Assembly (NCBI GenBank): GCA_902388495.1
Contig: CABMPP010000014.1
Location: forward strand, 1-64,000
Source of the DNA: an uncultured Bacteroides sp.
Lineage (GTDB): Bacteria; Bacteroidota; Bacteroidia; Bacteroidales; Bacteroidaceae
Direction of reading: 5' to 3'
Length of the DNA stretch: 64,000 nucleotides
A model generated the notes under the pieces. It had not been told where the DNA came from, did not search any database, and saw only the letters and a list, made by a program, of their open reading frames with translations. Every line of letters begins with the position of its first letter. The stretch's first letter is position 1. Below, piece by piece: positions 1-64,000 of this stretch. The position numbers and the translations under genes were made by a program.

Positions 1-64
1 CGGGCACCTCCCCTTTCAGGCGGAGGAGTTTGAGATACACTTGTTATCACACGCCCCTAAATTA

Positions 65-886
65 TCATTTATAGTATCGTCTATAGATTTCCTTGTATTC
101 TTTTCCTTTCTTGAAAGATTCCAGCCACGTGTTGAGGCTGTCCAGCAAGACGGGAGATTGTTTGCTCACTCCCCAGGAGTAGAACTGTGTAAAGCTGATG
201 GCAGTATTGATATCTATTTCGGGCATACTGTCTGACGCAGCCTGCGCAATACTTTCGTCGCATACTGCGTAGTCTATATCCCCGTGGGCAACTAATGAAA
301 TCAACTGTTCCGAACCATACTTCTCTATCTCTTTGACGTAGATCGTATCGCCAATCTCATTTCCCAGGTTGCGGATGCGCAGTATCGAAGGAGATCCCTT
401 TACTACATGCAGCGTTTTTCCGGCTAAGTCCAGTTGGCTTTTGATGAACAGCGCTGAGTCGGAAGCATTGTCCGGTTTTCGCTGCACCAATACCTGCTTG
501 CTCAGTACAATCGGGGTTGTAAGCAGCAAAGAATCCTTCAACTCGCTGGTGGCAAGGATGCCGTAAGCAATCACATCATATCTGCCTTCAGCCAAGCCTT
601 CCAGCCGATTGTCGAAACTCATCTCCGGCGAAATGGCAGCTTGCAACCCATGATCGCGGGCAAAAGCCTCTATCAACTCATAATGGAAGCCGGACAACGT
701 ATCGCCGTCTACGTAGAAACTGATGGAGTTGTATTCCGTTGCAGCATGTATGACGCCTTCGGCTGCTATTTCGGCATAATCACGCGGCTGCCCTTTCGGC
801 TTCTCTTCTTTTTTCATGAGGTAATGAGCAAGAAGGACGGCTATAATCCCCAGCAACGCATATTTCAAGAGTCTGCTTTTCGTCAT
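65..886 (-). CDS. Membrane-anchored solute-binding protein (SBP_bac_3 type)
   Basis: 273 residues. One N-terminal hydrophobic segment (about residues 8-24) followed by a charged stretch suggests a membrane-anchored periplasmic protein. Residues about 45-270 look like a family 3 solute-binding domain: an early FHYELIEAFA segment typical of the first lobe, then GRYDVIAYG, and near the end DIDYAVCDE. This fold binds amino acids or small ligands, and is also the sensor part of MltF-type lytic transglycosylases; no transglycosylase domain follows here. It starts 11 bases after the porin stop on the same strand, so the two are probably co-transcribed. Ligand unknown. Confidence 0.75.
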   Translation of the reverse strand: MTKSRLLKYALLGIIAVLLAHYLMKKEEKPKGQPRDYAEIAAEGVIHAATEYNSISFYVDGDTLSGFHYELIEAFARDHGLQAAISPEMSFDNRLEGLAEGRYDVIAYGILATSELKDSLLLTTPIVLSKQVLVQRKPDNASDSALFIKSQLDLAGKTLHVVKGSPSILRIRNLGNEIGDTIYVKEIEKYGSEQLISLVAHGDIDYAVCDESIAQAASDSMPEIDINTAISFTQFYSWGVSKQSPVLLDSLNTWLESFKKGKEYKEIYRRYYK

Positions 887-897
887 ACAGCAAGCAT

Positions 898-2994
898 TTA
901 ATCATAGAAATTCCACGAAATACCAATCTTGAACAAACGTGGATTGATAGGATAGTGGGGCACCAGGAAGTAATTGGGCTTACCCATACCTGCATTGACA
1001 TGATACATCATGGCAAAGATACGTGTCCGCTTCAATTGCAGGTTGGCATAAACATTCACGATGGGGTAACCACCGATTTCCACCTGGTCGTTGGTTGGTT
1101 GCAGGTGGAACTGCTGGATGCCGGGCGCGTAGGCAGGTGCATTGTAGGTAGTGAAGTATCTGACGTCGGCACCCAACTGAACAGTCAGCACCTTCTTTGC
1201 CAACTTAGTCAGTATATATAAGTTATGGTAAAGCGAGAATTGTGGCAACGGAAGTACCGCTTCATTACTTGTCTTTTGCCAGGTTACTTCATTGTCCAGG
1301 TGAAGTATCCCAAGACGGAAGTTTTGCGCCAGCGTGGCGGACAGTATCTGTATGTTGCCTCCGTTCTGCTCGGGCATAGCACTTGGGTTGAAATAAGTGT
1401 AGTTCTTTATATTCTCCACATTGGCGCGTAGATTCGTTCCCCAGCGGGCAATGTTCAATTCACCTTCCACGCGGGTGCGGAATTCTTTGTCCATATTATC
1501 ATTGTCCCAACTGTAGTGGTTGGAGTGATAGTGGCGCATATAGAAGGAGGGGAGCGTGTTGCTCACGAAACCGCGGGCATAGAAGTTCACCGTATCTTTC
1601 CATAAACGGAAGTTCAAGTCCAGGTTGGCATTGACACGGAACTGACCGATAGCTTTGTCGAGCAGGCCCACTTCACCGTTCACATTGTAATGCAGCAACT
1701 TGCCTTCGCGTTTGGCAAGTTCTCCACCTACGAAGACTTCCTGCTCGGTATAGCGGATGCGGCGCATGTCCGTAAGCGTATCGACATTCATCAGGTCGTA
1801 CCGGCTGAATTTATGGGAGATATATGCTGTAAGCCCTGCTTTGGCATATTTGTTGAATCCCTCCAGCAGTGCTATGCCGAATACGTTCTTTACGCTGAAG
1901 GCTGTGGTGGAGTCATTGCTATGATCCTTGTAGAGATAATACTTTTCGGGAAAGAATCCTTTAGGTTCGTTGCCCGAACGGAATTCATGCCGTGAGCGTT
2001 CCACCTTGAGTGTATGTATAAAACTGGTGACGGGCACAAACTCCTCTGTAACAGTGGTATCTTGTACTGCCACCGCAGGGATGCTGTCGTTTAACGGTTT
2101 CTTGGCAGGACCTTCCTGTTCTTTTATTTCAGTCGTTTTCCGGGTGAAGCCTAGTCGGTAACGTTGTGTCAGGTACACATAGAAGTCCTTGTTGCGGTTC
2201 GAGGTCTGTTCCAGTTTGACGGGGATAGTGGTCGACTCGTACTCCTTCTTTCCACCCGACATATTTTCGGGACGGGTGATGTACTGATCGTCCGCAATAC
2301 CGCCGTTTTCGTTCATCTTCATGAAGAAGTTGTTGTATACGGCTTGTAGTTGGTACTTTTCGCCTATGTAGCTGGCAAACAGTCCGGCATTGAAGTGCGA
2401 GGTCGATTGGTTCTGGTAATATCCGCGCCCATAGAGGTAATCGATATTGAAGCCAAAGGCAAACGCTTTGTTGACGTTGACGGAGAAGTATGACTTGAAC
2501 CGCTCTTCACCGTTCACTTTGTTTCCTGCCTTGTAGTAAGTCAGGTTGGTGTAGGGGATGTTACTGTTGGTAAACATCACCTGGTCGGGGCGGACGAAGA
2601 AGCTGGAGAAAGGTGTCATGAAAATGGTAGGTTCGTCGTCCGAGCGTTCGAAGAACAGCCGCGAGAGCCGTGGAGAACCCAGGTTGCCCAGGTAGTTATA
2701 GTGCCCGAACATTCCTTCTACCAGGTTTGTATTCTGGAAGTTGAGGCTGACAGTATCAGCAGGCAGAATAGTGCGGTTGCCCAGTGTCTCGCTCAGTTTC
2801 CACATATAAAGTTTGGGGGGAAGACTTTGGATTTCGGTGTTGGTGCTGTCTTCCAGGTTGTCCGGTTGGGTGTTCGGGTCAATTTGATTGCCGAATCGGT
2901 CACGGTTATTCATCGGGTTCAGGGTGTTTTGCGCCATTGCCCCCCATATCCCGACGACGGACAGAAATATATATGTCAGTACAATTCGTCTCAT
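898..2994 (-). CDS. Putative outer-membrane porin (Porin_10 type)
   Basis: 698 residues from the ATG at 2994. The frame opens further upstream at a TTG, but that TTG is part of the promoter box and the ATG is followed directly by a signal peptide (MRRIVLTYIFLSVVGIWGAM, then AQ). The mature part has a short Asn/Asp-rich leader, then many alternating aromatic/hydrophobic beta strands, and ends in a strand with a terminal aromatic (SWNFYD), as in outer-membrane barrels. I recognise it as the Bacteroidetes 'putative porin' family; the transported solute is unknown. It has no TonB box or plug domain and is not a SusC protein. The solute-binding protein gene follows immediately. Confidence 0.8.
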   Translation of the reverse strand: MRRIVLTYIFLSVVGIWGAMAQNTLNPMNNRDRFGNQIDPNTQPDNLEDSTNTEIQSLPPKLYMWKLSETLGNRTILPADTVSLNFQNTNLVEGMFGHYNYLGNLGSPRLSRLFFERSDDEPTIFMTPFSSFFVRPDQVMFTNSNIPYTNLTYYKAGNKVNGEERFKSYFSVNVNKAFAFGFNIDYLYGRGYYQNQSTSHFNAGLFASYIGEKYQLQAVYNNFFMKMNENGGIADDQYITRPENMSGGKKEYESTTIPVKLEQTSNRNKDFYVYLTQRYRLGFTRKTTEIKEQEGPAKKPLNDSIPAVAVQDTTVTEEFVPVTSFIHTLKVERSRHEFRSGNEPKGFFPEKYYLYKDHSNDSTTAFSVKNVFGIALLEGFNKYAKAGLTAYISHKFSRYDLMNVDTLTDMRRIRYTEQEVFVGGELAKREGKLLHYNVNGEVGLLDKAIGQFRVNANLDLNFRLWKDTVNFYARGFVSNTLPSFYMRHYHSNHYSWDNDNMDKEFRTRVEGELNIARWGTNLRANVENIKNYTYFNPSAMPEQNGGNIQILSATLAQNFRLGILHLDNEVTWQKTSNEAVLPLPQFSLYHNLYILTKLAKKVLTVQLGADVRYFTTYNAPAYAPGIQQFHLQPTNDQVEIGGYPIVNVYANLQLKRTRIFAMMYHVNAGMGKPNYFLVPHYPINPRLFKIGISWNFYD

Positions 2995-3003
2995 AATTAG
3001 GCG

Positions 3004-3011
3004 CAAAGATA
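3004..3011 (-). promoter_or_regulatory. -7 promoter box of the porin gene
   Basis: TATCTTTG on the minus strand matches the Bacteroidetes -7 consensus TAnnTTTG. Transcription would start around 3000, leaving only about six bases before the ATG at 2994. No clear -33 TTTG is seen. Confidence 0.6.
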
Positions 3012-3334
3012 CAATAAAAAATTATTCGCTTACTGAATTCGGCCTTTTTTGCTTCTTTTAAAAGTGTCTGTCCTCCTTGTTATGAAATGTTTTCGTAAGT
3101 AGGCGCTTGTATATACCCCATACCGGATGTATAGAGAAAAGTTGTCCGGCATTAAGAGAAAAGATCCAGGGCATTAGGAGAAAAGTTCCTTTCTTCAGTG
3201 ATAATTCTCTGTTCAAAGCTTGCGAACGGATATTCACAAGGCTTGAATATGTATTCGCACGGCGCGAACAAGCGTTCGCGCAGCAAAAACCGATTTTCTT
3301 CTAAGGATGGTGTTACTAATATCTTTTACTTACT
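3012..3334. other. Divergent intergenic region with short repeats
   Basis: Non-coding space between the porin (minus) and histidine kinase (plus) genes. It holds a 22-bp imperfect tandem repeat starting with GAGAAAAG at 3134, 3156 and 3178, and a short dyad CGCGAAC/GTTCGCG at 3263-3269 and 3274-3280. No conserved gene was seen; a short frame at 3107-3304 has no recognisable features. The repeats could be regulator sites, but nothing shows this directly. Confidence 0.5.
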
Positions 3335-3342
3335 TATCTTTG
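3335..3342 (+). promoter_or_regulatory. -7 promoter box of the histidine kinase gene
   Basis: TATCTTTG matches TAnnTTTG and lies about 73 bases before the kinase ATG. It predicts a start near 3346 and a 5' leader of about 70 bases. Confidence 0.6.
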
Positions 3343-3414
3343 CAGGTAAATGAATATCTTTACAGCTTCTTTATTCTTTAATAAAAAGCCGATATCCTTA
3401 ATACATTATCTATT

Positions 3415-5316
3415 ATGAAAAACTTGTTGCTACTTTTCTGTTTGTTCACAACTTGTACTTTGCTGCATGCACAGGAGGCAGACCTGGCGGAATATCAAAA
3501 AGAACTTGCCCGCGCTGAGAAGTTGAAAGACCGGGACAGTATTGCTGCGGCATACTGTCATTTGGGAGAGTATTATACGCGCCGTTCGGCAGACAGTGCC
3601 CTTTATTATTCGGAGAAAGCACTGGCAACGCTGAAGACAAAGCCTTCATCTTTGCATATCACTCTATTAAATGATATAGGAGATGCTTACTTCTCTTCGG
3701 GCGACTTGGATAAAGCTTTTTCTTATTTTTCCATGGCACGCCACGAAGCGTCCGAGCTGAAAGATACGGTACTATGGGCTAATGCAAACACAAATCTCGG
3801 GGTGGTTTACCGTCAGAGAGAGAATCCCGATTCCGCACTGATTTACTATAATGAAGCATTACACTTGCTCGAAGGTCGCGAAAACTATTCCGAGCTGGCA
3901 CAGGTATTAAGCAGCATTGCCATACTCTATGCCAATAGAAGTCGTTCGGATGAAGGCATATTGTATGGGAAACGCGCAGTGGAAGCGGCTGCAAAAAGTA
4001 AAGATATGGATATGATACTATATGCCAACTATGCTTGCGGCAGTATCTACTTTCAGCAAAGACGGCATGACGAGGGTATCGGTATGCTGCGGGCGGTAGT
4101 GGAAGAAGGAACCCGACAGCAGATGCCCCTATATGTCCTAAAAGGTTATACAACGATGCTTGAGATGTTTAAGGCTTTAGGCAAGCGCGATTCTGTTGAT
4201 TTCTATATGAAAAAAGCGGAAGCTGTGGTGCGGCAATTACCGGAGGACTCGCAAGAGGTCTTGGGATTTCTTGAAGAACAATTTCTTATTTACATGGAGC
4301 AGGGACGCTATCGCGAGAGCTTGGACATACAGATGAAACTGTTGAAGCGTCGTGAGAGAGGAATGTACATGCCGGTCGACAAACTGTATCTGATGATAGC
4401 GCGTAATTATCGTGGCCTGAAAGAACCGGAAAATGCCATGTACTACTATGACATGGCTTATCGGACATGTGACAGTTTGTACTCCGAACGCGTCACCAAG
4501 GAGTTGTCCGACATGACCGTAAAGTATGATACTAAGGAGAAAGAACTTGAGATAGTTCGTCTGAATCAGGTCCAGTTGGAGCAAAAAGCACAAACCATGC
4601 GCTGGCTTGTTGCAACGATTGTAGTTGTATTCGTGTTCCTGCTTTTCCTTCTTTATTATATGTTCCGTCGCAAGCGCGTCAAGAAGGAGGAAGAATTGAA
4701 ACTTGCCCGAAGTTATATCGAAGGTTTGGAACGTGAGCGCACGCGTCTTGCCAAAGACTTGCACGACGGTGTATGCAATGACCTGCTGGGCATCGGTATG
4801 CAGATGCAATGTATGCCGCCTACCGATGAATCGAAGCAAGAATTGCTGGGCTTGCTGGAGCAGGTGCGTACCGACGTGCGTTGCATCTCTCATGAACTGA
4901 TGCCGCCTAAGTTCCAATACACCACGTTGGCCGAGACAATAGAGGCGTATGTGGAGCGACTTGCTGTACCTTCGTCCGTGCAACTGGCTTTCAGTGGAGA
5001 GAACGAGGGAGCGGAATGGCATCAAGTGCCGGAGCAAGTAGCTTATGAGGTTTATCGTATTTTGCAAGAACTGCTGTCCAACGTGCTGAAGCATTCCGGA
5101 GCAACTGAAGTATATGTAAGCCTTTCCCTGACAGAGAAGTTATTGACACTGCAGATAACCGACAACGGAAAGAGCTATTCCGACGGCAGTGCTGCGGGAA
5201 ATGGTATCGGCCTGACTACTATCCGGGAGCGGGTAAAAGCAATTGGCGGAGTGTTTACTACGGATATACAGAACGGCGAACAATTGTTCAAACTTGAGAT
5301 TTTGTTGTCTATTTAA
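3415..5316 (+). CDS. TPR-containing sensor histidine kinase (NarX/DesK type)
   Basis: 633 residues. Signal peptide (residues 1-20, ending LLHAQ), a periplasmic solenoid of tetratricopeptide repeats to about residue 365, a coiled segment, one membrane helix (about 397-416) followed by RRKR, then a cytoplasmic kinase. The phosphoacceptor His450 lies in KDLHDGVCND, the HisKA_3 motif; an N-box (LQELLSNVLKHSG) and a G-box (GNGIGL) complete the ATPase domain. It should sense an envelope signal through the TPRs and phosphorylate the response regulator encoded about 105 bases downstream. The signal is unknown. All key kinase motifs are intact. Confidence 0.9.
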   Translation: MKNLLLLFCLFTTCTLLHAQEADLAEYQKELARAEKLKDRDSIAAAYCHLGEYYTRRSADSALYYSEKALATLKTKPSSLHITLLNDIGDAYFSSGDLDKAFSYFSMARHEASELKDTVLWANANTNLGVVYRQRENPDSALIYYNEALHLLEGRENYSELAQVLSSIAILYANRSRSDEGILYGKRAVEAAAKSKDMDMILYANYACGSIYFQQRRHDEGIGMLRAVVEEGTRQQMPLYVLKGYTTMLEMFKALGKRDSVDFYMKKAEAVVRQLPEDSQEVLGFLEEQFLIYMEQGRYRESLDIQMKLLKRRERGMYMPVDKLYLMIARNYRGLKEPENAMYYYDMAYRTCDSLYSERVTKELSDMTVKYDTKEKELEIVRLNQVQLEQKAQTMRWLVATIVVVFVFLLFLLYYMFRRKRVKKEEELKLARSYIEGLERERTRLAKDLHDGVCNDLLGIGMQMQCMPPTDESKQELLGLLEQVRTDVRCISHELMPPKFQYTTLAETIEAYVERLAVPSSVQLAFSGENEGAEWHQVPEQVAYEVYRILQELLSNVLKHSGATEVYVSLSLTEKLLTLQITDNGKSYSDGSAAGNGIGLTTIRERVKAIGGVFTTDIQNGEQLFKLEILLSI

Positions 5317-5420
5317 CTGAAAACCGTTCTATCCGGGACTAAAATCACTATTTTTGATGATGCCGTATATTGATAAATAGTTTTTCTTTGCAGAGAAAAT
5401 TAGAACACAAAGATAGGTTG

Positions 5421-6074
5421 ATGAAAGAGAAAGATATACGCATTTTGTTGGTAGATGACCATGATTTGGTGCTTCAAGGGCTGAAGCGGATAGTAGAATG
5501 TTCGTTACCGGAAATAAAGACCGTATGTACAGCTTCGTCGGGGCAGGAAGCGCTGCAATTTATAACGTCCCAACGCTTCAATCTTTTCGTGTTGGATATA
5601 GAATTGCCCGATTTATCAGGGTTGGATGTTATCTCCTGCATTCGTGAGAAAGATCCGCAGGCACGTATCATAGTGAATACCGTACACGAAGAAATCTGGT
5701 TCATCAAGAACCTGGTGCAGTGCAATGTAGATGGCATCCTGTTTAAATCCATTGATTCTACCAAGATTGCCGAAGCTATCCGCCGCGTGCTTGACGGCGA
5801 AACTTACTATTGCCCCTATGCCGAGCATGTGCGTGCACAGATGCGGCGTTCGGATGAAGGACGGCGCGAAGAACTTACCCTGCGCGAACTGGATGTGCTG
5901 AAACGTATCTCCGAAGGGAAAAACACCCAGGAGATAGCGTCGGAACTTTGTGTCTCTACCAATACGGTAGATACGCACCGGCGTCATCTGTTGGAGAAAC
6001 TCAATGCAAAGAATGTGGCAGACCTGATAATGACAGCTATTTCCAAGGGCATTATCCCTATCCGCAAGTGTTGA
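5421..6074 (+). CDS. Response regulator, NarL/LuxR type
   Basis: 217 residues from the ATG at 5421; an upstream TTG in frame is less likely because the receiver domain starts right after this ATG. The receiver domain (residues 5-125) has the acidic pair DD in LLVDDHD, the phosphoacceptor Asp59 in LFVLDIELP, and a conserved Lys in ILFKSID. A C-terminal LuxR helix-turn-helix (about 148-210, with TLRELDVLKRISEGKNTQEI) binds DNA. It is the natural partner of the TPR kinase just upstream. The two lipoprotein genes downstream are possible targets or operon partners; nothing in the sequence proves it. Confidence 0.9.
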   Translation: MKEKDIRILLVDDHDLVLQGLKRIVECSLPEIKTVCTASSGQEALQFITSQRFNLFVLDIELPDLSGLDVISCIREKDPQARIIVNTVHEEIWFIKNLVQCNVDGILFKSIDSTKIAEAIRRVLDGETYYCPYAEHVRAQMRRSDEGRREELTLRELDVLKRISEGKNTQEIASELCVSTNTVDTHRRHLLEKLNAKNVADLIMTAISKGIIPIRKC

Positions 6075-6103
6075 CGGCATTACTCATTTTAAAACATATT
6101 GAT

Positions 6104-6697
6104 ATGATGAAGAAGTTTACTATTGCAGTTTTATCCGCAATCTTTTGCGGAGTGGTTGCGCTGTCGGCATGCGGTGGCGCGAAGAAGAATGGCGGAAGTA
6201 CGGAAAGTACAGAAAGCCAGGGAACGAGTGTTGCCGAAGATAATGCTCCGCGTGGTTACCTTATGCCTGCCATCTCGGTGAATGACTTTTGTGGCGATTT
6301 CACTACGATGAGTCCCGACTACGGTTATCTGATGCCCGAGAAAGGATTGTTCCTTAAGATGAATGATATACGGGGGGCATACGGGATTGATGTCTATACT
6401 TATGTGATGGATGGTGACAAAATACAATGTACACCGGGGCATTTTGTGATGATAACTCCGCGAGGTGGCGATAAACTGGAAGTAACCATCAAGAAAAGCT
6501 CCAGTAACAATACTCCTTCCTTCACGTTCGTACCGACTCCCAATTGTGAAAACTCTGCTTATGTAGCTACTGAAGCGGTAGCTGGTAACTATTACTATCT
6601 CTGTGGTGACGGTGAAGCTCGCTACAAGTTCGAAGACTTGTTTGAGGATGAGCGTTGTGCAGAGTTTAAGAATTTAGTGGATAATTATGGTAAATAA
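6104..6697 (+). CDS. Small lipoprotein of unknown function
   Basis: 197 residues from the first of two adjacent ATGs (6104, 6107), chosen because a lipoprotein signal follows: MMKKFTIAVL, a hydrophobic core and the lipobox LSAC. After the lipidated Cys comes a Gly/Ser/Thr-rich linker (about residues 22-45) and then a compact domain that I do not recognise, with two distant cysteines (NDFCGDF and NCENSAY). It starts 29 bases after the response regulator stop and overlaps the extended frame of the next lipoprotein, so the genes are probably co-transcribed. Likely periplasmic side of a membrane. Confidence 0.7.
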   Translation: MMKKFTIAVLSAIFCGVVALSACGGAKKNGGSTESTESQGTSVAEDNAPRGYLMPAISVNDFCGDFTTMSPDYGYLMPEKGLFLKMNDIRGAYGIDVYTYVMDGDKIQCTPGHFVMITPRGGDKLEVTIKKSSSNNTPSFTFVPTPNCENSAYVATEAVAGNYYYLCGDGEARYKFEDLFEDERCAEFKNLVDNYGK

Positions 6698-6731
6698 CCA
6701 CTATGACAAAAGTGATTTAATGATGGATATT

Positions 6732-7964
6732 ATGAAAAAAGTGATATCGATTTGTTTATGCGCTGTGTTTACTTTATTGGCAGCCTGTAGCAGCGATAGT
6801 GAAGGCGAACAGAAGAAGATACAGGTTAATAATGAGAAAGAACTGAATCAGACTCTGTATGCCGACCAGCAGAAAGGCGGTATTTCATTTGTTGCGGAGG
6901 CTGATTGGACAACTTCCGTATCGGAGAGCACTGCCACAAAAGCCGCAGCAACATGGGTTACTTTAGATCCCGATCATGGAGGCAAAGGCAGCTATACTGT
7001 TTCGATCAATTTGGAACCCAATCTTACGGGGCAGAAACGTACGGCTACTATCACCATCACGTGTGGTGATACAAAGATTACGGTAACTGTCACGCAAGAA
7101 GGTACTACCGAATCCGGTGATGTGCCGGGAGCCAACCAAAATTACCTGGTAAGCCGCATACAAGAGGTCTATGAAACGGTGGTAGCTGCTACGGGGGCGA
7201 AAGAAACGAGTACCACTGCCTATACGTTCGAGTACGACAGTCAGAATCGTATTACTAAAGCGCAGGAAGATGAAACCTACTTCTCCGGAGAAAAAGAAAT
7301 GAGCGGAAACACATTTACTTACGGTGATAATACGATTGTGATGAAAAGTTTCTCCGACGATAAGACCGATGAGCAGGATGAAGCTACTTTTACTTTGGGC
7401 GAGGACGGCAATATCGTTAAGTATGAGATTGTGGAGGTTGAATCCGGTTCCCGTTCATGGTATTCGGCAGGTACGTTGACTTACGACAGTGAAGGTTACT
7501 TGACGACTGCCGAAGGTCAGGTGGATATGTCTTCCGGCGAACCTGAGAACAGAGTGGATATGGCTGTATGGAAAGATGGCAATCTGATAAGAGCGTACAA
7601 CGACTATTACGGAACGGATCAACAGAAGACACGTTCCGAAATGGAATATGCCAATTCGGAATACATCAATAATCCGAATGTCAATCTCGATCTGAACTTC
7701 TTTGTTTGCGACAGCGAATGGCTGGACTGCTTTGCTTTCGGTGGAGCGTATATCAAACCCTATGGTCACATAGGCAAGCGTAGCAAAAACTATATGACTG
7801 CGGAGTATGATAAGTATCACGGCGACAATGAGTATTGTACTTATCAGTACGAGTTCGACGAAAAAGGGCTTCCGGTAAAGGTTATTAAGACCCGCCATGA
7901 TAAGGAAAACTATTATTCGAAGAATCAGATTACATACACCATCACTTATAAGTTAGCTCAATAG
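6732..7964 (+). CDS. BACON-domain lipoprotein
   Basis: 410 residues from the ATG at 6732 (another ATG at 6720 is possible); MKKVISICLC is followed by the lipobox LAAC. Residues about 25-125 are a BACON domain, recognisable from ADWTTSV, WVTLDP, GKGSYTVSI and the closing ITVTVTQEG. BACON domains in Bacteroidetes occur in surface glycan-binding proteins and often act as spacers. The rest (about 140-410) is a beta-rich region with repeated YDSQNRI / YDSEGYL / YEFDEKGLP strands, like the DUF4595-type lipoproteins. The last 17 codons and the terminator are duplicated beyond the higBA module. Function unknown; a surface-exposed binding role is inference. Confidence 0.75.
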   Translation: MKKVISICLCAVFTLLAACSSDSEGEQKKIQVNNEKELNQTLYADQQKGGISFVAEADWTTSVSESTATKAAATWVTLDPDHGGKGSYTVSINLEPNLTGQKRTATITITCGDTKITVTVTQEGTTESGDVPGANQNYLVSRIQEVYETVVAATGAKETSTTAYTFEYDSQNRITKAQEDETYFSGEKEMSGNTFTYGDNTIVMKSFSDDKTDEQDEATFTLGEDGNIVKYEIVEVESGSRSWYSAGTLTYDSEGYLTTAEGQVDMSSGEPENRVDMAVWKDGNLIRAYNDYYGTDQQKTRSEMEYANSEYINNPNVNLDLNFFVCDSEWLDCFAFGGAYIKPYGHIGKRSKNYMTAEYDKYHGDNEYCTYQYEFDEKGLPVKVIKTRHDKENYYSKNQITYTITYKLAQ

Positions 7965-8012
7965 GTATAAAAAAACGGATGATGCATTCACTCAGAAGAC
8001 ATCATCCGTTTA
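7918..8012. repeat. 95-bp direct repeat, copy 1 (native gene end and terminator)
   Basis: This copy spans the last codons of the BACON lipoprotein gene, its TAG stop and the following hairpin. It matches 8890-8984 at 92 of 95 positions with no gaps. Two of the three differences fall in the coding part and both are synonymous third-position changes; the third is in the hairpin loop. Confidence 0.95.
7973..8011 (+). terminator. Hairpin terminator after the BACON lipoprotein
   Basis: Stem AAACGGATGATG / CATCATCCGTTT with a 15-base loop, preceded by an A-tract and ending in T residues; it could serve both strands, closing higA from the other side. Confidence 0.65.
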
Positions 8013-8051
8013 TGCATTTGGTTCTGCATTTTCATCAATGTCATCCGCCGC

Positions 8052-8363
8052 TTAAAGCAATGCGGCATACTTGCGTATTTTATTCAAACGTTCAATGAGC
8101 GTCCGGTCGTTGCTTGCTTGCTGCATATTGTATTTCAGCTGCAGACGCATTAGCGAATCGGCAGGAATATCCAAGGCTGCCTCAAACATCATAGCGGTGG
8201 GAGTGGTCAGCGTACGCCGCCCGTTCAGCAGGTCGTTGAGTGCCTTGTAGGAGATACCCATTTGTTCCGCTAGTTTCCGCTGTGATATTTTGCGGTATTC
8301 TATTTCATCTTTCAGCACCTCACCAGGATGAGTGGGGGTATATCCGAATCTTACAGTTGCCAT
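8052..8363 (-). CDS. higA: HigA-type antitoxin (XRE helix-turn-helix)
   Basis: 103 residues. The N-terminal THPGEVLKDEI is the hallmark of HigA-family antitoxins, followed by an XRE helix-turn-helix (SQRKLAEQMGISYKALNDLL, about residues 27-46) and RRTLTTPTA. HigA proteins bind their own promoter and neutralise the HigB toxin. The gene lies nine bases after the toxin gene on the same strand; toxin-first order is usual for higBA. The stop is a TAA just outside direct repeat copy 1. Confidence 0.9.
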   Translation of the reverse strand: MATVRFGYTPTHPGEVLKDEIEYRKISQRKLAEQMGISYKALNDLLNGRRTLTTPTAMMFEAALDIPADSLMRLQLKYNMQQASNDRTLIERLNKIRKYAALL

Positions 8364-8372
8364 ATCTTTCGC

Positions 8373-8690
8373 TTATTTATAATGATTAGACAATTCGATA
8401 ATGTTGCATACAGTGACTACAATCTCGGAAACTACTTTTGTGGTCTTGAACTCTATACGGTATTGGTCATTCACTCTGACCGATTCCATGCCTGCTCTAT
8501 CGCCAATAAGTACCTCGTAGTGTAACGAATGATACCTAAAAAGATCTTCTACCCCCGACACTGATTCCAACAAGTCTATCGTCTTACGATATTTGGCGAC
8601 GATTTGGGGTTGAAAGCGATGCTTCTTGTCGGAAGTTCTTCCTTCAAGGTAGAGTTGCTCCAAATATTCCTTATCAAACTTAATTTCCAT
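8373..8690 (-). CDS. higB: HigB/RelE-type toxin
   Basis: 105 residues, slightly longer than the usual 90-95. The C-terminal half shows the RelE-like fold: DLFRYHSLHYEVLIGDRAG, then SVRVNDQYRIEF, then a strand ending in IIELSNHYK. This family of toxins cleaves mRNA on the ribosome; R-V-N-D-Q-Y-R is the usual signature around the catalytic region. Partner of the antitoxin just downstream. The module is the only cargo between the two 95-bp repeats. Confidence 0.88.
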   Translation of the reverse strand: MEIKFDKEYLEQLYLEGRTSDKKHRFQPQIVAKYRKTIDLLESVSGVEDLFRYHSLHYEVLIGDRAGMESVRVNDQYRIEFKTTKVVSEIVVTVCNIIELSNHYK

Positions 8691-8713
8691 GCTTTGATTG
8701 TAATCAACAAAAG

Positions 8714-8721
8714 CAAAGGTA
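8714..8721 (-). promoter_or_regulatory. -7 promoter box of higBA
   Basis: TACCTTTG on the minus strand fits TAnnTTTG; a TTG sits 21 bases further upstream, matching the expected -33 spacing. Leader of about 20 bases before higB. Confidence 0.6.
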
Positions 8722-8817
8722 GTGCAAATCTTTATAAGTCCACAATATTTGAGGATTTATTTAGAAGGTTTTTCATTTGTATCATCGGAATATACCTATC
8801 CCGTTCTGTTGCCCGTC

Positions 8818-8840
8818 CCGGCGGATATGTTATCCGCCGG
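8818..8840. repeat. Perfect 10-bp palindrome (REP-like)
   Basis: Arms CCGGCGGATA and TATCCGCCGG flank a TGT loop. It lies in the roughly 170-bp spacer between the higBA promoter and direct repeat copy 2. It resembles intergenic REP-type palindromes but no partner gene is nearby. Confidence 0.6.
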
Positions 8841-8889
8841 TCATGATTATCAGGATTTTCGACCACCTATGATTACAAATCCGATTGAA

Positions 8890-8984
8890 CGAAGAATCAG
8901 ATTACATATACCATCACTTATAAATTAGCTCAATAGGTATAAAAAAACGGATGATGCATTCACTCAGAATACATCATCCGTTTA
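8890..8984. repeat. 95-bp direct repeat, copy 2 (orphan gene end)
   Basis: Repeats the 17-codon 3' end, stop codon and terminator of the BACON lipoprotein gene. Reading back in the same frame meets a TGA just before the repeat (8886-8888), so this is a non-coding remnant. It sits between higBA and the ferredoxin oxidoreductase operon. Confidence 0.9.
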
Positions 8985-9054
8985 CTATAAACGCATCATC
9001 CGTTGAGGGCAAACACATCATCTGTTTGCACCGAACGGATGATCTGTTTTTTTA
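8945..9054. terminator. Terminator hairpin plus 22-bp repeat array
   Basis: The duplicated hairpin is followed by two more copies of a CATCATCYGTT motif; the three copies start at 8972, 8994 and 9016 (22-bp period). An inverted AACGGATGATCTG and a T-tract follow at about 9033-9052. Several alternative stem-loops can form, which could terminate transcription from both sides, including the oxidoreductase operon ending at 9052. Confidence 0.55.
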
Positions 9055-9594
9055 GACTTCCTTAATCAGCTCCATACCGCGCTTGATAGCCTCTTCGTTC
9101 ATCGGTATCAAGTGGTGGTGACGTTCGGGAAGCGTCTTCTTCAAACCTTTGATTACGTTCTCCAGCGTTACTATCGGCGCAATCTTCAGCAGTCCGCCCA
9201 GTACAATCATGTTGAATGCCTTGGCGTTGTTCATTTCATTGGCAGCATCCATGGCATCAATGCGATATACCTTGATGTCCTTACGCGTAGGTGGGTTGAT
9301 GATACCGTAGCCGTCGTAGATCAGTACGCCGCCGGGCTTCACTTTGCTTTCGAACTTTTCCAGTGACGGTTGGTTCAGTATGATGGCGGCATCGTACTTG
9401 CTGAGGATGGGCGAAGATATCTTCTCGTCGCTCACAATGACGGTTACGTTTGCCGTACCGCCGCGCTGTTCCGGTCCGTAGGCGGGCATCCAGGTTACTT
9501 CCTTGCCTTCCATCAGTCCGGAGTATGCCAAAATCTTTCCCATGGACAATACACCTTGTCCACCGAAGCCTGCTATAATGATTTCTTCTTTCAT
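9052..9594 (-). CDS. 2-oxoacid:ferredoxin oxidoreductase, gamma subunit
   Basis: 180 residues, the usual length for a stand-alone gamma subunit. It opens with the typical IIAGFGGQGVLSMGKILAYS and has PAYGPEQRGGTANVTVIVS, the family hallmark. With the alpha and beta subunits and ferredoxin encoded upstream it forms a CoA-acylating 2-oxoacid:ferredoxin oxidoreductase (2-oxoglutarate or branched-chain 2-oxoacids; the substrate cannot be read from the sequence). Last gene of the operon, 18 bases after the beta subunit. Confidence 0.9.
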   Translation of the reverse strand: MKEEIIIAGFGGQGVLSMGKILAYSGLMEGKEVTWMPAYGPEQRGGTANVTVIVSDEKISSPILSKYDAAIILNQPSLEKFESKVKPGGVLIYDGYGIINPPTRKDIKVYRIDAMDAANEMNNAKAFNMIVLGGLLKIAPIVTLENVIKGLKKTLPERHHHLIPMNEEAIKRGMELIKEV

Positions 9595-9612
9595 TGTTCT
9601 TCTGTCTTTAGA

Positions 9613-10374
9613 TTATTTATCTTTCAGGTCACCCAGCGGATAGAACGGGAACATATTCTCTTCCATCCATGTGTTTGATTTCTCGGGAGACATCTTCCAA
9701 CCGGAGTTGCAGGTAGAAACAATTTCTACGAGGTTGGAACCTTTGCCTGCCATAGAGTTCTCGAATGCCTTGCGGATGGCTTTCTTTGCTTTGCGGATGG
9801 CGGGAACCGTTTGCACGCTCTGGCGGGTTACGTAAGCCGTACCTTCCAGTTGGGCGGCGATTTCGGTCATCTTCAGCGGATAGCCGTGCAAGTGAACGTC
9901 GCGGCCGTAAGGACTTGTTGAGGTCTTCATGCCGACGAGGGTAGTGGGGGCCATCTGGCCACCGGTCATACCGTAAATGGCATTGTTGATGAAGATGATG
10001 GTGATGTTCTCGCCACGGTTCAGGGCGTGGATGGTCTCGGCTGTACCGATACATGCCAGGTCACCGTCGCCTTGGTAAGTAAACACCAGGCGGTCCGGCC
10101 AAAGGCGCTTGATGGCGGTGGCAAGGGCGGGCGCACGTCCGTGTGCGGCTTCCTGCCAGTCGATGTCTATATAGTTGTAGATAAACACGGCACATCCCAC
10201 GGGGGAGATGCCTACTGCTTTGTCTTCCAGTCCCATTTCTTCGATTACCTCGGCTATCAGTTTGTGAACCACACCGTGGCTGCATCCCGGACAGTAATGC
10301 ATGGGATTATCGTTCATGAGAGTCGGTTTCTTGGCAACCAGGTTCTCGGGCTTGATAATATCTTCTCTTGTCAT
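9613..10374 (-). CDS. 2-oxoacid:ferredoxin oxidoreductase, beta subunit (TPP-binding)
   Basis: 253 residues from the ATG at 10374 (a GTG two codons upstream is also in frame). It carries the [4Fe-4S]-ligand region HYCPGCSHG and the thiamine pyrophosphate motif from YQGDGDLACIG to FINN, then the YGMTGGQMAPTT loop that follows it in this family. It binds TPP and passes electrons from the 2-oxoacid to ferredoxin. Encoded between the small membrane protein and the gamma subunit, in the operon order alpha, small protein, beta, gamma. Confidence 0.92.
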   Translation of the reverse strand: MTREDIIKPENLVAKKPTLMNDNPMHYCPGCSHGVVHKLIAEVIEEMGLEDKAVGISPVGCAVFIYNYIDIDWQEAAHGRAPALATAIKRLWPDRLVFTYQGDGDLACIGTAETIHALNRGENITIIFINNAIYGMTGGQMAPTTLVGMKTSTSPYGRDVHLHGYPLKMTEIAAQLEGTAYVTRQSVQTVPAIRKAKKAIRKAFENSMAGKGSNLVEIVSTCNSGWKMSPEKSNTWMEENMFPFYPLGDLKDK

Positions 10375-10386
10375 AATCACTTCTCC

Positions 10387-10560
10387 TTATCTATTGGTGA
10401 AACGTATGAAAAATTCCATCAGCTTGACGAATATCGCCGCACCGCACACGTAGATGAACAGTTTGAAGTCATCCCGTGCTGCAAAATATACAATGATAGC
10501 TGCCAGGGCAAGTATCAGGAACAGAATATTCAGTACGTTTCTTATTTTATCAGGATTCAT
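10387..10560 (-). CDS. 57-residue single-pass membrane protein inside the oxidoreductase operon
   Basis: Read directly from the sequence: begins MNPDKIRNVLNILFLILALA and ends KLMEFFIRFTNR. It has one clear hydrophobic helix (residues 10-27) and a second weaker one (about 33-51) before a basic C-terminus. Its ATG overlaps the TGA of the alpha subunit as ATGA (10557-10560), implying translational coupling, and its stop lies 12 bases before the beta-subunit ATG. The tight fit between two enzyme genes makes it a real gene. Function unknown; membrane tethering of the complex is one possibility. Confidence 0.75.
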   Translation of the reverse strand: MNPDKIRNVLNILFLILALAAIIVYFAARDDFKLFIYVCGAAIFVKLMEFFIRFTNR

Positions 10561-11642
10561 TTCTCAATAAGTTTTTCTTTTAATGCTGTCACAATCTCAT
10601 CCGGGTCGGGAACGATGCCGCCAAGGCGTCCGAAGTGTTCCACATTTACTTTACCGTTCACGGCGAGACGAACGTCTTCAACCATCTGTCCGGCATTCAG
10701 CTCGGTAACCAGCATACCTTTCACCTTGCCGGCATATTCGGCAATGGCTTTGGTGGGGAACGGCCACAGTGTGATGGGGCGAAGCATACCTACCTTGATA
10801 CCTTCTTCGCGTGCCAACTCCATCGCTTTTTGTCCGATACGTGCCATAGACCCAAAGGCTACAATCAGGTATTCGGCATCTTCGCAATGGATTTCCTCGA
10901 AGCGTACTTCGTTTTCTTCTATCTCCTTGTACTTGGCCTGGAAGCGGATGTTGTTCTTTTCCATTTCTTCCGGTTTCAGTTCCAGGGAGGTGATGATGTT
11001 GGGCTTGCGGCCTTTGGTTCTGCCGGTAGTGGCCCAAGGGCATTGTGCGATGACTTCTTCGTCCGTGCGGCGCGGCTTCTGTGCGGGGAGTACGACTTTC
11101 TCCATCATCTGTCCGATAACACCGTCGGCAAGGATGATGGCCGGGTTGCGGTATTTGAAGGCAAGCTCGAATGCCAGTCCTACAAAGTCCGCCATTTCTT
11201 GCACCGAAGCCGGGGCAAGGGCAATCAGTCGGTAGTCACCGTGACCGCCGCCTTTTACAGTCTGGAAGTAGTCGGCCTGGCTCGGCTGGATAGTTCCTAG
11301 TCCGGGACCGCCACGCATTACGTTTACAATCAAGCAAGGCAATTCGGCACCTGCCAGGTAGGAGATACCTTCCTGCTTCAGGCTGACACCGGGGCTGGAC
11401 GAGGAGGTCAATACCATCTTTCCGCTTCCGGCACCGCCGTACACCATATTAATAGCTGCCACTTCACTTTCTGCCTGGAGCACCACCATGCCGGTAGTTT
11501 CCCACGGTTTCAGTTCGGCAAGAGTTTCCAATACCTCCGATTGCGGAGTAATAGGATATCCGAAGTATCCGTCGGCACCGCAGCGGATGGCTGCATGGGC
11601 GATGGCTTCGTTTCCTTTCATTAATACAACTTCTTCTGCCAT
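10557..11642 (-). CDS. 2-oxoacid:ferredoxin oxidoreductase, alpha subunit
   Basis: 361 residues. It has the N-terminal pyrimidine-binding domain (EAIAHAAIRCGADGYFGYPI, TPQSEV), the central GPGLGTIQPSQADYFQ stretch and a C-terminal transketolase-like domain with GMLRPITLWPFP. This architecture fits KorA/VorB subunits of 2-oxoglutarate or 3-methyl-2-oxobutanoate ferredoxin oxidoreductases; annotation pipelines often name it VorB, but the substrate is unproven. Twelve bases after the ferredoxin gene; its stop overlaps the start of the small membrane protein gene. Confidence 0.92.
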   Translation of the reverse strand: MAEEVVLMKGNEAIAHAAIRCGADGYFGYPITPQSEVLETLAELKPWETTGMVVLQAESEVAAINMVYGGAGSGKMVLTSSSSPGVSLKQEGISYLAGAELPCLIVNVMRGGPGLGTIQPSQADYFQTVKGGGHGDYRLIALAPASVQEMADFVGLAFELAFKYRNPAIILADGVIGQMMEKVVLPAQKPRRTDEEVIAQCPWATTGRTKGRKPNIITSLELKPEEMEKNNIRFQAKYKEIEENEVRFEEIHCEDAEYLIVAFGSMARIGQKAMELAREEGIKVGMLRPITLWPFPTKAIAEYAGKVKGMLVTELNAGQMVEDVRLAVNGKVNVEHFGRLGGIVPDPDEIVTALKEKLIEK

Positions 11643-11654
11643 ATTCTTCCTAAT

Positions 11655-11882
11655 TTATTCTACTTTTACTTTATAAACTGAGATACATCCGTCCGGACAT
11701 ACGGTAGCGCACGAGCTACATCCGTTGCAGGTATCTTCTAATATTTGGTGGGCATAGTTATACCCTTTCACGTTCACCTCTTTGGTGAGGGCTATTACAT
11801 TGAGCGGACAAGCTACCACACACAGGTTGCAGCCTTTGCAACGCTCGGTGTCCACTACGATTGCTCCTTTGATTTTTGCCAT
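11655..11882 (-). CDS. Ferredoxin-like delta subunit with two [4Fe-4S] clusters
   Basis: 75 residues. Two complete cluster-binding motifs: CKGCNLCVVACP (about residues 16-27) and CNGCSSCATVCPDG (about 52-65). It supplies the electron-transfer clusters of the oxidoreductase encoded downstream, corresponding to KorD/VorD-type subunits. It follows the small TPR gene by 18 bases. Confidence 0.93.
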   Translation of the reverse strand: MAKIKGAIVVDTERCKGCNLCVVACPLNVIALTKEVNVKGYNYAHQILEDTCNGCSSCATVCPDGCISVYKVKVE

Positions 11883-11900
11883 AATTTACGTCCTTTATTT

Positions 11901-12176
11901 TTATTGATTGTACATATCCTTATTATAGAAGTTCAAGATATCCATAGCCATGCGGTGTGCATGTTGAGCGGGGCTTTCCGGATTAAGGTCGATGGCATAC
12001 TGATAATTGTTCAATGCCTGCTGCCAATTGCCTTGTTTCCGGTAGGCATTTCCTCGAAGATAGTAAGCCTCATCTTTACCGGGGAAGTCGGTTTGTAATA
12101 TTTCGTCGAGCTGCCGGATGGCTTGCTCTACATTTCCCTGGTTGATAAGCTCTTTTATGGTATTTAATTGTTCCAT
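11901..12176 (-). CDS. Small tetratricopeptide-repeat protein, first gene of the oxidoreductase operon
   Basis: 91 residues, no signal peptide. Two TPR units are visible: NQGNVEQAIRQLDEIL (about 13-28) and a second running from AYYLRGNAYRKQGNWQQAL to NPESPAQ (about 37-71). Cytoplasmic; probably a protein-protein interaction scaffold, perhaps for assembling the complex. It is the promoter-proximal gene of the cluster, so it is likely transcribed with the enzyme subunits. Confidence 0.8.
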   Translation of the reverse strand: MEQLNTIKELINQGNVEQAIRQLDEILQTDFPGKDEAYYLRGNAYRKQGNWQQALNNYQYAIDLNPESPAQHAHRMAMDILNFYNKDMYNQ

Positions 12177-12205
12177 ATCATTCTTAGTTCGGGATTACTG
12201 ACCTA

Positions 12206-12213
12206 CAAAGATA
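12206..12213 (-). promoter_or_regulatory. -7 promoter box of the oxidoreductase operon
   Basis: TATCTTTG on the minus strand, 30 bases before the TPR start codon; fits TAnnTTTG. Confidence 0.65.
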
Positions 12214-12276
12214 GTTTTTATTTAAAGACAATATGCATCTTCACTGTGAAAAATAAGAAAAAGGGGGTAAGAAAAT

Positions 12277-12323
12277 AGCCCGAAGTCCTCTTCTGATCTA
12301 TCAGAATGTCAGGACTCCGGGCT
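12277..12323 (-). terminator. Terminator after the GH28 gene
   Basis: Stem AGCCCGgAGTCCT / AGGACTtCGGGCT (one mismatch) followed on the minus strand by a T-rich run. It separates GH28 from the TPR/oxidoreductase promoter. Confidence 0.75.
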
Positions 12324-12347
12324 GATAATATGGAAAATATGGTTGGA

Positions 12348-13751
12348 CTACTTTACAAGTTTGCCGTTTATATATAGATTCTTGAACGTAACGTCTTTTG
12401 CTCCTTTTATGTCGTTTCCGTCTTTGGCAACGTTGTTGAAATGGCAGTCTTCTACGCTGATGTTGGATACGTGGTCGTCATCGTCCAGGCCGATAATGAG
12501 TACGCCGAGCTTGCTCTTTTCGCAGGTCACGTTCTTCAGGTGTACGTTGCGGACGATGGATGGGAAGCTGCGGTCGCACTTCTCGCGGTTTTCGTATTGC
12601 AGGTTGATGCGGAGCACGGCTTCACGGCATTGGCCTACGGTGACATTGCGCACGAATACGTTCTCTATGATTCCGCCGCGGCAGGTGCTGGTCTTGATGC
12701 GGATGACGCGATCCAGGTCGGGGCTGTCCATCTTGCAGTTCTCCACGTATAAGTTGCGGTAGCCGCCGGAGATTTCGCTGCCGATAACTACGCCGCCGTG
12801 ACCGTTCTTCATGAAGCAGTTGCGCACGATGATGTTCTCACTGGGGGTGTTCCATTTGCGCCCGTCGGCATTACGACCCGACTTGATGGCGATGCAGTCG
12901 TCGCCGGTATCGAAGATACAGTCTTCTATCAGTACGTTCTTGCAGGATTCGGGGTCGCAGCCGTCGCCGTTGGGACCACGGTTGAAGACGTGTACACCGC
13001 GTACGGTGAGGCTTTCGCAGAACAGCGGGTGGATGACCCAGAAGGGGGAATTCAGCAAAGTAACGTCTTCAATCAGTACTGTGTTGCAAGAGTATAGGTT
13101 GATGAGTTGCGGACGCAGACCGTCTTCGGGCGTCATTACACGTTTATAAATAGGAGTGGAGGTTTCGCCGTACATCAGCAGACGCTCGCGCCCGCCGTTT
13201 CGCTGGGCTACCATGCCTTCTTTCCAGCCGTACTTGGGAGCGCCGCACATGGGCCACCAGGTTTCGTTGGAGCCTTGTCCGTCGATGGTGCCTTTGCCGG
13301 TGATGGCGATGTTGGTTTCGCCGTAGGCATAAATCAGCGGGCGGGCATTGTAGCAATCCAATCCTTCCCACCGGGTGATGACACCGGGGAAGTAGAGGCT
13401 CTGGTCGGTGGAGAACTTCAGCACAGCACCTTCTTCTACATGAAAGTTTACGTTACTTTTCAGGGTGATGGGGCCGGTATAGAATGTTCCTTTCGGTACG
13501 ATTACCGTTCCGCCGCCGTTGAGGCTGCACGTCACTATGGCTTGATTGATGGCTTCGTGGCAGGGGCTGTCCGGTGTATCGGGTTTTGCTCCGAAGTCGG
13601 TGATGAGATACGTTTTCTTAGGGAAGGACGTTTTCTTGATCTGCTGTTCAATCTTGGCACTCTCCTTGAAAGCCTTGTCGAAGTCTATCGGGTTGGCCAC
13701 GGCCAAAGTTGCCGATAAAAGCAAGGAAAGGATTCCGAATACTTTCTTCAT
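12348..13751 (-). CDS. Glycoside hydrolase family 28 (polygalacturonase-like)
   Basis: 467 residues with a signal peptide (about 1-19, ending LAVAN). The right-handed beta-helix of GH28 is evident, with all catalytic motifs: N261-G-D263 in GPNGDGCD, D284-D285 in DTGDDC, H318 in NGHGG, and R351-I-K353 in VIRIKT. These enzymes hydrolyse galacturonosyl links in pectin or rhamnogalacturonan, usually in the periplasm in Bacteroides. GPNGDGCD with the aspartate pair fits exo-acting members, but exact linkage cannot be read. It has its own promoter box and terminator; the neighbouring arabinose and pentose-phosphate genes fit a pectin side-chain diet. Confidence 0.92.
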   Translation of the reverse strand: MKKVFGILSLLLSATLAVANPIDFDKAFKESAKIEQQIKKTSFPKKTYLITDFGAKPDTPDSPCHEAINQAIVTCSLNGGGTVIVPKGTFYTGPITLKSNVNFHVEEGAVLKFSTDQSLYFPGVITRWEGLDCYNARPLIYAYGETNIAITGKGTIDGQGSNETWWPMCGAPKYGWKEGMVAQRNGGRERLLMYGETSTPIYKRVMTPEDGLRPQLINLYSCNTVLIEDVTLLNSPFWVIHPLFCESLTVRGVHVFNRGPNGDGCDPESCKNVLIEDCIFDTGDDCIAIKSGRNADGRKWNTPSENIIVRNCFMKNGHGGVVIGSEISGGYRNLYVENCKMDSPDLDRVIRIKTSTCRGGIIENVFVRNVTVGQCREAVLRINLQYENREKCDRSFPSIVRNVHLKNVTCEKSKLGVLIIGLDDDDHVSNISVEDCHFNNVAKDGNDIKGAKDVTFKNLYINGKLVK

Positions 13752-13792
13752 GTGTTTCTTATACTTTTTAAATGGTTATTAGATGTCGGTGG

Positions 13793-13800
13793 CAAAAGTA
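13793..13800 (-). promoter_or_regulatory. -7 promoter box of the GH28 gene
   Basis: TACTTTTG on the minus strand, about 40 bases before the GH28 ATG; fits TAnnTTTG. Confidence 0.55.
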
Positions 13801-13869
13801 CGAAAAGAGAGGGATTGCCGGAGATGAGATTTTGATTGAAAAGGTGTAATAATTGATGGCTTTCAATAA

Positions 13870-13904
13870 AAATGGCAGACTCTCTTGATGAAAGCCTGCC
13901 ATTT
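13870..13904 (-). terminator. Terminator after rpiB
   Basis: Stem AAATGGCAG / CTGCCATTT with a 17-base loop, followed on the minus strand by a short run of T residues; ends the tkt-rpiB unit. Confidence 0.7.
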
Positions 13905-13928
13905 CCCTATTGGATGGATGTTTTAAAT

Positions 13929-14369
13929 CTACTTGCCTGATACCGGAATCTTCTCTATCCTTCGTTGATGGCGTCCGCCTTCAAACTGGGTTGCAAAGAA
14001 TTCCTTCAGAATCATATCCGCTTCTTCGGTGCTGATAAAGCGTCCCGGCATTACGAGTACATTGGCATCATTGTGCTGGCGTGCCAGACGGGCAATCTCA
14101 GCCGTCCAGCAAAGGGCGGCGCGGATGCCTTGGTGCTTGTTCAGCGTCATGCTGATGCCTTCGCCGCTGCCGCAGATGGCGATTCCCGGATAACACTCTC
14201 CGGCTTCTACGGCCAGTGCCAGCGGATGGGCATAGTCGGCATAGTCACAACTCTCCGTAGAGTAAGTACCGAAGTCCTTGTATGCCCAGCCTTTTACTTC
14301 CAGCCAACCGCGAACGTATTCTTTCAATTCAAATCCGGCATGGTCGGAACAGAGTCCTATTGTTTTCAT
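13929..14369 (-). CDS. rpiB: Ribose-5-phosphate isomerase B
   Basis: 146 residues, normal length. N-terminal CSDHAGFELKEYV is the RpiB signature; YPGIAICGSGEGISM contains the catalytic Cys in CGSG, and NKHQGIRAALC follows. It interconverts ribose-5-phosphate and ribulose-5-phosphate in the cytoplasm. It lies 29 bases after the transketolase stop on the same strand, so the two non-oxidative pentose-phosphate genes form one unit serving the arabinose genes upstream. Confidence 0.95.
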   Translation of the reverse strand: MKTIGLCSDHAGFELKEYVRGWLEVKGWAYKDFGTYSTESCDYADYAHPLALAVEAGECYPGIAICGSGEGISMTLNKHQGIRAALCWTAEIARLARQHNDANVLVMPGRFISTEEADMILKEFFATQFEGGRHQRRIEKIPVSGK

Positions 14370-14398
14370 TGTGCTGATGTGCTAAAGGATAGAATGAT

Positions 14399-16408
14399 TT
14401 ATAACATTGCTTTTACTTGCTTATAAACATTCTCAGCCGTAAAGCCCAGCTTCTCGTCCAGTACGGTGTAGGGAGCGGAGAAGCCGAAAGACTCCAGACC
14501 CCACACTTTACCGCAGGGACCTACCAAGCCTTGCAGCGTCACAGGCAGACCGGCCGTCAAGCCGAATACCTTGATGCCGCAAGGTATGATGCTTTCCTGA
14601 TATCCCGGAGCCTGGCTGCGGAACAAGCCTTCGGACGGAGCGGATACGATACGTACCTTCACGCCGTCTTTGCGCAACAGTTCTGTACCGGCTACCAGCG
14701 TAGATACTTCGGAACCTGAAGCAACGAGGATTACATCCGGGTTCTCATCCGAACCTGCTACGATGTAAGCACCCTTGGCAGCTTGTGAGTAATCGTTTCC
14801 TGCGGGCAGGTTGGTGATATTCTGACGGGAGAAGATCAAACCGGTAGGAGTAGACATGTTCTCCATGGCGAGTTTCCAGGCGATGGTCGTTTCTTCGGCA
14901 TCTGCCGGGCGAAGTACCAACATGGAGTTGTGGCCTTTATGGTTCTTCAGTTTCTCCATCAGGCGGATTTGAGCTTCCTGTTCTACAGGTTCGTGAGTAG
15001 GACCGTCCTCACCTACACGGAAGGCATCGTGTGTCCAGATGAACTTCACGGGTACTTCCATCAGTGCAGCCATGCGTACGGCGGGTTTCATATAGTCGGA
15101 GAATACGAAGAACGTTCCGCAAGCGGGAATAACGCCGCCGTGCAGTGCCATACCGATGCAGCAGCAAGCCATGGTCAGCTCGGCAACACCTGCCTGGAAG
15201 AATGCACCGCTGAAGTCGCCCTTCTTGAAGGCGTGGGTTTTCTTCAGGAAACCGTCGGTCTTGTCGGAGTTGGAGAGGTCGGCGGAAGCTACAATCATAT
15301 TCTCTACCTGAGTGGCGAGGGCACCGAGTACGGTAGCCGATGCGGCACGGGTGGCAGTGTTTGCCTTCTGCTCAATGGCAGTCCAGTTCACTTCGGGAGC
15401 TTTGCCGGAGAAGAAGAGTTCCAGTTTGGCAGCCTTTTCGGGATTGGCTTTTGCCCATGCGGCTTTGGCTGCATATTTTTCGGCCATGATTTTCTTCAGC
15501 TCAGCGGCACGCTTGGCGTAGAGTTCGGCTACTTCGGGGAAGATGACGAACGGATTAGTCGGGTCGCCGCCGAGGTTCTTGATGGTGTTGACGTAAGCGT
15601 CGCCGCCCAGCGGAGCACCATGAGTGGCGCAGTTGGCTTCGTAGCTGCTGCCGTCGGCCTTGCGGGCGCCTTTGCCCATTACGGTGTGGCCGATGATCAG
15701 AGTCGGGCGTTCTGCTTCGGCTTTGGCTTCGTTCAATGCACCGCGGATGGCATCGGGGTCGTTACCGTTGATCTTGATGACTTTCCAGCCCCAGGCTTCG
15801 TATTTCTTGGCAGTATCTTCGATGGTAACATCTTTGGTCTCGGTAGAGAGCTGGATGTCATTGGCATCGTAGAACATGATAAGGTTGTCCAGACCGAGGG
15901 CTCCGGCGATGCGGCCTGCACCTTGGGAGATTTCTTCCTGCACACCACCGTCGGAGATGTAGGCGTAGATGGTCTGTGGCATCACTTCTTCGAAACGGGC
16001 TTTCATGAACTTGGCGGCAATGGCTGCACCTACGGCAAAGGTATGTCCCTGTCCCAGCGGACCGGACGTGTTTTCGATGCCGCGCATGATGTCGCGTTCG
16101 GGATGTCCCGGAGTGGGGCTTTCCCATTGACGGAACTGCTTCAGTTCATCGAGCGTGAACTTGCCGGTGAGGGCGAGTTGTGAATAGAGCATCGGTGACA
16201 TGTGTCCCGGGTCGAGGAAGAAGCGGTCGCGTCCTTCCCATGCTGGGTTTTCGGGGTCGTATACAAGGAACTCGGAGAAGAGTACGTTTACGAAGTCGGC
16301 ACCACCCATGGCACCACCGGGGTGTCCGGAGTTGGCTTTTTCAACCATAGAGGCAGCGAGGATACGGATGTTATCTGCTGCGCGGTTCATAAGTTTGTTG
16401 TCGTTCAT
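14399..16408 (-). CDS. tkt: Transketolase
   Basis: 669 residues from MNDNKLMNRAADNIR at 16408; an in-frame ATG at 16453 lies almost at the predicted transcription start and is less likely. Family features: SGHPGGAMGGADF near the start, GPLGQGHTFAVGAAIA, TPP-binding YISDGGVQEEISQG with FYDAND, and the pyrimidine domain with DAFRVGEDGPTHEPVEQ. Homodimeric TPP enzyme moving two-carbon units between pentose and triose phosphates; needed to feed arabinose-derived xylulose-5-phosphate into glycolysis. Followed by rpiB. Confidence 0.95.
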   Translation of the reverse strand: MNDNKLMNRAADNIRILAASMVEKANSGHPGGAMGGADFVNVLFSEFLVYDPENPAWEGRDRFFLDPGHMSPMLYSQLALTGKFTLDELKQFRQWESPTPGHPERDIMRGIENTSGPLGQGHTFAVGAAIAAKFMKARFEEVMPQTIYAYISDGGVQEEISQGAGRIAGALGLDNLIMFYDANDIQLSTETKDVTIEDTAKKYEAWGWKVIKINGNDPDAIRGALNEAKAEAERPTLIIGHTVMGKGARKADGSSYEANCATHGAPLGGDAYVNTIKNLGGDPTNPFVIFPEVAELYAKRAAELKKIMAEKYAAKAAWAKANPEKAAKLELFFSGKAPEVNWTAIEQKANTATRAASATVLGALATQVENMIVASADLSNSDKTDGFLKKTHAFKKGDFSGAFFQAGVAELTMACCCIGMALHGGVIPACGTFFVFSDYMKPAVRMAALMEVPVKFIWTHDAFRVGEDGPTHEPVEQEAQIRLMEKLKNHKGHNSMLVLRPADAEETTIAWKLAMENMSTPTGLIFSRQNITNLPAGNDYSQAAKGAYIVAGSDENPDVILVASGSEVSTLVAGTELLRKDGVKVRIVSAPSEGLFRSQAPGYQESIIPCGIKVFGLTAGLPVTLQGLVGPCGKVWGLESFGFSAPYTVLDEKLGFTAENVYKQVKAML

Positions 16409-16464
16409 ATTGGTATAATTAGTTTTGAATGTAAATATGCACAAGCGGTTCATTTTTGCAGGGA

Positions 16465-16472
16465 CAAAGATA
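16465..16472 (-). promoter_or_regulatory. -7 promoter box of tkt-rpiB
   Basis: TATCTTTG on the minus strand predicts transcription from about 16460 and a leader of about 52 bases to the ATG at 16408. Confidence 0.6.
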
Positions 16473-16569
16473 ACTCTTTATGTGCAATTCGCAATATAGA
16501 AAGAGTGTCTTTTTTATCGTTGCTACCGCCCGCAGGCTGCTAAAAATACAAGAAGTGTTTTTAGCAGAA

Positions 16570-18114
16570 CTACTGTAACTCAATAGTAACAATAGACTTG
16601 GCAGGAAGTTTTACCTTTAGTACACCTTTATTAATTTTTACCTCTTTGAACGGAGCCGGTTTCACTGTATTCGGGTTCTCAAAAGAATTATGATCGGTCA
16701 GGCGGGCGGCAGTCAGTATTTCGCCCGCAGCCTTCTTGGCGTCTATGCCGGGCAGGTTGATGGTTACTTCCTGGGCGCTGTCGGCGTCGATGTTCGACAT
16801 AGAGATGTGGATTTTCCCGTTCTTATCCTTGGAAGCGGTGGCGCTGATGAGGGGCACACGACGGTTGTCGCGCACGTCGACGATGTCGCAGTTCAGTTCG
16901 AGCGGGATGTAAGTGGCATCCTGGTGGACGTTGTACATCTTGAAGACGTAGTAGGTGGGCGTCAGCACCATGTTCTTGCCGCTGGTCAGGATCATGGATT
17001 GCAGTACGTTGACGATTTGGGCGATGTTCGCCATCTTCAGGCGGTCGGTGTATCGATGGAAGATGTCGAGGCTGAGGGAGGCTACGAAGGCATCGCGCAA
17101 GGTGTTCTGCTGGTAGAGGTGGCCGGGCGTGGTGCCGGGTTCTTCGTCCCACCAGGTTCCCCATTCGTCGAGCATGAGGGCTACGTTTTTGTCTTTGTCG
17201 TACTCGTCCATGATGGCGCAATGCTTCCGGATGACGTCTTCTATTTCGCGGCATTTGCCCAGCGTCCAATAGTAATCGTCTGTGCTGAACTGGGTGGCGG
17301 CACCTTTGCTGCCGTTCCAGCCGCTGACGGTGTAGTAGTGGAGGGAGAGGCCTTGCATGCGGCTGCCTACGCGCTCCATCAGGACGCGGGTCCAGTTGTA
17401 GTCGTAGTCGCTGGCGCCACTGCCTATCTTGAAGAGGCGGTTGCCGTCGTAGTTGCGGCAGTAGGTGGAGTAGCGGCGGTAGAGGTCGGCATAATATTCG
17501 GGACGCATGGAGCCGCCGCAACCCCAGCTTTCATTGCCTACACCGAGGTATTTCACTTTCCAAGCATGGTCGCGGCCGTTCTGCCGGCGGAGGCGTGCCA
17601 TGGGGGAGTCGCCTTCGGAGGTCATATATTCCACCCATTTGGCAAGTTCCTCGACGGTGCCGCTGCCTACGTTTCCGCTGATGTAGGGTTCGCAGCCCAG
17701 CATTTCGCAGAGGTTGAGGAATTCGTGCGTGCCGAAGCTGTTGTCTTCGATGGTGCCGCCCCAGTTGTTGTTCACCATCTTGGGGCGGTTTTCTTTCGGG
17801 CCGATGCCGTCCATCCAGTGGTATTCGTCGGCAAAGCAGCCGCCCGGCCAGCGGAGGACGGGGACTTTCAGCTCTTTCAGGGCATTGAGCACGTCGGTGC
17901 GATAACCGTTGGTATTGGGAATGTCGGAGCCTTCGCCCACCCAGAGCCCGCCGTAGATGCAGGTGCCCAGGTGTTCGGCAAACTGGCCGTAGATTTCTTT
18001 AGGGATGATTTGCGTGCCTTGGTCGGCATGCAGGGTGATTGTTGCGCTCTTCTGGGCCGATGCGGAAAGTGTGGCTGCCAGGAAGATACTGCTGATGATA
18101 AGTTTGTTTCTCAT
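16570..18114 (-). CDS. Alpha-L-arabinofuranosidase, GH51
   Basis: 514 residues with a signal peptide (about 1-20, ending LSASAQ). GH51 features: [30 protein letters not shown], the acid/base Glu195 in [11 protein letters not shown] and the nucleophile Glu317 in [10 protein letters not shown]. The C-terminal beta-sandwich is present and the length is typical. It releases arabinofuranosyl residues from arabinan or arabinoxylan oligosaccharides, probably in the periplasm, supplying the arabinose operon upstream. No -7 box was found close to its start; it may depend on read-through from araA and the kinase through the repeat region. Confidence 0.93.
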
Positions 18115-18159
18115 GGGTATTTCGCTTTTAATTGTTAGATAAAGTTTAATGATTGGGGG

Positions 18160-18405
18160 GATTGGGGAAAAATCGGGGGGGACTGAACGTTACATTTCCT
18201 CCGCCGGGAAAAATCGGAGCCAACTGCACGTTACATTTGCCCCGCCGGGAAAAATCGGAGCTAACTGCACGTTACATTTGCCCCGCCGGGAAAAATTGGG
18301 GCCAACTGCACGTTACATTTCCTCCGCCGGGAAAAATTGGAGCCAACTGCACGTTACATTTGCCCCGCCGGGGAAAATTGGGGCAAAAGGAACGCTATTT
18401 ACATT
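18160..18405. repeat. 41-bp tandem repeat array with a conserved stem in each unit
   Basis: The core ACGTTACATTT recurs at 18187, 18228, 18269, 18310 and 18351, exactly 41 bp apart, with a degenerate unit at each end. Each unit contains GCCGGGAAAAAT flanked by short pairing arms. The arms differ between units but keep pairing: CTCC with GGAG in units 1 and 4, CCCC with GGGG in units 3 and 5. Unit 2 pairs fully only with a G-U wobble in the minus-strand transcript. The array sits between the FGGY kinase and GH51 genes. Open frames running through it are a by-product of the repeat. Confidence 0.9.
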
Positions 18406-18422
18406 TCAGTAGTATCTCGATT

Positions 18423-18562
18423 CTCCTCCTCCTGGGAGGAGGAGTACCCCAACGGGGGGAGGTGGTAGGCGAAACGATATACCTATTTAATCATAAAAAC
18501 AAGGATTTCTTTTCTCACCTACCACCCCGCCCTTTGGGCACCCCTCCTCCCAGGAGGAGGGG
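18423..18562. repeat. Inverted pair of GC-rich intergenic repeats (BIME/MITE-like)
   Basis: Two imperfect inverted copies, 18423-18469 and 18518-18562, each with its own palindrome (CTCCTCCTGGGAGGAG) and ending in GGTGGTAGG or its complement, separated by about 48 AT-rich bases. The transcript downstream of the kinase gene could fold into a long hairpin here. No coding capacity. Confidence 0.8.
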
Positions 18563-18569
18563 AATTAAG

Positions 18570-20168
18570 TTACTTCTTGAATTGCACGGCTGCCTTTTCG
18601 ATGGGTAGTGCCGCCTTGTAGCTCTGGATATATGCGTTGAATCCCGCCACCTCTTCCGCCGTAGGCGATATCTCCACCCCGGCATCTCCGCCGAACACTT
18701 GCTGGTCGAGGAAGGCATCGAGCGGTTGCTTCTTCCCGTTGTTCACGAGGAACGAACCCAGCAAGGCGATGCCCCAGGCGCCACCTTCGCCGGCCGTCTC
18801 CATCACCGAAATCGGCGAGTTCAGCGCGGCGGCAAGCACCCGTTGGCCTACGCCCTTGGTCTTGAACAATCCGCCGTGACCGGTGATGCGGTCCACCTTC
18901 ACCCGCTCTTCCTGGAAGAGGATGTCGTTGCCAATCTTCAGCACACCGACGGAGGCATAGAGGTGCGTCCGCACGAAGTTTGCCAGCGTGAACTTGTCGT
19001 CCGCCGAGCGCACAAACAGCGGACGGCCGTCAGCAAGCCCCGTCACCGGTTCGCCGGAGACGTAATTGAATGAAAGGAGGCCTCCACAATCCGCATCGCC
19101 TGTCAGCGCGTGGTTGTAGAGCTTGCCGTACACTTCGTTCATATCTACGGGCACGCCCAGCAGTTCCTGATATTCCTTGAAGAGGCCGATCCAGGCGTTG
19201 AGATCGGACGTGCAGTTGTTGCAATGCACCATGGCCACGGGGCTTCCGTCCGGCGTGGTCACCATGTCGATCATTTCGTAGGGGCGCGACAGGTCCTTCT
19301 CCAGCACAATCATGGAGAAGGACGAAGTGCCTGCCGATACATTTCCCGTGCGTTGCTTCACGGCGTTCGTGGCCACCATGCCGGTACCGGCGTCTCCTTC
19401 GGGTGGGCAGAGCGGTATGCCGGCCTTCAAGTGGCCCGATACATCGAGGCGTCGGGCACCTTCCGGCGTCAGGAATCCGGCATTTTCGCCTGCCGGGAGC
19501 ACTTGGGGAAGGAGGTCTGCCAGTTTCCAACCGTAACCCTTGGGGGCCACCAGGCGGTCGAACTTCTCCACCATCGTGGCGGAGTAGTTCCGGGTCGCGG
19601 GGGCGATGGGGAGCATGCCCGATGCATCACCTATGCCCAGCACCTTCTGGCCTGTCAGCTGCCAATGGATGTATCCGGCAAGCGTGGTCAGGTAATCAAT
19701 CTTGCCTACGTGTTCCTCCTGGTCCAGAATAGCCTGGTACAGATGTGAGATGCTCCATCGCAGCGGAATGTTGAAGACGAACAGTTCCGATAGCTCTGCC
19801 GCCGCCTGCGCCGTATTCGTGTTCCGCCAGGTGCGGAAGGGCACGAGGATCTCTTCCTGCTTGTCGAATGCCATGTAGCCGTGCATCATGGCGCTGACGC
19901 CGATGGCGGCTAATGTTTCGACTTCGATGTCATATAGGTTCTTCACCTCCGCGCGCAGGTCGGCGTAGCAATCCTGAAGTCCGTACCAGATGGCCTCGAT
20001 GCTGTACGTCCAAAGCCCGTCAACTAACTGGTTTTCCCAGGTATGGCTTCCTTGGGCGATGGGCTTGTTTTCCTCGTCAATCAGGACGGCCTTGATTCGT
20101 GTCGAACCAAGCTCTATGCCCAGAACGGCCCGGCCTGCTTCGATGGTTGATTTTGGATCTGATTTCAT
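18570..20168 (-). CDS. FGGY-family kinase in the L-ribulokinase position
   Basis: 532 residues. N-terminal ATP-fold with [17 protein letters not shown], then [13 protein letters not shown], and a C-terminal lobe with [13 protein letters not shown] and [12 protein letters not shown]. It phosphorylates a keto-pentose in the cytoplasm. Placed four bases after araA, it should be the L-ribulokinase of the arabinose route (arabinose, ribulose, ribulose-5-P, xylulose-5-P). By eye it resembles the XylB/FGGY branch used by Bacteroides rather than classic enterobacterial AraB; a functional gene symbol is therefore withheld. Confidence 0.88.
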
Positions 20169-20172
20169 AATC

Positions 20173-21681
20173 TTAGCAGAGTGCCTTGTTCAACATATAG
20201 TATACTTCGTTCATGCGCAGTTCTTTCTTGAACTCGCTGATGGTAGTATTCTCGTCGATAACCACCATCTCGATGCCTGCCATTTCGGCAAAGTCTTCCC
20301 AATATTCCACGGTCAGGTCGTAGGAGAAGCTGGTGTGGTGTGTACCGCCTGCCAGAATCCAGGCAGCGGCGCCCACTTCGAGGTTGGGCATCGGAATCCA
20401 CAGGGCGCTGGCAACGGGAAGTTTCGGTAGCGGCTTGCTCTTGATGCATTCCACCTTGTTCACGATGAGGCGGAAGCGGTTGCCCAGGTCTACGATGGTA
20501 GCAGCTACACCTTCGCCCTGCTTGCTGGTGAAGACGAGACGGGCGGTTTCGCTGTCGATACCGATGGCGAGGCGGTGTACTTCCAACTTCGGCTTCTGCT
20601 CAGCAATGAGCGGACAAACTTCCAGCATGTGTGCCTGCAAGATGGCGCTCCGTTCACCGTCGAAGTTCAGCGTGTAGTCTTCGAGGAAAGAACAGCCTTT
20701 CGGCATGCCCTGGCTCATGAACCAAGTGGTGCGGTAGAGGGCGGCGGTCTTCCAGTCACCTTCGGCGCCGAAGCCATAACCTTCTGTCATCAGGCGCTGC
20801 GAAGCCAGTCCGGGGATTTGGTCGAAGTCGCCCAGGTCGTTGAAGTTGGTGGTGAAGCCTTTGGCACCCGTATCTTTCAGGATGCGGCGCAGGGCGATTT
20901 CAGCTTTAGCGGAGTTCCAGACTTTCAGATAAGCCTCTGTGCGTCCGTCTTCCAGTTCGGGGGCGTGGTCGTATTCCTTGAAGTAAGTCTCGACCATGGC
21001 TTGCACATCTTTGTCTTCTACGGCATTGTAGTACTTCATCAGGTCGTTCACTGGACAATAGTCCACGTGATAGCCCAGCACCTGTTCGGCTGATACCTTG
21101 TCACCGTCCGTCACGGCCACGTTGTTCATCTGGTCGCCGAAACGGATGATGAGCATGTCCTGTGCGTCGGCCCAAGCAGCGGCAACGCGCATCCAGGCAG
21201 CAATCTGTCCTTGTGCTTTCTCATCCTGCCAGTGACCTACTACTACTTTGCGGTTCTTACGCATGCGGGTCACGATGTGTCCGAATTCGCGGTCGCCGTG
21301 AGCCGACTGGTTCAGATTCATGAAGTCCATGTCCATCGTGTCCCAGGGAATCTCCTTGTTGAACTGGGTGTGGAAGTGCAGCAACGGTTTCTTCAGTTCC
21401 TGCAGGCCGTGAATCCACATCTTGGCGGGCGAGAAGGTATGCATCCAGGTGATGACACCGATACACTTCTCGTCATTGTTGGCTGCCTTGAAGGCGGCGG
21501 TCACTTCCTTGGAGGAGTTCACCGTGCCCTTATAGACTACCTTTACAGGCAGACGGCCTGAATCATTCAGTCCTTTTACCATTTCATTGCTGTGTGCATC
21601 TACTGCTACCACTGCGTCACCTCCGTACAGGAGCTGTGCTCCGGTTACGAACCATACTTCATATTGATCAAATGCGTTCAT
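20173..21681 (-). CDS. araA: L-arabinose isomerase
   Basis: 502 residues, typical length. Motifs: [15 protein letters not shown] at the N-terminus, [31 protein letters not shown]-like [12 protein letters not shown], and metal-binding His in [11 protein letters not shown]. Converts L-arabinose to L-ribulose in the cytoplasm with Mn2+. Second step gene of the operon; 34 bases after araD and four before the kinase gene. Confidence 0.97.
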
Positions 21682-21715
21682 ATTGCTTTAGTTTTTAATT
21701 TGTTATTCTTGATTT

Positions 21716-22399
21716 TTATTGTCCATAATAAGCGTTCGGACCGTGCTTGCGGCTGAAGTGTTTCTCTACAAGCAGCGGATTCATTGTCAGGTTCGGATTG
21801 ATGGTGTATGCTATCGAAGCCATCTTTGCAACCTGTTCCATGACTACTGCGTTGTGCACAGCGTCAGCAGCATCCTTTCCCCAGGCAAACGGTCCGTGAT
21901 TCTTTACCAGCACTCCGGGGGTATGTACCGGGTTCAGGCTTTCAAAGCGTTTCACGATTACGTTGCCTGTTTCCAGTTCGTAGGCGCCTTTCACTTCCGT
22001 TTCTGTCATATCTGCCGTGCAGGGGATGGCGTCGTGGAAATAGTCGGCATGCGTCGTTCCTATGTTGGGGATGTCGCATCCGGCCTGCGCCCAGGCGGTA
22101 GCGTAAGTGGAGTGCGTATGTACCACTCCGCCTATTTCGGGGAATGCTTTGTAAAGCACCACATGGGTCGGTGTGTCCGAAGAAGGTTTCAGCTTTCCTT
22201 CTACGACGTTGCCGTCAAGGTCGACGATGACCATATCTTCTGCCTTCATTTCGTCATAACTCACTCCGCTGGGCTTGATGGCTACCAGACCGGTTTCGCG
22301 GTCGATAGCCGAAACATTGCCCCAAGTGAAGATGACCAGTCCATGCCTCACCAATTCAAGATTGGCATGGAATACTTTTTCTTTTAATGCTTCTAACAT
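21716..22399 (-). CDS. araD: L-ribulose-5-phosphate 4-epimerase
   Basis: 227 residues. Class II aldolase/epimerase fold: [22 protein letters not shown] near the start, zinc ligands His in [14 protein letters not shown], and [11 protein letters not shown]. Converts L-ribulose-5-phosphate to D-xylulose-5-phosphate. It follows araR by six bases, so both are on one transcript. Confidence 0.96.
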
Positions 22400-22405
22400 A
22401 ATCGT

Positions 22406-23083
22406 TTAGAGTTTAAACTTCGGTGCCTTGCGGTATGCCTTCTCGTTGAACTGATATAAGGCGGCTCCGCGCTTGGACCCTGTTTTGTCTATCTTATCCG
22501 TCTTCTCTATGTAGTCCATTTCGGCTATCCGTTTGCGGAAGTTCCGCTTGTCGATAGCTTCGCCGTAAATGGCTTCGTACAGGCTTTGCAACTGCGACAG
22601 TGTGAATAGCTTGGGCAGAAGATTGAAACCGATAGGTTCGGTCGATGCTTTCTGCTGCATCAGCTTCCGTGCCTGTTCCACCATCTGCGGGTGGTCGAAG
22701 ATAAGCTCCGGCAGGTCGTTGATATTCACCCAGAAGGCATTGTGTTGCTGCACCAATTCCTTGTCGTACTCGTTGATATTGATCAACGCATAATAGGCGA
22801 TAGAAATAACCCGTTCGCCGGGATCACGTCCTATGTTGCCGAAGGTGCTTACTTGCTCCATATATACATTGCTCAGTCCGGTCAGCTCATTCAGAACTCT
22901 TTTGGCCGCATCATCCGCGCTTTCGTCTTCTTGCACGAAACCGCCCATCAGTGACCATTCGCCCATTGCCGGCTCAAAGTTACGCTTCAGTAGCAATAGG
23001 TTCAATTCTCCTTCGTTGAAACCGAAAATAATGCAGTCGATGGCTACGTAGAATTTCGGGTTTGAACTGTAATAATTACTCAT
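22406..23083 (-). CDS. araR: Nudix-related arabinose regulator (AraR/NrtR family)
   Basis: 225 residues. N-terminal Nudix domain (about 10-150) with LLLLKRNFEPAMGEWSLMGG, and a C-terminal winged helix (about 155-225, containing LSQLQSLYEAIYGEAIDKRNF). In the Nudix box, G-x5-E is present but the REUXEEXGU part reads RVLNELTGL, so catalytic glutamates are missing: a ligand sensor rather than a hydrolase. A Nudix-family AraR controlling arabinose genes has been described in Bacteroides thetaiotaomicron (established knowledge); this gene lies in the same context. It probably represses the operon from palindromes at 26053-26090. Confidence 0.88.
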   Translation of the reverse strand: MSNYYSSNPKFYVAIDCIIFGFNEGELNLLLLKRNFEPAMGEWSLMGGFVQEDESADDAAKRVLNELTGLSNVYMEQVSTFGNIGRDPGERVISIAYYALININEYDKELVQQHNAFWVNINDLPELIFDHPQMVEQARKLMQQKASTEPIGFNLLPKLFTLSQLQSLYEAIYGEAIDKRNFRKRIAEMDYIEKTDKIDKTGSKRGAALYQFNEKAYRKAPKFKL

Positions 23084-23122
23084 ATATTCTCTTGTTTTAT
23101 ATTGTTGGGTATCTTGTGTGCT

Positions 23123-24817
23123 TTACCAGAAGTACCAATAGAAAGCAGCCGTAATCGCCAGGATGATAACCGAGTGAATGACGTCCCACTTATTCCAACT
23201 GGCACGCGTCGCAGCCCTTTGTGCAGGAGTCGACGTACCGAATACCAACCCTTGTATCTTTGCAGCGCTTGGTGCCGCAGTGAACATGCTGACCACAATG
23301 ACCACAATGATGCAGAACAGGAACATCCATCCGCAGAAGAACAGCCAGTTCATGTCGTAGAACAAGTATTTGAATACACCGCCAGCTACATCGCCTGCAT
23401 TGCTGTAGTAAACCTTTGCTCCCAAACGGGTTAATCCGATAACCATACCGGCAATCAATCCCCACATACCACCTTGTGCCGATGTCCGCTTCCAACAGAT
23501 GCCCAGGAGGAATGCAGCCGCAATACCCGGTGCCAATACAGATTGGACGTCTTGCAGGTAAGTATAGAGCACATCGCCTACGCTACGCATGATGGGAATC
23601 CACAGGATGCCCAGGATAACAATAACGACTGTTGCCGTCTGTCCGATAACTACTAATTTCTTTTCCGAGGTTTGGGGTTTGAACCGCTTGTAGAAGTCTA
23701 TCGTGAAGAGCATTGCCGACGAGTTGAACAAAGAAGCCAGCGAACTCATCAATGCAGCCAGGATGCCGCATACAACGAGGCCTTTTACTCCGGCGGGCAG
23801 TAACTTGGCCACCAGCGTGGGGAAGGCTGCATCGGCATTGGCAGTGCCGTTTGCCAGCAGCGGCAAGAAACCTTCACCGCCTGCACCGAGGTATTTCTGA
23901 TGCAAGGCAAAAGCAATCATGCCCGGAATGAGGAACAGAAATACGGGCAGCAGTTTCAGATAAGCTCCGAAGATGGTACCGCGTCGTGCTTCCTTTTCAT
24001 TCTTTCCTGAGAGGACACGCTGTACGATGAACTGGTCTGTACACCAATACCAGAAACCGATAATCGCCGAGCCAATCAATGCACCCAGCCAGGGGAAGTT
24101 GGGATCGTTGTTGCTGCGTATAAGTTCCGTCATTGTATTGCCGTAGTCGTTTACGGTGACAGCACCGCATATTCTCATCATTTCGTCCCAGCCGCCCAGT
24201 TCTCTGAAACCAAGCACAAGGATGATTAATGAACCCAACAGCAGGATGGGAGTCTGCAATACAGAAGTATAAAGTACCGATTTCATTCCTCCGAAGATGG
24301 TATATAGTGCCGTCAGAAGAACGAGGCCGATCGCTGCAATCCAGAAGAAATCGATTCCCCATAGTTCCTTGATGCCGAATACTTGTTGGAAAACCAATCC
24401 ACCGGCATATACCGTAACGGCAACTTTAGTCAGCACATAGCTGATTAAGGAGATTACAGACAGTATGGTACGGGATTGGGGATTGTAGCGGCGTTCCAGA
24501 AACTCCGGCATAGTGTATACCATGCTTCGTGAATAGAATGGTACGAATACCCAGCCAAGGATAAGAATCATCCATCCTTGTATTTCCCAGTGGGCCATAG
24601 CCATACCACTGGAGGCGCCGGCACCTGCCAGCCCGATCAAGTGTTCCGAACCGATATTGGATGCAAAGATAGATGCCCCGATTGCAAGCCAGGTTGCATC
24701 GCGTCCACCCAGGAAATAATCTGCGGAGTTGTTCTGTTTCTGTCTGACAACCCAAACAATAATACCAATCAAAGCCAGGAAAAATATTCCAATGACTAAC
24801 CAATCTAATGTTCCCAC
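23123..24817 (-). CDS. Sodium/sugar symporter, SSS family
   Basis: 564 residues with about 14 hydrophobic segments. SSS hallmarks: DYFLGGRDATWLAIGASIFA, NIGSEHLIGLAG early on, and GRDA-type sugar-transporter residues; WYWCTDQFIVQRVLSGKN lies in the sugar-binding half. Inner-membrane Na+-driven uptake, most probably of L-arabinose given the operon. It lies between the secreted aldose epimerase and araR (28 and 39 bases). Confidence 0.92.
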   Translation of the reverse strand: MGTLDWLVIGIFFLALIGIIVWVVRQKQNNSADYFLGGRDATWLAIGASIFASNIGSEHLIGLAGAGASSGMAMAHWEIQGWMILILGWVFVPFYSRSMVYTMPEFLERRYNPQSRTILSVISLISYVLTKVAVTVYAGGLVFQQVFGIKELWGIDFFWIAAIGLVLLTALYTIFGGMKSVLYTSVLQTPILLLGSLIILVLGFRELGGWDEMMRICGAVTVNDYGNTMTELIRSNNDPNFPWLGALIGSAIIGFWYWCTDQFIVQRVLSGKNEKEARRGTIFGAYLKLLPVFLFLIPGMIAFALHQKYLGAGGEGFLPLLANGTANADAAFPTLVAKLLPAGVKGLVVCGILAALMSSLASLFNSSAMLFTIDFYKRFKPQTSEKKLVVIGQTATVVIVILGILWIPIMRSVGDVLYTYLQDVQSVLAPGIAAAFLLGICWKRTSAQGGMWGLIAGMVIGLTRLGAKVYYSNAGDVAGGVFKYLFYDMNWLFFCGWMFLFCIIVVIVVSMFTAAPSAAKIQGLVFGTSTPAQRAATRASWNKWDVIHSVIILAITAAFYWYFW

Positions 24818-24845
24818 GATACTAATTTGATTTATAAGGTTACTA

Positions 24846-25985
24846 TTACTTCTCTACCGAGAATTTGAAGATACATTCGCTGTTGTATGTTTGTCCGGGT
24901 TTCAGTATAACGGACGGCCATTGGGGCTTGTTAGGACTATCCGGATAGTGTTGTGTTTCGAGGCATACGGAAGCACGCTGGTTGTAGGTGATACCTTTCT
25001 TGCCGGTCACTGTGCCGTCCAGGAAGTTGCCGGAGTATACCTGGATGCCCGGTTCGTTGGTGTAGACTTCCAGAGTGATGCCGCTTGTAGGTGACGTCAG
25101 TTTGGCGGCTACCTGATTAAGATCGCCTTGTGTATTCAGCACCCAGTTATGGTCATATCCGTTTCCGTTTTTCAACTGTACGAAGTCGAAGTTAGTAATA
25201 TCTTGTCCTACTGCTTTCGGAGTGGTGAAATCCATCGGAGTATCTTTTACGGTAACTATTTCTCCGGTGGTCATAAACGTACTGTCTACCGGAGTATAGT
25301 TGTCTGCATTGACATATAAGATATGGTCTGTTGCTGCTTTTGAAGGATCTCCGGACAGATTGAAGTAGGAGTGGTTGGTCATGTTGATAATCGTCTTTTT
25401 ATCTGTCGTTGCACTATACTTTATATCAATAGCATTGTCGTCCGTCAGTTTGAAGAGAACTTTTGCCGTTACATTGCCGGGGAAGTTCTCGTCGCCGTCC
25501 GGTGAAATGCGGGTCAGTTCCAAAGTCGTATTATCAATGAGATTGGCATTGTATACCTGATATTGCCATCCTTTGGGACCACCATGCAAGCAATGCCCGA
25601 AGTTATTCTGCGGCAATTGGATGGTATCTCCGTCTAAAACAAATTTCCCTTGGTTAATACGGTTGGCATAGCGTCCGATGGAAGCTCCGAAATCACTTGG
25701 AACATTGATGTAGTCGGCAATGCTGTCGAATCCAAGAACAACATCCTGCATATTCCCGTCTTTATCGGGAACCATAATGGAAACGATACGTCCGCCGAAG
25801 TTGGTGATGCATACTTCCATGCCTGCTTCATTCTTTAAAGTATAAAGATGTGTAGCGGCATCATTTACGGTTGTTTCGAATTTTGCCGGATTGAGTCCGG
25901 ACAACGTAAGCTCGGTTTCTGCCTTTTGATTGCACGCAGCCAGCATCAGTGCGGCAATCCCTGCGAGTAGTGCATGTCTTTTCAT
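24846..25985 (-). CDS. Aldose 1-epimerase, lipoprotein form
   Basis: 379 residues. Lipoprotein signal MKRHALLAGIAALMLAAC with Cys18 lipidated. GalM features: FGGRIVSIMVPDKDG, ASIGRYANRI, catalytic His in NMTNHSYFNLSG and GYDHNWVL, and the general base Glu in CLETQHYPDSPN. It speeds alpha/beta interconversion of sugars, here outside the cytoplasm beside the symporter. First gene of the arabinose operon; operator-like palindromes lie just upstream. A second, non-secreted paralogue is in the galactose cluster at 28772-29875. Confidence 0.93.
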   Translation of the reverse strand: MKRHALLAGIAALMLAACNQKAETELTLSGLNPAKFETTVNDAATHLYTLKNEAGMEVCITNFGGRIVSIMVPDKDGNMQDVVLGFDSIADYINVPSDFGASIGRYANRINQGKFVLDGDTIQLPQNNFGHCLHGGPKGWQYQVYNANLIDNTTLELTRISPDGDENFPGNVTAKVLFKLTDDNAIDIKYSATTDKKTIINMTNHSYFNLSGDPSKAATDHILYVNADNYTPVDSTFMTTGEIVTVKDTPMDFTTPKAVGQDITNFDFVQLKNGNGYDHNWVLNTQGDLNQVAAKLTSPTSGITLEVYTNEPGIQVYSGNFLDGTVTGKKGITYNQRASVCLETQHYPDSPNKPQWPSVILKPGQTYNSECIFKFSVEK

Positions 25986-26052
25986 GGTACTTATATTTAA
26001 TGTAAATGAGTTGATTATCTTTCTTTGGGTGTAAAAGTAACACTTTTGTTCG

Positions 26053-26090
26053 GTGTATGATATACACTACTATATGTTATGCAACATATA
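26053..26090. promoter_or_regulatory. Two palindromes upstream of the arabinose operon, candidate AraR operators
   Basis: GTGTAT-GAT-ATACAC at 26053-26067 and TATATGTT-ATGC-AACATATA at 26071-26090, both perfect dyads, 68 and 86 bases before the epimerase ATG. A possible -7 box TACTTTTA lies between them and the gene. Their place ahead of the first gene makes them the best operator candidates for the Nudix regulator; no binding evidence. Confidence 0.5.
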
Positions 26091-26144
26091 TGTAAAAAAA
26101 ACAGGCCTTAGATGTATATTGTCGGGATGGGAATTGAAAAGAGA

Positions 26145-26178
26145 AAAGGGCATCTCCCATTGCTGGAAAATGCCCTTT
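26145..26178 (-). terminator. Terminator after galK
   Basis: Stem AAAGGGCAT / ATGCCCTTT, followed on the minus strand by TTTTCTCTTTTC; ends the galactose operon. Confidence 0.75.
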
Positions 26179-26198
26179 ATAGAGGATTTGTAGATTTC

Positions 26199-27353
26199 TT
26201 ATTCTAATCTGCGAGCACCATCGCTGATGACCACATCATAGATCTTCGGACTTCTTCCGAATTTGTTCTTGAATTCTTCTTTTGCTTTGTCAACGAAGGT
26301 TTGATACAATTCTTCTTCTACCAGGTTGATTGTACATCCGCCGAATCCACCACCCATAACGCGTGAACCGGTAACGCCGCAGTCAAAAGCAAGGTCATTC
26401 AGGAAGTCAAGTTCTTCGCAGCTTACTTCGTATAACTTGCTCATGCCGTGATGCGTTTCGTACATCTTTTGGCCTACAGTTTCGTAATCTCCTCTTTCCA
26501 AGGCGTCACAAACATCGAGTACGCGTTGAATTTCTTCGATTACATATTCTGCACGCATGTAGTCTTCTGCACTGATGTCAGCTTTTGCTTCTTCCAGCAT
26601 TGCCATTGTACAGTCACGCAGGAATTCTACATGAGGATGCTTCTTCTGAACAGCAGCAACAGCAGCCTCGCAACTTTGACGGCGCTTGTTGTATGCAGAA
26701 GATGCCAATTCATGTTTTACTACTGAATCAACAAGTACCAGACGATAGCCTTTCGGGTCGAATGGGAAGTATTGGTATTCCAATGAACGGCAATCCAAAC
26801 GGATGAGGCTGCCCTTCTTGCCGAATACGGAAGCAAACTGGTCCATAATACCGCAATTAACGCCGCAGTAGTTATGTTCGGTAGCTTGTCCTACTTTCGC
26901 CAATTCAAACTTGTCAATCTTGTTATCTCCGAACAAATCGTTCAAAGCATAAGCGTATGTGCTTTCCAAAGCTGCAGAAGAGGACATTCCGGCACCCAGA
27001 GGTACATCGCCCGCAAAAGCAGTATTGAAACCTTTCACGTCTACGCCACGTTTCATCATTTCCCGGCATACACCGAAGATATATCTTGCCCAGCTGGCGC
27101 GGGGAGCATCTTCTTCATTCAAGCCGAATTCCACGTAGTCTTTCAAGTCGATGGAATAAGCTTTTACTGTGTTTGTGCCGTTGGGCTTTACTTCGGCAAC
27201 CATTCCTTTGTCGATTGCTCCGGGGAATACAAAACCACCGTTATAATCAGTGTGTTCACCGATAAGGTTGATGCGACCCGGAGAAGCATATACTGCTCCC
27301 GTTGTTCCGTCAAAATGCTTGATGAAACGGCTTCTTACGTATTCTATATCCAT
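26199..27353 (-). CDS. galK: Galactokinase
   Basis: 384 residues. GHMP kinase with the galactokinase signature GRINLIGEHTDYNGG, the ATP loop PLGAGMSSSAALE, NYCGVNCGIMDQFAS and the C-terminal GSRVMGGGFGGC. Phosphorylates galactose at C1 in the cytoplasm. Last gene of the galM-transporter-galK unit, 65 bases after the transporter. Length and motifs are complete. Confidence 0.97.
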   Translation of the reverse strand: MDIEYVRSRFIKHFDGTTGAVYASPGRINLIGEHTDYNGGFVFPGAIDKGMVAEVKPNGTNTVKAYSIDLKDYVEFGLNEEDAPRASWARYIFGVCREMMKRGVDVKGFNTAFAGDVPLGAGMSSSAALESTYAYALNDLFGDNKIDKFELAKVGQATEHNYCGVNCGIMDQFASVFGKKGSLIRLDCRSLEYQYFPFDPKGYRLVLVDSVVKHELASSAYNKRRQSCEAAVAAVQKKHPHVEFLRDCTMAMLEEAKADISAEDYMRAEYVIEEIQRVLDVCDALERGDYETVGQKMYETHHGMSKLYEVSCEELDFLNDLAFDCGVTGSRVMGGGFGGCTINLVEEELYQTFVDKAKEEFKNKFGRSPKIYDVVISDGARRLE

Positions 27354-27418
27354 AGCTATTTATGTTTTATAAGGTGAATATATCTAATTACCTGTATTTT
27401 CCCTATTTATCCTGTCTA

Positions 27419-28729
27419 TTATTCTACGGGGATGTCTTTGTTAACATTCTTGCAACCTACCAGGCCGTAGAACAGCAAGTATGCAAGCGCTGCGATGATA
27501 ACCCAGTAGCTTTCCATAAAGCCTGCTACGTCGGCTACCCAACCCTGAAGAACGGGGAGGATACCACCACCGCAAACTAATACCATAAACAGACCGGAAG
27601 CAGCAGCCAGATATTTGCCCAGTCCTTCTACTGCGAGGTTGAAGATACCACCCCACATAATAGAGGTACACAAACCGACCAGTACCAGATACATAGCGTT
27701 GATAGGTACTTCAGCAAGTCCGAAGGACAAACCGCCGGTAGCACTCTGCTGGAGCACGGGCAGGTTTACCAAAGAGTCTGTTGATGAGAAGATGGCAAGG
27801 AATACCAGTAACAAACCTAATGCGGAAGTAAAGGTAAGCATTGCTTTACTGGAAATCTTGGCACCCAGTGAAGCACCTGCCAGACGGCCGATCAACATCA
27901 GGAACCAATAAGTTCCTACTACGAAACCGGAGATAGTGGAAGCTATACCGGCACCGCCCTTTTCGATCGGGTCAGTCAGGAACAAGTTCAATGTACCCGG
28001 TACACCTACCTCGATACCTACATATACGAAGATTGCGATAGCTCCCAATATGAAGTGACGGAATTTCAAAGCACCTGACATCAACTTGCCGATAGGTTCT
28101 GTAGAAGCAGTGGCGTTGGGTTCCGGTATCGGCACGAACAAAAGTACGAAGAATGCAAAAGCAAATACAGCCATTGCTGTGTACATTACCGGGAAAATCT
28201 GAGAAATAGTAGCCTTCTCAATAGAACCGGCAATAAGGATACCTACGAACATCGGAGTGATAGTAGCCATTACGGAGTTGAAAGAACCACCGATCTGGAT
28301 AAGTTGGTTACCCTTGTTTCCTTCACCACCGAGCTTGTTCAACATCGGATTTACAACGGTGTTGAGCAAACACATAGAGAAACCGGCAATAAATGCACCT
28401 GTCAGATATACGGCAAAAGCCATATCGGGGCTTGCATGGCCGGACAAATACTGAACACCTACGCCGATAAAGCCGACAGCTACTGCGATAAGCGCTGTCT
28501 TCTTATATCCAACTCGTTGTAATAAAATGCCACTTGGTATTCCCATCACTGCATATGCAATAAAGTTACCGAAGTTGCCCAGCATTCCTAATGCATTGGA
28601 TACTGAAAACTGGTTCTTCAGCACAATTCCCATAGGGGCGGCAAGATTAGTAACAAATGAAATCATACCAAAAAGGAAGATCATCGTAATAATAGCGATG
28701 AGTTTACCATTCTGTTTTTGTTGTGTCAT
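27419..28729 (-). CDS. MFS sugar transporter (glucose/galactose, GluP/FucP-like)
   Basis: 436 residues with about 12 membrane helices; no signal peptide. FHS-family look: N-terminal FLFGMISFVTNLAAPMGIVL, QFSVSNALGMLGNFGNF, GFSMCLLNTVVNPMLNKLGG and a long second half with GTYWFLMLIGRLAGA. Placed between aldose 1-epimerase and galactokinase, so galactose (and perhaps glucose) uptake by H+ symport is the likely role. Confidence 0.88.
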   Translation of the reverse strand: MTQQKQNGKLIAIITMIFLFGMISFVTNLAAPMGIVLKNQFSVSNALGMLGNFGNFIAYAVMGIPSGILLQRVGYKKTALIAVAVGFIGVGVQYLSGHASPDMAFAVYLTGAFIAGFSMCLLNTVVNPMLNKLGGEGNKGNQLIQIGGSFNSVMATITPMFVGILIAGSIEKATISQIFPVMYTAMAVFAFAFFVLLFVPIPEPNATASTEPIGKLMSGALKFRHFILGAIAIFVYVGIEVGVPGTLNLFLTDPIEKGGAGIASTISGFVVGTYWFLMLIGRLAGASLGAKISSKAMLTFTSALGLLLVFLAIFSSTDSLVNLPVLQQSATGGLSFGLAEVPINAMYLVLVGLCTSIMWGGIFNLAVEGLGKYLAAASGLFMVLVCGGGILPVLQGWVADVAGFMESYWVIIAALAYLLFYGLVGCKNVNKDIPVE

Positions 28730-28771
28730 GGTTTTTGAATTTAATAAGTTTATAAAATTAGATTAGTTATT

Positions 28772-29875
28772 TCATTCTTGTACGCCAAACTTGTAAATAG
28801 TCACCTGTTGGTACTCGTCATCGGGCAGCAGCACAGCAGATGGAAAGTGAGGCTTGTTTGGAGTGTCGGGGAAGCATTGTGCTTCGAAGCATACGGCACT
28901 TCGGGCTGGGAAAGTGGCTCCATGAGCACCGGCAAAACCTCCCAACCAGTTTCCGGTGTAGAGTTGTACGCCACATTCTGTGGTATAGACTTCCATGGTA
29001 CGTCCGCTCGTCGGTTCCGTGCAAGTAGCGGCAAGGCTCAATTCTCCGTTTTCTGTCTTGCTCAGTACATAGCAATGGTCATATCCTGCGCCGTTTATCA
29101 GTTGCTGGAATTTATCGTCAATCCGTTCTCCGATGGTATGGGGAGTGCGGAAGTCCATCGGAGTACCTTCTACCTTCAGAATTTCTCCGGTAGGGACAGA
29201 TACTTCGTCGATTGGAACATAAAAATCAGCGTTGATAGTAATGATATTATTGAGGACGGTAGGAGTGGGGTTGGCAATGCCGGCGAGATTGAAGAATCCG
29301 TGATTGGTCAGGTTTACAACGGTAGCCTTGTCTGTAGTGGCCCGGTATTCGATTACCAGAGCATTGATTTCGTCTTCCAGGCGGTAGGTCATTTCTACTT
29401 CCAGATTTCCGGGGAATCCTTCTTCGCCGTCGGCCGATGTATAGTTGAAGATTACAGTCGACTGATCCGGTTGGATGGCATCCCATACACGGGTGTGGAA
29501 ACCGGTAGGACCACCGTGCAAGGAATTAGGACCATTGTTGATTGCCAGTTGGTGCTCTTCGCCGTATAAGGTAAATTTGCCTTTTGCTATGCGGTTGCCG
29601 TAACGTCCGATAGTCGTATTCAAGAAAGGTTCGGGACTGTTGATGACGTGGTCGATACTGTCGTGCCCTAAAATGACATTGTCGTATTTTCCATTTTTGT
29701 CGGGTACCATAATGGAGAGGATAGCACATCCGTAATTGGTAACTGCCACTTCCATTCCTTGGGCGTTTTTCAGGATAAACAAATCTGTCTTTTTGTTATT
29801 TATATCCTTTTGAAAGTCTTTTCTGTCCAAACCGGACAGATTGCTTTCTGTTGGAGTAGTGTTCATCATAACCAT
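28772..29875 (-). CDS. galM: Aldose 1-epimerase (galactose mutarotase)
   Basis: 367 residues from the ATG at 29875; ATGs two and three codons later are equally possible, and a longer frame to 29953 lacks family similarity. No signal peptide, unlike the paralogue at 24846. Motifs: NYGCAILSIMVPDKNG, TTIGRYGNRI, catalytic His in NLTNHGFFNLAG and GYDHCYVL, base Glu in CFEAQCFPDTPN. Makes alpha-galactose for galactokinase. First gene of the galactose unit; manA diverges 193 bases away. A TTTATTTG at 29894-29901 (minus) is an imperfect -7 box. Confidence 0.9.
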   Translation of the reverse strand: MVMMNTTPTESNLSGLDRKDFQKDINNKKTDLFILKNAQGMEVAVTNYGCAILSIMVPDKNGKYDNVILGHDSIDHVINSPEPFLNTTIGRYGNRIAKGKFTLYGEEHQLAINNGPNSLHGGPTGFHTRVWDAIQPDQSTVIFNYTSADGEEGFPGNLEVEMTYRLEDEINALVIEYRATTDKATVVNLTNHGFFNLAGIANPTPTVLNNIITINADFYVPIDEVSVPTGEILKVEGTPMDFRTPHTIGERIDDKFQQLINGAGYDHCYVLSKTENGELSLAATCTEPTSGRTMEVYTTECGVQLYTGNWLGGFAGAHGATFPARSAVCFEAQCFPDTPNKPHFPSAVLLPDDEYQQVTIYKFGVQE

Positions 29876-30003
29876 GGTATTAATTAAATTTCTTGCAAAT
29901 AAAAAGAAATTCTTTTGTTCTCCCAAGTAATTAGAAAGAAATGTAGGGAACATTTTAGGAAAGTTTAGCGTTTAACAAATGGAAGACAAATTAATATTTT
30001 TCG

Positions 30004-30011
30004 TATGTTTG
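30004..30011 (+). promoter_or_regulatory. -7 promoter box of manA
   Basis: TATGTTTG fits TAnnTTTG, about 57 bases before the manA ATG. Confidence 0.55.
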
Positions 30012-30068
30012 TCCCCGTAATCTAAAAAAATCACATCATTAACAGAACGTTTTAATTAAAAACAGCGA

Positions 30069-31040
30069 ATGTATCCTCTAAAATTTGAGCCTATTTTGAA
30101 GCAAACGCTTTGGGGAGGCGACAAGATTATTCCATTCAAACATTTGAATGATACCCTTACCAACGTAGGTGAGAGTTGGGAAGTGTCGGCAGTAGATGGC
30201 AGTGAGTCTATCGTAGCCAACGGTGCTGACAAAGGGCTTACACTGCCGGAGATGGTCCGAAAGTATAAAGAAGACCTGGTGGGCGAAGCTAACTATGCAC
30301 GTTTCGGCAGTAAGTTTCCTTTGTTGATTAAATTCATCGATGCCAAGTTGGACTTGTCTATTCAGGTACATCCGGGTGATGAGTTGGCAAAAAAACGCCA
30401 CAACAGTTTTGGAAAAAACGAAATGTGGTATGTTATTGCCGCTGATAAGGGAGCTAAATTGATTTCCGGCTTTTCCGAGCAAATAACTCCGAAAGAGTAT
30501 AAGGAAAGAGTCTACAATGGTACATTTGCCGAAGTGCTGCAAACTTGTGCTATCAAACCGGGGGATGTGTTCTATGTTCCTGCTGGTCGTGTGCATGGCA
30601 TCGGAGCCGGTGCTTTTGTAGCAGAGATCCAGCAGACGTCAGATATTACCTATCGTATTTTCGACTATAACCGGAAAGACAAGGATGGTAAATCGAGAGA
30701 GCTGCATACCAGCCAGGCTATTGATGCTGTCAACTTTGCAGATGTGCAGGATGATTTCCGTACGGAATACGAGCAAGTGCAGAATGAACCGGTAGAAATG
30801 GTGGCAAGCCCTTATTTCACTACTTCCATTTATGACATGACGGAAGAAATCACTTGCGACTATTCGGAATTGGACTCATTCGTTATTTTCATTTGTGTGG
30901 AAGGCGCATGCCGCGTCATCGATGATGAGAAGAATGAAATCTCATTGCAGGCCGGAGAAACAATCCTGCTACCGGCTGCTACTCAAGAAGTAACCATTGT
31001 TCCTGATGGTGCAGTGAAATTGCTCGAAACGTATGTCTGA
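30069..31040 (+). CDS. manA: Mannose-6-phosphate isomerase, class I
   Basis: 323 residues, the short type I form common in Firmicutes and Bacteroidetes. Starts MYPLKFEPILKQTLWGGDKI. Zinc-site motifs of the cupin are present: IQVHPGDELA, KNEMWYVI and PAGRVHGIGAGAFVAEIQQ, then YRIFDYNR. Interconverts mannose-6-phosphate and fructose-6-phosphate in the cytoplasm. Monocistronic: its own promoter box and a strong hairpin follow it. Confidence 0.95.
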   Translation: MYPLKFEPILKQTLWGGDKIIPFKHLNDTLTNVGESWEVSAVDGSESIVANGADKGLTLPEMVRKYKEDLVGEANYARFGSKFPLLIKFIDAKLDLSIQVHPGDELAKKRHNSFGKNEMWYVIAADKGAKLISGFSEQITPKEYKERVYNGTFAEVLQTCAIKPGDVFYVPAGRVHGIGAGAFVAEIQQTSDITYRIFDYNRKDKDGKSRELHTSQAIDAVNFADVQDDFRTEYEQVQNEPVEMVASPYFTTSIYDMTEEITCDYSELDSFVIFICVEGACRVIDDEKNEISLQAGETILLPAATQEVTIVPDGAVKLLETYV

Positions 31041-31056
31041 GACTCCGATTGGACTG

Positions 31057-31113
31057 AGTAAATAAAACAGGAGGGGCAGCTGTCTGACAGTTGCCCCTCC
31101 TGTTTTATTTACT
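31057..31113. terminator. Long bidirectional terminator between manA and the small-gene cluster
   Basis: An almost perfect 25-bp stem (AGTAAATAAAACAGGAGGGG and its complement) with A-tract and T-tract edges, serving manA on plus and the 31120 gene on minus. Confidence 0.9.
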
Positions 31114-31119
31114 TAAATC

Positions 31120-31383
31120 CTACTTCTTTCTTCTTCCGAATAGCATTCTGAATTTCTTCATCAGCTTGGCTCCCAACATTATCCCGTCAAAAACAGCCAT
31201 GCCGGTATTGAATGCTCTCATCATTGCATTCGCCTTATTAGTGGCAGGAGCAAGGGGAGCAAAGATTTCCTGGGTCAGGTCGGTCATGATTTCTTTCTGT
31301 GCACGAATTTGTTGCAGCAGTGTTGCTTTTCTTTGAGCAATGCTTTCTAAGGTGACAGGAGTGGTATCGGGCATATTATTCAT
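31120..31383 (-). CDS. Small conserved protein of unknown function
   Basis: 87 residues. N-terminal two thirds helical and charged (SIAQRKATLLQQIRAQKEIM), then a hydrophobic stretch (AFNTGMAVFDGIMLGAKLMK) and a very basic tail, MLFGRRKK. No domain recognised. It lies 12 bases after the holin-like gene and shares its strand with it and the YtxH gene, so all three probably form one envelope-related operon. Confidence 0.7.
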   Translation of the reverse strand: MNNMPDTTPVTLESIAQRKATLLQQIRAQKEIMTDLTQEIFAPLAPATNKANAMMRAFNTGMAVFDGIMLGAKLMKKFRMLFGRRKK

Positions 31384-31395
31384 GGATATTCATTT

Positions 31396-31755
31396 TTATT
31401 TGGATGTATCTAAGAATAGTTCTGCAATGAATCTCACCGTTGGATCGATGATCAACTTTTTGCGGAATAGTACAAGCAGGACAATGATCAGAATATGAAA
31501 ACAGGTGATGAGTGCAAAACTCATCATAAGTCCACCTACCAGTGGCGCCAGTATATAAACCAGCGTGAATGACAGATGAAACAGAACCACTACGCCGAGG
31601 ATGACAACCAGCAACACTAACAAAAGTGTAGAAAGTAGCTTGGATAATTTTTCTGTAACTTCCAGCTTCGTATATTCCTTTTGCAGTTCCAGATATTTCT
31701 TGAATTCAATGAATAGCTGCTGCATATTCTCAATACTTTTGTCGTCTGCAAACAT
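31396..31755 (-). CDS. Two-helix membrane protein, phage-holin-like family
   Basis: 119 residues: an N-terminal amphipathic helix (about 8-45), then two strong membrane helices (about 43-68 and 70-96) and a short C-terminal tail. Architecture and the middle cluster of hydrophobics match the 'phage holin family' (PF07332-type) proteins found with YtxH proteins in non-phage loci. Function is unknown; envelope stress is a guess from similar loci. No phage genes nearby. Confidence 0.75.
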   Translation of the reverse strand: MFADDKSIENMQQLFIEFKKYLELQKEYTKLEVTEKLSKLLSTLLLVLLVVILGVVVLFHLSFTLVYILAPLVGGLMMSFALITCFHILIIVLLVLFRKKLIIDPTVRFIAELFLDTSK

Positions 31756-31778
31756 AGTGGTTCTGTTTTAATACTTTT

Positions 31779-31988
31779 TTATTCCGTTACTTCGCCTTTA
31801 ATTTCTGCGGCAATTTCATCCACCAGATCTTCCATTTCACTCCGGTTCAGGCGAATGCCTTTTTTGCGAAGTATTTCCGCGATTTTGTTACGGGTATCTT
31901 CTCCTTTTTCTGGAGCAAATAAAATACCGAGGGCTGCACCAACTGCGGCACCACCCAAGAAAGCTGCTAATACATTCAATCCTTTCAT
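31779..31988 (-). CDS. YtxH-domain protein
   Basis: 69 residues from the ATG at 31988. The N-terminus is the YtxH signature: a Gly/Ala-rich helix with FLGGAAVGAALGILFAPEKG followed by EDTRNKIAEIL. The C-terminal half is a charged helix. YtxH proteins are small membrane-associated proteins linked to general stress in Firmicutes and Bacteroidetes. First gene of the three-gene unit. Confidence 0.85.
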   Translation of the reverse strand: MKGLNVLAAFLGGAAVGAALGILFAPEKGEDTRNKIAEILRKKGIRLNRSEMEDLVDEIAAEIKGEVTE

Positions 31989-32131
31989 AATGTTGTTCCT
32001 TTCTTTTTTTAGAGGTTCATGTAGCAAAACTAACAATATTTTTTGAAAAAATGTTCGGAACGTCTGCTTTTTTTATACTTTTTCTTTGTTTAAGGGAAAA
32101 TGATAATTTAGAAGCGCTATGGAGCATTTTG

Positions 32132-32203
32132 AATGATTTCAGAAATCATTGCTACAATGATCTCTGAAATTATTACTGCAATGATTTCTGAAATCATTGC
32201 AGT
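32132..32203. repeat. Three tandem 24-bp palindromic units
   Basis: AATGAT starts at 32132, 32156 and 32180. Units 1 and 3 are near-perfect dyads (AATGATTT / AAATCATT); unit 2 is degenerate. The array lies between the helicase stop (32257) and the YtxH start (31988), where no other terminator was found. Could be a terminator for the helicase or a regulator-binding array. Confidence 0.75.
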
Positions 32204-32256
32204 AATAAGATGAAGGGAAAAAACATAAATAGAATTGCGCTAAATTCCCATTTAAT

Positions 32257-33510
32257 TTATTTCTGAGCAGCTTGCTTTTTTCTTCTCCAGAAATCTCCGT
32301 TTGCGCGGCTACCGCGGTATTTCTTGTTCTCTTTCGCTTTTGCCTTTATTTCTTCGGCTTTTATTTCCTGTGCCTTTGTTCCTGCTGTGGTGACAAAAGG
32401 ATGGTCTTTAATGACCGGAATAGTCTTTCCTATCAATTTCTGAATATCTTTCAGGTACGGCAGTTCTTCCGATTCGCAGAATGAGAGTGCAATGCCGTCA
32501 TGTCCGGCGCGTCCGGTTCGTCCGATACGATGCACGTACGTTTCCGGAATATTGGGTAACTCGTAGTTGATGACGTGAGACAGTTGGTCTACGTCGATAC
32601 CGCGTGCTGCAATATCTGTTGCAATCAGTACGCGCAAACTGTGGCTCTTGAATCCGTTCAATGCACGTTGGCGGGCATTTTGCGATTTGTTGCCATGTAT
32701 GGCTTCTGCACCGATTCCCGATTTATTGAGGATGCGTGCCAGTTTGTCTGCTCCGTATTTCGTTCTGGTGAATATCAGTACGGATTCGATAGCGGGGCCT
32801 TTCAATAAATGGATCAGCAGGTCTTTCTTTTCATTCTTTTCCACGAAGTAAACTGCCTGTGAAATTGTATCGACGGTAGAGGAAGCCGGGGTAACTTCTA
32901 CTTTCTCCGGATTCGTTAACATCGAGTTTGCCAAGGTCTCTATTTCGGGTGGCATTGTTGCCGAGAAGAAAAGAGTCTGTCGCCGCGCAGGCAGTAATTT
33001 CAAGATACGCCGGATATCATGGATGAATCCCATATCCAGCATCCGGTCTGCTTCGTCCAGCACAAAGAACTCAAGCGCTTTAAGACTGATGAATCCTTGA
33101 TTGATCAAGTCTTGCAGGCGTCCGGGGGTGGCGATCAGTATCTGTACTCCGCGCTTCAGCTCATCGGTTTGCGGTTTTTGACCTACACCGCCGAATATCA
33201 CGGCATGCCTTAATCCTGTATATTTCCCGTATGCTTCGAAACATTCGCCTATCTGTATGGCCAACTCCCGGGTAGGTGTCAGTATCAGGGCTTTTATACT
33301 TTTACGATTATCCGTTTTATATAACTTTTGTAAGATAGGAATGGAGAAAGCGGCGGTTTTGCCTGTTCCGGTTTGAGCACATCCTAATAAATCTTTTCCT
33401 TGAAGCAATATGGGGATAGATTTCTCCTGAATCGGAGTAGGGGTAGAATACCCCTCTTCTTGAAGAGCCTTCAATATGGGCTCTATCAGCTTTAAATTTT
33501 CAAATGTCAT
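32257..33510 (-). CDS. DEAD-box RNA helicase (RhlE-like)
   Basis: 417 residues. Complete helicase core: Q-motif with [11 protein letters not shown], motif [24 protein letters not shown], motif [18 protein letters not shown], and in domain 2 [13 protein letters not shown] and [11 protein letters not shown] short basic C-terminal tail ([20 protein letters not shown]) probably binds RNA. Cytoplasmic ATP-dependent RNA unwinding, often cold or ribosome-assembly related. Single gene with its own -7 box. Confidence 0.95.
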
Positions 33511-33550
33511 GTAATCAATTAAGTGAGCCTCACGCTCTGTTTATATTCAG

Positions 33551-33558
33551 CAAATATA
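33551..33558 (-). promoter_or_regulatory. -7 promoter box of the DEAD-box helicase
   Basis: TATATTTG on the minus strand, about 40 bases before the ATG at 33510. Confidence 0.6.
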
Positions 33559-33646
33559 CGGCAAGTCTTTGGGGGAAATCTCTTTTTATGGCAGGGTTTA
33601 ATTATATTTAACTAAGGAAACAGGGGCATAATTGTGCGTTATGCTG

Positions 33647-33654
33647 TACTTTTG
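33647..33654 (+). promoter_or_regulatory. -7 promoter box of the SPOR lipoprotein
   Basis: TACTTTTG fits TAnnTTTG, about 75 bases before the ATG at 33729. Confidence 0.55.
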
Positions 33655-33728
33655 TTCCATATTTTAAAACAGTAAGATAAAGAAGGTAAGAATAGGCATA
33701 GAATTTACTAACAAAAACGATAAAAAAG

Positions 33729-34229
33729 ATGAAAAAATTAGCCGTATTGGGAATGGGAGTGTGCATTGTATTGGCATTCTCTTCTTGTAAATCAAGTGAA
33801 AGTGCTTATAAAAAGGCATACGAAAAGGCAAAACAACAAGAATTGGCAGAACCTCAAACTACTGCTCCTGTTGAAGAAGTGGCTCCGGTTGTAACTGCTC
33901 CTGTAGAAGCAAAGGTTGTGGAAAGTGCTCCTGCTGGTATGCGCCAAGAGAAACTGACAGTTGTTTCCGGCGTTGACGGCCTGAAAGCTTACAGTGTGGT
34001 CTGTGGTAGCTTTGGTGTAAAAGCAAATGCCGAGAGCCTGAAAAACTTCTTGGATGACGCAGGTTACGATGCAGTGATTGCCTTCAATGCAGAAGCTGCT
34101 ATGTATCGTGTGATTGTGAACACCTTTGACGACAGAGCTTCGGCTGCTGCAGCACGTGATGCATTTAAAGCTAAATACCCTAACCGCAAGGACTTCCAGG
34201 GTGCATGGCTGTTGTATCGCATCCATTAA
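33729..34229 (+). CDS. SPOR-domain lipoprotein
   Basis: 166 residues. Lipoprotein signal MKKLAVLGMG with lipobox FSSC, a Lys/Ala-rich helix, a Pro/Val/Glu/Ala linker (about 38-70), then a SPOR domain (about 82-160) with KAYSVVCGSFGVKANAESLK and MYRVIVNTFDDRASA. SPOR domains bind denuded glycan strands of septal peptidoglycan, so a role in cell division or cell-wall remodelling is expected. Single gene ended by a strong terminator. Confidence 0.88.
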   Translation: MKKLAVLGMGVCIVLAFSSCKSSESAYKKAYEKAKQQELAEPQTTAPVEEVAPVVTAPVEAKVVESAPAGMRQEKLTVVSGVDGLKAYSVVCGSFGVKANAESLKNFLDDAGYDAVIAFNAEAAMYRVIVNTFDDRASAAAARDAFKAKYPNRKDFQGAWLLYRIH

Positions 34230-34282
34230 TTGAATTCTTTTTGGTAATTCATAGAAAGGAGGATTTCTTTCCTTTCAGAATG

Positions 34283-34313
34283 AGGCAGTAACTGGGAAGT
34301 TACTGCCTTTTTT
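34283..34313 (+). terminator. Terminator after the SPOR gene
   Basis: Stem AGGCAGTAAC(T) / (A)GTTACTGCCT with loop GGGA and a T6 tract: a textbook intrinsic terminator. Confidence 0.9.
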
Positions 34314-34417
34314 GCATTCGGTGGGTTGTGATGTGAAAAGTACTTATAAACTTCTCTCTTTCGTTTAAAAGAAGTTATAAAATGAGATACGGAAACTTTT
34401 GAACGTAGAAAAGTTTT

Positions 34418-34425
34418 TAATTTTG
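34418..34425 (+). promoter_or_regulatory. -7 promoter box of the sulfonation operon
   Basis: TAATTTTG, 26 bases before the cysQ ATG; a TTTG at 34398-34401 lies 16 bases upstream, a little closer than the usual -33 spacing. Confidence 0.55.
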
Positions 34426-34451
34426 CATCTTATCATAAGAGGAATTATAGT

Positions 34452-35276
34452 ATGGAACGACAATATATGTTAAAAGCAATTGATGCTGCTCTACGGGCTG
34501 GTGAAGAAATACTTTCTATCTATGAAGACCCGGCATCCGATTTTCAAATAGAAAAAAAAGCAGATAATTCGCCTCTTACTATTGCTGACCGTAAAGCCCA
34601 TGAAACGATTTGCCGATGGTTGAGTGACACGCCTTTCCCCTTGTTGAGCGAGGAAGGAAAACACTTGTCCTATTCAGAACGTCGGACGTGGGAAACGCTG
34701 TGGATAGTAGACCCTCTGGATGGTACCAAAGAGTTTATCAAGCGGAATGGTGAATTTACGGTAAATATAGCATTAGTTCACAATTCAATTCCTGTGATGG
34801 GCGTTATTTACTTGCCGGTAAAGAAAGAGCTCTATTTTGGAGCTGAAGGGGTGGGAGCCTATAAACTTTCTAACATAGCTGCATGTGGCGAATCTTCTTT
34901 GGATGAGTTGATTGCTGCTGCTACCCGGTTGCCGGAGGCTGGAGCGCACGATAAATTTGTAATTGTAGCTTCCCGTTCGCACCTGACTCCCGAAACCGAA
35001 GCCTACATTGAAGAAATGAAACATCGTCATGCAGAAGTCGAATTGATATCAAGTGGAAGTTCCATCAAAATCTGTCTGGTTGCAGAAGGTAAAGCAGATG
35101 TATATCCCCGTTTTGCTCCTACAATGGAATGGGACACAGCTGCAGGACATGCCATTGCACGCGCTGCCGGCATGGAAATATACCAGGCCGGAAAGGAAGA
35201 ACCGCTGCAATATAACAAAGAAGACTTGCTGAATCCTTGGTTTATAGTGGAGACCAAGCATACTGAAACCAAATAA
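34452..35276 (+). CDS. cysQ: 3'(2'),5'-bisphosphate nucleotidase
   Basis: 274 residues. Inositol-monophosphatase fold: KADNSPLTIADRKAHE, LLSEEGK, metal-binding WIVDPLDGTKEFIKRNGEF and the C-terminal PTMEWDTAAGHAIARAAG. Removes the 3'-phosphate of PAP (adenosine 3',5'-bisphosphate), the by-product left when a sulfotransferase uses PAPS. First gene of an operon that also makes PAPS and encodes a sulfotransferase, which explains its presence here. Confidence 0.94.
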   Translation: MERQYMLKAIDAALRAGEEILSIYEDPASDFQIEKKADNSPLTIADRKAHETICRWLSDTPFPLLSEEGKHLSYSERRTWETLWIVDPLDGTKEFIKRNGEFTVNIALVHNSIPVMGVIYLPVKKELYFGAEGVGAYKLSNIAACGESSLDELIAAATRLPEAGAHDKFVIVASRSHLTPETEAYIEEMKHRHAEVELISSGSSIKICLVAEGKADVYPRFAPTMEWDTAAGHAIARAAGMEIYQAGKEEPLQYNKEDLLNPWFIVETKHTETK

Positions 35277-35284
35277 CAATCCGT

Positions 35285-36838
35285 ATGACATTCGAAATAT
35301 TGTTTGTGTTGTTGGCATTGCTGGGCATGGTACTTGCTTTGGTACTGGATAAAATGCGTCCGGGCATGGTGCTGTTTTCTGTTGTAGTGTTGTTTTTGTG
35401 CGCAGGTATTCTCACTCCTAAGGAAATGCTGGAGGGGTTCAGCAATAAAGGAATGATTACGGTTGCCATGTTATTCCTGGTCAGTGAGGGAATCCGGCAG
35501 TCCGGTGCATTGGGACAAATCATAAAGAAATTGCTTCCTCAGGGAAAGACTACCGTTTTCAGGGCACAAGTCCGCATGTTGCCGACTATTTCTTTCATTT
35601 CCGCTTTCCTGAACAATACTCCGGTGGTTGTTATTTTTGCTCCTATCATTAAGCGTTGGGCAGAATCGGTGAAACTTCCGGCTACTAAATTTTTGATACC
35701 TCTTTCTTATGTGACAATTCTTGGTGGTATATGTACGCTGATAGGTACATCGACCAATCTGGTGGTACATGGCATGATATTGGAAGCCGGATATGAGGGT
35801 TTCACAATGTTCGAACTGGGTAAAGTCGGAATATTCATTGCCATTGCGGGCATCATTTATTTGTTTGCTTTTTCTTCAAAGCTTTTACCCGATGTGCGTA
35901 CGGATGCTGTGAATACGGAAGAAGAGCCGGAGGAATATGGCAATCTGCATCGGGTGGAGGCTGTGCTTGGAGCCCGTTTTCCGGGTATCAACAAGAGACT
36001 TGGAGATTTTAATTTCGAGCGTCATTATGGGGCTGAAGTAAAGGAAATCAAGCGGGGCGGACAAAGCTTTACCCAGAATCTGGAGAATGAATATCTTCGT
36101 GAGGGCGATACGCTGGTAGTGATGGCAGACGATTCTTTCGTACAGACCTGGGGAGAATCTTCCGTATTCGTGTTGCTGGCCAATGGAAAAGATACCGAAC
36201 CTGTGCCCGGAAAGAAAAAACGCTGGTTTGCACTGTTCTTGCTGATCATGATGATTACGGGAGCTACAGTTGGCGAACTTCCGGCTGTCAAAGAAGCCTT
36301 TCCCGGCATCAAGTTGGATATGTTTTTCTTTGTCTCCATTACTACTATTATTATGGCCTGGACAAAGATCTTTCCTGCCCGCAAATATACGAAATACATT
36401 TCCTGGGATATCCTTATAACAATAGCTTGTGCCTTCGCCATCAGTAAAGCGATGGTAAACTCCGGAGTGGCAGATGTTGTGGCACGTTTTATCATTGATA
36501 TGAGTGATCATTATGGACCTCAGGTATTGCTGGCGGCAATGTTTATCATAACGAATCTGTTTACGGAGTTGATTACGAATAATGCAGCTGCGGCTCTTGC
36601 CTTCCCGCTGGCACTTTCTATTTCCTCGCAGATGGGAGTCAGCCCGATGCCATTCTTTGTTGTGATTTGTATGGCTGCATCCGCCAGCTTCTCAACTCCT
36701 ATCGGCTATCAGACGAACTTGATCGTTCAGGGTATCGGTAACTATAAGTTCACCGACTTCGTACGTATCGGACTTCCACTGAACATTATTACATTCTTGA
36801 TATCTATTTTTTTAATACCTATAATCTGGCCCTTTTAA
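35285..36838 (+). CDS. SLC13-family anion permease with an internal TrkA-C domain
   Basis: 517 residues with about 11 membrane helices in two blocks (1-195 and 310-517). Between them lies a soluble segment (about 205-300) with a TrkA-C-like fold ending in YLREGDTLVVMADDS. SLC13 repeats are visible as FLNNTPVVVIFAPII, LIGTSTNLVVHG, TNNAAAALAFPLAL and TPIGYQTNLIVQG. Given its place between cysQ and cysC it probably imports sulfate. Inner membrane. Eight bases separate it from cysQ. Confidence 0.9.
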   Translation: MTFEILFVLLALLGMVLALVLDKMRPGMVLFSVVVLFLCAGILTPKEMLEGFSNKGMITVAMLFLVSEGIRQSGALGQIIKKLLPQGKTTVFRAQVRMLPTISFISAFLNNTPVVVIFAPIIKRWAESVKLPATKFLIPLSYVTILGGICTLIGTSTNLVVHGMILEAGYEGFTMFELGKVGIFIAIAGIIYLFAFSSKLLPDVRTDAVNTEEEPEEYGNLHRVEAVLGARFPGINKRLGDFNFERHYGAEVKEIKRGGQSFTQNLENEYLREGDTLVVMADDSFVQTWGESSVFVLLANGKDTEPVPGKKKRWFALFLLIMMITGATVGELPAVKEAFPGIKLDMFFFVSITTIIMAWTKIFPARKYTKYISWDILITIACAFAISKAMVNSGVADVVARFIIDMSDHYGPQVLLAAMFIITNLFTELITNNAAAALAFPLALSISSQMGVSPMPFFVVICMAASASFSTPIGYQTNLIVQGIGNYKFTDFVRIGLPLNIITFLISIFLIPIIWPF

Positions 36839-36845
36839 TTGAATT

Positions 36846-37454
36846 ATGACAGAAAAGAATATATATCCTATTTTTGATAAAATGCTTTCCCGAAAAGATA
36901 GGGAGGCATTGATTGGACAACATGCTGTAATGGTATGGTTTACCGGTCTCAGTGGTTCGGGCAAGAGTACTCTGGCCATTGCACTGGAACGTGAGTTGTA
37001 TAAACGCGGTTTTTTCTGCCGCATATTGGATGGTGATAACATTCGCAGTGGCATCAATAATAACTTGGGCTTTACGGAGGCCGACCGTATAGAGAATATC
37101 CGCCGTATAGCCGAGGTCTCTAAACTCTTTATCGATGCAGGTGTTATTACGATCGCAGCATTTATCAGTCCCAACAATGAGATGCGCGAAATGGCAGCCG
37201 ATATCATCGGGCGGGATGATTTCCTGGAAGTTTATGTCAGCACTCCACTCGAAGAGTGTGAGCGTCGCGACGTGAAGGGCTTGTATGCAAAGGCGCGCCA
37301 GGGTGAAATTAAGAATTTCACAGGTATTTCCGCTCCCTTTGAAGTGCCTGCGCATCCGGACCTTTCTCTCGATACCTCTGTTTTGAGTATTGAGGAATCG
37401 GTAGACAGGCTGCTTGAACTTGTATATCCACATATCTTAAAAGAGCAAGACTAA
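36846..37454 (+). CDS. cysC: Adenylylsulfate kinase
   Basis: 202 residues. P-loop GLSGSGKST at about 34-42, DGDNIRSGINNNLGF (APS contact), ENIRRIAEVSKLF, the lid region YAKARQGEIKNFTGISAPFE. Phosphorylates APS to PAPS in the cytoplasm. Seven bases after the permease. Stand-alone, not fused to cysN. Confidence 0.96.
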   Translation: MTEKNIYPIFDKMLSRKDREALIGQHAVMVWFTGLSGSGKSTLAIALERELYKRGFFCRILDGDNIRSGINNNLGFTEADRIENIRRIAEVSKLFIDAGVITIAAFISPNNEMREMAADIIGRDDFLEVYVSTPLEECERRDVKGLYAKARQGEIKNFTGISAPFEVPAHPDLSLDTSVLSIEESVDRLLELVYPHILKEQD

Positions 37455-37474
37455 ATTACACTTTTTGATTGATA

Positions 37475-38386
37475 ATGAAAGAAGAATATAAATTGAGCCA
37501 TTTGAAAGAACTCGAAGCAGAGTCCATTCATATTATCCGTGAAGTGGCAGCGGAGTTTGAGAATCCGGTGATGCTGTACAGCATTGGCAAGGACTCTTCG
37601 GTAATGGTGCGCCTGGCCGAAAAAGCATTCTACCCGGGAAAAGTACCGTTTCCTTTGATGCACATTGATTCTAAATGGAAGTTCAAGGAGATGATACAGT
37701 TCCGTGACGAATATGCCCGGAAGTTTGGTTGGAATCTGATTGTAGAGAGCAATATGGAGGCTTTCCATGCAGGTGTAGGCCCGTTTACGCATGGTAGTAA
37801 GGTACACACGGACTTGATGAAGACGCAGGCCTTGCTCCACGCATTGGATAAATATAAGTTTGATGCAGCTTTCGGAGGTGCCCGTCGTGATGAGGAGAAA
37901 TCGCGTGCTAAGGAACGTATTTTTTCTTTCCGTGACAAGTTCCACCAATGGGACCCCAAGAACCAGCGTCCGGAGTTATGGGATATTTATAATGCCCGCG
38001 TTCATAAGGGAGAGAGCATTCGCGTGTTCCCGTTGAGCAATTGGACGGAATTGGATATCTGGCAATACATCCGCTTGGAGAATATTCCTATCGTGCCTTT
38101 GTACTTCGCCAAGGAGCGTCCTTGTGTAGAGATTGACGGAAATCTGATTATGGCTGATGACGATCGTTTGCCGGAACAATACCGCGATCAGATAAAGATG
38201 CGCATGGTGCGTTTTCGTACATTGGGCTGCTGGCCCTTGACCGGTGCTGTGGAGAGTAATGCCGATACCATCGAAAAGATTGTGGAAGAGATGATGACTA
38301 CCACCAAGAGCGAACGTACTACCCGTGTCATCGACTTTGACCAAGATGCCAGTATGGAGCAGAAAAAGCGTGAAGGTTATTTCTAA
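37475..38386 (+). CDS. cysD: Sulfate adenylyltransferase, small subunit
   Basis: 303 residues from the ATG at 37475 (a TTG two codons earlier is in frame). PP-loop ATPase: [37 protein letters not shown], then [17 protein letters not shown] and the C-terminal R(T)LGCWPLTGA. With CysN it makes APS from ATP and sulfate. 20 bases after cysC. Confidence 0.96.
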
Positions 38387-38413
38387 AGCAACTAATCATA
38401 AAGAACGAAAGAA

Positions 38414-39871
38414 ATGGATAATAAGTTAGATATAAAGGCTTTTCTGGATAAGGATGAACAAAAGGACTTATTGAGGCTGTTGACTGCCGGTTCGGTAGAT
38501 GATGGGAAGTCAACTTTGATAGGGCGTTTGTTGTTCGACAGCAAGAAGCTGTATGAAGACCAGTTGGATGCATTGGAGCGCGACAGCAAACGTATGGGTA
38601 ATGCGGGCGACCATATAGACTATGCGTTGTTGCTGGATGGATTGAAAGCCGAGCGTGAACAAGGCATTACTATTGACGTGGCCTACCGTTACTTCTCGAC
38701 GAACAACCGTAAATTTATTATAGCCGATACTCCGGGACACGAGCAATACACCCGCAATATGATTACCGGAGGTTCCACTGCGAACCTCGCAATCATCCTG
38801 GTAGATGCCCGTATGGGTGTTATTACGCAGACGCGCCGGCATACTTTCCTGGTTTCACTGCTTGGAATCAAGCATGTGGTGCTTGCAGTGAATAAGATGG
38901 ACTTGGTGGACTTCTCGGAAGAACGTTTCAACGAGATAGTCGGTGAATATAAGAAGTTTGTGGCACCCTTGAATATTCCTGATATAAACTGCATTCCTCT
39001 GTCTGCTCTGGATGGCGATAATGTAGTGGAGAAGTCGGAACGTACCCCTTGGTATAAGGGCATTTCATTGCTCGATTTTCTGGAGACTGTACATATCGAT
39101 AATGACCATAATCTCAGAGACTTCCGTTTCCCGGTACAGTATGTGCTGCGTCCTAACCTTAATTTCCGCGGTTTTTGTGGTAAAGTAGCTTCCGGTGTTG
39201 TGCGTAAAGGGGATGAAGTGATGGCATTGCCCTCCGGCAAGAAATCTCATATCAAGAGTATTGTGACTTACGACGGAGAATTGGATTATGCTTTTCCGCC
39301 CCAGTCCGTAACGCTGACTTTGGAAGATGAAATTGATGTGTCGAGAGGGGAGATGCTGGTACACCCGGACAACTTGCCCATTATGGATCGTAATTTCGAA
39401 ACCATGTTAGTATGGATGGATGAAGAACCGATGGACGTCAACAAGTCATTCTTCATCAAACAGACCACCAACCTGAGCCGTACGCGTATTGATAGCATCA
39501 AATATAAGGTGGATGTCAACACGATGGAACACCTTTCCGTGGAGAACGGGAAACTGACGAAGGAGACCCTGCCGATGCAGCTCAACCAGATAGCCCGTGT
39601 AGTACTGACTACTGCTAAAGAACTGTTCTTCGACCCGTATCAGAAGAATAAAGCCTGTGGCTCGTTCATTCTGATTGACCCGATAACTAACAATACCAGT
39701 GCGGTCGGTATGATTATAGATCGGGTAGAAGACAAGGATATGCATATTTCTGCGGATCTTCCCGTATTGGATTTACCGAAATTAGGCATTGCTCCCGAGC
39801 ATTACGAAGCCGTGGAGAAAGCTGTGAAAGACTTGGAACGTCAAGGTATTGAAGTCATAATTAATAAATAG
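38414..39871 (+). CDS. cysN: Sulfate adenylyltransferase, GTPase subunit
   Basis: 485 residues. Elongation-factor-like GTPase: P-loop [10 protein letters not shown] (about 25-34), [31 protein letters not shown], then two beta-barrel domains (about 235-430). GTP hydrolysis drives APS formation by CysD. 27 bases after cysD. Lacks a C-terminal APS kinase fusion, matching the separate cysC. Confidence 0.96.
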
Positions 39872-39920
39872 CAGTTGATTATTGATGATTACTTATACCG
39901 CTTATCGCGCAGCCTAATTG

Positions 39921-39948
39921 TCAATTGTCAATTATCAATTATCAATTA
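39921..39948 (+). repeat. Heptamer repeat in the sulfotransferase leader
   Basis: TCAATTG followed by three TCAATTA units (four 7-bp copies, with a poorer copy CTAATTG before them), ending three bases before the sulfotransferase ATG at 39952. AT-rich tandem leaders are fairly common in Bacteroides, but slippage here would change the cysN-sulfotransferase spacing. Confidence 0.85.
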
Positions 39949-39951
39949 AAA

Positions 39952-41058
39952 ATGGGTTTACTTGAATTCAATAAACTTCCGATAAACACCTTGGTAGGTG
40001 CTGATTGGAAAACTTTTAAAAGCATAACTGGAGGCCGTGAGATAGATGCTGCCTATAAAGGTAAATACCGGCTGACAAAAGCTGTTTGCCGCTTGCTCTC
40101 CACATTGGCTCCCTTGCAGGACAGACGCTACGAAAAGCTACTGGCAGATAAACCGCTGGAGCATGATCCGGTATTTATCCTGGGGCATTGGCGCAGCGGA
40201 ACGACGTTTGTACACAATGTCTTTTCCTGTGACAGGCATTTCGGCTACAACACTACTTATCAAACTGTGTTTCCACACCTGATGATGTGGGGACAGCCGT
40301 TCTTCAAGAAGAATATGAGTTGGCTGATGCCGGATAAACGGCCTACGGATAATATGGAATTGGCTGTAGACCTTCCACAGGAGGAAGAGTTTGCCTTGGC
40401 AAATATGATGCCTTATACGTATTACAACTTCTGGTTTCTTCCGAAGTACCAGCAGGAGTATGCTGATAAGTATCTGCTATTTGATGACATAACGGAAGCT
40501 GAATTGAAAACATTTGAAGAAACATTTGTCAAGCTGATAAAGATTTCTCTTTGGAATACAAACGGCACTCAGTTCCTTAGCAAGAACCCGCCTCATACGG
40601 GACGTGTGAAGGAGCTTGTCAAGATGTTCCCGAATGCGAAGTTTATCTACCTGATGCGTAATCCTTATACGGTATTCGAGAGCACCCGCAGCTTCTTTAC
40701 CAATACTATCCAGCCTCTGAAATTGCAGGATATCAGCAACGAAGAACTGGAAAAGAATATCCTCTCCATCTATACAAAGTTGTATCATAAGTATGAGGCG
40801 GATAAGGCAAGCATTCCCGCAGGAAATCTGATAGAGGTGAAGTTTGAAGATTTTGAGGCGGATGCAATGGCGATGACCGAACATATCTACAATGCCTTGT
40901 CAATCCCCGGCTTTGAGAAAGCTCATGCTGATATCGAGAAGTATGTAGGCGGAAAGAAAGGTTATAAAAAGAATAAATATAAGTACGATGACCGCACGGT
41001 ACAACTGGTTCAGGATAACTGGAACTTTGCATTGGAGCAGTGGAAGTACGAAATTTAG
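39952..41058 (+). CDS. PAPS-dependent sulfotransferase
   Basis: 368 residues from the ATG at 39952; the upstream part of the frame is the heptamer repeat. No signal peptide. The PAPS 5'-phosphosulfate loop is HWRSGTTFVHN (Arg81-Thr85) and the 3'-phosphate site is YLMRNPYTVFESTRSFF (Arg236, Ser244). Family: Sulfotransfer_3-like. The cysQ-permease-cysC-cysD-cysN cluster supplies PAPS and removes PAP. An orthologous cluster in B. thetaiotaomicron was, as I recall, shown to sulfonate steroidal metabolites; the same acceptor here is inference. Confidence 0.9.
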   Translation: MGLLEFNKLPINTLVGADWKTFKSITGGREIDAAYKGKYRLTKAVCRLLSTLAPLQDRRYEKLLADKPLEHDPVFILGHWRSGTTFVHNVFSCDRHFGYNTTYQTVFPHLMMWGQPFFKKNMSWLMPDKRPTDNMELAVDLPQEEEFALANMMPYTYYNFWFLPKYQQEYADKYLLFDDITEAELKTFEETFVKLIKISLWNTNGTQFLSKNPPHTGRVKELVKMFPNAKFIYLMRNPYTVFESTRSFFTNTIQPLKLQDISNEELEKNILSIYTKLYHKYEADKASIPAGNLIEVKFEDFEADAMAMTEHIYNALSIPGFEKAHADIEKYVGGKKGYKKNKYKYDDRTVQLVQDNWNFALEQWKYEI

Positions 41059-41080
41059 TTGAACAAAAGAAATAAGGTTG

Positions 41081-42046
41081 ATGATTCAAAAGAAAGTTTG
41101 TATGTTGGGAATGCTGTCTGCCATGCTCTGTTGCGGAGCAGTATCGGCGCAGCAGCACGAAGTAGAGATGATTCCTTTCGGAAATATGGATCAATGGATT
41201 GACCGTCAGATTAAGGAATCCGGTATTATCGGTGGTGCAATGAAGAATGTCTATGCCATCGGCCCTACTTCAACAATCCGGGAAAATAAGGAATATAAGA
41301 ACATGGGAGGCTCTCCATGGGCAACATCCAATGTGATGGCGCGGGTAGCGGGTATTACTAAAACCAATACCTCCGTCTTCCCCGAGAAGAGGGGAGACGG
41401 ATTCTGTGCCCGTATGGATACTCGTATGGAGAGCGTAAAGGTATTTGGAATTGTAGATATTACTGTGCTGGCCGCCGGTTCCATGTTCCTAGGTGAGGTG
41501 CACGAACCTATTAAAGGGACTAAGAATCCGCAGAAAATGCTGAATTCCGGAATTCCTTTTACCAAGAAACCCATCGCTGTGCAGTTTGATTATAAAGTGA
41601 AGATGTCCGACCGCGAGAAGCGTATTCGGGCAACAGGATTCAGCCGTATTACGGATGTGGAAGGGAAGGACTTTCCCGAAGTGAATTTATTCTTGCAGAA
41701 GCGCTGGGAAGATGAGAAAGGGAATATCTATGCCAAACGTGTGGGCACAATGGTGGTTCGCTACTATGCTACTACCGACTGGCACAATAATGCGACTTAC
41801 TCCATCATGTATGGTGACATAACCGGAGATCCTGCATACAAGGCCCACATGATGCGTCTTCAGGTTGAAGAGCGTTATGCGGTAAATAGTAAAGGGGAGA
41901 GTGTTCCGGTGAGAGAAGTGGCTTGGGGAACCGAAGATGATGTTCCTACTCATCTGTTATTGCAATTCACCTCCAGCCATGGGGGAGCTTATATTGGTTC
42001 TCCCGGCAATTCGCTGTGGATTGATAATGTGAAGCTGATATATTGA
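41081..42046 (+). CDS. PCMD-domain exported protein
   Basis: 321 residues from the ATG at 41081. Signal peptide (about 1-24, ending GAVSAQ). The rest resembles the Bacteroidetes 'putative carbohydrate metabolism domain' (PCMD): FGNMDQWIDRQIKESGIIGG at the start and SSHGGAYIGSPGNSLWIDNV at the end, typical of a jelly-roll fold that could bind glycans. 22 bases after the sulfotransferase, so in the same operon; a role on a sulfonated or surface product is speculation. Terminated by the hairpin at 42067. Confidence 0.75.
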   Translation: MIQKKVCMLGMLSAMLCCGAVSAQQHEVEMIPFGNMDQWIDRQIKESGIIGGAMKNVYAIGPTSTIRENKEYKNMGGSPWATSNVMARVAGITKTNTSVFPEKRGDGFCARMDTRMESVKVFGIVDITVLAAGSMFLGEVHEPIKGTKNPQKMLNSGIPFTKKPIAVQFDYKVKMSDREKRIRATGFSRITDVEGKDFPEVNLFLQKRWEDEKGNIYAKRVGTMVVRYYATTDWHNNATYSIMYGDITGDPAYKAHMMRLQVEERYAVNSKGESVPVREVAWGTEDDVPTHLLLQFTSSHGGAYIGSPGNSLWIDNVKLIY

Positions 42047-42066
42047 TTTTCACCTTTTTCCTATAA

Positions 42067-42103
42067 AAAATGCCTCGTGCTCAAATGATACACGAGGCAT
42101 TTT
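42067..42103. terminator. Bidirectional terminator between the sulfonation operon and the OmpA gene
   Basis: Stem AAAATGCCTCGTG / CACGAGGCATTTT, flanked by A- and T-tracts; serves converging genes on both strands. Confidence 0.9.
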
Positions 42104-42125
42104 CCTTATATTTCCCTAATACCTA

Positions 42126-43247
42126 TTATTCCAGGATTACTACGCGGTTCAAGAAGTTCTTACCGAACATATTTGCAGTACCACCGAATCCAACGAGTTC
42201 GAGTTGGTCTTTATCAACGCCCTGAGCGATCAAAGCATCATAAACAGCCTGAGCACGTTTTTCAGACAACTTCTGGTTCCAGGAAGCACTACCGGTAGCT
42301 TTGTCAGCATAACCTGCAACTTTGTACTTCTTATCCGAATTAGCCTTCAGGATTTTAGCAGCCAGTTCGATGTTAACCTTGCCGTAATCGTCAATCTTGG
42401 CACTGCCGAGTTTGAAGAAGATGGCACGAGGACCGGCAACTTCAACTTCCTTAGTCACTTCCTTTACTTCAGGTTTCACGTTAGCCAATGCATTCTTGCA
42501 GTTAGCCAAGTCAGCCTGAGCTTGTGCCAGTTCGCTTCTGTATTTGTTGATTTCAGCATTGATAGCATCTTCATCAACTTTGGGACCGCAAGTTACAAAC
42601 TTCTTACCACCGAAAGTGTAAGCTACACCCGCGGTTAGAGATATTGCACCGTCTGTGTGCGCAGAACTGTAGTTCCCGAAGATAGACGGAGACACTTCGC
42701 CTCTGGCTTCAATGTTGATGTCCAGATAACGGTTTACATTGAACTGTCCCATTAAACCGACAGAACCGTTAATCAAAGCATTCAATTTGCTTTGGTCACC
42801 GTAAGTCTTGGCAAAAGTCAAACCGGGACCGGCGAATACCGACAGTGTGAACACACGGCTGGGGTTATAACCGCCAATTGCATTGGAGAGATTGAACAAA
42901 CCGTCGGCACGCAGTGTGAAGTAGTTTTTGTTCTTTACTTCATTGTACTGATTGGCAGGCATTCCATAATTGGAATACAATGTAGACCACATTCCGGCTA
43001 CTTGTCCGCGAACACCCCAAACCGGGTTAAACAGTTTACCCACTGATATATGTATCAGCGGTGTGATGGCATGGCCCAAACCATAATCACTGTTGTCAGG
43101 GTTTACACAAACTTGGCCTCCTACACCAGCGCTGATAAAGATATTGTCTTTAAACTTCTCGCTGTAGTATTTCTCCTTTGTCTGTGCAGTTGCCGTCAAG
43201 GCGAAGCCTGCCAACATAATAGATAATATACTGAATTTATATTTCAT
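42126..43247 (-). CDS. OmpA-family protein, cluster A
   Basis: 373 residues. Signal peptide (1-22, ending TATAQ), an N-terminal beta-barrel (about 25-215), a helical linker (DEDAINAEINKYRSELAQAQ onward) and an OmpA C-terminal domain (about 265-373) with the peptidoglycan-binding helix LSEKRAQAVYDAL. Linker and C-terminal domain are almost identical to the paralogue at 51469-52605, which is in the opposite orientation, while the barrels differ much more. Last gene of cluster A. Confidence 0.9.
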   Translation of the reverse strand: MKYKFSILSIMLAGFALTATAQTKEKYYSEKFKDNIFISAGVGGQVCVNPDNSDYGLGHAITPLIHISVGKLFNPVWGVRGQVAGMWSTLYSNYGMPANQYNEVKNKNYFTLRADGLFNLSNAIGGYNPSRVFTLSVFAGPGLTFAKTYGDQSKLNALINGSVGLMGQFNVNRYLDINIEARGEVSPSIFGNYSSAHTDGAISLTAGVAYTFGGKKFVTCGPKVDEDAINAEINKYRSELAQAQADLANCKNALANVKPEVKEVTKEVEVAGPRAIFFKLGSAKIDDYGKVNIELAAKILKANSDKKYKVAGYADKATGSASWNQKLSEKRAQAVYDALIAQGVDKDQLELVGFGGTANMFGKNFLNRVVILE

Positions 43248-43293
43248 TGTTTTATGTTTTTAATGATAAACTCTTGCTTCTTGCGTCTGTCTT

Positions 43294-44037
43294 TTATTTC
43301 AATCGGAACTGAAAACAAATTCCTCCGCTGAAATATTTCAACCGTTGCAATTCCACCTGCATGTGCAGATGTTTGAAAAGCAGGTAAGTGGCACCCAGTG
43401 CAACATCTTTTGAATCATATTCGGCTATAACCCTCAAATCGGGAGCAAAAGCCGGATTGTAACTGATGCCGGCGGCTATTCCATTTAGTTTGTACTCCTT
43501 TCTTTGGTTATATAGGTAGGAGAGGTGTATGCCGATCTCCTCTTTCCCTATAGCGATATGCTTGCTGGCGGCAATATAGAAACGGTTGTAATATCCGTTT
43601 CCTTCGGTCGAGCTGATTTTCCCGCCTCCGGAAGAGGTGAATGGATCGGATGCTCCCAAAACAACTGCCGGCATATATTTCCAGAACTGTCCTTCTTTCA
43701 AAGCCCGCAAGCGGAATGAAAAGTAACGGTCCTGATTGGTGAATCCGCTATAACCGTAAGGTTTCAGCCCTAAGGCTTCCGCCTTGAAAAGGGTACACGT
43801 ATATGCCACTTCCAGCCATGGCATAATGGTTACATTCAAAAAATAATTGTACGTATGATAGTACCACGTAGGAGGAGTTATCTCCTTATTTAAAAAGTTA
43901 CCGCCCAGCATTACCGTTTTGTCCCGTTGCATTTCTGCCGATGGGGCATGAAGCAAGCCGGTGGTTCCATACGTTAATTGAGCCGGAAGCAGAGAAGGTA
44001 TGCAGGCAAAAAATAGTGCGATGCATAGTTGCTTCAT
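43294..44037 (-). CDS. YjbH/GfcD-like protein, N-terminal-module type, cluster A
   Basis: 247 residues from the ATG at 44037. Signal peptide (about 1-20) then GTTGLLHAPSAEMQ, which matches the start of YjbH/GfcD-family exopolysaccharide secretion proteins; later RYFSFRLRALKEGQFWKYMP and YIAASKHI also match the conserved YjbH N-terminal pattern. YjbH proteins are about 700 residues; this one stops after the first part. Roughly four-fifths identical by eye to 52734-53483. Probable outer-membrane beta structure. Encoded between the lipoprotein and OmpA genes. Confidence 0.7.
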   Translation of the reverse strand: MKQLCIALFFACIPSLLPAQLTYGTTGLLHAPSAEMQRDKTVMLGGNFLNKEITPPTWYYHTYNYFLNVTIMPWLEVAYTCTLFKAEALGLKPYGYSGFTNQDRYFSFRLRALKEGQFWKYMPAVVLGASDPFTSSGGGKISSTEGNGYYNRFYIAASKHIAIGKEEIGIHLSYLYNQRKEYKLNGIAAGISYNPAFAPDLRVIAEYDSKDVALGATYLLFKHLHMQVELQRLKYFSGGICFQFRLK

Positions 44038-44093
44038 TCTTGTTGTATACATTCTGATGCCTCCGGTTCAATGAGCACTTAGAAAAGATCCTC

Positions 44094-46202
44094 TTATTCG
44101 AAGTCGATGATACCACCACCGGCATTCAGATCCTGACCGTTGCCATGACCATGTGTATGACCGATTTCCAAGTCAGCTTCGATGGTTGTAGCAATAATCT
44201 TCTTCACTGTTACCGTGACATCGATTGTCTTCTTGTCTTTGGTGATTACCTGAACGGTGTAAGTCTTCATCTGTTGCTTTCTGGTCAGATTGAATCCTTT
44301 GACTTGCTTGTAAGGTGCAACAGTCAGTTGTACAGATACACTTTGGTTAGTATAGCTGCTGTTAGGCAGAATGTTAGCATTGTCAGCCTTGATCATCTTA
44401 GTAAGCAGCAGAGCTACATAGTTGGCTGTCTCCTTGTTCATGCTTGGTAAAGCAGCGGCAGCAGCTTCAGCCGGAGTCTTGCCTTCATAAGCAGTACCAC
44501 CCAAATAATTGCCTTTTACAGTTACGCTGGCAGATGCAGAGCCGGTGAAGCAAGGTTTGTTAATGTATTCGGCTGCCAAGTCTGCACTGGCTCCGATTTT
44601 AACCTCAGAAACATAACCGAATCTGAACTTGGAGAAGTGATTAATCTTGCCCACAAATGCTTTGGAGCTCATGTCATACTCGGCATAGTTATTGGCATCT
44701 GCTTTCCAGGTATTGGTATTCTCGTTCAGATAAAGAACGCCGAGTACATAGTCCGGTTCTACGGTTACAGTAGTCGGAGCCTCGAACTTGATTTCGAGTG
44801 GTTTGGAGAATACTGCACCACTGGGCTGACCTTCATAAGTACGAACGGCAGCTGTAGTCTTTTCTGTCATGATATCGCGTTTCAAAGAAACGTTTTCAGC
44901 TTTTCCACCTACATAGTAAATCTGTGTTCCGGCAGGAATAGTTATCTGGTCTGCTACAGCTTTTGTCTCACCGGTTGTTTCACCAGTTTCTTCGTCGATA
45001 ACAGCTTCAGTAGATACCAATTCTACCACAGCATCAGATTTAACTTCTACTGTCGGTATGTTTTCAAGCTCTTTCAAGTCGATACCTAATTCTTCTGCTA
45101 CAGTTTCAAGACTTGAACTGATGTTGGCGTCTTTCAATGCATCTTCTACCGGAGTCGGCTTGGCGTCTTCCACAGGAACTTCCAATGTTTCGTCACCACC
45201 TACTTCTTGGTCAGGATCGGGAGGAGTAGTGGTATCTATCTTCATGGTGAAAGTACCCGTGTATTGCCATACGGCACCGCTTTCTTTCAGAGGAACCCAC
45301 ATGCTGATTGTCTGTTCTATATATCCGTTCTTGCTTACAGTGATATAGGCCATTGTTGTCGGCAATACGTACTTGGCAGGAATTTCTACACTGTAGATAC
45401 CTTTGGCATCGCTGGTAGTCGTACCGCTAAAGCCTGTATTGGTAGTTACTTTGATGGTAGCATTGTTGATAGCAGCGTCTTTTTCATCTTTAAGCATACC
45501 TCCAATATAGTATTTAGCTTCTTGTTGTTGCTCTGCTTCAGTCTTCTGCATCAGTACAGTAGCAACCGTAACGGCAACTTGCTCGCCTTCACCTTCTTGT
45601 GCTGCAACCGGAGCAACATAGATGTTTGCATAGGCTTTGTTGTAACCTTCGGCAGTCAGTACAGCTGCATAATTACCCGGCTGTACATTCTCAACAGTAA
45701 AAGCGTTGCCGCTGACAGTTACATTGTCAAGACCTGCAATAACTACAGACTTCAAGGCTACAGCTGCACCCGATGTGTCGCTTGCGCTACCTTTGATGCT
45801 GTATTTTACAGTTTTGTATGTCGGGTCGTCATAACCCGGATACATGGCTGCATTTACAGTATAAACGGCAGTCTTGCCATTCTCGATGGTTTCTACATAT
45901 ACAGAACTTGTTACGGTTTTGTAATCTGCCTTAGAGATCGTAATGACGTTCATCCCGGCATCTACAGTCATCTCATACGTACCGTCTGCTCCGGTAGTTG
46001 TGTTATTGACTGTTGCTCCTGACAGAGGCTTTCCGGTAACAGCATCCGAAACGACGCCTGCAATCTTGTATACCGGCTTTTCGGTGCTTGGACCTTCTAC
46101 ATTGATCTCTTCTTTTTCATAGCAACTGGCAAACATGCCGCAGATTGCTATTAACATTAACGCTAACTTAGCGCTAAACCCAAATAAACTTTTCTTTTTC
46201 AT
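44094..46202 (-). CDS. Large lipoprotein with carboxypeptidase-regulatory-like repeats and a His/Gly tail, cluster A
   Basis: 702 residues. Lipoprotein signal with lipobox FASC (about Cys27). Three CarboxypepD_reg-like beta-sandwich modules follow: IAGVVSDAVTGKPLSGATV, then IKGSASDTSGAAVALKSVVI, then IGGMLKDEKDAAINNATI. An acidic Pro/Glu linker (about 330-360) leads to a large C-terminal region, reminiscent of DUF3869 lipoproteins, that ends HTHGHGNGQDLNAGGGI. The same tail plan ends the shorter lipoprotein at 50527. Probably surface or periplasmic; His residues could bind metal. Ten bases after the large-barrel gene. Confidence 0.75.
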   Translation of the reverse strand: MKKKSLFGFSAKLALMLIAICGMFASCYEKEEINVEGPSTEKPVYKIAGVVSDAVTGKPLSGATVNNTTTGADGTYEMTVDAGMNVITISKADYKTVTSSVYVETIENGKTAVYTVNAAMYPGYDDPTYKTVKYSIKGSASDTSGAAVALKSVVIAGLDNVTVSGNAFTVENVQPGNYAAVLTAEGYNKAYANIYVAPVAAQEGEGEQVAVTVATVLMQKTEAEQQQEAKYYIGGMLKDEKDAAINNATIKVTTNTGFSGTTTSDAKGIYSVEIPAKYVLPTTMAYITVSKNGYIEQTISMWVPLKESGAVWQYTGTFTMKIDTTTPPDPDQEVGGDETLEVPVEDAKPTPVEDALKDANISSSLETVAEELGIDLKELENIPTVEVKSDAVVELVSTEAVIDEETGETTGETKAVADQITIPAGTQIYYVGGKAENVSLKRDIMTEKTTAAVRTYEGQPSGAVFSKPLEIKFEAPTTVTVEPDYVLGVLYLNENTNTWKADANNYAEYDMSSKAFVGKINHFSKFRFGYVSEVKIGASADLAAEYINKPCFTGSASASVTVKGNYLGGTAYEGKTPAEAAAAALPSMNKETANYVALLLTKMIKADNANILPNSSYTNQSVSVQLTVAPYKQVKGFNLTRKQQMKTYTVQVITKDKKTIDVTVTVKKIIATTIEADLEIGHTHGHGNGQDLNAGGGIIDFE

Positions 46203-46212
46203 CTCAATAAAA

Positions 46213-47250
46213 TTAAAAATTTAACAATTCTGATTTAATAAAATATGGATTAAAACTATTTGATTGCATGATGTTGTCTCCCGGAGATGCACGATAAGTC
46301 TTGTAGCTGTATTGCTCATTTCCGGCATTGTATGCCATTCCCATGTTCCTGGATGGGGTGACGCGGGGTATATATCCTTTTCTTTTATATCTGTAAGGTG
46401 GAAGTGCTATTTGGAAGCGAAATCCTCCGTTAGCTTTGGCATCAGGACTTTTCATTGCGAAAAAACCGATGGAGGCATAGCGGAAGTGGCGGATGACATC
46501 GATTCGCACTCCCTTTTCTCCCAATAAGTATTGTTCACACTTCATGCTTGTTTCTATATTATATTGTGGCCAGTAGAAGCTGCCTCCCAACGACCATGTT
46601 AGTTTCATTTTTGTACCGTAATGGCAGGTAAACCCATCCCAATATGCTACTCCCGTATATCCTATCCGTGCTTCTATGCCGAAACGGTTGTCGCGGATAA
46701 GGCGATGCGTGAGCTTCAGATCCATGCCATAGCGTTCATTGCTAAAGTGTCCTATGGTAAATGTCCCCCATATATTATAAGGTAGGCGTATCATTTGCGA
46801 AATGCCTATAAAACCCGGATGTACCTTGTTATATAGGAATGGATATCCATCGTTGTAAACAGGCAATACCAATTGTGTTGTCAATCTCATGCCTTTCCAT
46901 AGAGAAACCTCAATGGCCGGAGCCAGATTGAACAGTACTTGGTATATCTGTGTTATTACCAGATTCTTAAGAGATAATTCCGGATATACCACCACATCTA
47001 CTTTAAACAAAGAACTATTCTTTCTCTTTACTTTTTTCACCTCTTTCCATGTCTCACCTAAATCGTAACTTACATTCCAATCTTGATGGCTTGGTTTTGA
47101 TATTGTATCTACTTTATTATCAACGTGATAGTAAAGAGAAATTTGGGGTATATTATTATCGAGTACAATTATCCGGCATGGCTTTTTCTCCGGAAATGAC
47201 ATCGTAAAAAACAGGAAATCAGAATAAATATGTAACGCCTTGAATATCAA
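46213..47250 (-). pseudogene. 5'-truncated large beta-barrel protein, cluster A
   Basis: 345 codons open, but homology to the complete paralogue at 49266-50513 starts only at an internal Met (about codon 17, near 47202), at MSFPEKKP versus MGLPEKKS. About 88 paralogue residues, including the signal peptide, are missing, and nothing matching them or a -7 box lies just upstream. From there to the end it is collinear and ends with the same NPYFIKSELLNF. Without a signal peptide it should not reach the outer membrane. Decayed copy, or part of a recombination system that supplies the missing 5' end. Confidence 0.7.
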
Positions 47251-47521
47251 TTGAATTTATTGAATGTTGCTACTTTTATTGAAAATGATTATCCTTCTCT
47301 ATCCTTCACTTTTGATAGGTGATTGTTACTGGTTTGTTGCTATATTTAGTCTATATATCGTCTTAATCATATAACGCTAATTGCTGATATTCAGAGGAAT
47401 AAATCTAAAAAGACTAAATTGTAGAGAATAAAAATGAAATACCAAATCTTTTATGAGTGACTTTTGTTACTGTTTTGTGACTAATAGCAGATAAATGTGT
47501 GTTTTTTTGATAGATAAGATT
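47251..47521. other. AT-rich spacer between truncated barrel gene and recombinase
   Basis: No gene, no clear TAnnTTTG box toward cluster A, and no copy of the missing 5' end of the barrel gene. A TTTTG-rich stretch around 47460-47482 may hold the recombinase promoter. Confidence 0.4.
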
Positions 47522-48661
47522 ATGAGAAAGCAATTGAAAATAAAAGAGCCTATAAAAGTTAGGACAAAGAAACTGGCCAATGGTTGCCAGTCTATATACC
47601 TGGATATATATTTGGATGGAAAACGGAAATATGAGTTCTTAAAATTGTATATCATCCCCGAACGTGACAGGATAGACAAGAACAAGAACCTTGAAACATT
47701 GAAGTTAGCAAATGCAATAAAGTCTCAGAAGATCGTAGAATTACAAAATCAGACTTATGGATTTAACCGCACTAAAGTATCTAAGGTGAAATTAACTGAT
47801 TATATGAGAGACATAGCAGAGCAAAGTGCTGATAACCTGGCACGGAAAAGTACGATACATGCTGTTATATGCCATTTGGATAACTATACCCCCGATGGAA
47901 TATTGCTTAGAAAAGTAGATAAGGCATATTTATTAGGGTTCATAGATTATTTGAAGAAAGCAAAACAAAAACATAGTAAGAAAGAAAAAGCATTGCATGT
48001 TAATACCCAACTCCATTATTTTAAGACGTTACGCTATTGCTTGAATTGTGCTGTTTCTGAAGAATATATAACCAGTAATCCGATTGATAAAATGAAAAGT
48101 GAAGATAAACCCAAACGCCTCCGGACAGAGAGGGATTATCTCAGCATGAAAGAACTGACAGATTTAGTGCACACTCCTTTTTATAATACTCTGCTGAGGA
48201 AAGCCTTTTTGTTTAGCTGTTTTTGCGGGTTGCGGCATTGCGATATTGTAGCCTTACGATGGAAAGACATACGTTATGAGGAGAATGGAAATGCATTGCT
48301 GCACATCATACAACAAAAGACGAAAGAGGCTATATCGCTTCCATTGAGCACTGAGGCATTAAAGTACTTACCGCATAGGGGAAATGCTCAGAACTCGGAT
48401 AGGGTGTTTGCAGGCTTAATTTCATTGGGGCGAAGTAATGAAATACTATATAGATGGGCAGAACAAGCAGGAATATCCAAGCATGTCACTTTTCATACCG
48501 CACGTCATACACATGCTACAATGATGTTGACATTAGGAGTCGATTTGTATACCGTTTCCAAGTTGCTGGGGCATACCAATATACAAACAACACAGGTTTA
48601 CGCTAAACTTGTAGATGAGAGCAAGAAAAAGGCTGTTGCACTTATTCCTAATATTACATAA
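47522..48661 (+). CDS. Tyrosine site-specific recombinase (integrase)
   Basis: 379 residues from the ATG at 47522. Arm-type DNA-binding N-terminus (about 1-85), SAM-like core-binding domain (about 88-190) and catalytic domain (about 200-370). All catalytic residues are visible: Arg238 in GLRHCD, Lys266 in QQKTKE, His325 and Arg328 in FHTARHTHA, His351 in LLGHTNI, Tyr360 in TTQVYAK. Lower-GC, more A/T-rich than its housekeeping neighbours. It lies alone between two divergent paralogous clusters; no excisionase or mobilisation genes. It may be a phase-variation recombinase or the relic of a small integrated element. Confidence 0.93.
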   Translation: MRKQLKIKEPIKVRTKKLANGCQSIYLDIYLDGKRKYEFLKLYIIPERDRIDKNKNLETLKLANAIKSQKIVELQNQTYGFNRTKVSKVKLTDYMRDIAEQSADNLARKSTIHAVICHLDNYTPDGILLRKVDKAYLLGFIDYLKKAKQKHSKKEKALHVNTQLHYFKTLRYCLNCAVSEEYITSNPIDKMKSEDKPKRLRTERDYLSMKELTDLVHTPFYNTLLRKAFLFSCFCGLRHCDIVALRWKDIRYEENGNALLHIIQQKTKEAISLPLSTEALKYLPHRGNAQNSDRVFAGLISLGRSNEILYRWAEQAGISKHVTFHTARHTHATMMLTLGVDLYTVSKLLGHTNIQTTQVYAKLVDESKKKAVALIPNIT

Positions 48662-49190
48662 CCTTCAGTTAAAGCCGGAATACAATATGTCATTCTGTAT
48701 TTTTAATCATTAATTCTTCTTACCTTCTTCTTATCTTCTCCTTACCTACTCCTTACTTACTCCTTAGTTACTCCTTACTATAAGCAAGGAGTAGGTAAAG
48801 AGAAGATACATAAAGGGGGATAGTCAGATACGAACAGGAACTATTGAAGATGCATTCCCGATGCAGGGAATAAACGAATTTACTGATAGGATATTTGTTC
48901 TTTGGTAGTATCTGTTGTCTGTTATAATGTATATATGTGGAATTAATGCATATTTATTCTTAATTTTATAAAAGGCTTTTCTAATTGTTCTTTTTGGAGA
49001 TGCTGAACGAGTTAGCGAGAATTGATAAAAAGCTACTATATGACACAAAAAACAACATTATAGTCTACAAAAGCGCATAATACTCCTTAATAGTTCAGGA
49101 TAGTTAAGACATTACATATAAACATTCTGGGTGTTTATCAGGTGTTTTTGAAGAAAAAACTACATTATTTCATTTTTTCATATAATAATC
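48662..49190. other. Non-coding region with recombinase-type repeats
   Basis: About 530 bp without a gene. It holds the inverted repeat described separately, with three TACTCCTTA copies, and one isolated further copy at 49081-49089. No conserved reading frame; a 74-codon minus-strand frame at 48824-49048 has no features of a real protein. Confidence 0.6.
48732..48808. repeat. 23-bp inverted repeat with 11-bp direct repeats, candidate recombination site
   Basis: Arms 48732-48754 and 48786-48808 pair at 22 of 23 positions around a 31-base loop. TACTCCTTA recurs at 48747, 48758 and 48769 (11-bp period) and once more at 49081. Placed 70 bases after the recombinase stop, it may be its terminator, its binding site, or both. 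Confidence 0.65.
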
Positions 49191-49221
49191 TTTGGTATTA
49201 TTAAAAAAGTGTCTATTTTTG
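49191..49221 (+). promoter_or_regulatory. Promoter of cluster B (-33 and -7 boxes)
   Basis: TTTG (49191-49194), 19 bases, then TATTTTTG (49214-49221): an exact match to the Bacteroidetes TTTG-N19-TAnnTTTG layout. Leader of about 40 bases to the ATG at 49266. Confidence 0.8.
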
Positions 49222-49265
49222 CACCATATTTTGTGTTGCGTGAACACAAAAAATGATTGAAAAAG

Positions 49266-50513
49266 ATGAGGTATAAAAACTCTAACATAAGAAAGTGCCT
49301 AAATACTAAAACAATAGCGCAATGCGCGGCGTTCTTTTTATACTGTTTGCTTCCTTTAAAGGGATTTTGCCAAACGGGGGAAAGTACCGTAAATACTTTA
49401 GTAGAGATGGGATTTGAAAATGTTGGATGGACAGAAGACGGCAATGAACGTGTATATGTTCTGCAGAATTCTGCATATCGTTTACAAGGGGTCGGCATAA
49501 GCAAGGCGGTGGATGTCATCCAAAAGATGGGTTTACCGGAGAAAAAGTCATGCCGGATAATTGTTTTAAACAATAATGTACCTCAGATCTCACTTTATTA
49601 TCATCCTTTAAAGGGTGATAGCGTGCTTCAGGCAGAACGCAACGACTGGAATGTCAGTTATGAGTTGGGTGATGCATGGAAAGAGGCGCGAAAGATAAAG
49701 TTGAAAAATAGTTCTTTGTTTAAGGTTGATGTATTGGTGTATCCTCAATTGGCATTCAAGAATCTGATAATTACGCAGATTTATCAGGTCTTGTTTGATT
49801 TGAGTCCTGCTATAGAAGTTTCGTTTTGGAAAGGGATGAAGGTAACTGCACAGCTGAAGGTGCCTGTTTATAATGATGGGTATGGGAAGTATGAAGGTAA
49901 GGTTCATCCTGGTAACTTGACGATATCGCAGCGTTTACGATTGCCGTATAATATATTCGGTAAGGTGACCGCTGGTTATTTTAATGCAGACCAATATGGT
50001 TTTGATGCGGAGTTTTTCCGTCCTTTTAATGATGAGCGTTTTTCGCTGCTGGCCCGAATTGGATATACGGGAACGGGATATTGGGATGGCTTTAAATTGC
50101 ATTATGATCCCTCGACATGGGTTGTTACCTGGTCTTTAGGAGGCAGTTTTTATTGGCCGCAATTTAATACCCAGTTTACGTTGAAAGCCGAGCAGTATTT
50201 GATGGAGGAAAAAGGAGTCAGATTTGAAATGATTCGTCATTTTCGTTATTGCTCAATAGGCTTTTATGCAATGAAGGCAGAAAACGCAAAGTCTAATGGT
50301 GGCTTTCGGTTTCAAGTGGCTTTGCCACCCTATAAATATAAAAGGAAGGGATATATACCGCGTGTGAATACTTCTGCTAATATGGGTATTGTTTATAATG
50401 CAGGTAACGAACGACTTTATTATAAGCAGTATAAGGCAGAGGCTAGCGATAATATAATGGAACAAAATAGTTTTAACCCATATTTTATTAAGTCAGAATT
50501 GTTAAATTTTTAA
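49266..50513 (+). CDS. Large outer-membrane beta-barrel protein, YjbH C-terminal-like, cluster B
   Basis: 415 residues from the ATG at 49266 (a TTG three codons upstream is also in frame). Signal peptide with a long basic start, ending FCQ (about residue 36). A small N-terminal domain (about 37-125, with GFENVGWTEDGNERVYVLQN) precedes many beta strands: KVTAGYFNADQYGFDAEF, ARIGYTGTGYWDGF, WSLGGSFYWPQF, GGFRFQVALPPYKY. The late part resembles the C-terminal barrel of YjbH/GfcD. Full-length paralogue of the truncated gene at 46213. First gene of cluster B, 13 bases before the lipoprotein gene. Confidence 0.7.
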   Translation: MRYKNSNIRKCLNTKTIAQCAAFFLYCLLPLKGFCQTGESTVNTLVEMGFENVGWTEDGNERVYVLQNSAYRLQGVGISKAVDVIQKMGLPEKKSCRIIVLNNNVPQISLYYHPLKGDSVLQAERNDWNVSYELGDAWKEARKIKLKNSSLFKVDVLVYPQLAFKNLIITQIYQVLFDLSPAIEVSFWKGMKVTAQLKVPVYNDGYGKYEGKVHPGNLTISQRLRLPYNIFGKVTAGYFNADQYGFDAEFFRPFNDERFSLLARIGYTGTGYWDGFKLHYDPSTWVVTWSLGGSFYWPQFNTQFTLKAEQYLMEEKGVRFEMIRHFRYCSIGFYAMKAENAKSNGGFRFQVALPPYKYKRKGYIPRVNTSANMGIVYNAGNERLYYKQYKAEASDNIMEQNSFNPYFIKSELLNF

Positions 50514-50526
50514 TTAAATTATTGAG

Positions 50527-51423
50527 ATGAAGAAGATTAAATTCTTAAACGGCATGAGTGCAGTATTTGCATTAGCCGTAGTAGCTTTGGCTACAACTTT
50601 CACTTCTTGTGAGAAGGAAGAGTTCAATGTAAAAGTTGAACCAATTAATGCACAGGCCACTATTAGTCCGATTGTACTTGCTGTAGAAAATGGCGTTACT
50701 AAAGATGTAACAGGTGATGCTGCTATTACCTATGATCCGGCTTCTACATTTACAGGTAGCCCTAGTTTTGCTGGTGCAACAGTTACTATTGGAGTTACTT
50801 ATAAGGATATGAGCACATCAGTAAAAGTAATTGTTCCGGCATTGCAAGCTGGTCAGTTCGCTTCACTGACTCCGACTATTATTCTTCAGAAAGAGGCTCC
50901 TGAAACGAAGATTGAAATGAATGAAACTGCAACAACTCAGGAGGTTTCTAAGGATGGTAACAAAGAAGTACCTAACCCTACTGATTATTGGGTTACTACA
51001 ACTGTGAAGTATACGAAAAAATCTGGTAATTTAGTTTTGGAAGATTCAAAGGTTATTAATACTACAGATTTTTCAGAACGTATGCTTGCTGAATCTTTCT
51101 TTAGTACGCTTAAGAATACTTATGAGGAAACTCCTGCCGTTGAAGAGGGCGTTAAAGTATATGCTCATTCTCAAACAGAAGCTAAAGTAGTTTATACTGT
51201 TGTAACGACTGAATATAAGATCGTTAAGACTGCAGATGCTAATACGAAGGCTGGAGAAGAAGTTCTTGCTTCTATTAAGACTCAAAATTATACGAAGACA
51301 GATTTGCAAATCAAAGATAACCAACCTATTCCGGGTCACAATCATGCTCCTCAAGGTCATGGTCACGGTCATGGTCATGGTGATGATGGTAACGCAGGTG
51401 GCGGTATTGTAATCGCTGACTAA
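50527..51423 (+). CDS. Lipoprotein with a His/Gly-rich tail (DUF3869-like), cluster B
   Basis: 298 residues. Signal with lipobox FTSC (about Cys27) followed by EKEEFNVKVEP, closely like the cluster A lipoprotein start (EKEEINVEGP). A beta-sandwich (about 35-120), a second domain, then a C-terminal tail GHNHAPQGHGHGHGHGDD and NAGGGIVIAD. I place it with DUF3869-type Bacteroides lipoproteins by recall. Shorter than the cluster A form because the three regulatory-like modules are absent. The His cluster may bind metal. Confidence 0.7.
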   Translation: MKKIKFLNGMSAVFALAVVALATTFTSCEKEEFNVKVEPINAQATISPIVLAVENGVTKDVTGDAAITYDPASTFTGSPSFAGATVTIGVTYKDMSTSVKVIVPALQAGQFASLTPTIILQKEAPETKIEMNETATTQEVSKDGNKEVPNPTDYWVTTTVKYTKKSGNLVLEDSKVINTTDFSERMLAESFFSTLKNTYEETPAVEEGVKVYAHSQTEAKVVYTVVTTEYKIVKTADANTKAGEEVLASIKTQNYTKTDLQIKDNQPIPGHNHAPQGHGHGHGHGDDGNAGGGIVIAD

Positions 51424-51468
51424 TTGATTTCTTGCTGTAGTTATTTATCTTAAAACTAAAGAGAAAAG

Positions 51469-52605
51469 ATGAAAAGTAAATTAATAATAGCCTCTTTATT
51501 GTTAGCAGGCGCTTGTGCTACGGTTAGTGCACAAGAAAAGACTAAATATTATACCGATAAGGCATCGGATAATATCTTTGTAGGAGTAGGCGTTGGGGGT
51601 ATGGCCGTAATTAACGACGGTCTCAATACTCCGACAATGAACTTTAATATCTCCGTAGGTAAGTATATCACTCCGGTTTGGGGTGTGCGTGGTCAATTTG
51701 GTGGAATTTCTCAAAGCCTTGATGATCAGGATTCTGGTTATCATCGTTATTGCAAGAAATTCGGCGAAATTAACTTGGATGCTATGGTAAATCTGATTAA
51801 TTTGTTCGCTGGCTATAATCCTAACCGTGCATTCGACCTCTATGTATTTGGTGGTCCTACAATGAACGTAAGTAAGGCAGTAGATACTGATCTTAGTATT
51901 AATGCTGGTACAGGCAAGGAAACCTATTCTTATACAGAAGATGGTATGAAAGCCCGCTTCGGTGCAACTGTAGGTTTGGGCTTGGCTTATAACATCAGTT
52001 CAAAATGGGCTGTTAACCTGGAAGGTCGTTTGGGCGTAACTCCTTCTATCTTCGGTGATGCAAGCGACTGCCGCAAGGCTGAAGCTACTGCTCGCGTAAA
52101 CGTAGGTTTGGCTTATACTTTCGGTGGCAAGAAGTTTGTTGCTGCTTCTAATATTGACGAAGATGCTATCAACGCAGAAATCAACAGATACAGAAGCGAA
52201 CTGGCACAGGCTCAGGCTGACCTGGCTAACTGCAAGAATGCATTGGCTAACGTGAAACCTGAAGTAAGAGAAGTTACTAAGGAAGTTGAAGTTGCCGGTC
52301 CTCGTGCTATCTTCTTCAAGATTGGTAGCGCTCGTCTTGACGACTACGGTAAGGTTAACATCGAATTGGCTGCTAAGATCCTGAAGGCTAATCCGGATAA
52401 GAAGTACAAAGTTGCAGGTTATGCTGATAAGGCTACCGGTAGCGCTTCTTGGAACCAGAAGTTGTCTGAAAAACGTGCTCAGGCTGTTTACGATGCTTTG
52501 ATCGCTCAGGGTGTTGACAAAGATCAGCTCGAACTCGTTGGATTCGGTGGTACTGCAAACATGTTCGGTAAGAACTTCTTGAACCGCGTAGTTATTCTTG
52601 AATAA
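51469..52605 (+). CDS. OmpA-family protein, cluster B
   Basis: 378 residues. Signal peptide (1-21, ending VSAQ), N-terminal barrel (about 25-220), helical linker and OmpA peptidoglycan-binding domain (about 270-378). From DEDAINAEIN to the last residue it differs from the cluster A protein at only a few positions, at DNA level too, whereas the barrels differ in length and sequence. It anchors the outer membrane to peptidoglycan; the partner proteins of the cluster may sit beside it. 45 bases after the lipoprotein gene. Confidence 0.9.
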   Translation: MKSKLIIASLLLAGACATVSAQEKTKYYTDKASDNIFVGVGVGGMAVINDGLNTPTMNFNISVGKYITPVWGVRGQFGGISQSLDDQDSGYHRYCKKFGEINLDAMVNLINLFAGYNPNRAFDLYVFGGPTMNVSKAVDTDLSINAGTGKETYSYTEDGMKARFGATVGLGLAYNISSKWAVNLEGRLGVTPSIFGDASDCRKAEATARVNVGLAYTFGGKKFVAASNIDEDAINAEINRYRSELAQAQADLANCKNALANVKPEVREVTKEVEVAGPRAIFFKIGSARLDDYGKVNIELAAKILKANPDKKYKVAGYADKATGSASWNQKLSEKRAQAVYDALIAQGVDKDQLELVGFGGTANMFGKNFLNRVVILE

Positions 52606-52637
52606 TATAACTTCAGTGGAAAATAGACTCTAATAAT

Positions 52638-52669
52638 GAAGGCGTCTGGAATTCAGACGCCTTCTTTTT
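52638..52669 (+). terminator. Terminator after the cluster B OmpA gene
   Basis: Stem GAAGGCGTCTG / CAGACGCCTTC with loop GAATT and a T-tract; it separates the small YjbH-like gene from the rest of cluster B. Confidence 0.9.
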
Positions 52670-52722
52670 AGTATATCTGCTGTTATAGAATATATCTGAT
52701 TTTTATCATTAGTGACTGAACC

Positions 52723-52730
52723 TATATTTG
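52723..52730 (+). promoter_or_regulatory. -7 promoter box of the small YjbH-like gene, cluster B
   Basis: TATATTTG ends directly before ATGATG. By the usual spacing transcription would start at about 52734, the A of the second ATG, giving a leaderless mRNA. Confidence 0.55.
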
Positions 52731-52733
52731 ATG

Positions 52734-53483
52734 ATGAAGTTTAAACTACTCTTTATCGTTCTTCTTTGTTGCTTGTCTCTTTCGATTTCTGCCCAATTGA
52801 CGTATGGTACAACTGGTTTGCTGCATGCCCCTTCGGCTGAAATGCAACCTGATAAAACCTTTATGGTCGGTGGAAATTTCATGAATAAAGAATTGACGCC
52901 GCCTACCTGGTATTATCATACTTATAATTATTTTCTGAATATTACTATATTCCCGTGGATGGAAGTTGCCTATACTTGTACGCTTTTTAAAGCGGAAGCA
53001 TTGGGATTGAAACCTTATGGATATAGTGGATTTACCAATCAGGATCGTTACTTCTCATTGAGATTGCGAGCCTTGAAGGAAGGACAATTCTGGGAGTATA
53101 TGCCTGCGGTAGTGGTAGGAACATCCGATCCGTTTACCTCTTCCGGAGGTGGAGTAATCAGTTCTACCGAAGGGAACGGATACTATAGCCGTTTCTATAT
53201 TGCTGCCAGCAAGCATGTGCCTATTGTAGGTAAAGAAGAAATAGGTGTTCACCTCTCTTATCTCTACAATGATCGTAAAGAGTATAAGTTGAATGGCTTT
53301 GCATTGGGTGTCACTTATAATCCGTCTTTTCATCCCCAGCTACGGTTGATAGCTGAATATGACTCGAAAGACTTTGCTTTAGGTGCAACTTACTTGCTGT
53401 TTAACCATTTTCACATTCAAGTGCAAATGCAGAAAATGCAGTATTTCAGCGGTGGATTAACCTATCAACTTCGTCTGAAGTAA
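52734..53483 (+). CDS. YjbH/GfcD-like protein, N-terminal-module type, cluster B
   Basis: 249 residues from the ATG at 52734 (52731 also possible); chosen because the -7 box predicts transcription starting there. Signal peptide (about 1-20, ending SISAQ), then GTTGLLHAPSAEMQPDKTFM, the YjbH N-terminal hallmark, and later YSGFTNQDRYFSLRLRALKE and YIAASKHV. Paralogue of 43294-44037. In cluster B it follows OmpA and has its own promoter and terminator, whereas in cluster A it precedes OmpA. Probably an outer-membrane partner of the large barrel. Confidence 0.7.
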   Translation: MKFKLLFIVLLCCLSLSISAQLTYGTTGLLHAPSAEMQPDKTFMVGGNFMNKELTPPTWYYHTYNYFLNITIFPWMEVAYTCTLFKAEALGLKPYGYSGFTNQDRYFSLRLRALKEGQFWEYMPAVVVGTSDPFTSSGGGVISSTEGNGYYSRFYIAASKHVPIVGKEEIGVHLSYLYNDRKEYKLNGFALGVTYNPSFHPQLRLIAEYDSKDFALGATYLLFNHFHIQVQMQKMQYFSGGLTYQLRLK

Positions 53484-53497
53484 GAAAATTTATATAG

Positions 53498-53532
53498 AAA
53501 AAGGGTGTCAGCGTTGTGTTGACACCCTTTTT
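53498..53532 (+). terminator. Terminator after cluster B
   Basis: Stem AAAAAGGGTGTCA / TGACACCCTTTTT with a nine-base loop; strong intrinsic terminator. Confidence 0.9.
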
Positions 53533-53579
53533 GTGTTATAATATATTTAAGATTGGGGGAGGAATTCAAATTTTAATCG

Positions 53580-53587
53580 TAATTTTG
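53580..53587 (+). promoter_or_regulatory. -7 promoter box of ruvX-def
   Basis: TAATTTTG ends nine bases before the ruvX ATG at 53597, another very short leader. Confidence 0.55.
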
Positions 53588-53596
53588 TAGCCCATT

Positions 53597-54022
53597 ATGA
53601 GTAGAATAATAGCCATTGACTACGGTCGGAAACGTACGGGAATAGCCGTGAGCGATACATTGCAGATGATTGCCAACGGTCTGACCACTGTGCCTACACA
53701 TCAGCTACTGCCGTTTATCCTTGATTATGTGGCAAAGGAACCGGTAGAGCGGATTCTGGTAGGCCTTCCCAAGCAGATGAACAATGAGGCCTCGGAAAAT
53801 ATGAAGAATATCGAGCCTTTTGTCCGTTCGTTGAAGAAGAAATTGCCGGATATGCCGGTGGAGTATGTTGATGAACGCTTTACTTCCGTTCTGGCGCATC
53901 GAACGATGCTCGAAGCAGGGTTGAAGAAGAAAGACCGGCAGAACAAGGCGTTGGTGGACGAAATCAGTGCGACTATCATTCTGCAAACTTATTTGGAAAA
54001 CAAACGTTTTTCGAACCTTTAA
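53597..54022 (+). CDS. ruvX: Putative pre-16S rRNA nuclease / Holliday junction resolvase
   Basis: 141 residues. YqgF/RuvX RNase-H fold with IIAIDYGRKRTGIAVSD at the start, VGLPKQMNNEASEN in the middle and YVDERFTSVLAH, DEISATIILQTYL at the end; acidic active-site residues are all present. Processes the 5' end of 16S rRNA in E. coli (YqgF). 29 bases before def. Confidence 0.94.
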   Translation: MSRIIAIDYGRKRTGIAVSDTLQMIANGLTTVPTHQLLPFILDYVAKEPVERILVGLPKQMNNEASENMKNIEPFVRSLKKKLPDMPVEYVDERFTSVLAHRTMLEAGLKKKDRQNKALVDEISATIILQTYLENKRFSNL

Positions 54023-54051
54023 TTTTAAACTTTTAATTTTTAATTATAAAT

Positions 54052-54609
54052 ATGATTTTACCCATTTATACATACGGGCAGCCCGTATTAAGAAAGGTAG
54101 CGGAGGACATTGCTCCGGATTATCCGAACTTGAAAGAACTGATTGAAAATATGTTTGAAACCATGGAAAACGCCGAAGGTGTGGGACTTGCCGCACCGCA
54201 AATCGGTCTTCCTATTCGCGTGGTTACTATCAACCTGGATGTGTTGTCGGATGACCTGCCTGAATATAAAGGTTTCCGCAAGGCATATATCAATGCCCAT
54301 ATTTTGGACGTGGCAGGCGAAGAGGTTTCTATAGAAGAAGGTTGTTTGAGCCTTCCGGGAATTCATGAATCCGTGAAGCGTGGTGACAAGATACATGTGC
54401 AATACCTGGATGAGAACTTGGAAGCTCATGACGAAATCGTAGAAGGCTATCTGGCTCGTGTGATGCAGCATGAATTCGACCATCTGGATGGCAAGATGTT
54501 CATCGATCATTTGTCGCCGCTTCGCAAGCAGATGATAAAAGGAAAGTTGAATGCTTTACTGAAAGGCAAGGCGCATTGTACCTATAAGGTGAAAACAGTG
54601 AAGAAATAA
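54052..54609 (+). CDS. def: Peptide deformylase
   Basis: 185 residues. All three motifs: [21 protein letters not shown] (Cys metal ligand) and [10 protein letters not shown] (two His ligands and catalytic Glu). Removes N-formyl groups from nascent proteins. Follows ruvX after a T/A-rich leader with TTTTAATT repeats. Confidence 0.97.
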
Positions 54610-54689
54610 GTAAACCATATAATAAGGTATAAAAGGCTCAAAAAATATAAAAAGTCTTCCGTTAATCCCGACAAGTAAACGAAAAACGT

Positions 54690-54697
54690 TACTTTTG
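54690..54697 (+). promoter_or_regulatory. -7 promoter box of the TPR protein gene
   Basis: TACTTTTG, 28 bases before the ATG at 54726. Confidence 0.6.
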
Positions 54698-54725
54698 TTT
54701 CGTTTACAAGTACTTATAAAACAAG

Positions 54726-56795
54726 ATGGTAAAAAAAATACTGACGGCTATTTTGCTGTTGCCCACGTTGTTGTATGCGCAGATCAATACAGAACGGGTG
54801 ATGACTATCGCTCGCAACGCATTGTATTTTGAGGACTACGTGCTATCTATCCAATATTTCAATCAGGTGATTAACGCGAAGCCTTATTTGTATGAACCTT
54901 ATTTCTTTCGTGGATTGGCTAAAATCAATTTGGACGATTTCCAGGGGGCTGAAGCTGACTGTGATGCCGCTATCCAACGAAATCCCTTTGTAGTAGGTGC
55001 CTATCAAATTAGAGGTTTGGCACGTATCCGGCAAAATAAGTTTGACGGAGCGATTGAGGACTATCAGACTGCCCTTAAATACGACCCTGAAAATGTTGTG
55101 CTTTGGCATAACCTATCCCTCTGCCATATCCAGAAAGAAGATTATGAGGCTGCCAAGGATGATTTGGGCAAGCTCCTCACGATTGCTCCCAAATATACAC
55201 GTGCCTATCTGATGCGTGGTGAAGTTTCCTTGAAGCAGAATGATACGATACAGGCTTTGCACGATTTTGATAAAGCCATCGATATGGATCGTTATGATCC
55301 GGATGGATGGGGTGCAAGAGCCATCGTACGTCTTCAGCAAGGAAAGTATAAGGAAGCGGAAGCCGATTTGGACCAGTCCATTCATCTGAGTGCAAAGAAT
55401 GCCGGTAATTACATCAATCGTGCATTGGCGCGTTTCCATCAGAATAATCTGAGAGGTGCCATGAGTGACTATGACCTGGCATTGGATATCGATCCGAATA
55501 ATTTCCTCGGACACTACAACCGTGGTTTGTTGCGTGCACAGGTGGGTGATGACAACCGGGCGATAGAAGACTTTGACTTTGTGTTGAAGATTGAACCGGA
55601 CAATATGATGGCTACCTTCAATCGTGGCTTGTTACGTGCGCAGACTGGTGATTATCGGGGGGCTATCAGCGACTATTCCAAGGTAATAGATGAATATCCC
55701 AACTTTATGGCAGGTTATTATCAGCGTGCCGAAGCCCGTAAGAAGATTGGTGACCACAAGGGTGCCGAGCAGGATGAATTCAAGATCATGAAGATGCAGA
55801 TTGACAAGCGTAACGGCGTTTCATCCGGCAATGGCAATGAAAATTCCAATAGTGATAATAAGGATGTAGCCGACAATTCGTCTGAGAACTCTGGTGAAAA
55901 TGGCGGTGGAAAGACCCGTAAGAAATCTGATAAGAACATGGAGAATTATCGGAAGATTGTGATTGCAGATGACTCGGAAGCTGACCAACGCTACAAGAGT
56001 GACTATCGTGGTCGTGTACAAGACCGGAACGTGACTATCAAGCTTGAACCGATGTATGCTTTGACTTATTATGAGAAGATGAGTGATGTAAAACGCATCG
56101 TACATTATCATAAATATATCGATGAACTGAATCACTCGAAACTTTTCCCGAAACCGCTACGCATCACCAATATGGAAGCTCCGCTGACGGAAGAGCAGGT
56201 GCGTTTCCACTTTGCTTTGATTGATGCCCATACATCGGATATTGTGGCAGATGACAAGAATGCAGAGAAACGCTTTATGCGTGGATTGGACTTCTATCTG
56301 GTTCAGGATTTTGCCAGTTCTATCGATGACTTCACGCAGAGTATCTTGCTGGATGATACCTTCTTCCCGGCATACTTTATGCGCGCCTTGGTGCGTTGCA
56401 AGCAGCTGGAATATAAGAAAGCCGAGGCTACATTGAATGAGGGAGCTGTCTCCGGAACATCGGATACCAAGAAGCCGGAAGTGACGGCGGTAGACTATGA
56501 AATCGTAAGGAATGATTTGGATCATGTCATCCAACTGGCTCCTGACTTTGTTTATGGATATTATAACCGGGGCAACTTATTGTCTATGCTGAAAGATTAT
56601 CGTGCGGCTTTGGCTGATTATGATAAGGCAATAGAACTGAATCCAGATTTGGCTGAAGCGTACTTTAACCGTGGATTGACGCATATCTTCCTGGGAAATA
56701 ACAAGCAAGGTATTTCTGATTTGAGTAAGGCGGGAGAGTTGGGTATTGTATCGGCCTACAATATTATAAAGAGATTTACAGACACCCGGGAATAA
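54726..56795 (+). CDS. Exported tetratricopeptide-repeat protein
   Basis: 689 residues. Signal peptide (about 1-19, ending LLYAQ). At least nine TPR units form the N-terminal two thirds, with repeating YxxRGLxxAQxGDxxxAIxDF patterns. A low-complexity Asn/Ser/Gly linker (about 365-395) and a charged segment follow, then further TPRs in the last 170 residues. Periplasmic or outer-membrane scaffold; widespread in Bacteroidales, no specific function recognised. It lies between def and thrS but has its own promoter box. Confidence 0.85.
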   Translation: MVKKILTAILLLPTLLYAQINTERVMTIARNALYFEDYVLSIQYFNQVINAKPYLYEPYFFRGLAKINLDDFQGAEADCDAAIQRNPFVVGAYQIRGLARIRQNKFDGAIEDYQTALKYDPENVVLWHNLSLCHIQKEDYEAAKDDLGKLLTIAPKYTRAYLMRGEVSLKQNDTIQALHDFDKAIDMDRYDPDGWGARAIVRLQQGKYKEAEADLDQSIHLSAKNAGNYINRALARFHQNNLRGAMSDYDLALDIDPNNFLGHYNRGLLRAQVGDDNRAIEDFDFVLKIEPDNMMATFNRGLLRAQTGDYRGAISDYSKVIDEYPNFMAGYYQRAEARKKIGDHKGAEQDEFKIMKMQIDKRNGVSSGNGNENSNSDNKDVADNSSENSGENGGGKTRKKSDKNMENYRKIVIADDSEADQRYKSDYRGRVQDRNVTIKLEPMYALTYYEKMSDVKRIVHYHKYIDELNHSKLFPKPLRITNMEAPLTEEQVRFHFALIDAHTSDIVADDKNAEKRFMRGLDFYLVQDFASSIDDFTQSILLDDTFFPAYFMRALVRCKQLEYKKAEATLNEGAVSGTSDTKKPEVTAVDYEIVRNDLDHVIQLAPDFVYGYYNRGNLLSMLKDYRAALADYDKAIELNPDLAEAYFNRGLTHIFLGNNKQGISDLSKAGELGIVSAYNIIKRFTDTRE

Positions 56796-56835
56796 CATTT
56801 TTTTGCTAAAAAATAGAATATCAAAAAGAATTAGT

Positions 56836-56843
56836 TATTTTTG
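56836..56843 (+). promoter_or_regulatory. -7 promoter box of thrS
   Basis: TATTTTTG, 30 bases before the thrS ATG. No T-box or threonine attenuator-like hairpin was seen in the short leader. Confidence 0.6.
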
Positions 56844-56873
56844 CGTTCTGAAATTTGAAATATACATACTATT

Positions 56874-58814
56874 ATGATAAAGATAACATTTCCAGACGGC
56901 TCTGTTCGTGAATACAACGAAGGGGTAACGGGACTGCAAATTGCAGAAAGCATCAGTTCACGCTTGGCACAAGACGTATTGGCTTGTGGTGTGAACGGAG
57001 AGATTTATGATTTGGGGCGTCCTATCATGCAAGACGCCGAAGTTGTTCTCTACAAATGGGAGGATGAACAAGGTAAGCATGCCTTCTGGCATACAAGTGC
57101 CCACTTGCTCGCTGAGGCTTTGCAGGAACTTTATCCGGGCATTCAGTTCGGTATAGGTCCTGCCATCGAAAATGGCTTCTACTATGATGTAGATCCGGGA
57201 GAGGCAACAATAAAGGAAGCTGACCTGCCGGTCATTGAGAAGAAAATGGCTGAGTTGGTTGCCAAGAAGGAAGCTGTTGTCCGAAAAGATATTGCAAAAG
57301 CGGATGCTTTGAAGATGTTCGGCGACCGTGGGGAAACTTACAAGTGTGAGTTGATTTCTGAATTGGAAGATGGCCACATCACTACTTATACGCAAGGTGC
57401 ATTCACCGATTTGTGTCGTGGCCCTCACTTGATGACTACTGCACCTATCAAGGCTATCAAACTGACTTCTGTAGCCGGTGCTTATTGGCGCGGGCAAGAA
57501 GATCGCAAGATGATGACCCGTATCTACGGTATCACCTTCCCGAAGAAGAAAATGCTGGATGAGTACCTTGTTTTATTGGAAGAAGCCAAGAAACGCGACC
57601 ACCGTAAGATTGGTAAGGAAATGGACTTGTTCATGTTCTCTGATACGGTAGGCAAAGGTTTGCCGATGTGGTTGCCTAAGGGTGCGGCATTGCGTCTGCG
57701 CCTGCAGGAGTTTTTGCGTCGCATCCAGGCACGTTACGATTATCAGGAGGTCATTACTCCGCCAATCGGCAATAAATTGCTGTATATCACTTCCGGTCAC
57801 TATGCTAAATATGGTAAGGATTCGTTCCAGCCCATCCATACGCCGGAAGAAGGAGAGGAGTACTTCTTGAAACCGATGAACTGCCCTCACCACTGTATGA
57901 TCTACAAGAACTCACCCCGTTCTTATAAAGACCTGCCTTTGCGTTTGGCAGAGTTCGGTACGGTTTGCCGTTATGAGCAGAGCGGTGAATTGCACGGATT
58001 GACTCGTGTACGTAGTTTCACACAGGATGATGCACATATCTTCTGTCGTCCCGACCAGGTGAAGGATGAATTCCTTCGTGTAATGGATATTATCTCCATT
58101 GTATTCCAATCCATGAATTTTGCGAACTTCGAAGCACAGATTTCTCTACGCGACAAGGTAAACCGTGAGAAGTACATCGGTAGCGATGAAAACTGGGAGA
58201 AGGCAGAACAGGCTATTATCGAAGCTTGTGAGGAAAAGGGATTGAAAGCAAAGATCGAATATGGTGAAGCTGCTTTCTACGGTCCTAAGCTGGACTTTAT
58301 GGTGAAAGATGCTATCGGCCGTCGCTGGCAGTTGGGTACTATCCAGGTGGACTACAACCTGCCGGAACGTTTCCAATTGGAATATACAGGTGCTGACAAC
58401 CAGAAGCATCGTCCGGTAATGATTCACCGTGCGCCGTTTGGTTCAATGGAGCGTTTTGTTGCTGTACTTATTGAGCATACAGCCGGTAAGTTCCCGTTGT
58501 GGCTGACACCCGATCAGGTTGCTATTCTGCCTATCAGCGAGAAATTCAATGATTATGCCCAGGAAGTAAAACAGTATTTGAAGAAATATGATATCCGTGC
58601 CATTGTGGACGAGCGTAACGAGAAGATTGGACGTAAGATTCGCGATAACGAGATGAAGCGCATTCCTTATATGCTGGTTGTAGGCGAGAAAGAAGCCGAA
58701 AACAGGGAAGTGGCTGTTCGTAAGCAGGGAGAAGGCGATCAAGGAACCATGAAATTTGAAGATTTCGCTAAAAAAATGAACGAAGAAGTTCAGAATATGA
58801 TAAATAAATGGTAA
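56874..58814 (+). CDS. thrS: Threonyl-tRNA synthetase
   Basis: 646 residues, full length. N-terminal TGS domain (about 1-62), editing domain with zinc-type [11 protein letters not shown] (HxxxH), class II core with [29 protein letters not shown], and anticodon-binding domain (about 535-646). Charges tRNA-Thr in the cytoplasm. The gene order thrS-infC-rpmI-rplT is a conserved translation cluster in many bacteria. Confidence 0.98.
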
Positions 58815-58935
58815 CTTTGCGCCCAATTGTAGAAGCATAGCATATATTAGATGTTCTAAAGACAGCTTTTACTTAACATAAATAATTAATTTGGGAGTAA
58901 TAAATAAGAAACAAACTGGAAGTAAACGTTATTTA

Positions 58936-59541
58936 ATGAAGAATGACAGCTTAAAAGGGCAACACCGGATCAATGAGCAGATCCGTGCCAAAGAAGTCCG
59001 CATAGTGGGCGACGAAGTGGAAGCCAAAGTGTATCCGATAGCTCAGGCATTAAGACTTGCCGAAGAGCACGAAGCGGATCTCGTGGAGATTTCTCCAAAT
59101 GCAGAACCCCCTGTTTGTCGTATTATCGATTACTCTAAATTTCTTTATCAGTTAAAGAAGCGTCAGAAGGAGCAGAAGGCAAAACAGGTAAAAGTTAACG
59201 TAAAGGAAATACGTTTCGGTCCTCAGACAGATGACCATGACTATAACTTTAAGTTGAAACATGCCAAAGGCTTTTTGGAAGATGGCGACAAGGTGAAAGC
59301 CTATGTGTTCTTTAAAGGACGTTCCATCTTGTTCAAAGAACAGGGAGAGGTTTTACTGCTTCGTTTTGCCAATGATTTGGAAGACTATGCAAAGGTAGAT
59401 CAGTTGCCGGTTTTGGAAGGAAAGAGGATGATTATCCAGCTCTCTCCGAAAAAGACCGCTGCACCGAAGAAGGTTGCTACGCCGAAGCCTGCAGATAATG
59501 CATCGAAGGCTGCTGCAGCTGAAGAGCAAGAAGAAGAATAA
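58936..59541 (+). CDS. infC: Translation initiation factor IF-3
   Basis: 201 residues from the ATG at 58936. The frame is open further upstream, from a TTG at 58891 with GGGAG just after it; IF-3 genes often use rare start codons for autoregulation, so the true start may lie there. Conserved IF-3 parts: [50 protein letters not shown]. Unusual C-terminal extension rich in Lys/Ala/Pro and Glu (about 170-201), as in other Bacteroidetes. Followed by rpmI and rplT. Confidence 0.95.
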
Positions 59542-59607
59542 AGAAATGAGTAACGCCATAGGTATAGTGCGTTGCCATATAATTTAAATAATTTAAAAAT
59601 AAGTAAG

Positions 59608-59805
59608 ATGCCAAAGATGAAGACTAACTCCGGTTCTAAAAAGAGATTTACTCTTACCGGAACAGGTAAAATCAAAAGAAAGCACGCTTTTCACAGTCAC
59701 ATTCTGACTAAGAAGACTAAAAAGCAAAAGAGAAATCTGTGTTACTCTACAACCGTTGATATAACGAATGTAAGCCAGGTTAAGGAACTCTTAGCAATGA
59801 AGTAA
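59608..59805 (+). CDS. rpmI: 50S ribosomal protein L35
   Basis: 65 residues from ATG 59608 ([20 protein letters not shown]). Typical L35: basic, with [20 protein letters not shown]. Upstream codons in the same frame have no L35 similarity. 66 bases after infC. Confidence 0.98.
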
Positions 59806-59903
59806 ACAAAAAGCGTACTAAAATTAAAGTTATTAACCGAATGCATTAGCCTTAAGTCCGCTGCGTGAAGTAACGGCGCTAACATTCAAAAACAAGTAAA
59901 ACT

Positions 59904-60254
59904 ATGCCAAGATCAGTAAATCATGTTGCTTCTAAAGCAAGAAGAAAGAAAATTTTGAAATTGACCAGAGGTTACTTTGGTGCAAGAAAGAACGTTTGGA
60001 CCGTTGCCAAGAATACTTGGGAAAAAGGTTTGACCTATGCGTTCCGTGACCGTAAGAATAAGAAGAGAAACTTCCGTGCACTGTGGATTCAGCGTATCAA
60101 TGCTGCCGCTCGTTTGGAAGGTATGTCTTACTCTAAGTTGATGGGAGCTTTGCACAAAGCAGGTATCGAGATCAACCGCAAGGTGTTGGCTGATTTAGCG
60201 ATGAACCATCCGGAAGCTTTCAAAGCAATCGTTGCTAAAGCAAAAGCTGCATAA
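59904..60254 (+). CDS. rplT: 50S ribosomal protein L20
   Basis: 116 residues, normal length: [59 protein letters not shown]. The 98-base gap after rpmI holds a short hairpin (CGCTGCGTGAAGTAACGGCG), where L20 autoregulation could act. Confidence 0.98.
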
Positions 60255-60378
60255 AAAGCAGTTCGCTGATAAATTACAGGGTGCTGATTACTTGTTTGGT
60301 AGTCAGCACCTTTTGTTTTTAAGGAATAGGAACGGAGGTTAAAACCGGAAAGAATTAGAAACAATTTACTACTTTTTC

Positions 60379-60409
60379 TTGTTTCTTTCACAGAAACTCA
60401 TTACCTTTG
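60379..60409 (+). promoter_or_regulatory. Promoter of the small RNA downstream of rplT
   Basis: TTG (60379-60381), 20 bases, then TACCTTTG (60402-60409): good Bacteroidetes promoter, with no protein gene following it on the plus strand. Confidence 0.7.
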
Positions 60410-60413
60410 TTAT

Positions 60414-60641
60414 AGAAAAAATAGCCGCATTGATTGGATCGGGAAACTCATCAATTTTTATGAAATACCGAGACAAGCTTCGCTTCTCAATGGCGGGCCA
60501 CGCCCTTCGGGGTAACTCTTGAGTCGGTGGATTACAAAGAGGACGAGCGCTCAAATCATGTCATACGGAGTTTCATCACATCATCGGTGCGGCTTTCTAT
60601 AAAAAAGGAACGGTAATCAATCAAAATTACCGTTCCTTTTT
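60414..60641 (+). ncRNA. Probable Bacteroidales-1 small RNA
   Basis: About 228 bases bounded by a consensus promoter and a perfect intrinsic terminator, with no plausible coding frame. The middle is GC-rich and locally pairing (GCGGGCCACGCCC, CTTCGGGG). The Bacteroidales-1 RNA motif is known to have a Bacteroidetes promoter at one end, a terminator at the other, and to lie downstream of the L20 gene; this region meets all three criteria. Function of the RNA is unknown. The start is estimated from the -7 box. I did not fold it against the family model. Confidence 0.75.
60601..60641 (+). terminator. Terminator of the small RNA
   Basis: Stem AAAAGGAACGGTAAT / ATTACCGTTCCTTTT with an eight-base loop and T-tract. 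Confidence 0.9.
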
Positions 60642-60684
60642 CTGTTTTATTGAAATATCTGTACTTTTACTACAGGTAAGTCCG

Positions 60685-60736
60685 TCGCCTCGCGCAGTTA
60701 AGTGTGTGTGCTTACGCAGGTAACTGCGTGAGGCGA
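60685..60736. repeat. 16-bp inverted repeat downstream of the CoA ligase gene
   Basis: TCGCCTCGCGCAGTTA pairs with TAACTGCGTGAGGCGA (one G/T position) around a 20-base loop containing GTGTGTGTG. It starts 11 bases beyond the ligase stop on the minus strand; no T-tract, so if it terminates transcription it is not the standard kind. Confidence 0.7.
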
Positions 60737-60747
60737 TACGGATAAGT

Positions 60748-62055
60748 TTACTTATTGTCTCGTAAGTCTTTTACTCTGACGGCTTTTCCTTCGCTCTGAG
60801 GTAACGAGCCTTTCTTTACCAACTGTAACTTAGGAGTTACCAGAATCTCGTCTTTCAGCTGGCGTGTTATCGCCTTACGAATCTTCTCCAGTTCAATGTA
60901 GTTATCTGTAGAGAGATCGCTAAGTTCTACCTCTACAATCATTTCATCCTGGTTGTTGACAGTCTCGAGGGTAATGAGGTAATTGCTGCCCAGTTGCGGG
61001 AATTGCACCAATACCTTTTCCACTTGCATGGGGAAGATATTTACTCCCTTGATGATAAACATGTCATCACTGCGTCCCTTGATTCGGTCTATGCGGAGGT
61101 GAGTACGTCCACAAGGACACTGCCCTGGTAGAATGCGGGTGAGGTCGCGTGTACGGTAGCGTATTAGCGGCATCATCTCGCGATCGAGTGTGGTCAATAC
61201 AAGTTCGCCGATTTCACCTTCGGGAACGGGTTCACCGGTTTCAGGATCAATGATTTCAACGAGATAGCAGTCTTCCCAAAAGTGCATGCCGTTTTGCTCT
61301 GTACATTCAAATGCTACGCCGGGACCATTCATCTCGGTCATACCAAAGCTGTTGTAAGCCTTGACGCCAAGCATACGTTCAATCTTCTTGCGTTGTTCGT
61401 CGGTATGGGGCTCAGCGCCAATGAGAAGGGTTTTCAGACTGGTACTGGTTGGATCGATGCCTTCTTCCTGGAATACTTCGGCTAAGCGGATGGCATAGCT
61501 GGGTATGGCATGAAGGGCGGTTGTCTTGAAATCCGTAATGAACTTAATCTGGCGCTTACTGTTGCCGGCTGCTGCCGGAACAGTCAATGCTCCGAGACGT
61601 TCGGCACCGTATTGAAAACCTAATCCTCCGGTAAACATACCATAGCCGGAACTGTTCTGAAATACATCCGTCTTGCGCAGGCCTACTGTATAGAGACAGC
61701 GGGCTACCAGATTTGCCCAGGAATCGAGATCGTGTTGGGAATGCACAATGACGGTTGGTGCTCCCGTTGTGCCACTGGAAGAGTGGATACGTACACCATC
61801 TTCACGCATATTGCCTGCTACCAGTCCGAAAGGGTAATTGGCACGCATGTCGGCTTTGGTGGTAAACGGTATTTTGCGTATATCTTCTACAGACCGTATC
61901 TCGTCGGCTGTGATTCCGTGTTCTTGGAATACCTTTTTGTAATAAGGTGAATTAGTTGCTATGCCGACCGTCTTTTTTAGCCGTTGAAGCTGCAACTCGC
62001 GCAGCTTCTCCCGGGGCATGGTTTCGATTTCTTCTTCCCAGTATTTGTCGTTCAT
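60748..62055 (-). CDS. paaK: Phenylacetate-CoA ligase
   Basis: 435 residues. ANL-family ligase: N-terminal TNSPYYKKVFQEHGI, P-loop HSSSGTTGAPTVIVH, NSFGMTEMNGPGV, YRTRDLTRI and C-terminal RIDRIKGRSDDMFIIKGVNI. In this operon it probably works with IorAB in aromatic amino-acid fermentation, interconverting arylacetyl-CoA and arylacetate with ATP formation; the direction is inference. 20 bases after iorB. Confidence 0.92.
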   Translation of the reverse strand: MNDKYWEEEIETMPREKLRELQLQRLKKTVGIATNSPYYKKVFQEHGITADEIRSVEDIRKIPFTTKADMRANYPFGLVAGNMREDGVRIHSSSGTTGAPTVIVHSQHDLDSWANLVARCLYTVGLRKTDVFQNSSGYGMFTGGLGFQYGAERLGALTVPAAAGNSKRQIKFITDFKTTALHAIPSYAIRLAEVFQEEGIDPTSTSLKTLLIGAEPHTDEQRKKIERMLGVKAYNSFGMTEMNGPGVAFECTEQNGMHFWEDCYLVEIIDPETGEPVPEGEIGELVLTTLDREMMPLIRYRTRDLTRILPGQCPCGRTHLRIDRIKGRSDDMFIIKGVNIFPMQVEKVLVQFPQLGSNYLITLETVNNQDEMIVEVELSDLSTDNYIELEKIRKAITRQLKDEILVTPKLQLVKKGSLPQSEGKAVRVKDLRDNK

Positions 62056-62075
62056 GGTATTAAAAAGATTAATTA

Positions 62076-62657
62076 TTACATCAATTTTTCTGCGATATCT
62101 TTGCCGGCAGCAAGTGCTTTGAGGTTCATTTCTACAATATCATCTCCTTTGCGCTGGAAGATTTCGCGAATGCTATCTTGTATCTTCACATAGTCGATGC
62201 CGAGGAAAGGGATAGTTGCACCCAGCAGTACGATATTGGCTACACGGGTGGAACCTACTTCCTTGGCCACTTCGTTGACATTCAGCATGATTTTGTGCGG
62301 CAGCTTGTTGATTTCGGCTTTTATGTCCTCTTCAGCCGGATAATTCGGAATATTGATGAAGGGAGCTTCGTTAGTCACCAGCCAGCCTTCGGGGCTCAGA
62401 TAGGGGAGGTAACGGAGGGCTTCCATTGGCTCTAATGAAATGATGAGATCGCATTTGCCTGTAGGGATAAGGTCGGACGAAATGGGTTGGTCACTGATGC
62501 GCAGGTTGGATTGTACGTCACCACCTCGTTGGCTCATACCGTGCACTTCTGCCTGTTTCATGTATAATCCGTCCTTGAGGGCTGCTTTACCGATTACGGT
62601 GGCGATAGAGAGGATACCTTGTCCTCCCACACCGGAGAGTATGATGTCTTTTTTCAT
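62076..62657 (-). CDS. iorB: Indolepyruvate:ferredoxin oxidoreductase, beta subunit
   Basis: 193 residues. Gamma-type fold shared with the subunit at 9052: ILSGVGGQGILSIATVIGKA and EVHGMSQRGGDVQSNLRIS. IorB completes the two-subunit enzyme that oxidatively decarboxylates aryl pyruvates (from Trp, Phe, Tyr) to aryl-acetyl-CoA. Four bases after iorA. Confidence 0.93.
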   Translation of the reverse strand: MKKDIILSGVGGQGILSIATVIGKAALKDGLYMKQAEVHGMSQRGGDVQSNLRISDQPISSDLIPTGKCDLIISLEPMEALRYLPYLSPEGWLVTNEAPFINIPNYPAEEDIKAEINKLPHKIMLNVNEVAKEVGSTRVANIVLLGATIPFLGIDYVKIQDSIREIFQRKGDDIVEMNLKALAAGKDIAEKLM

Positions 62658-62661
62658 GGTT

Positions 62662-63999
62662 TTACTTGTTTCGTTTTTTACGTGCTAATGTTTGGATACA
62701 TTCTCTGCGGGGGATGATGACGGATACACCGCGATATTCGATTTCTTCGCGTATCACCTGCTTCATCTCTTCATAATTCTTCTTTAAAGGAATTACGACA
62801 CGGATATGTTCCGGAGCTACTCCGATACCTGCGCAGATAGCTTCCAAACGTCCGGTTCCGGCAGAATCTTGTCCTCCGGTCATGGCGGTGGTTTCATTAT
62901 CTGAAATGACGATGGTTACGTTGGCATTTTCGTTGACGCAGTCCAGTAGTCCGGTCATGCCCGAATGGGTAAATGTAGAGTCGCCGATTACAGACACTGC
63001 CGGGTGTACACCTGCATCCGAAGCTCCTTTGGCCATTGTGATGGATGCTCCCATATCTACACAAGAGTTGATGGCATTGAACGGGGCATTGGCTCCCAAT
63101 GTGTAGCAACCGATGTCGCTGAATACTTTATAAGCAGGATATTCTTCTTTCAATACTTGCGTAAGTACCGTGTACATATCACGATGGCCGCAACCTTCGC
63201 ACAATGCAGGCGGGCGCATCTCTACGAGAGAAGGTACGCTGAATTCGGCCTTGTTTTCTTTGCCTACGGCGCGGGCAACGCTGTCCGGGTTCAACTCACC
63301 GTCTTGCGAGAGTGTACCGTCCAGGCGACCTTTTACTTTTATTCCGATGCCAAGATATCCTTTCAGTTGTTTTTCAACGAAGGGTTGTCCGTCTTCCAGT
63401 ACCAGAATTTCGTCGCATGCTTCTATCAGTTGCATCAATTGCTTCTTGGGAAGTGGATATTGGCCGATTTTCAATACCGGATATTCACAACCGTCAGGAT
63501 AGTTCTCCATCAAATAGTTGTAGCCAATGCCACAAGCTACGATACCCAACTTCTTATTCGGTCCGTCAATATATTTGTTGTATGGAGAGTTTTCGGAGGC
63601 TTTGATGAATTCATCTTGGCGTTGCAGCAAAACTTTGTAGCGCTTGCGTGCATTTCCAGGCAATAAGATGAACTGACGCGGATCGTCACTGAATGAAACG
63701 CCGTTTTGTGGTTGCTGTTCTTTGCTTTCTACGCCAGAACGGGAGTGGGCCAGGCGTGTAACCATGCGCATCAACAAGGGTTCACCTGTCTGCTCGGAGA
63801 AGGCAAAACCATTATATACCATATCGTAGGCTTCCTGCTGGTTGCTCGGTTCGTACATCGGAATCAATGAAAAATCGCCGTAGAAACGACTGTCCTGCTC
63901 GTTCTGTGAGGAGTGCATACTTGGATCGTCGGCTGCAATGACAATCAGACCGCCTTTTACACCGGTAATGGCAGAGTTGATAAAACAGTCGGCAGCCAC
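62662..63999 (-). CDS. iorA: Indolepyruvate:ferredoxin oxidoreductase, alpha subunit (5' end outside window)
   Basis: 445 residues visible; the N-terminus lies beyond the window end. TPP-binding half with EGCGHRDMYTVL (Cys pair in CEGCGH), DIGCYTLGANAPFNAINSCVDMG, VIGDSTFTHSGMTGLLD and a closing VSVIIPRRECIQTLARKKRNK region. Typical IorA continues into a C-terminal ferredoxin domain with two [4Fe-4S] motifs; here the protein ends right after the arginine-rich stretch, so that domain is absent. Forms an operon with iorB and paaK. Confidence 0.9.
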   Translation of the reverse strand: MAADCFINSAITGVKGGLIVIAADDPSMHSSQNEQDSRFYGDFSLIPMYEPSNQQEAYDMVYNGFAFSEQTGEPLLMRMVTRLAHSRSGVESKEQQPQNGVSFSDDPRQFILLPGNARKRYKVLLQRQDEFIKASENSPYNKYIDGPNKKLGIVACGIGYNYLMENYPDGCEYPVLKIGQYPLPKKQLMQLIEACDEILVLEDGQPFVEKQLKGYLGIGIKVKGRLDGTLSQDGELNPDSVARAVGKENKAEFSVPSLVEMRPPALCEGCGHRDMYTVLTQVLKEEYPAYKVFSDIGCYTLGANAPFNAINSCVDMGASITMAKGASDAGVHPAVSVIGDSTFTHSGMTGLLDCVNENANVTIVISDNETTAMTGGQDSAGTGRLEAICAGIGVAPEHIRVVIPLKKNYEEMKQVIREEIEYRGVSVIIPRRECIQTLARKKRNK

Positions 64000-64000
64000 A

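Follow-up and report, generated by a model that had tools for sequence, protein, structure and literature searches.

The locus described here very probably constitutes an operon-scale, site-specific DNA inversion switch that chooses between two outer-membrane operons, A and B. It occupies positions 42126 to 53483 of the window, that is, of the whole 64,000-nucleotide stretch of Bacteroides DNA that was analyzed. A 2.4-kb cassette holds its own tyrosine recombinase, a single promoter, and a gene's 5' end, which encodes the signal peptide and the first half of a small periplasmic domain. In the proposed mechanism, the borders of this cassette are inverted sites located inside the coding sequences of two alternative C-terminal barrel genes. 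Inversion would move the promoter and leader between the first gene of operon B and that of operon A, and because they join one operon per orientation, one operon alone should be transcribed and exported at once. The window would represent the B-on state. An initial annotation of this DNA had suggested a system able to switch or reshuffle variants. Sequence comparisons support this suggestion: both orientations are found relative to fixed flanks, one leader is found on different bodies, the crossover site is alike within each genome, and the recombinase co-occurs.

Organization of the Locus

The eight cluster genes and the recombinase between their inverted sets all lie where the initial annotation placed them, and the coordinates bear out the differing gene order that it described for the two clusters.

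42126..43247, minus strand: operon A OmpA-family protein, 373 aa (ORF list, Pfam OmpA)
43294..44052, minus strand: operon A YjbH N-terminal barrel homologue, 252 aa (PF06082, profile 3-119 of 658, E 1e-11)
44094..46202, minus strand: operon A His-tailed lipoprotein, 702 aa (ORF list; three CarboxypepD_reg stretches, Pfam)
46213..47193 (open frame called to 47250), minus strand: operon A YjbH C-terminal barrel gene, leaderless body, promoterless in the present orientation
47165..47193, minus strand: inverted site A, 29 bp, proposed crossover site within coding sequence (inverted-site search)
47194..49535, no strand: proposed invertible cassette of 2.4 kb, comprising spacer, recombinase, hairpin, promoter, and leader (inverted counterpart in L071 versus L069)
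47495..48661, plus strand: tyrosine recombinase, 388 aa (PF17293, PF13102, PF00589)
48710..48825, plus strand: long hairpin of ~11-bp repeats in the recombinase-promoter interval (z -5.9)
49191..49221, plus strand: Bacteroides-type promoter, TTTG-N19-TATTTTTG (strict pattern)
49257..50513, plus strand: operon B YjbH C-terminal barrel gene, whole (ORF list)
49257..49535, plus strand: mobile leader encoding the signal peptide and the first half of the small periplasmic domain; an in-frame ATG lies at 49266
49536..49564, plus strand: inverted site B, 29 bp, proposed crossover site within coding sequence (inverted-site search)
49536..50513, plus strand: operon B barrel body, now joined to leader and promoter (PF06082 475-597)
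50527..51423, plus strand: operon B DUF3869 His-tailed lipoprotein, 298 aa (PF12985, E 5.2e-21; 3kog, E 7e-41)
51469..52605, plus strand: operon B OmpA-family protein, 378 aa (Pfam OmpA)
52728..53483, plus strand: operon B YjbH N-terminal barrel homologue, 251 aa (PF06082; model resembles FapF)

The statement that each gene occurs twice holds for the barrel (65% identity over 330 aa), the OmpA protein (59%), and the YjbH-N protein (78%) but is loose for the lipoprotein gene, as similarity between the two lipoproteins is confined to the first 37 residues and the His-rich tail. At the nucleotide level, the last ~454 nt of the OmpA genes are 92% identical, and a further inverted stretch of 439 nt is shared at 79%. 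Three operons are present in each of three relatives' genomes.

The YjbH/GfcD family is a proposed exporter of capsular polymer. Both small proteins match the N-terminal part of its profile, PF06082, above the curated cut-off, while barrel B matches the C-terminal part narrowly, with 26.3 bits against a cut-off of 24. Barrel A has no YjbH match in Pfam and was assigned to the family via barrel B. In both clusters, YjbH/GfcD barrels are split into two separate genes instead of forming one polypeptide. The fold is similar to that of OmpG and of the PelBC, PgaA, and BcsC polysaccharide porins, with FadL and other porins scoring alike. The C-terminal barrel has no Foldseek match at E <= 1e-3 and nothing among solved structures by sequence search. 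The N-terminal barrel has one solved-structure match by sequence (E 0.42). A Pfam scan of ten locus proteins found no SusC/SusD domain. The operons encode an OmpA protein, dissimilar His-tailed lipoproteins, and a GfcD-like double barrel divided between two genes, and the four products of an operon probably form one outer-membrane complex. The envelope export proposed in the initial annotation is only partly supported by this homology; one may guess that a polymer or a lipoprotein is exported or displayed by way of the complex and that the switch thereby diversifies the cell surface. The sulfonation genes from which a connection with surface polymers had been drawn are real and lie near the locus, and the link found is one of adjacency alone.

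The Proposed Crossover Site, Promoter, and Leader

The two 29-bp inverted sites, which the initial annotation overlooked, are identical at 28/29 positions and are located exactly where barrel A loses its leader. Allowing up to 3 mismatches, the site has two matches in the window against 0.00 expected, both at the breakpoints. Barrel A indeed lacks its 5' end, as tblastn upstream of A finds no trace of the ~90-residue leader of B. The promoter of cluster B is likewise exact, and for cluster A the minus strand holds no strict match, either upstream or inside the cluster, in agreement with the first description. Between 41.0 and 54.5 kb the strict pattern has two further matches, both antisense within a cluster, so that the sole strict Bacteroides promoter reading into either operon sits between the inverted sites. 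Operon A is thus predicted to be silent at present. The hairpin upstream of the promoter is a possible insulator, and in the modeled structure the crossover falls at a loop that halves the small periplasmic domain.

These features recur in relatives. The promoter is present upstream of 12/12 leadered and 0/15 leaderless copies compared, and the core of the site is found in 27/27 copies of the 12 loci compared. Silent third-codon positions agree within a genome at 98% in the core versus 53% downstream (18 pairs), and between genomes at 68% versus 46% (333 pairs). The pattern CCNGANANAAAGYCATG matches 94/158 Bacteroides genomes, mostly as one isolated CCGGAAAGAAAGCCATG per genome, and clustered opposing matches are those at this locus; the pattern misses several spellings of real sites (0 matches in G155 and G024), and absence of a site elsewhere in a genome is therefore weak evidence. 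In L069 Z and L071 X, the spacers score 0.28-0.35 in ungapped comparison and by eye share AGATTAAACGATACCTCTCCC out of register.

The Recombinase

The recombinase contains Arm, SAM-like, and Phage_integrase domains (PF00589, E 5.9e-25) and the motifs GLRH, HTAR, LLGH, and QVY, which we take to be catalytic. Its catalytic domain is intact and is encoded near the inverted sites, and co-occurrence suggests that the enzyme carries out the inversion. Sixteen genomes had a copy of the barrel starting beyond query residue 60; G065 was left out because contig ends truncate both of its copies beyond the junction, leaving 15 judgeable. With the best 12 recombinase candidates scored per genome, the recombinase (E <= 1e-110) was found in 14/15 of these and in 0/66 barrel genomes without a leaderless copy. 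The exception, G087, lacks the recombinase despite a leaderless copy and has a degenerate site (L068). G019, G076, and G151 carry the recombinase without the barrels.

That the enzyme is instead the integrase of a mobile element inserted in barrel A, with the site as its attachment site, is scarcely credible: it has the usual integrase domains, and its relatives reach 45% identity among phage records and 48% on a viral contig, but the phage relatives fall below 60% in 480/480 records, the repeats are inverted rather than direct and lie inside both genes, the ORF list holds no further element gene between the barrels, and several species have the recombinase at one conserved position between these flanks.

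Orientation and Junctions in Relatives

Both orientations of the locus occur across species. Relative to the fixed flanks, 8/11 loci face YqgF and 3/11 (L065, L066, and L071/72) face the PCMD gene. Comparison across Bacteroides genomes thus did not yield a fixed orientation with identical content, the outcome that the initial annotation had set against its own reading. L002 was left out of all counts (misplaced anchor, stop in the left body, flanks off the contig), L003 was left out of the orientation count only (flanks off the contig), and the fragments L001, L067, L068, L076-L084, and L100 were left out of the counts.

An inversion separates two sister genomes. Positions 1407-9937 of L069 are collinear with 1-8529 of L071 at 97.2%, while 10572-19305 of L069 match 16209-7481 of L071 in inverted orientation at 92.8%, with the breakpoint at the site. 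The leaders of the two loci are 99.0% identical over 300 bp, yet are joined to different bodies, and body X, 97.7% identical over 900 bp, carries a leader in just one of them. Both kinds of junction are also found among proteins (best 120 of 1155, of 4618, and of 1230). P0027, from 30 contigs, joins the leader of L004 (B. salyersiae; 82/82) to the leaderless body of L004 (324/325), the single difference being the codon immediately 5' of the core. P0024 similarly combines the leader (89/89) and leaderless body (322/325) of L075. The body of P0108 is closer to the leaderless copy of L064 (308/326) than to the leadered copy (291/326), a difference that was not taken as decisive. Among like-leader groups with at least 2 members, 9/17 carry bodies less than 90% identical; homologous exchange could in part be the source of like leaders on different bodies. 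N gaps (G011) and contig ends (G154) coincide with leader/body junctions, and mixed populations or repeats could give either; since repeats could also produce them, this assembly argument was left out of the evidence.

An alternative possibility is that the inversions are real but arise by ordinary homologous recombination between inverted copies, with the recombinase a bystander. The long inverted stretches shared by A and B (454 nt at 92%, 439 nt at 79%) would permit it, and L064, L065, and L069 show gene conversion close to the site. This is nonetheless improbable, as the breakpoints fall at a 17-bp core downstream of which bodies commonly share just ~70%, and the freezing of silent positions is confined to the core. 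In the loci compared, the recombinase is internal to the cassette, and its occurrence follows that of leaderless copies (14/15 versus 0/66).

State of the Leaderless Copies

Leaderless-leaderless pairs with measurable dS (n = 4, from two lineages) give dN/dS of 0.04-0.09, and one within-genome pair, L069 X/Z, gives 0.29; by this measure, leaderless copies are under purifying selection. All 15 leaderless bodies translated are open. Stops inside the match were counted for copies of G001, G021, G034, G087, G099, G152, and G154. In G021, G034, G099, and G152 the translated body is open from the junction onward, so the stops lie in the spacer; the G001 copy has a stop within the body, and the G087 and G154 copies were left out of translation. 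The leaderless copy of B. fluxus has an in-frame stop, and that of G011 adjoining the recombinase is split over three frames.

These broken copies, together with the missing leader and promoter of A, would fit an old inverted duplication in which B works, A is a decaying copy with a lost 5' end, and no switching occurs. The window's own species also shows its present state alone (P0001 for leaderless A and P0114 for full-length B) among the best 120 of 1155 and of 1230 proteins. Such a history is very improbable: the translated bodies are open, the four measurable pairs are strongly purifying, leaderless bodies recur, joined to that leader, in a sister genome and among database proteins, and orientation varies between species. 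Operon A as a pseudogene was rejected on the same grounds, namely dN/dS and leaderless bodies met elsewhere with a leader. Leaderless genes that look truncated are probably reserves rather than fragments.

Tentatively, the inversion switch can be read more broadly. In many gut Bacteroides, a self-contained cassette may choose among two or three whole operons, each for an alternative split GfcD-like export machine, with the constant half-domain docking variant barrels to one shared periplasmic line. As the barrel, OmpA protein, and lipoprotein would change together, a single inversion could alter the polymer or lipoprotein exported or shown to phages and host.

Comparison with Known Systems

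Inversions on record in gut Bacteroidales involve promoters, surface proteins, EPS, restriction, SusCD genes, larger segments, and within-gene events (PMC12632263). No description of this locus as invertible was found in the literature passages covered, among them those of PMC9603273, PMC8592465, PMC5903667, PMC11892184, PMC10434189, PMC12118408, PMC8375218, PMC11868660, PMC4747536, PMC11494523, PMC10939037, PMC4387736, and PMC12632263; a search combining Bacteroides, YjbH, and inversion returned none, and further primary inversion studies may mention it.

Individual parts have known counterparts. E. coli YjbH/GfcD (PF06082, DUF940) is described as having a FapF-like N-terminal barrel and, after a periplasmic domain, a C-terminal barrel of 12-13 strands (PMC11494523, PMC9603273), an architecture that the present proteins share. 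Here, the two genes per cluster are accompanied by OmpA and a His-tailed lipoprotein, and the C-barrel gene is cut and rejoined. DUF3869 lipoproteins share the neighborhood with OmpA and DUF940 genes and the His-rich tail, and lipoprotein B matches the solved DUF3869 protein 3kog; the account, in the text available, mentions clustering of such genes, with inversion, leader, and recombinase absent from it (PMC4387736). The S-layer/OmpA loci of B. thetaiotaomicron are, as far as that report's accessible text goes, phase-variable surface operons with OmpA-family genes near site-specific integrases, in which promoters invert at the repeat CCGTTACCTABVRAGTAAC, while the crossover here is inside a gene (PMC12118408). 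This 19-bp repeat has 0 matches in the window with up to 3 mismatches.

A further likeness is to Tsr0667 of Bacteroides fragilis, reported as the master enzyme of shufflon-type inversions for three SusC/SusD clusters and nine other regions, where multiple inversions bring alternative outer-membrane genes under expression (PMC4747536). In contrast, the present recombinase is encoded within its own invertible cassette, the clustered sites located by pattern search, which misses several spellings, are at this locus, and the operons consist of split YjbH/GfcD barrels, OmpA, and lipoproteins, with no SusC/SusD. Here, a flip within coding sequence would decide which whole outer-membrane operon receives a promoter and signal peptide. 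No function for split YjbH/GfcD barrels in Bacteroides was found in the accessible reports, and the switch offers a handle on their role.

Two clusters divided by a probably invertible segment

The initial annotation described twin, oppositely oriented four-gene outer-membrane clusters around a tyrosine recombinase, differing in gene order. Both points were confirmed from the gene coordinates, and the features are as follows:

42126-47250, minus strand: cluster A (YjbH-C barrel, lipoprotein, YjbH-N, OmpA)
47165-47193, minus strand, and 49536-49564, plus strand: inverted site pair
48710-48825: ~11-bp repeats (TTCTCCTTACC) forming a long hairpin that separates recombinase from promoter, z -5.9
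49191-49221: promoter between the sites, TTTG-N19-TATTTTTG, strict pattern match
49257-53483, plus strand: cluster B (YjbH-C barrel, lipoprotein, OmpA, YjbH-N)

By Pfam, the small proteins of both clusters match PF06082 (YjbH) in its N-terminal part, and barrel B matches the C-terminal part with a score just over the cut-off, so that each cluster represents the YjbH/GfcD halves as separate genes; barrel A has no Pfam match to YjbH by itself. The claimed duplication of the gene set holds for the barrel, OmpA and YjbH-N (65%, 59% and 78% protein identity in pairwise comparison), while the lipoproteins are alike at their two ends only. The final 454 nt of the OmpA genes (42124-42577 and 52154-52607) are 92% identical, though the whole proteins are only 59% identical, which suggests that the C-terminal domain was exchanged by gene conversion. 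The recombinase carries Arm, SAM-like and catalytic domains (Pfam) and retains the catalytic motifs GLRH, HTAR, LLGH and QVY.

As had been noticed, the first gene of A lacks its 5' end: about 90 residues, which in B contain the signal peptide, are absent, and barrel homology ends abruptly. Just inside this end lies the inverted pair CCGGAGAAAAAGyCATGCCGGATAATTGT (28/29 identical), with no third copy in the window and none in 100 shuffles, both at up to three mismatches. Between the two sites are the recombinase, the hairpin, the promoter and B's leader (the 5' end of the barrel gene; the remainder is termed the body). The reported promoter for B, with none visible for A, was also borne out, as no strict match reads into A within 41.0-54.5 kb, where two further matches are each antisense within a cluster. 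Across copies, the promoter stands 5' of 12/12 leadered versus 0/15 leaderless ones. The hairpin is perhaps an insulator. Comparable long hairpins occur between recombinase and promoter in the related loci L066, L071 and L005, with a weaker one in L003 and no notable one in L064, L065 or L004.

Distribution and orientation among relatives

A recombinase search of genome contigs yielded 23 loci. Five share the arrangement of one leaderless barrel and a leadered barrel on the opposite side (B. fluxus L002, B. nordii L003, B. salyersiae L004, B. fragilis L005 and L006); of the rest, L001 is fragmentary and 17 lack any match to the barrel. The barrel is encoded in 82 of 158 Bacteroides genomes (E <= 1e-60) and the recombinase in 17 (E <= 1e-110; 12 candidates scored per genome). 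When two search tables are read together, 16 of the 82 hold a copy starting past query residue 60; with G065 set aside (contig ends cut its copies), 14 of the remaining 15 carry the recombinase, the exception being G087, as do 0 of the 66 other barrel genomes. Three genomes (G019, G076, G151) have the recombinase without the barrel. The recombinases of L101 (G076), L102 (G019) and L007 are 57-60% identical to that of the window, with no barrel-gene match nearby.

The proposed switching or reshuffling finds support in a comparison across Bacteroides. In the 11 loci with both flanks, these are fixed, with a PCMD-domain gene on one side and YqgF and def on the other. Recombinase and leader point toward YqgF in eight (window, L004, L005, L006, L064, L069/70, L073/74, L075) and toward PCMD in three (L065, L066, L071/72). 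Three genomes (L069/70, L071/72, L073/74) have three bodies with a single leader, a three-way form of the switch. Between the sister genomes of L069 and L071 (operons X, Y and Z), the left flank together with operon X is collinear at 97.2% and the right flank at 96.0%, with the intervening segment (recombinase and operon Y) inverted at 92.8%. The leaders are 99.0% identical over 300 bp, yet one genome has the leader on X and the other has it on Z. Body X is 97.7% identical over 900 bp, although only one of the two genomes carries it with a leader. As judged from these alignments, this is what an inversion between sites X and Z would give. Operon Z itself is unlike in the two (ungapped identity 0.61), so that only one of the breakpoints is clean, the second being visible in the spacer alone.

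The hinted sulfonation link stands as proximity: sulfate activation genes at 34452-41058 (inositol-phosphatase family, APS kinase, PAPS-reductase-like, EF-Tu-like GTPase, sulfotransferase) adjoin the flanking PCMD gene, and a functional link was not found. Elsewhere in the window are a 41-bp tandem unit (18182-18381; 4.9 copies, 91% matches) and an Rfam Bacteroidales-1 RNA, a suggested 6S RNA (60423-60600; 204.8 bits).

Junctions and selection

Database proteins record alternative junctions. P0027 (407 aa, 30 contigs) joins the B. salyersiae L004 leader (82/82) to the L004 leaderless body (324/325); its sole body mismatch, the codon immediately 5' of the 17-bp site core, agrees with the leader, placing the crossover within or just beyond the core. 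P0024 likewise joins the L075 leader (89/89) to the L075 leaderless body (322/325). P0108, with the L064 leader (89/89), is a weaker case because its body resembles both the leaderless (308/326) and the leadered copy (291/326). Among 223 database proteins from the matches listed plus the window's two, 9 of 17 like-leader groups with at least two members carry bodies <90% identical. For the window's species, the proteins listed (best 120 of 1155 and of 1230) show the present state alone (P0001, P0114).

Copies compared within genomes (18 pairs) have an identity of 0.95 across the core, against 0.29 upstream of it and 0.74 downstream. Silent third positions agree at 0.98 in the core versus 0.53 downstream within genomes, and at 0.68 versus 0.46 between genomes; the site is therefore held alike within a genome while drifting between species, as expected of recombining sites. 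Site copies differ by 1-2 mismatches in the window and in two of 12 loci (L005, L075). Among 14 pairs with measurable dS, the four leaderless-leaderless pairs, three of them B. fragilis-like, have dN/dS of 0.04-0.09, from which leaderless copies are probably used at some time.

Proposed mechanism and known systems

Taken together, the locus is very probably an inversion switch. Its layout, the site and, among relatives, both states are directly shown. The recombinase would pair the inverted sites and flip the cassette between them, after which promoter and leader would drive operon A rather than B. With a single leader per cell, one operon would be expressed and the leaderless one presumably silent; the products of each may form a complex. 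Export of a polymer or lipoprotein is about an even proposition, and any cargo would be a guess.

The literature searched, which did not extend to key catalogues, contained no description of this locus as invertible. Inversion switches are known in Bacteroides, shufflon-type SusC/SusD inversions among them (PMC4747536), and a 2025 review includes larger segments and within-gene inversions (PMC12632263). What appears to be new here is a recombinase encoded in the cassette itself, a crossover within coding sequence, and selection among whole split-double-barrel operons.
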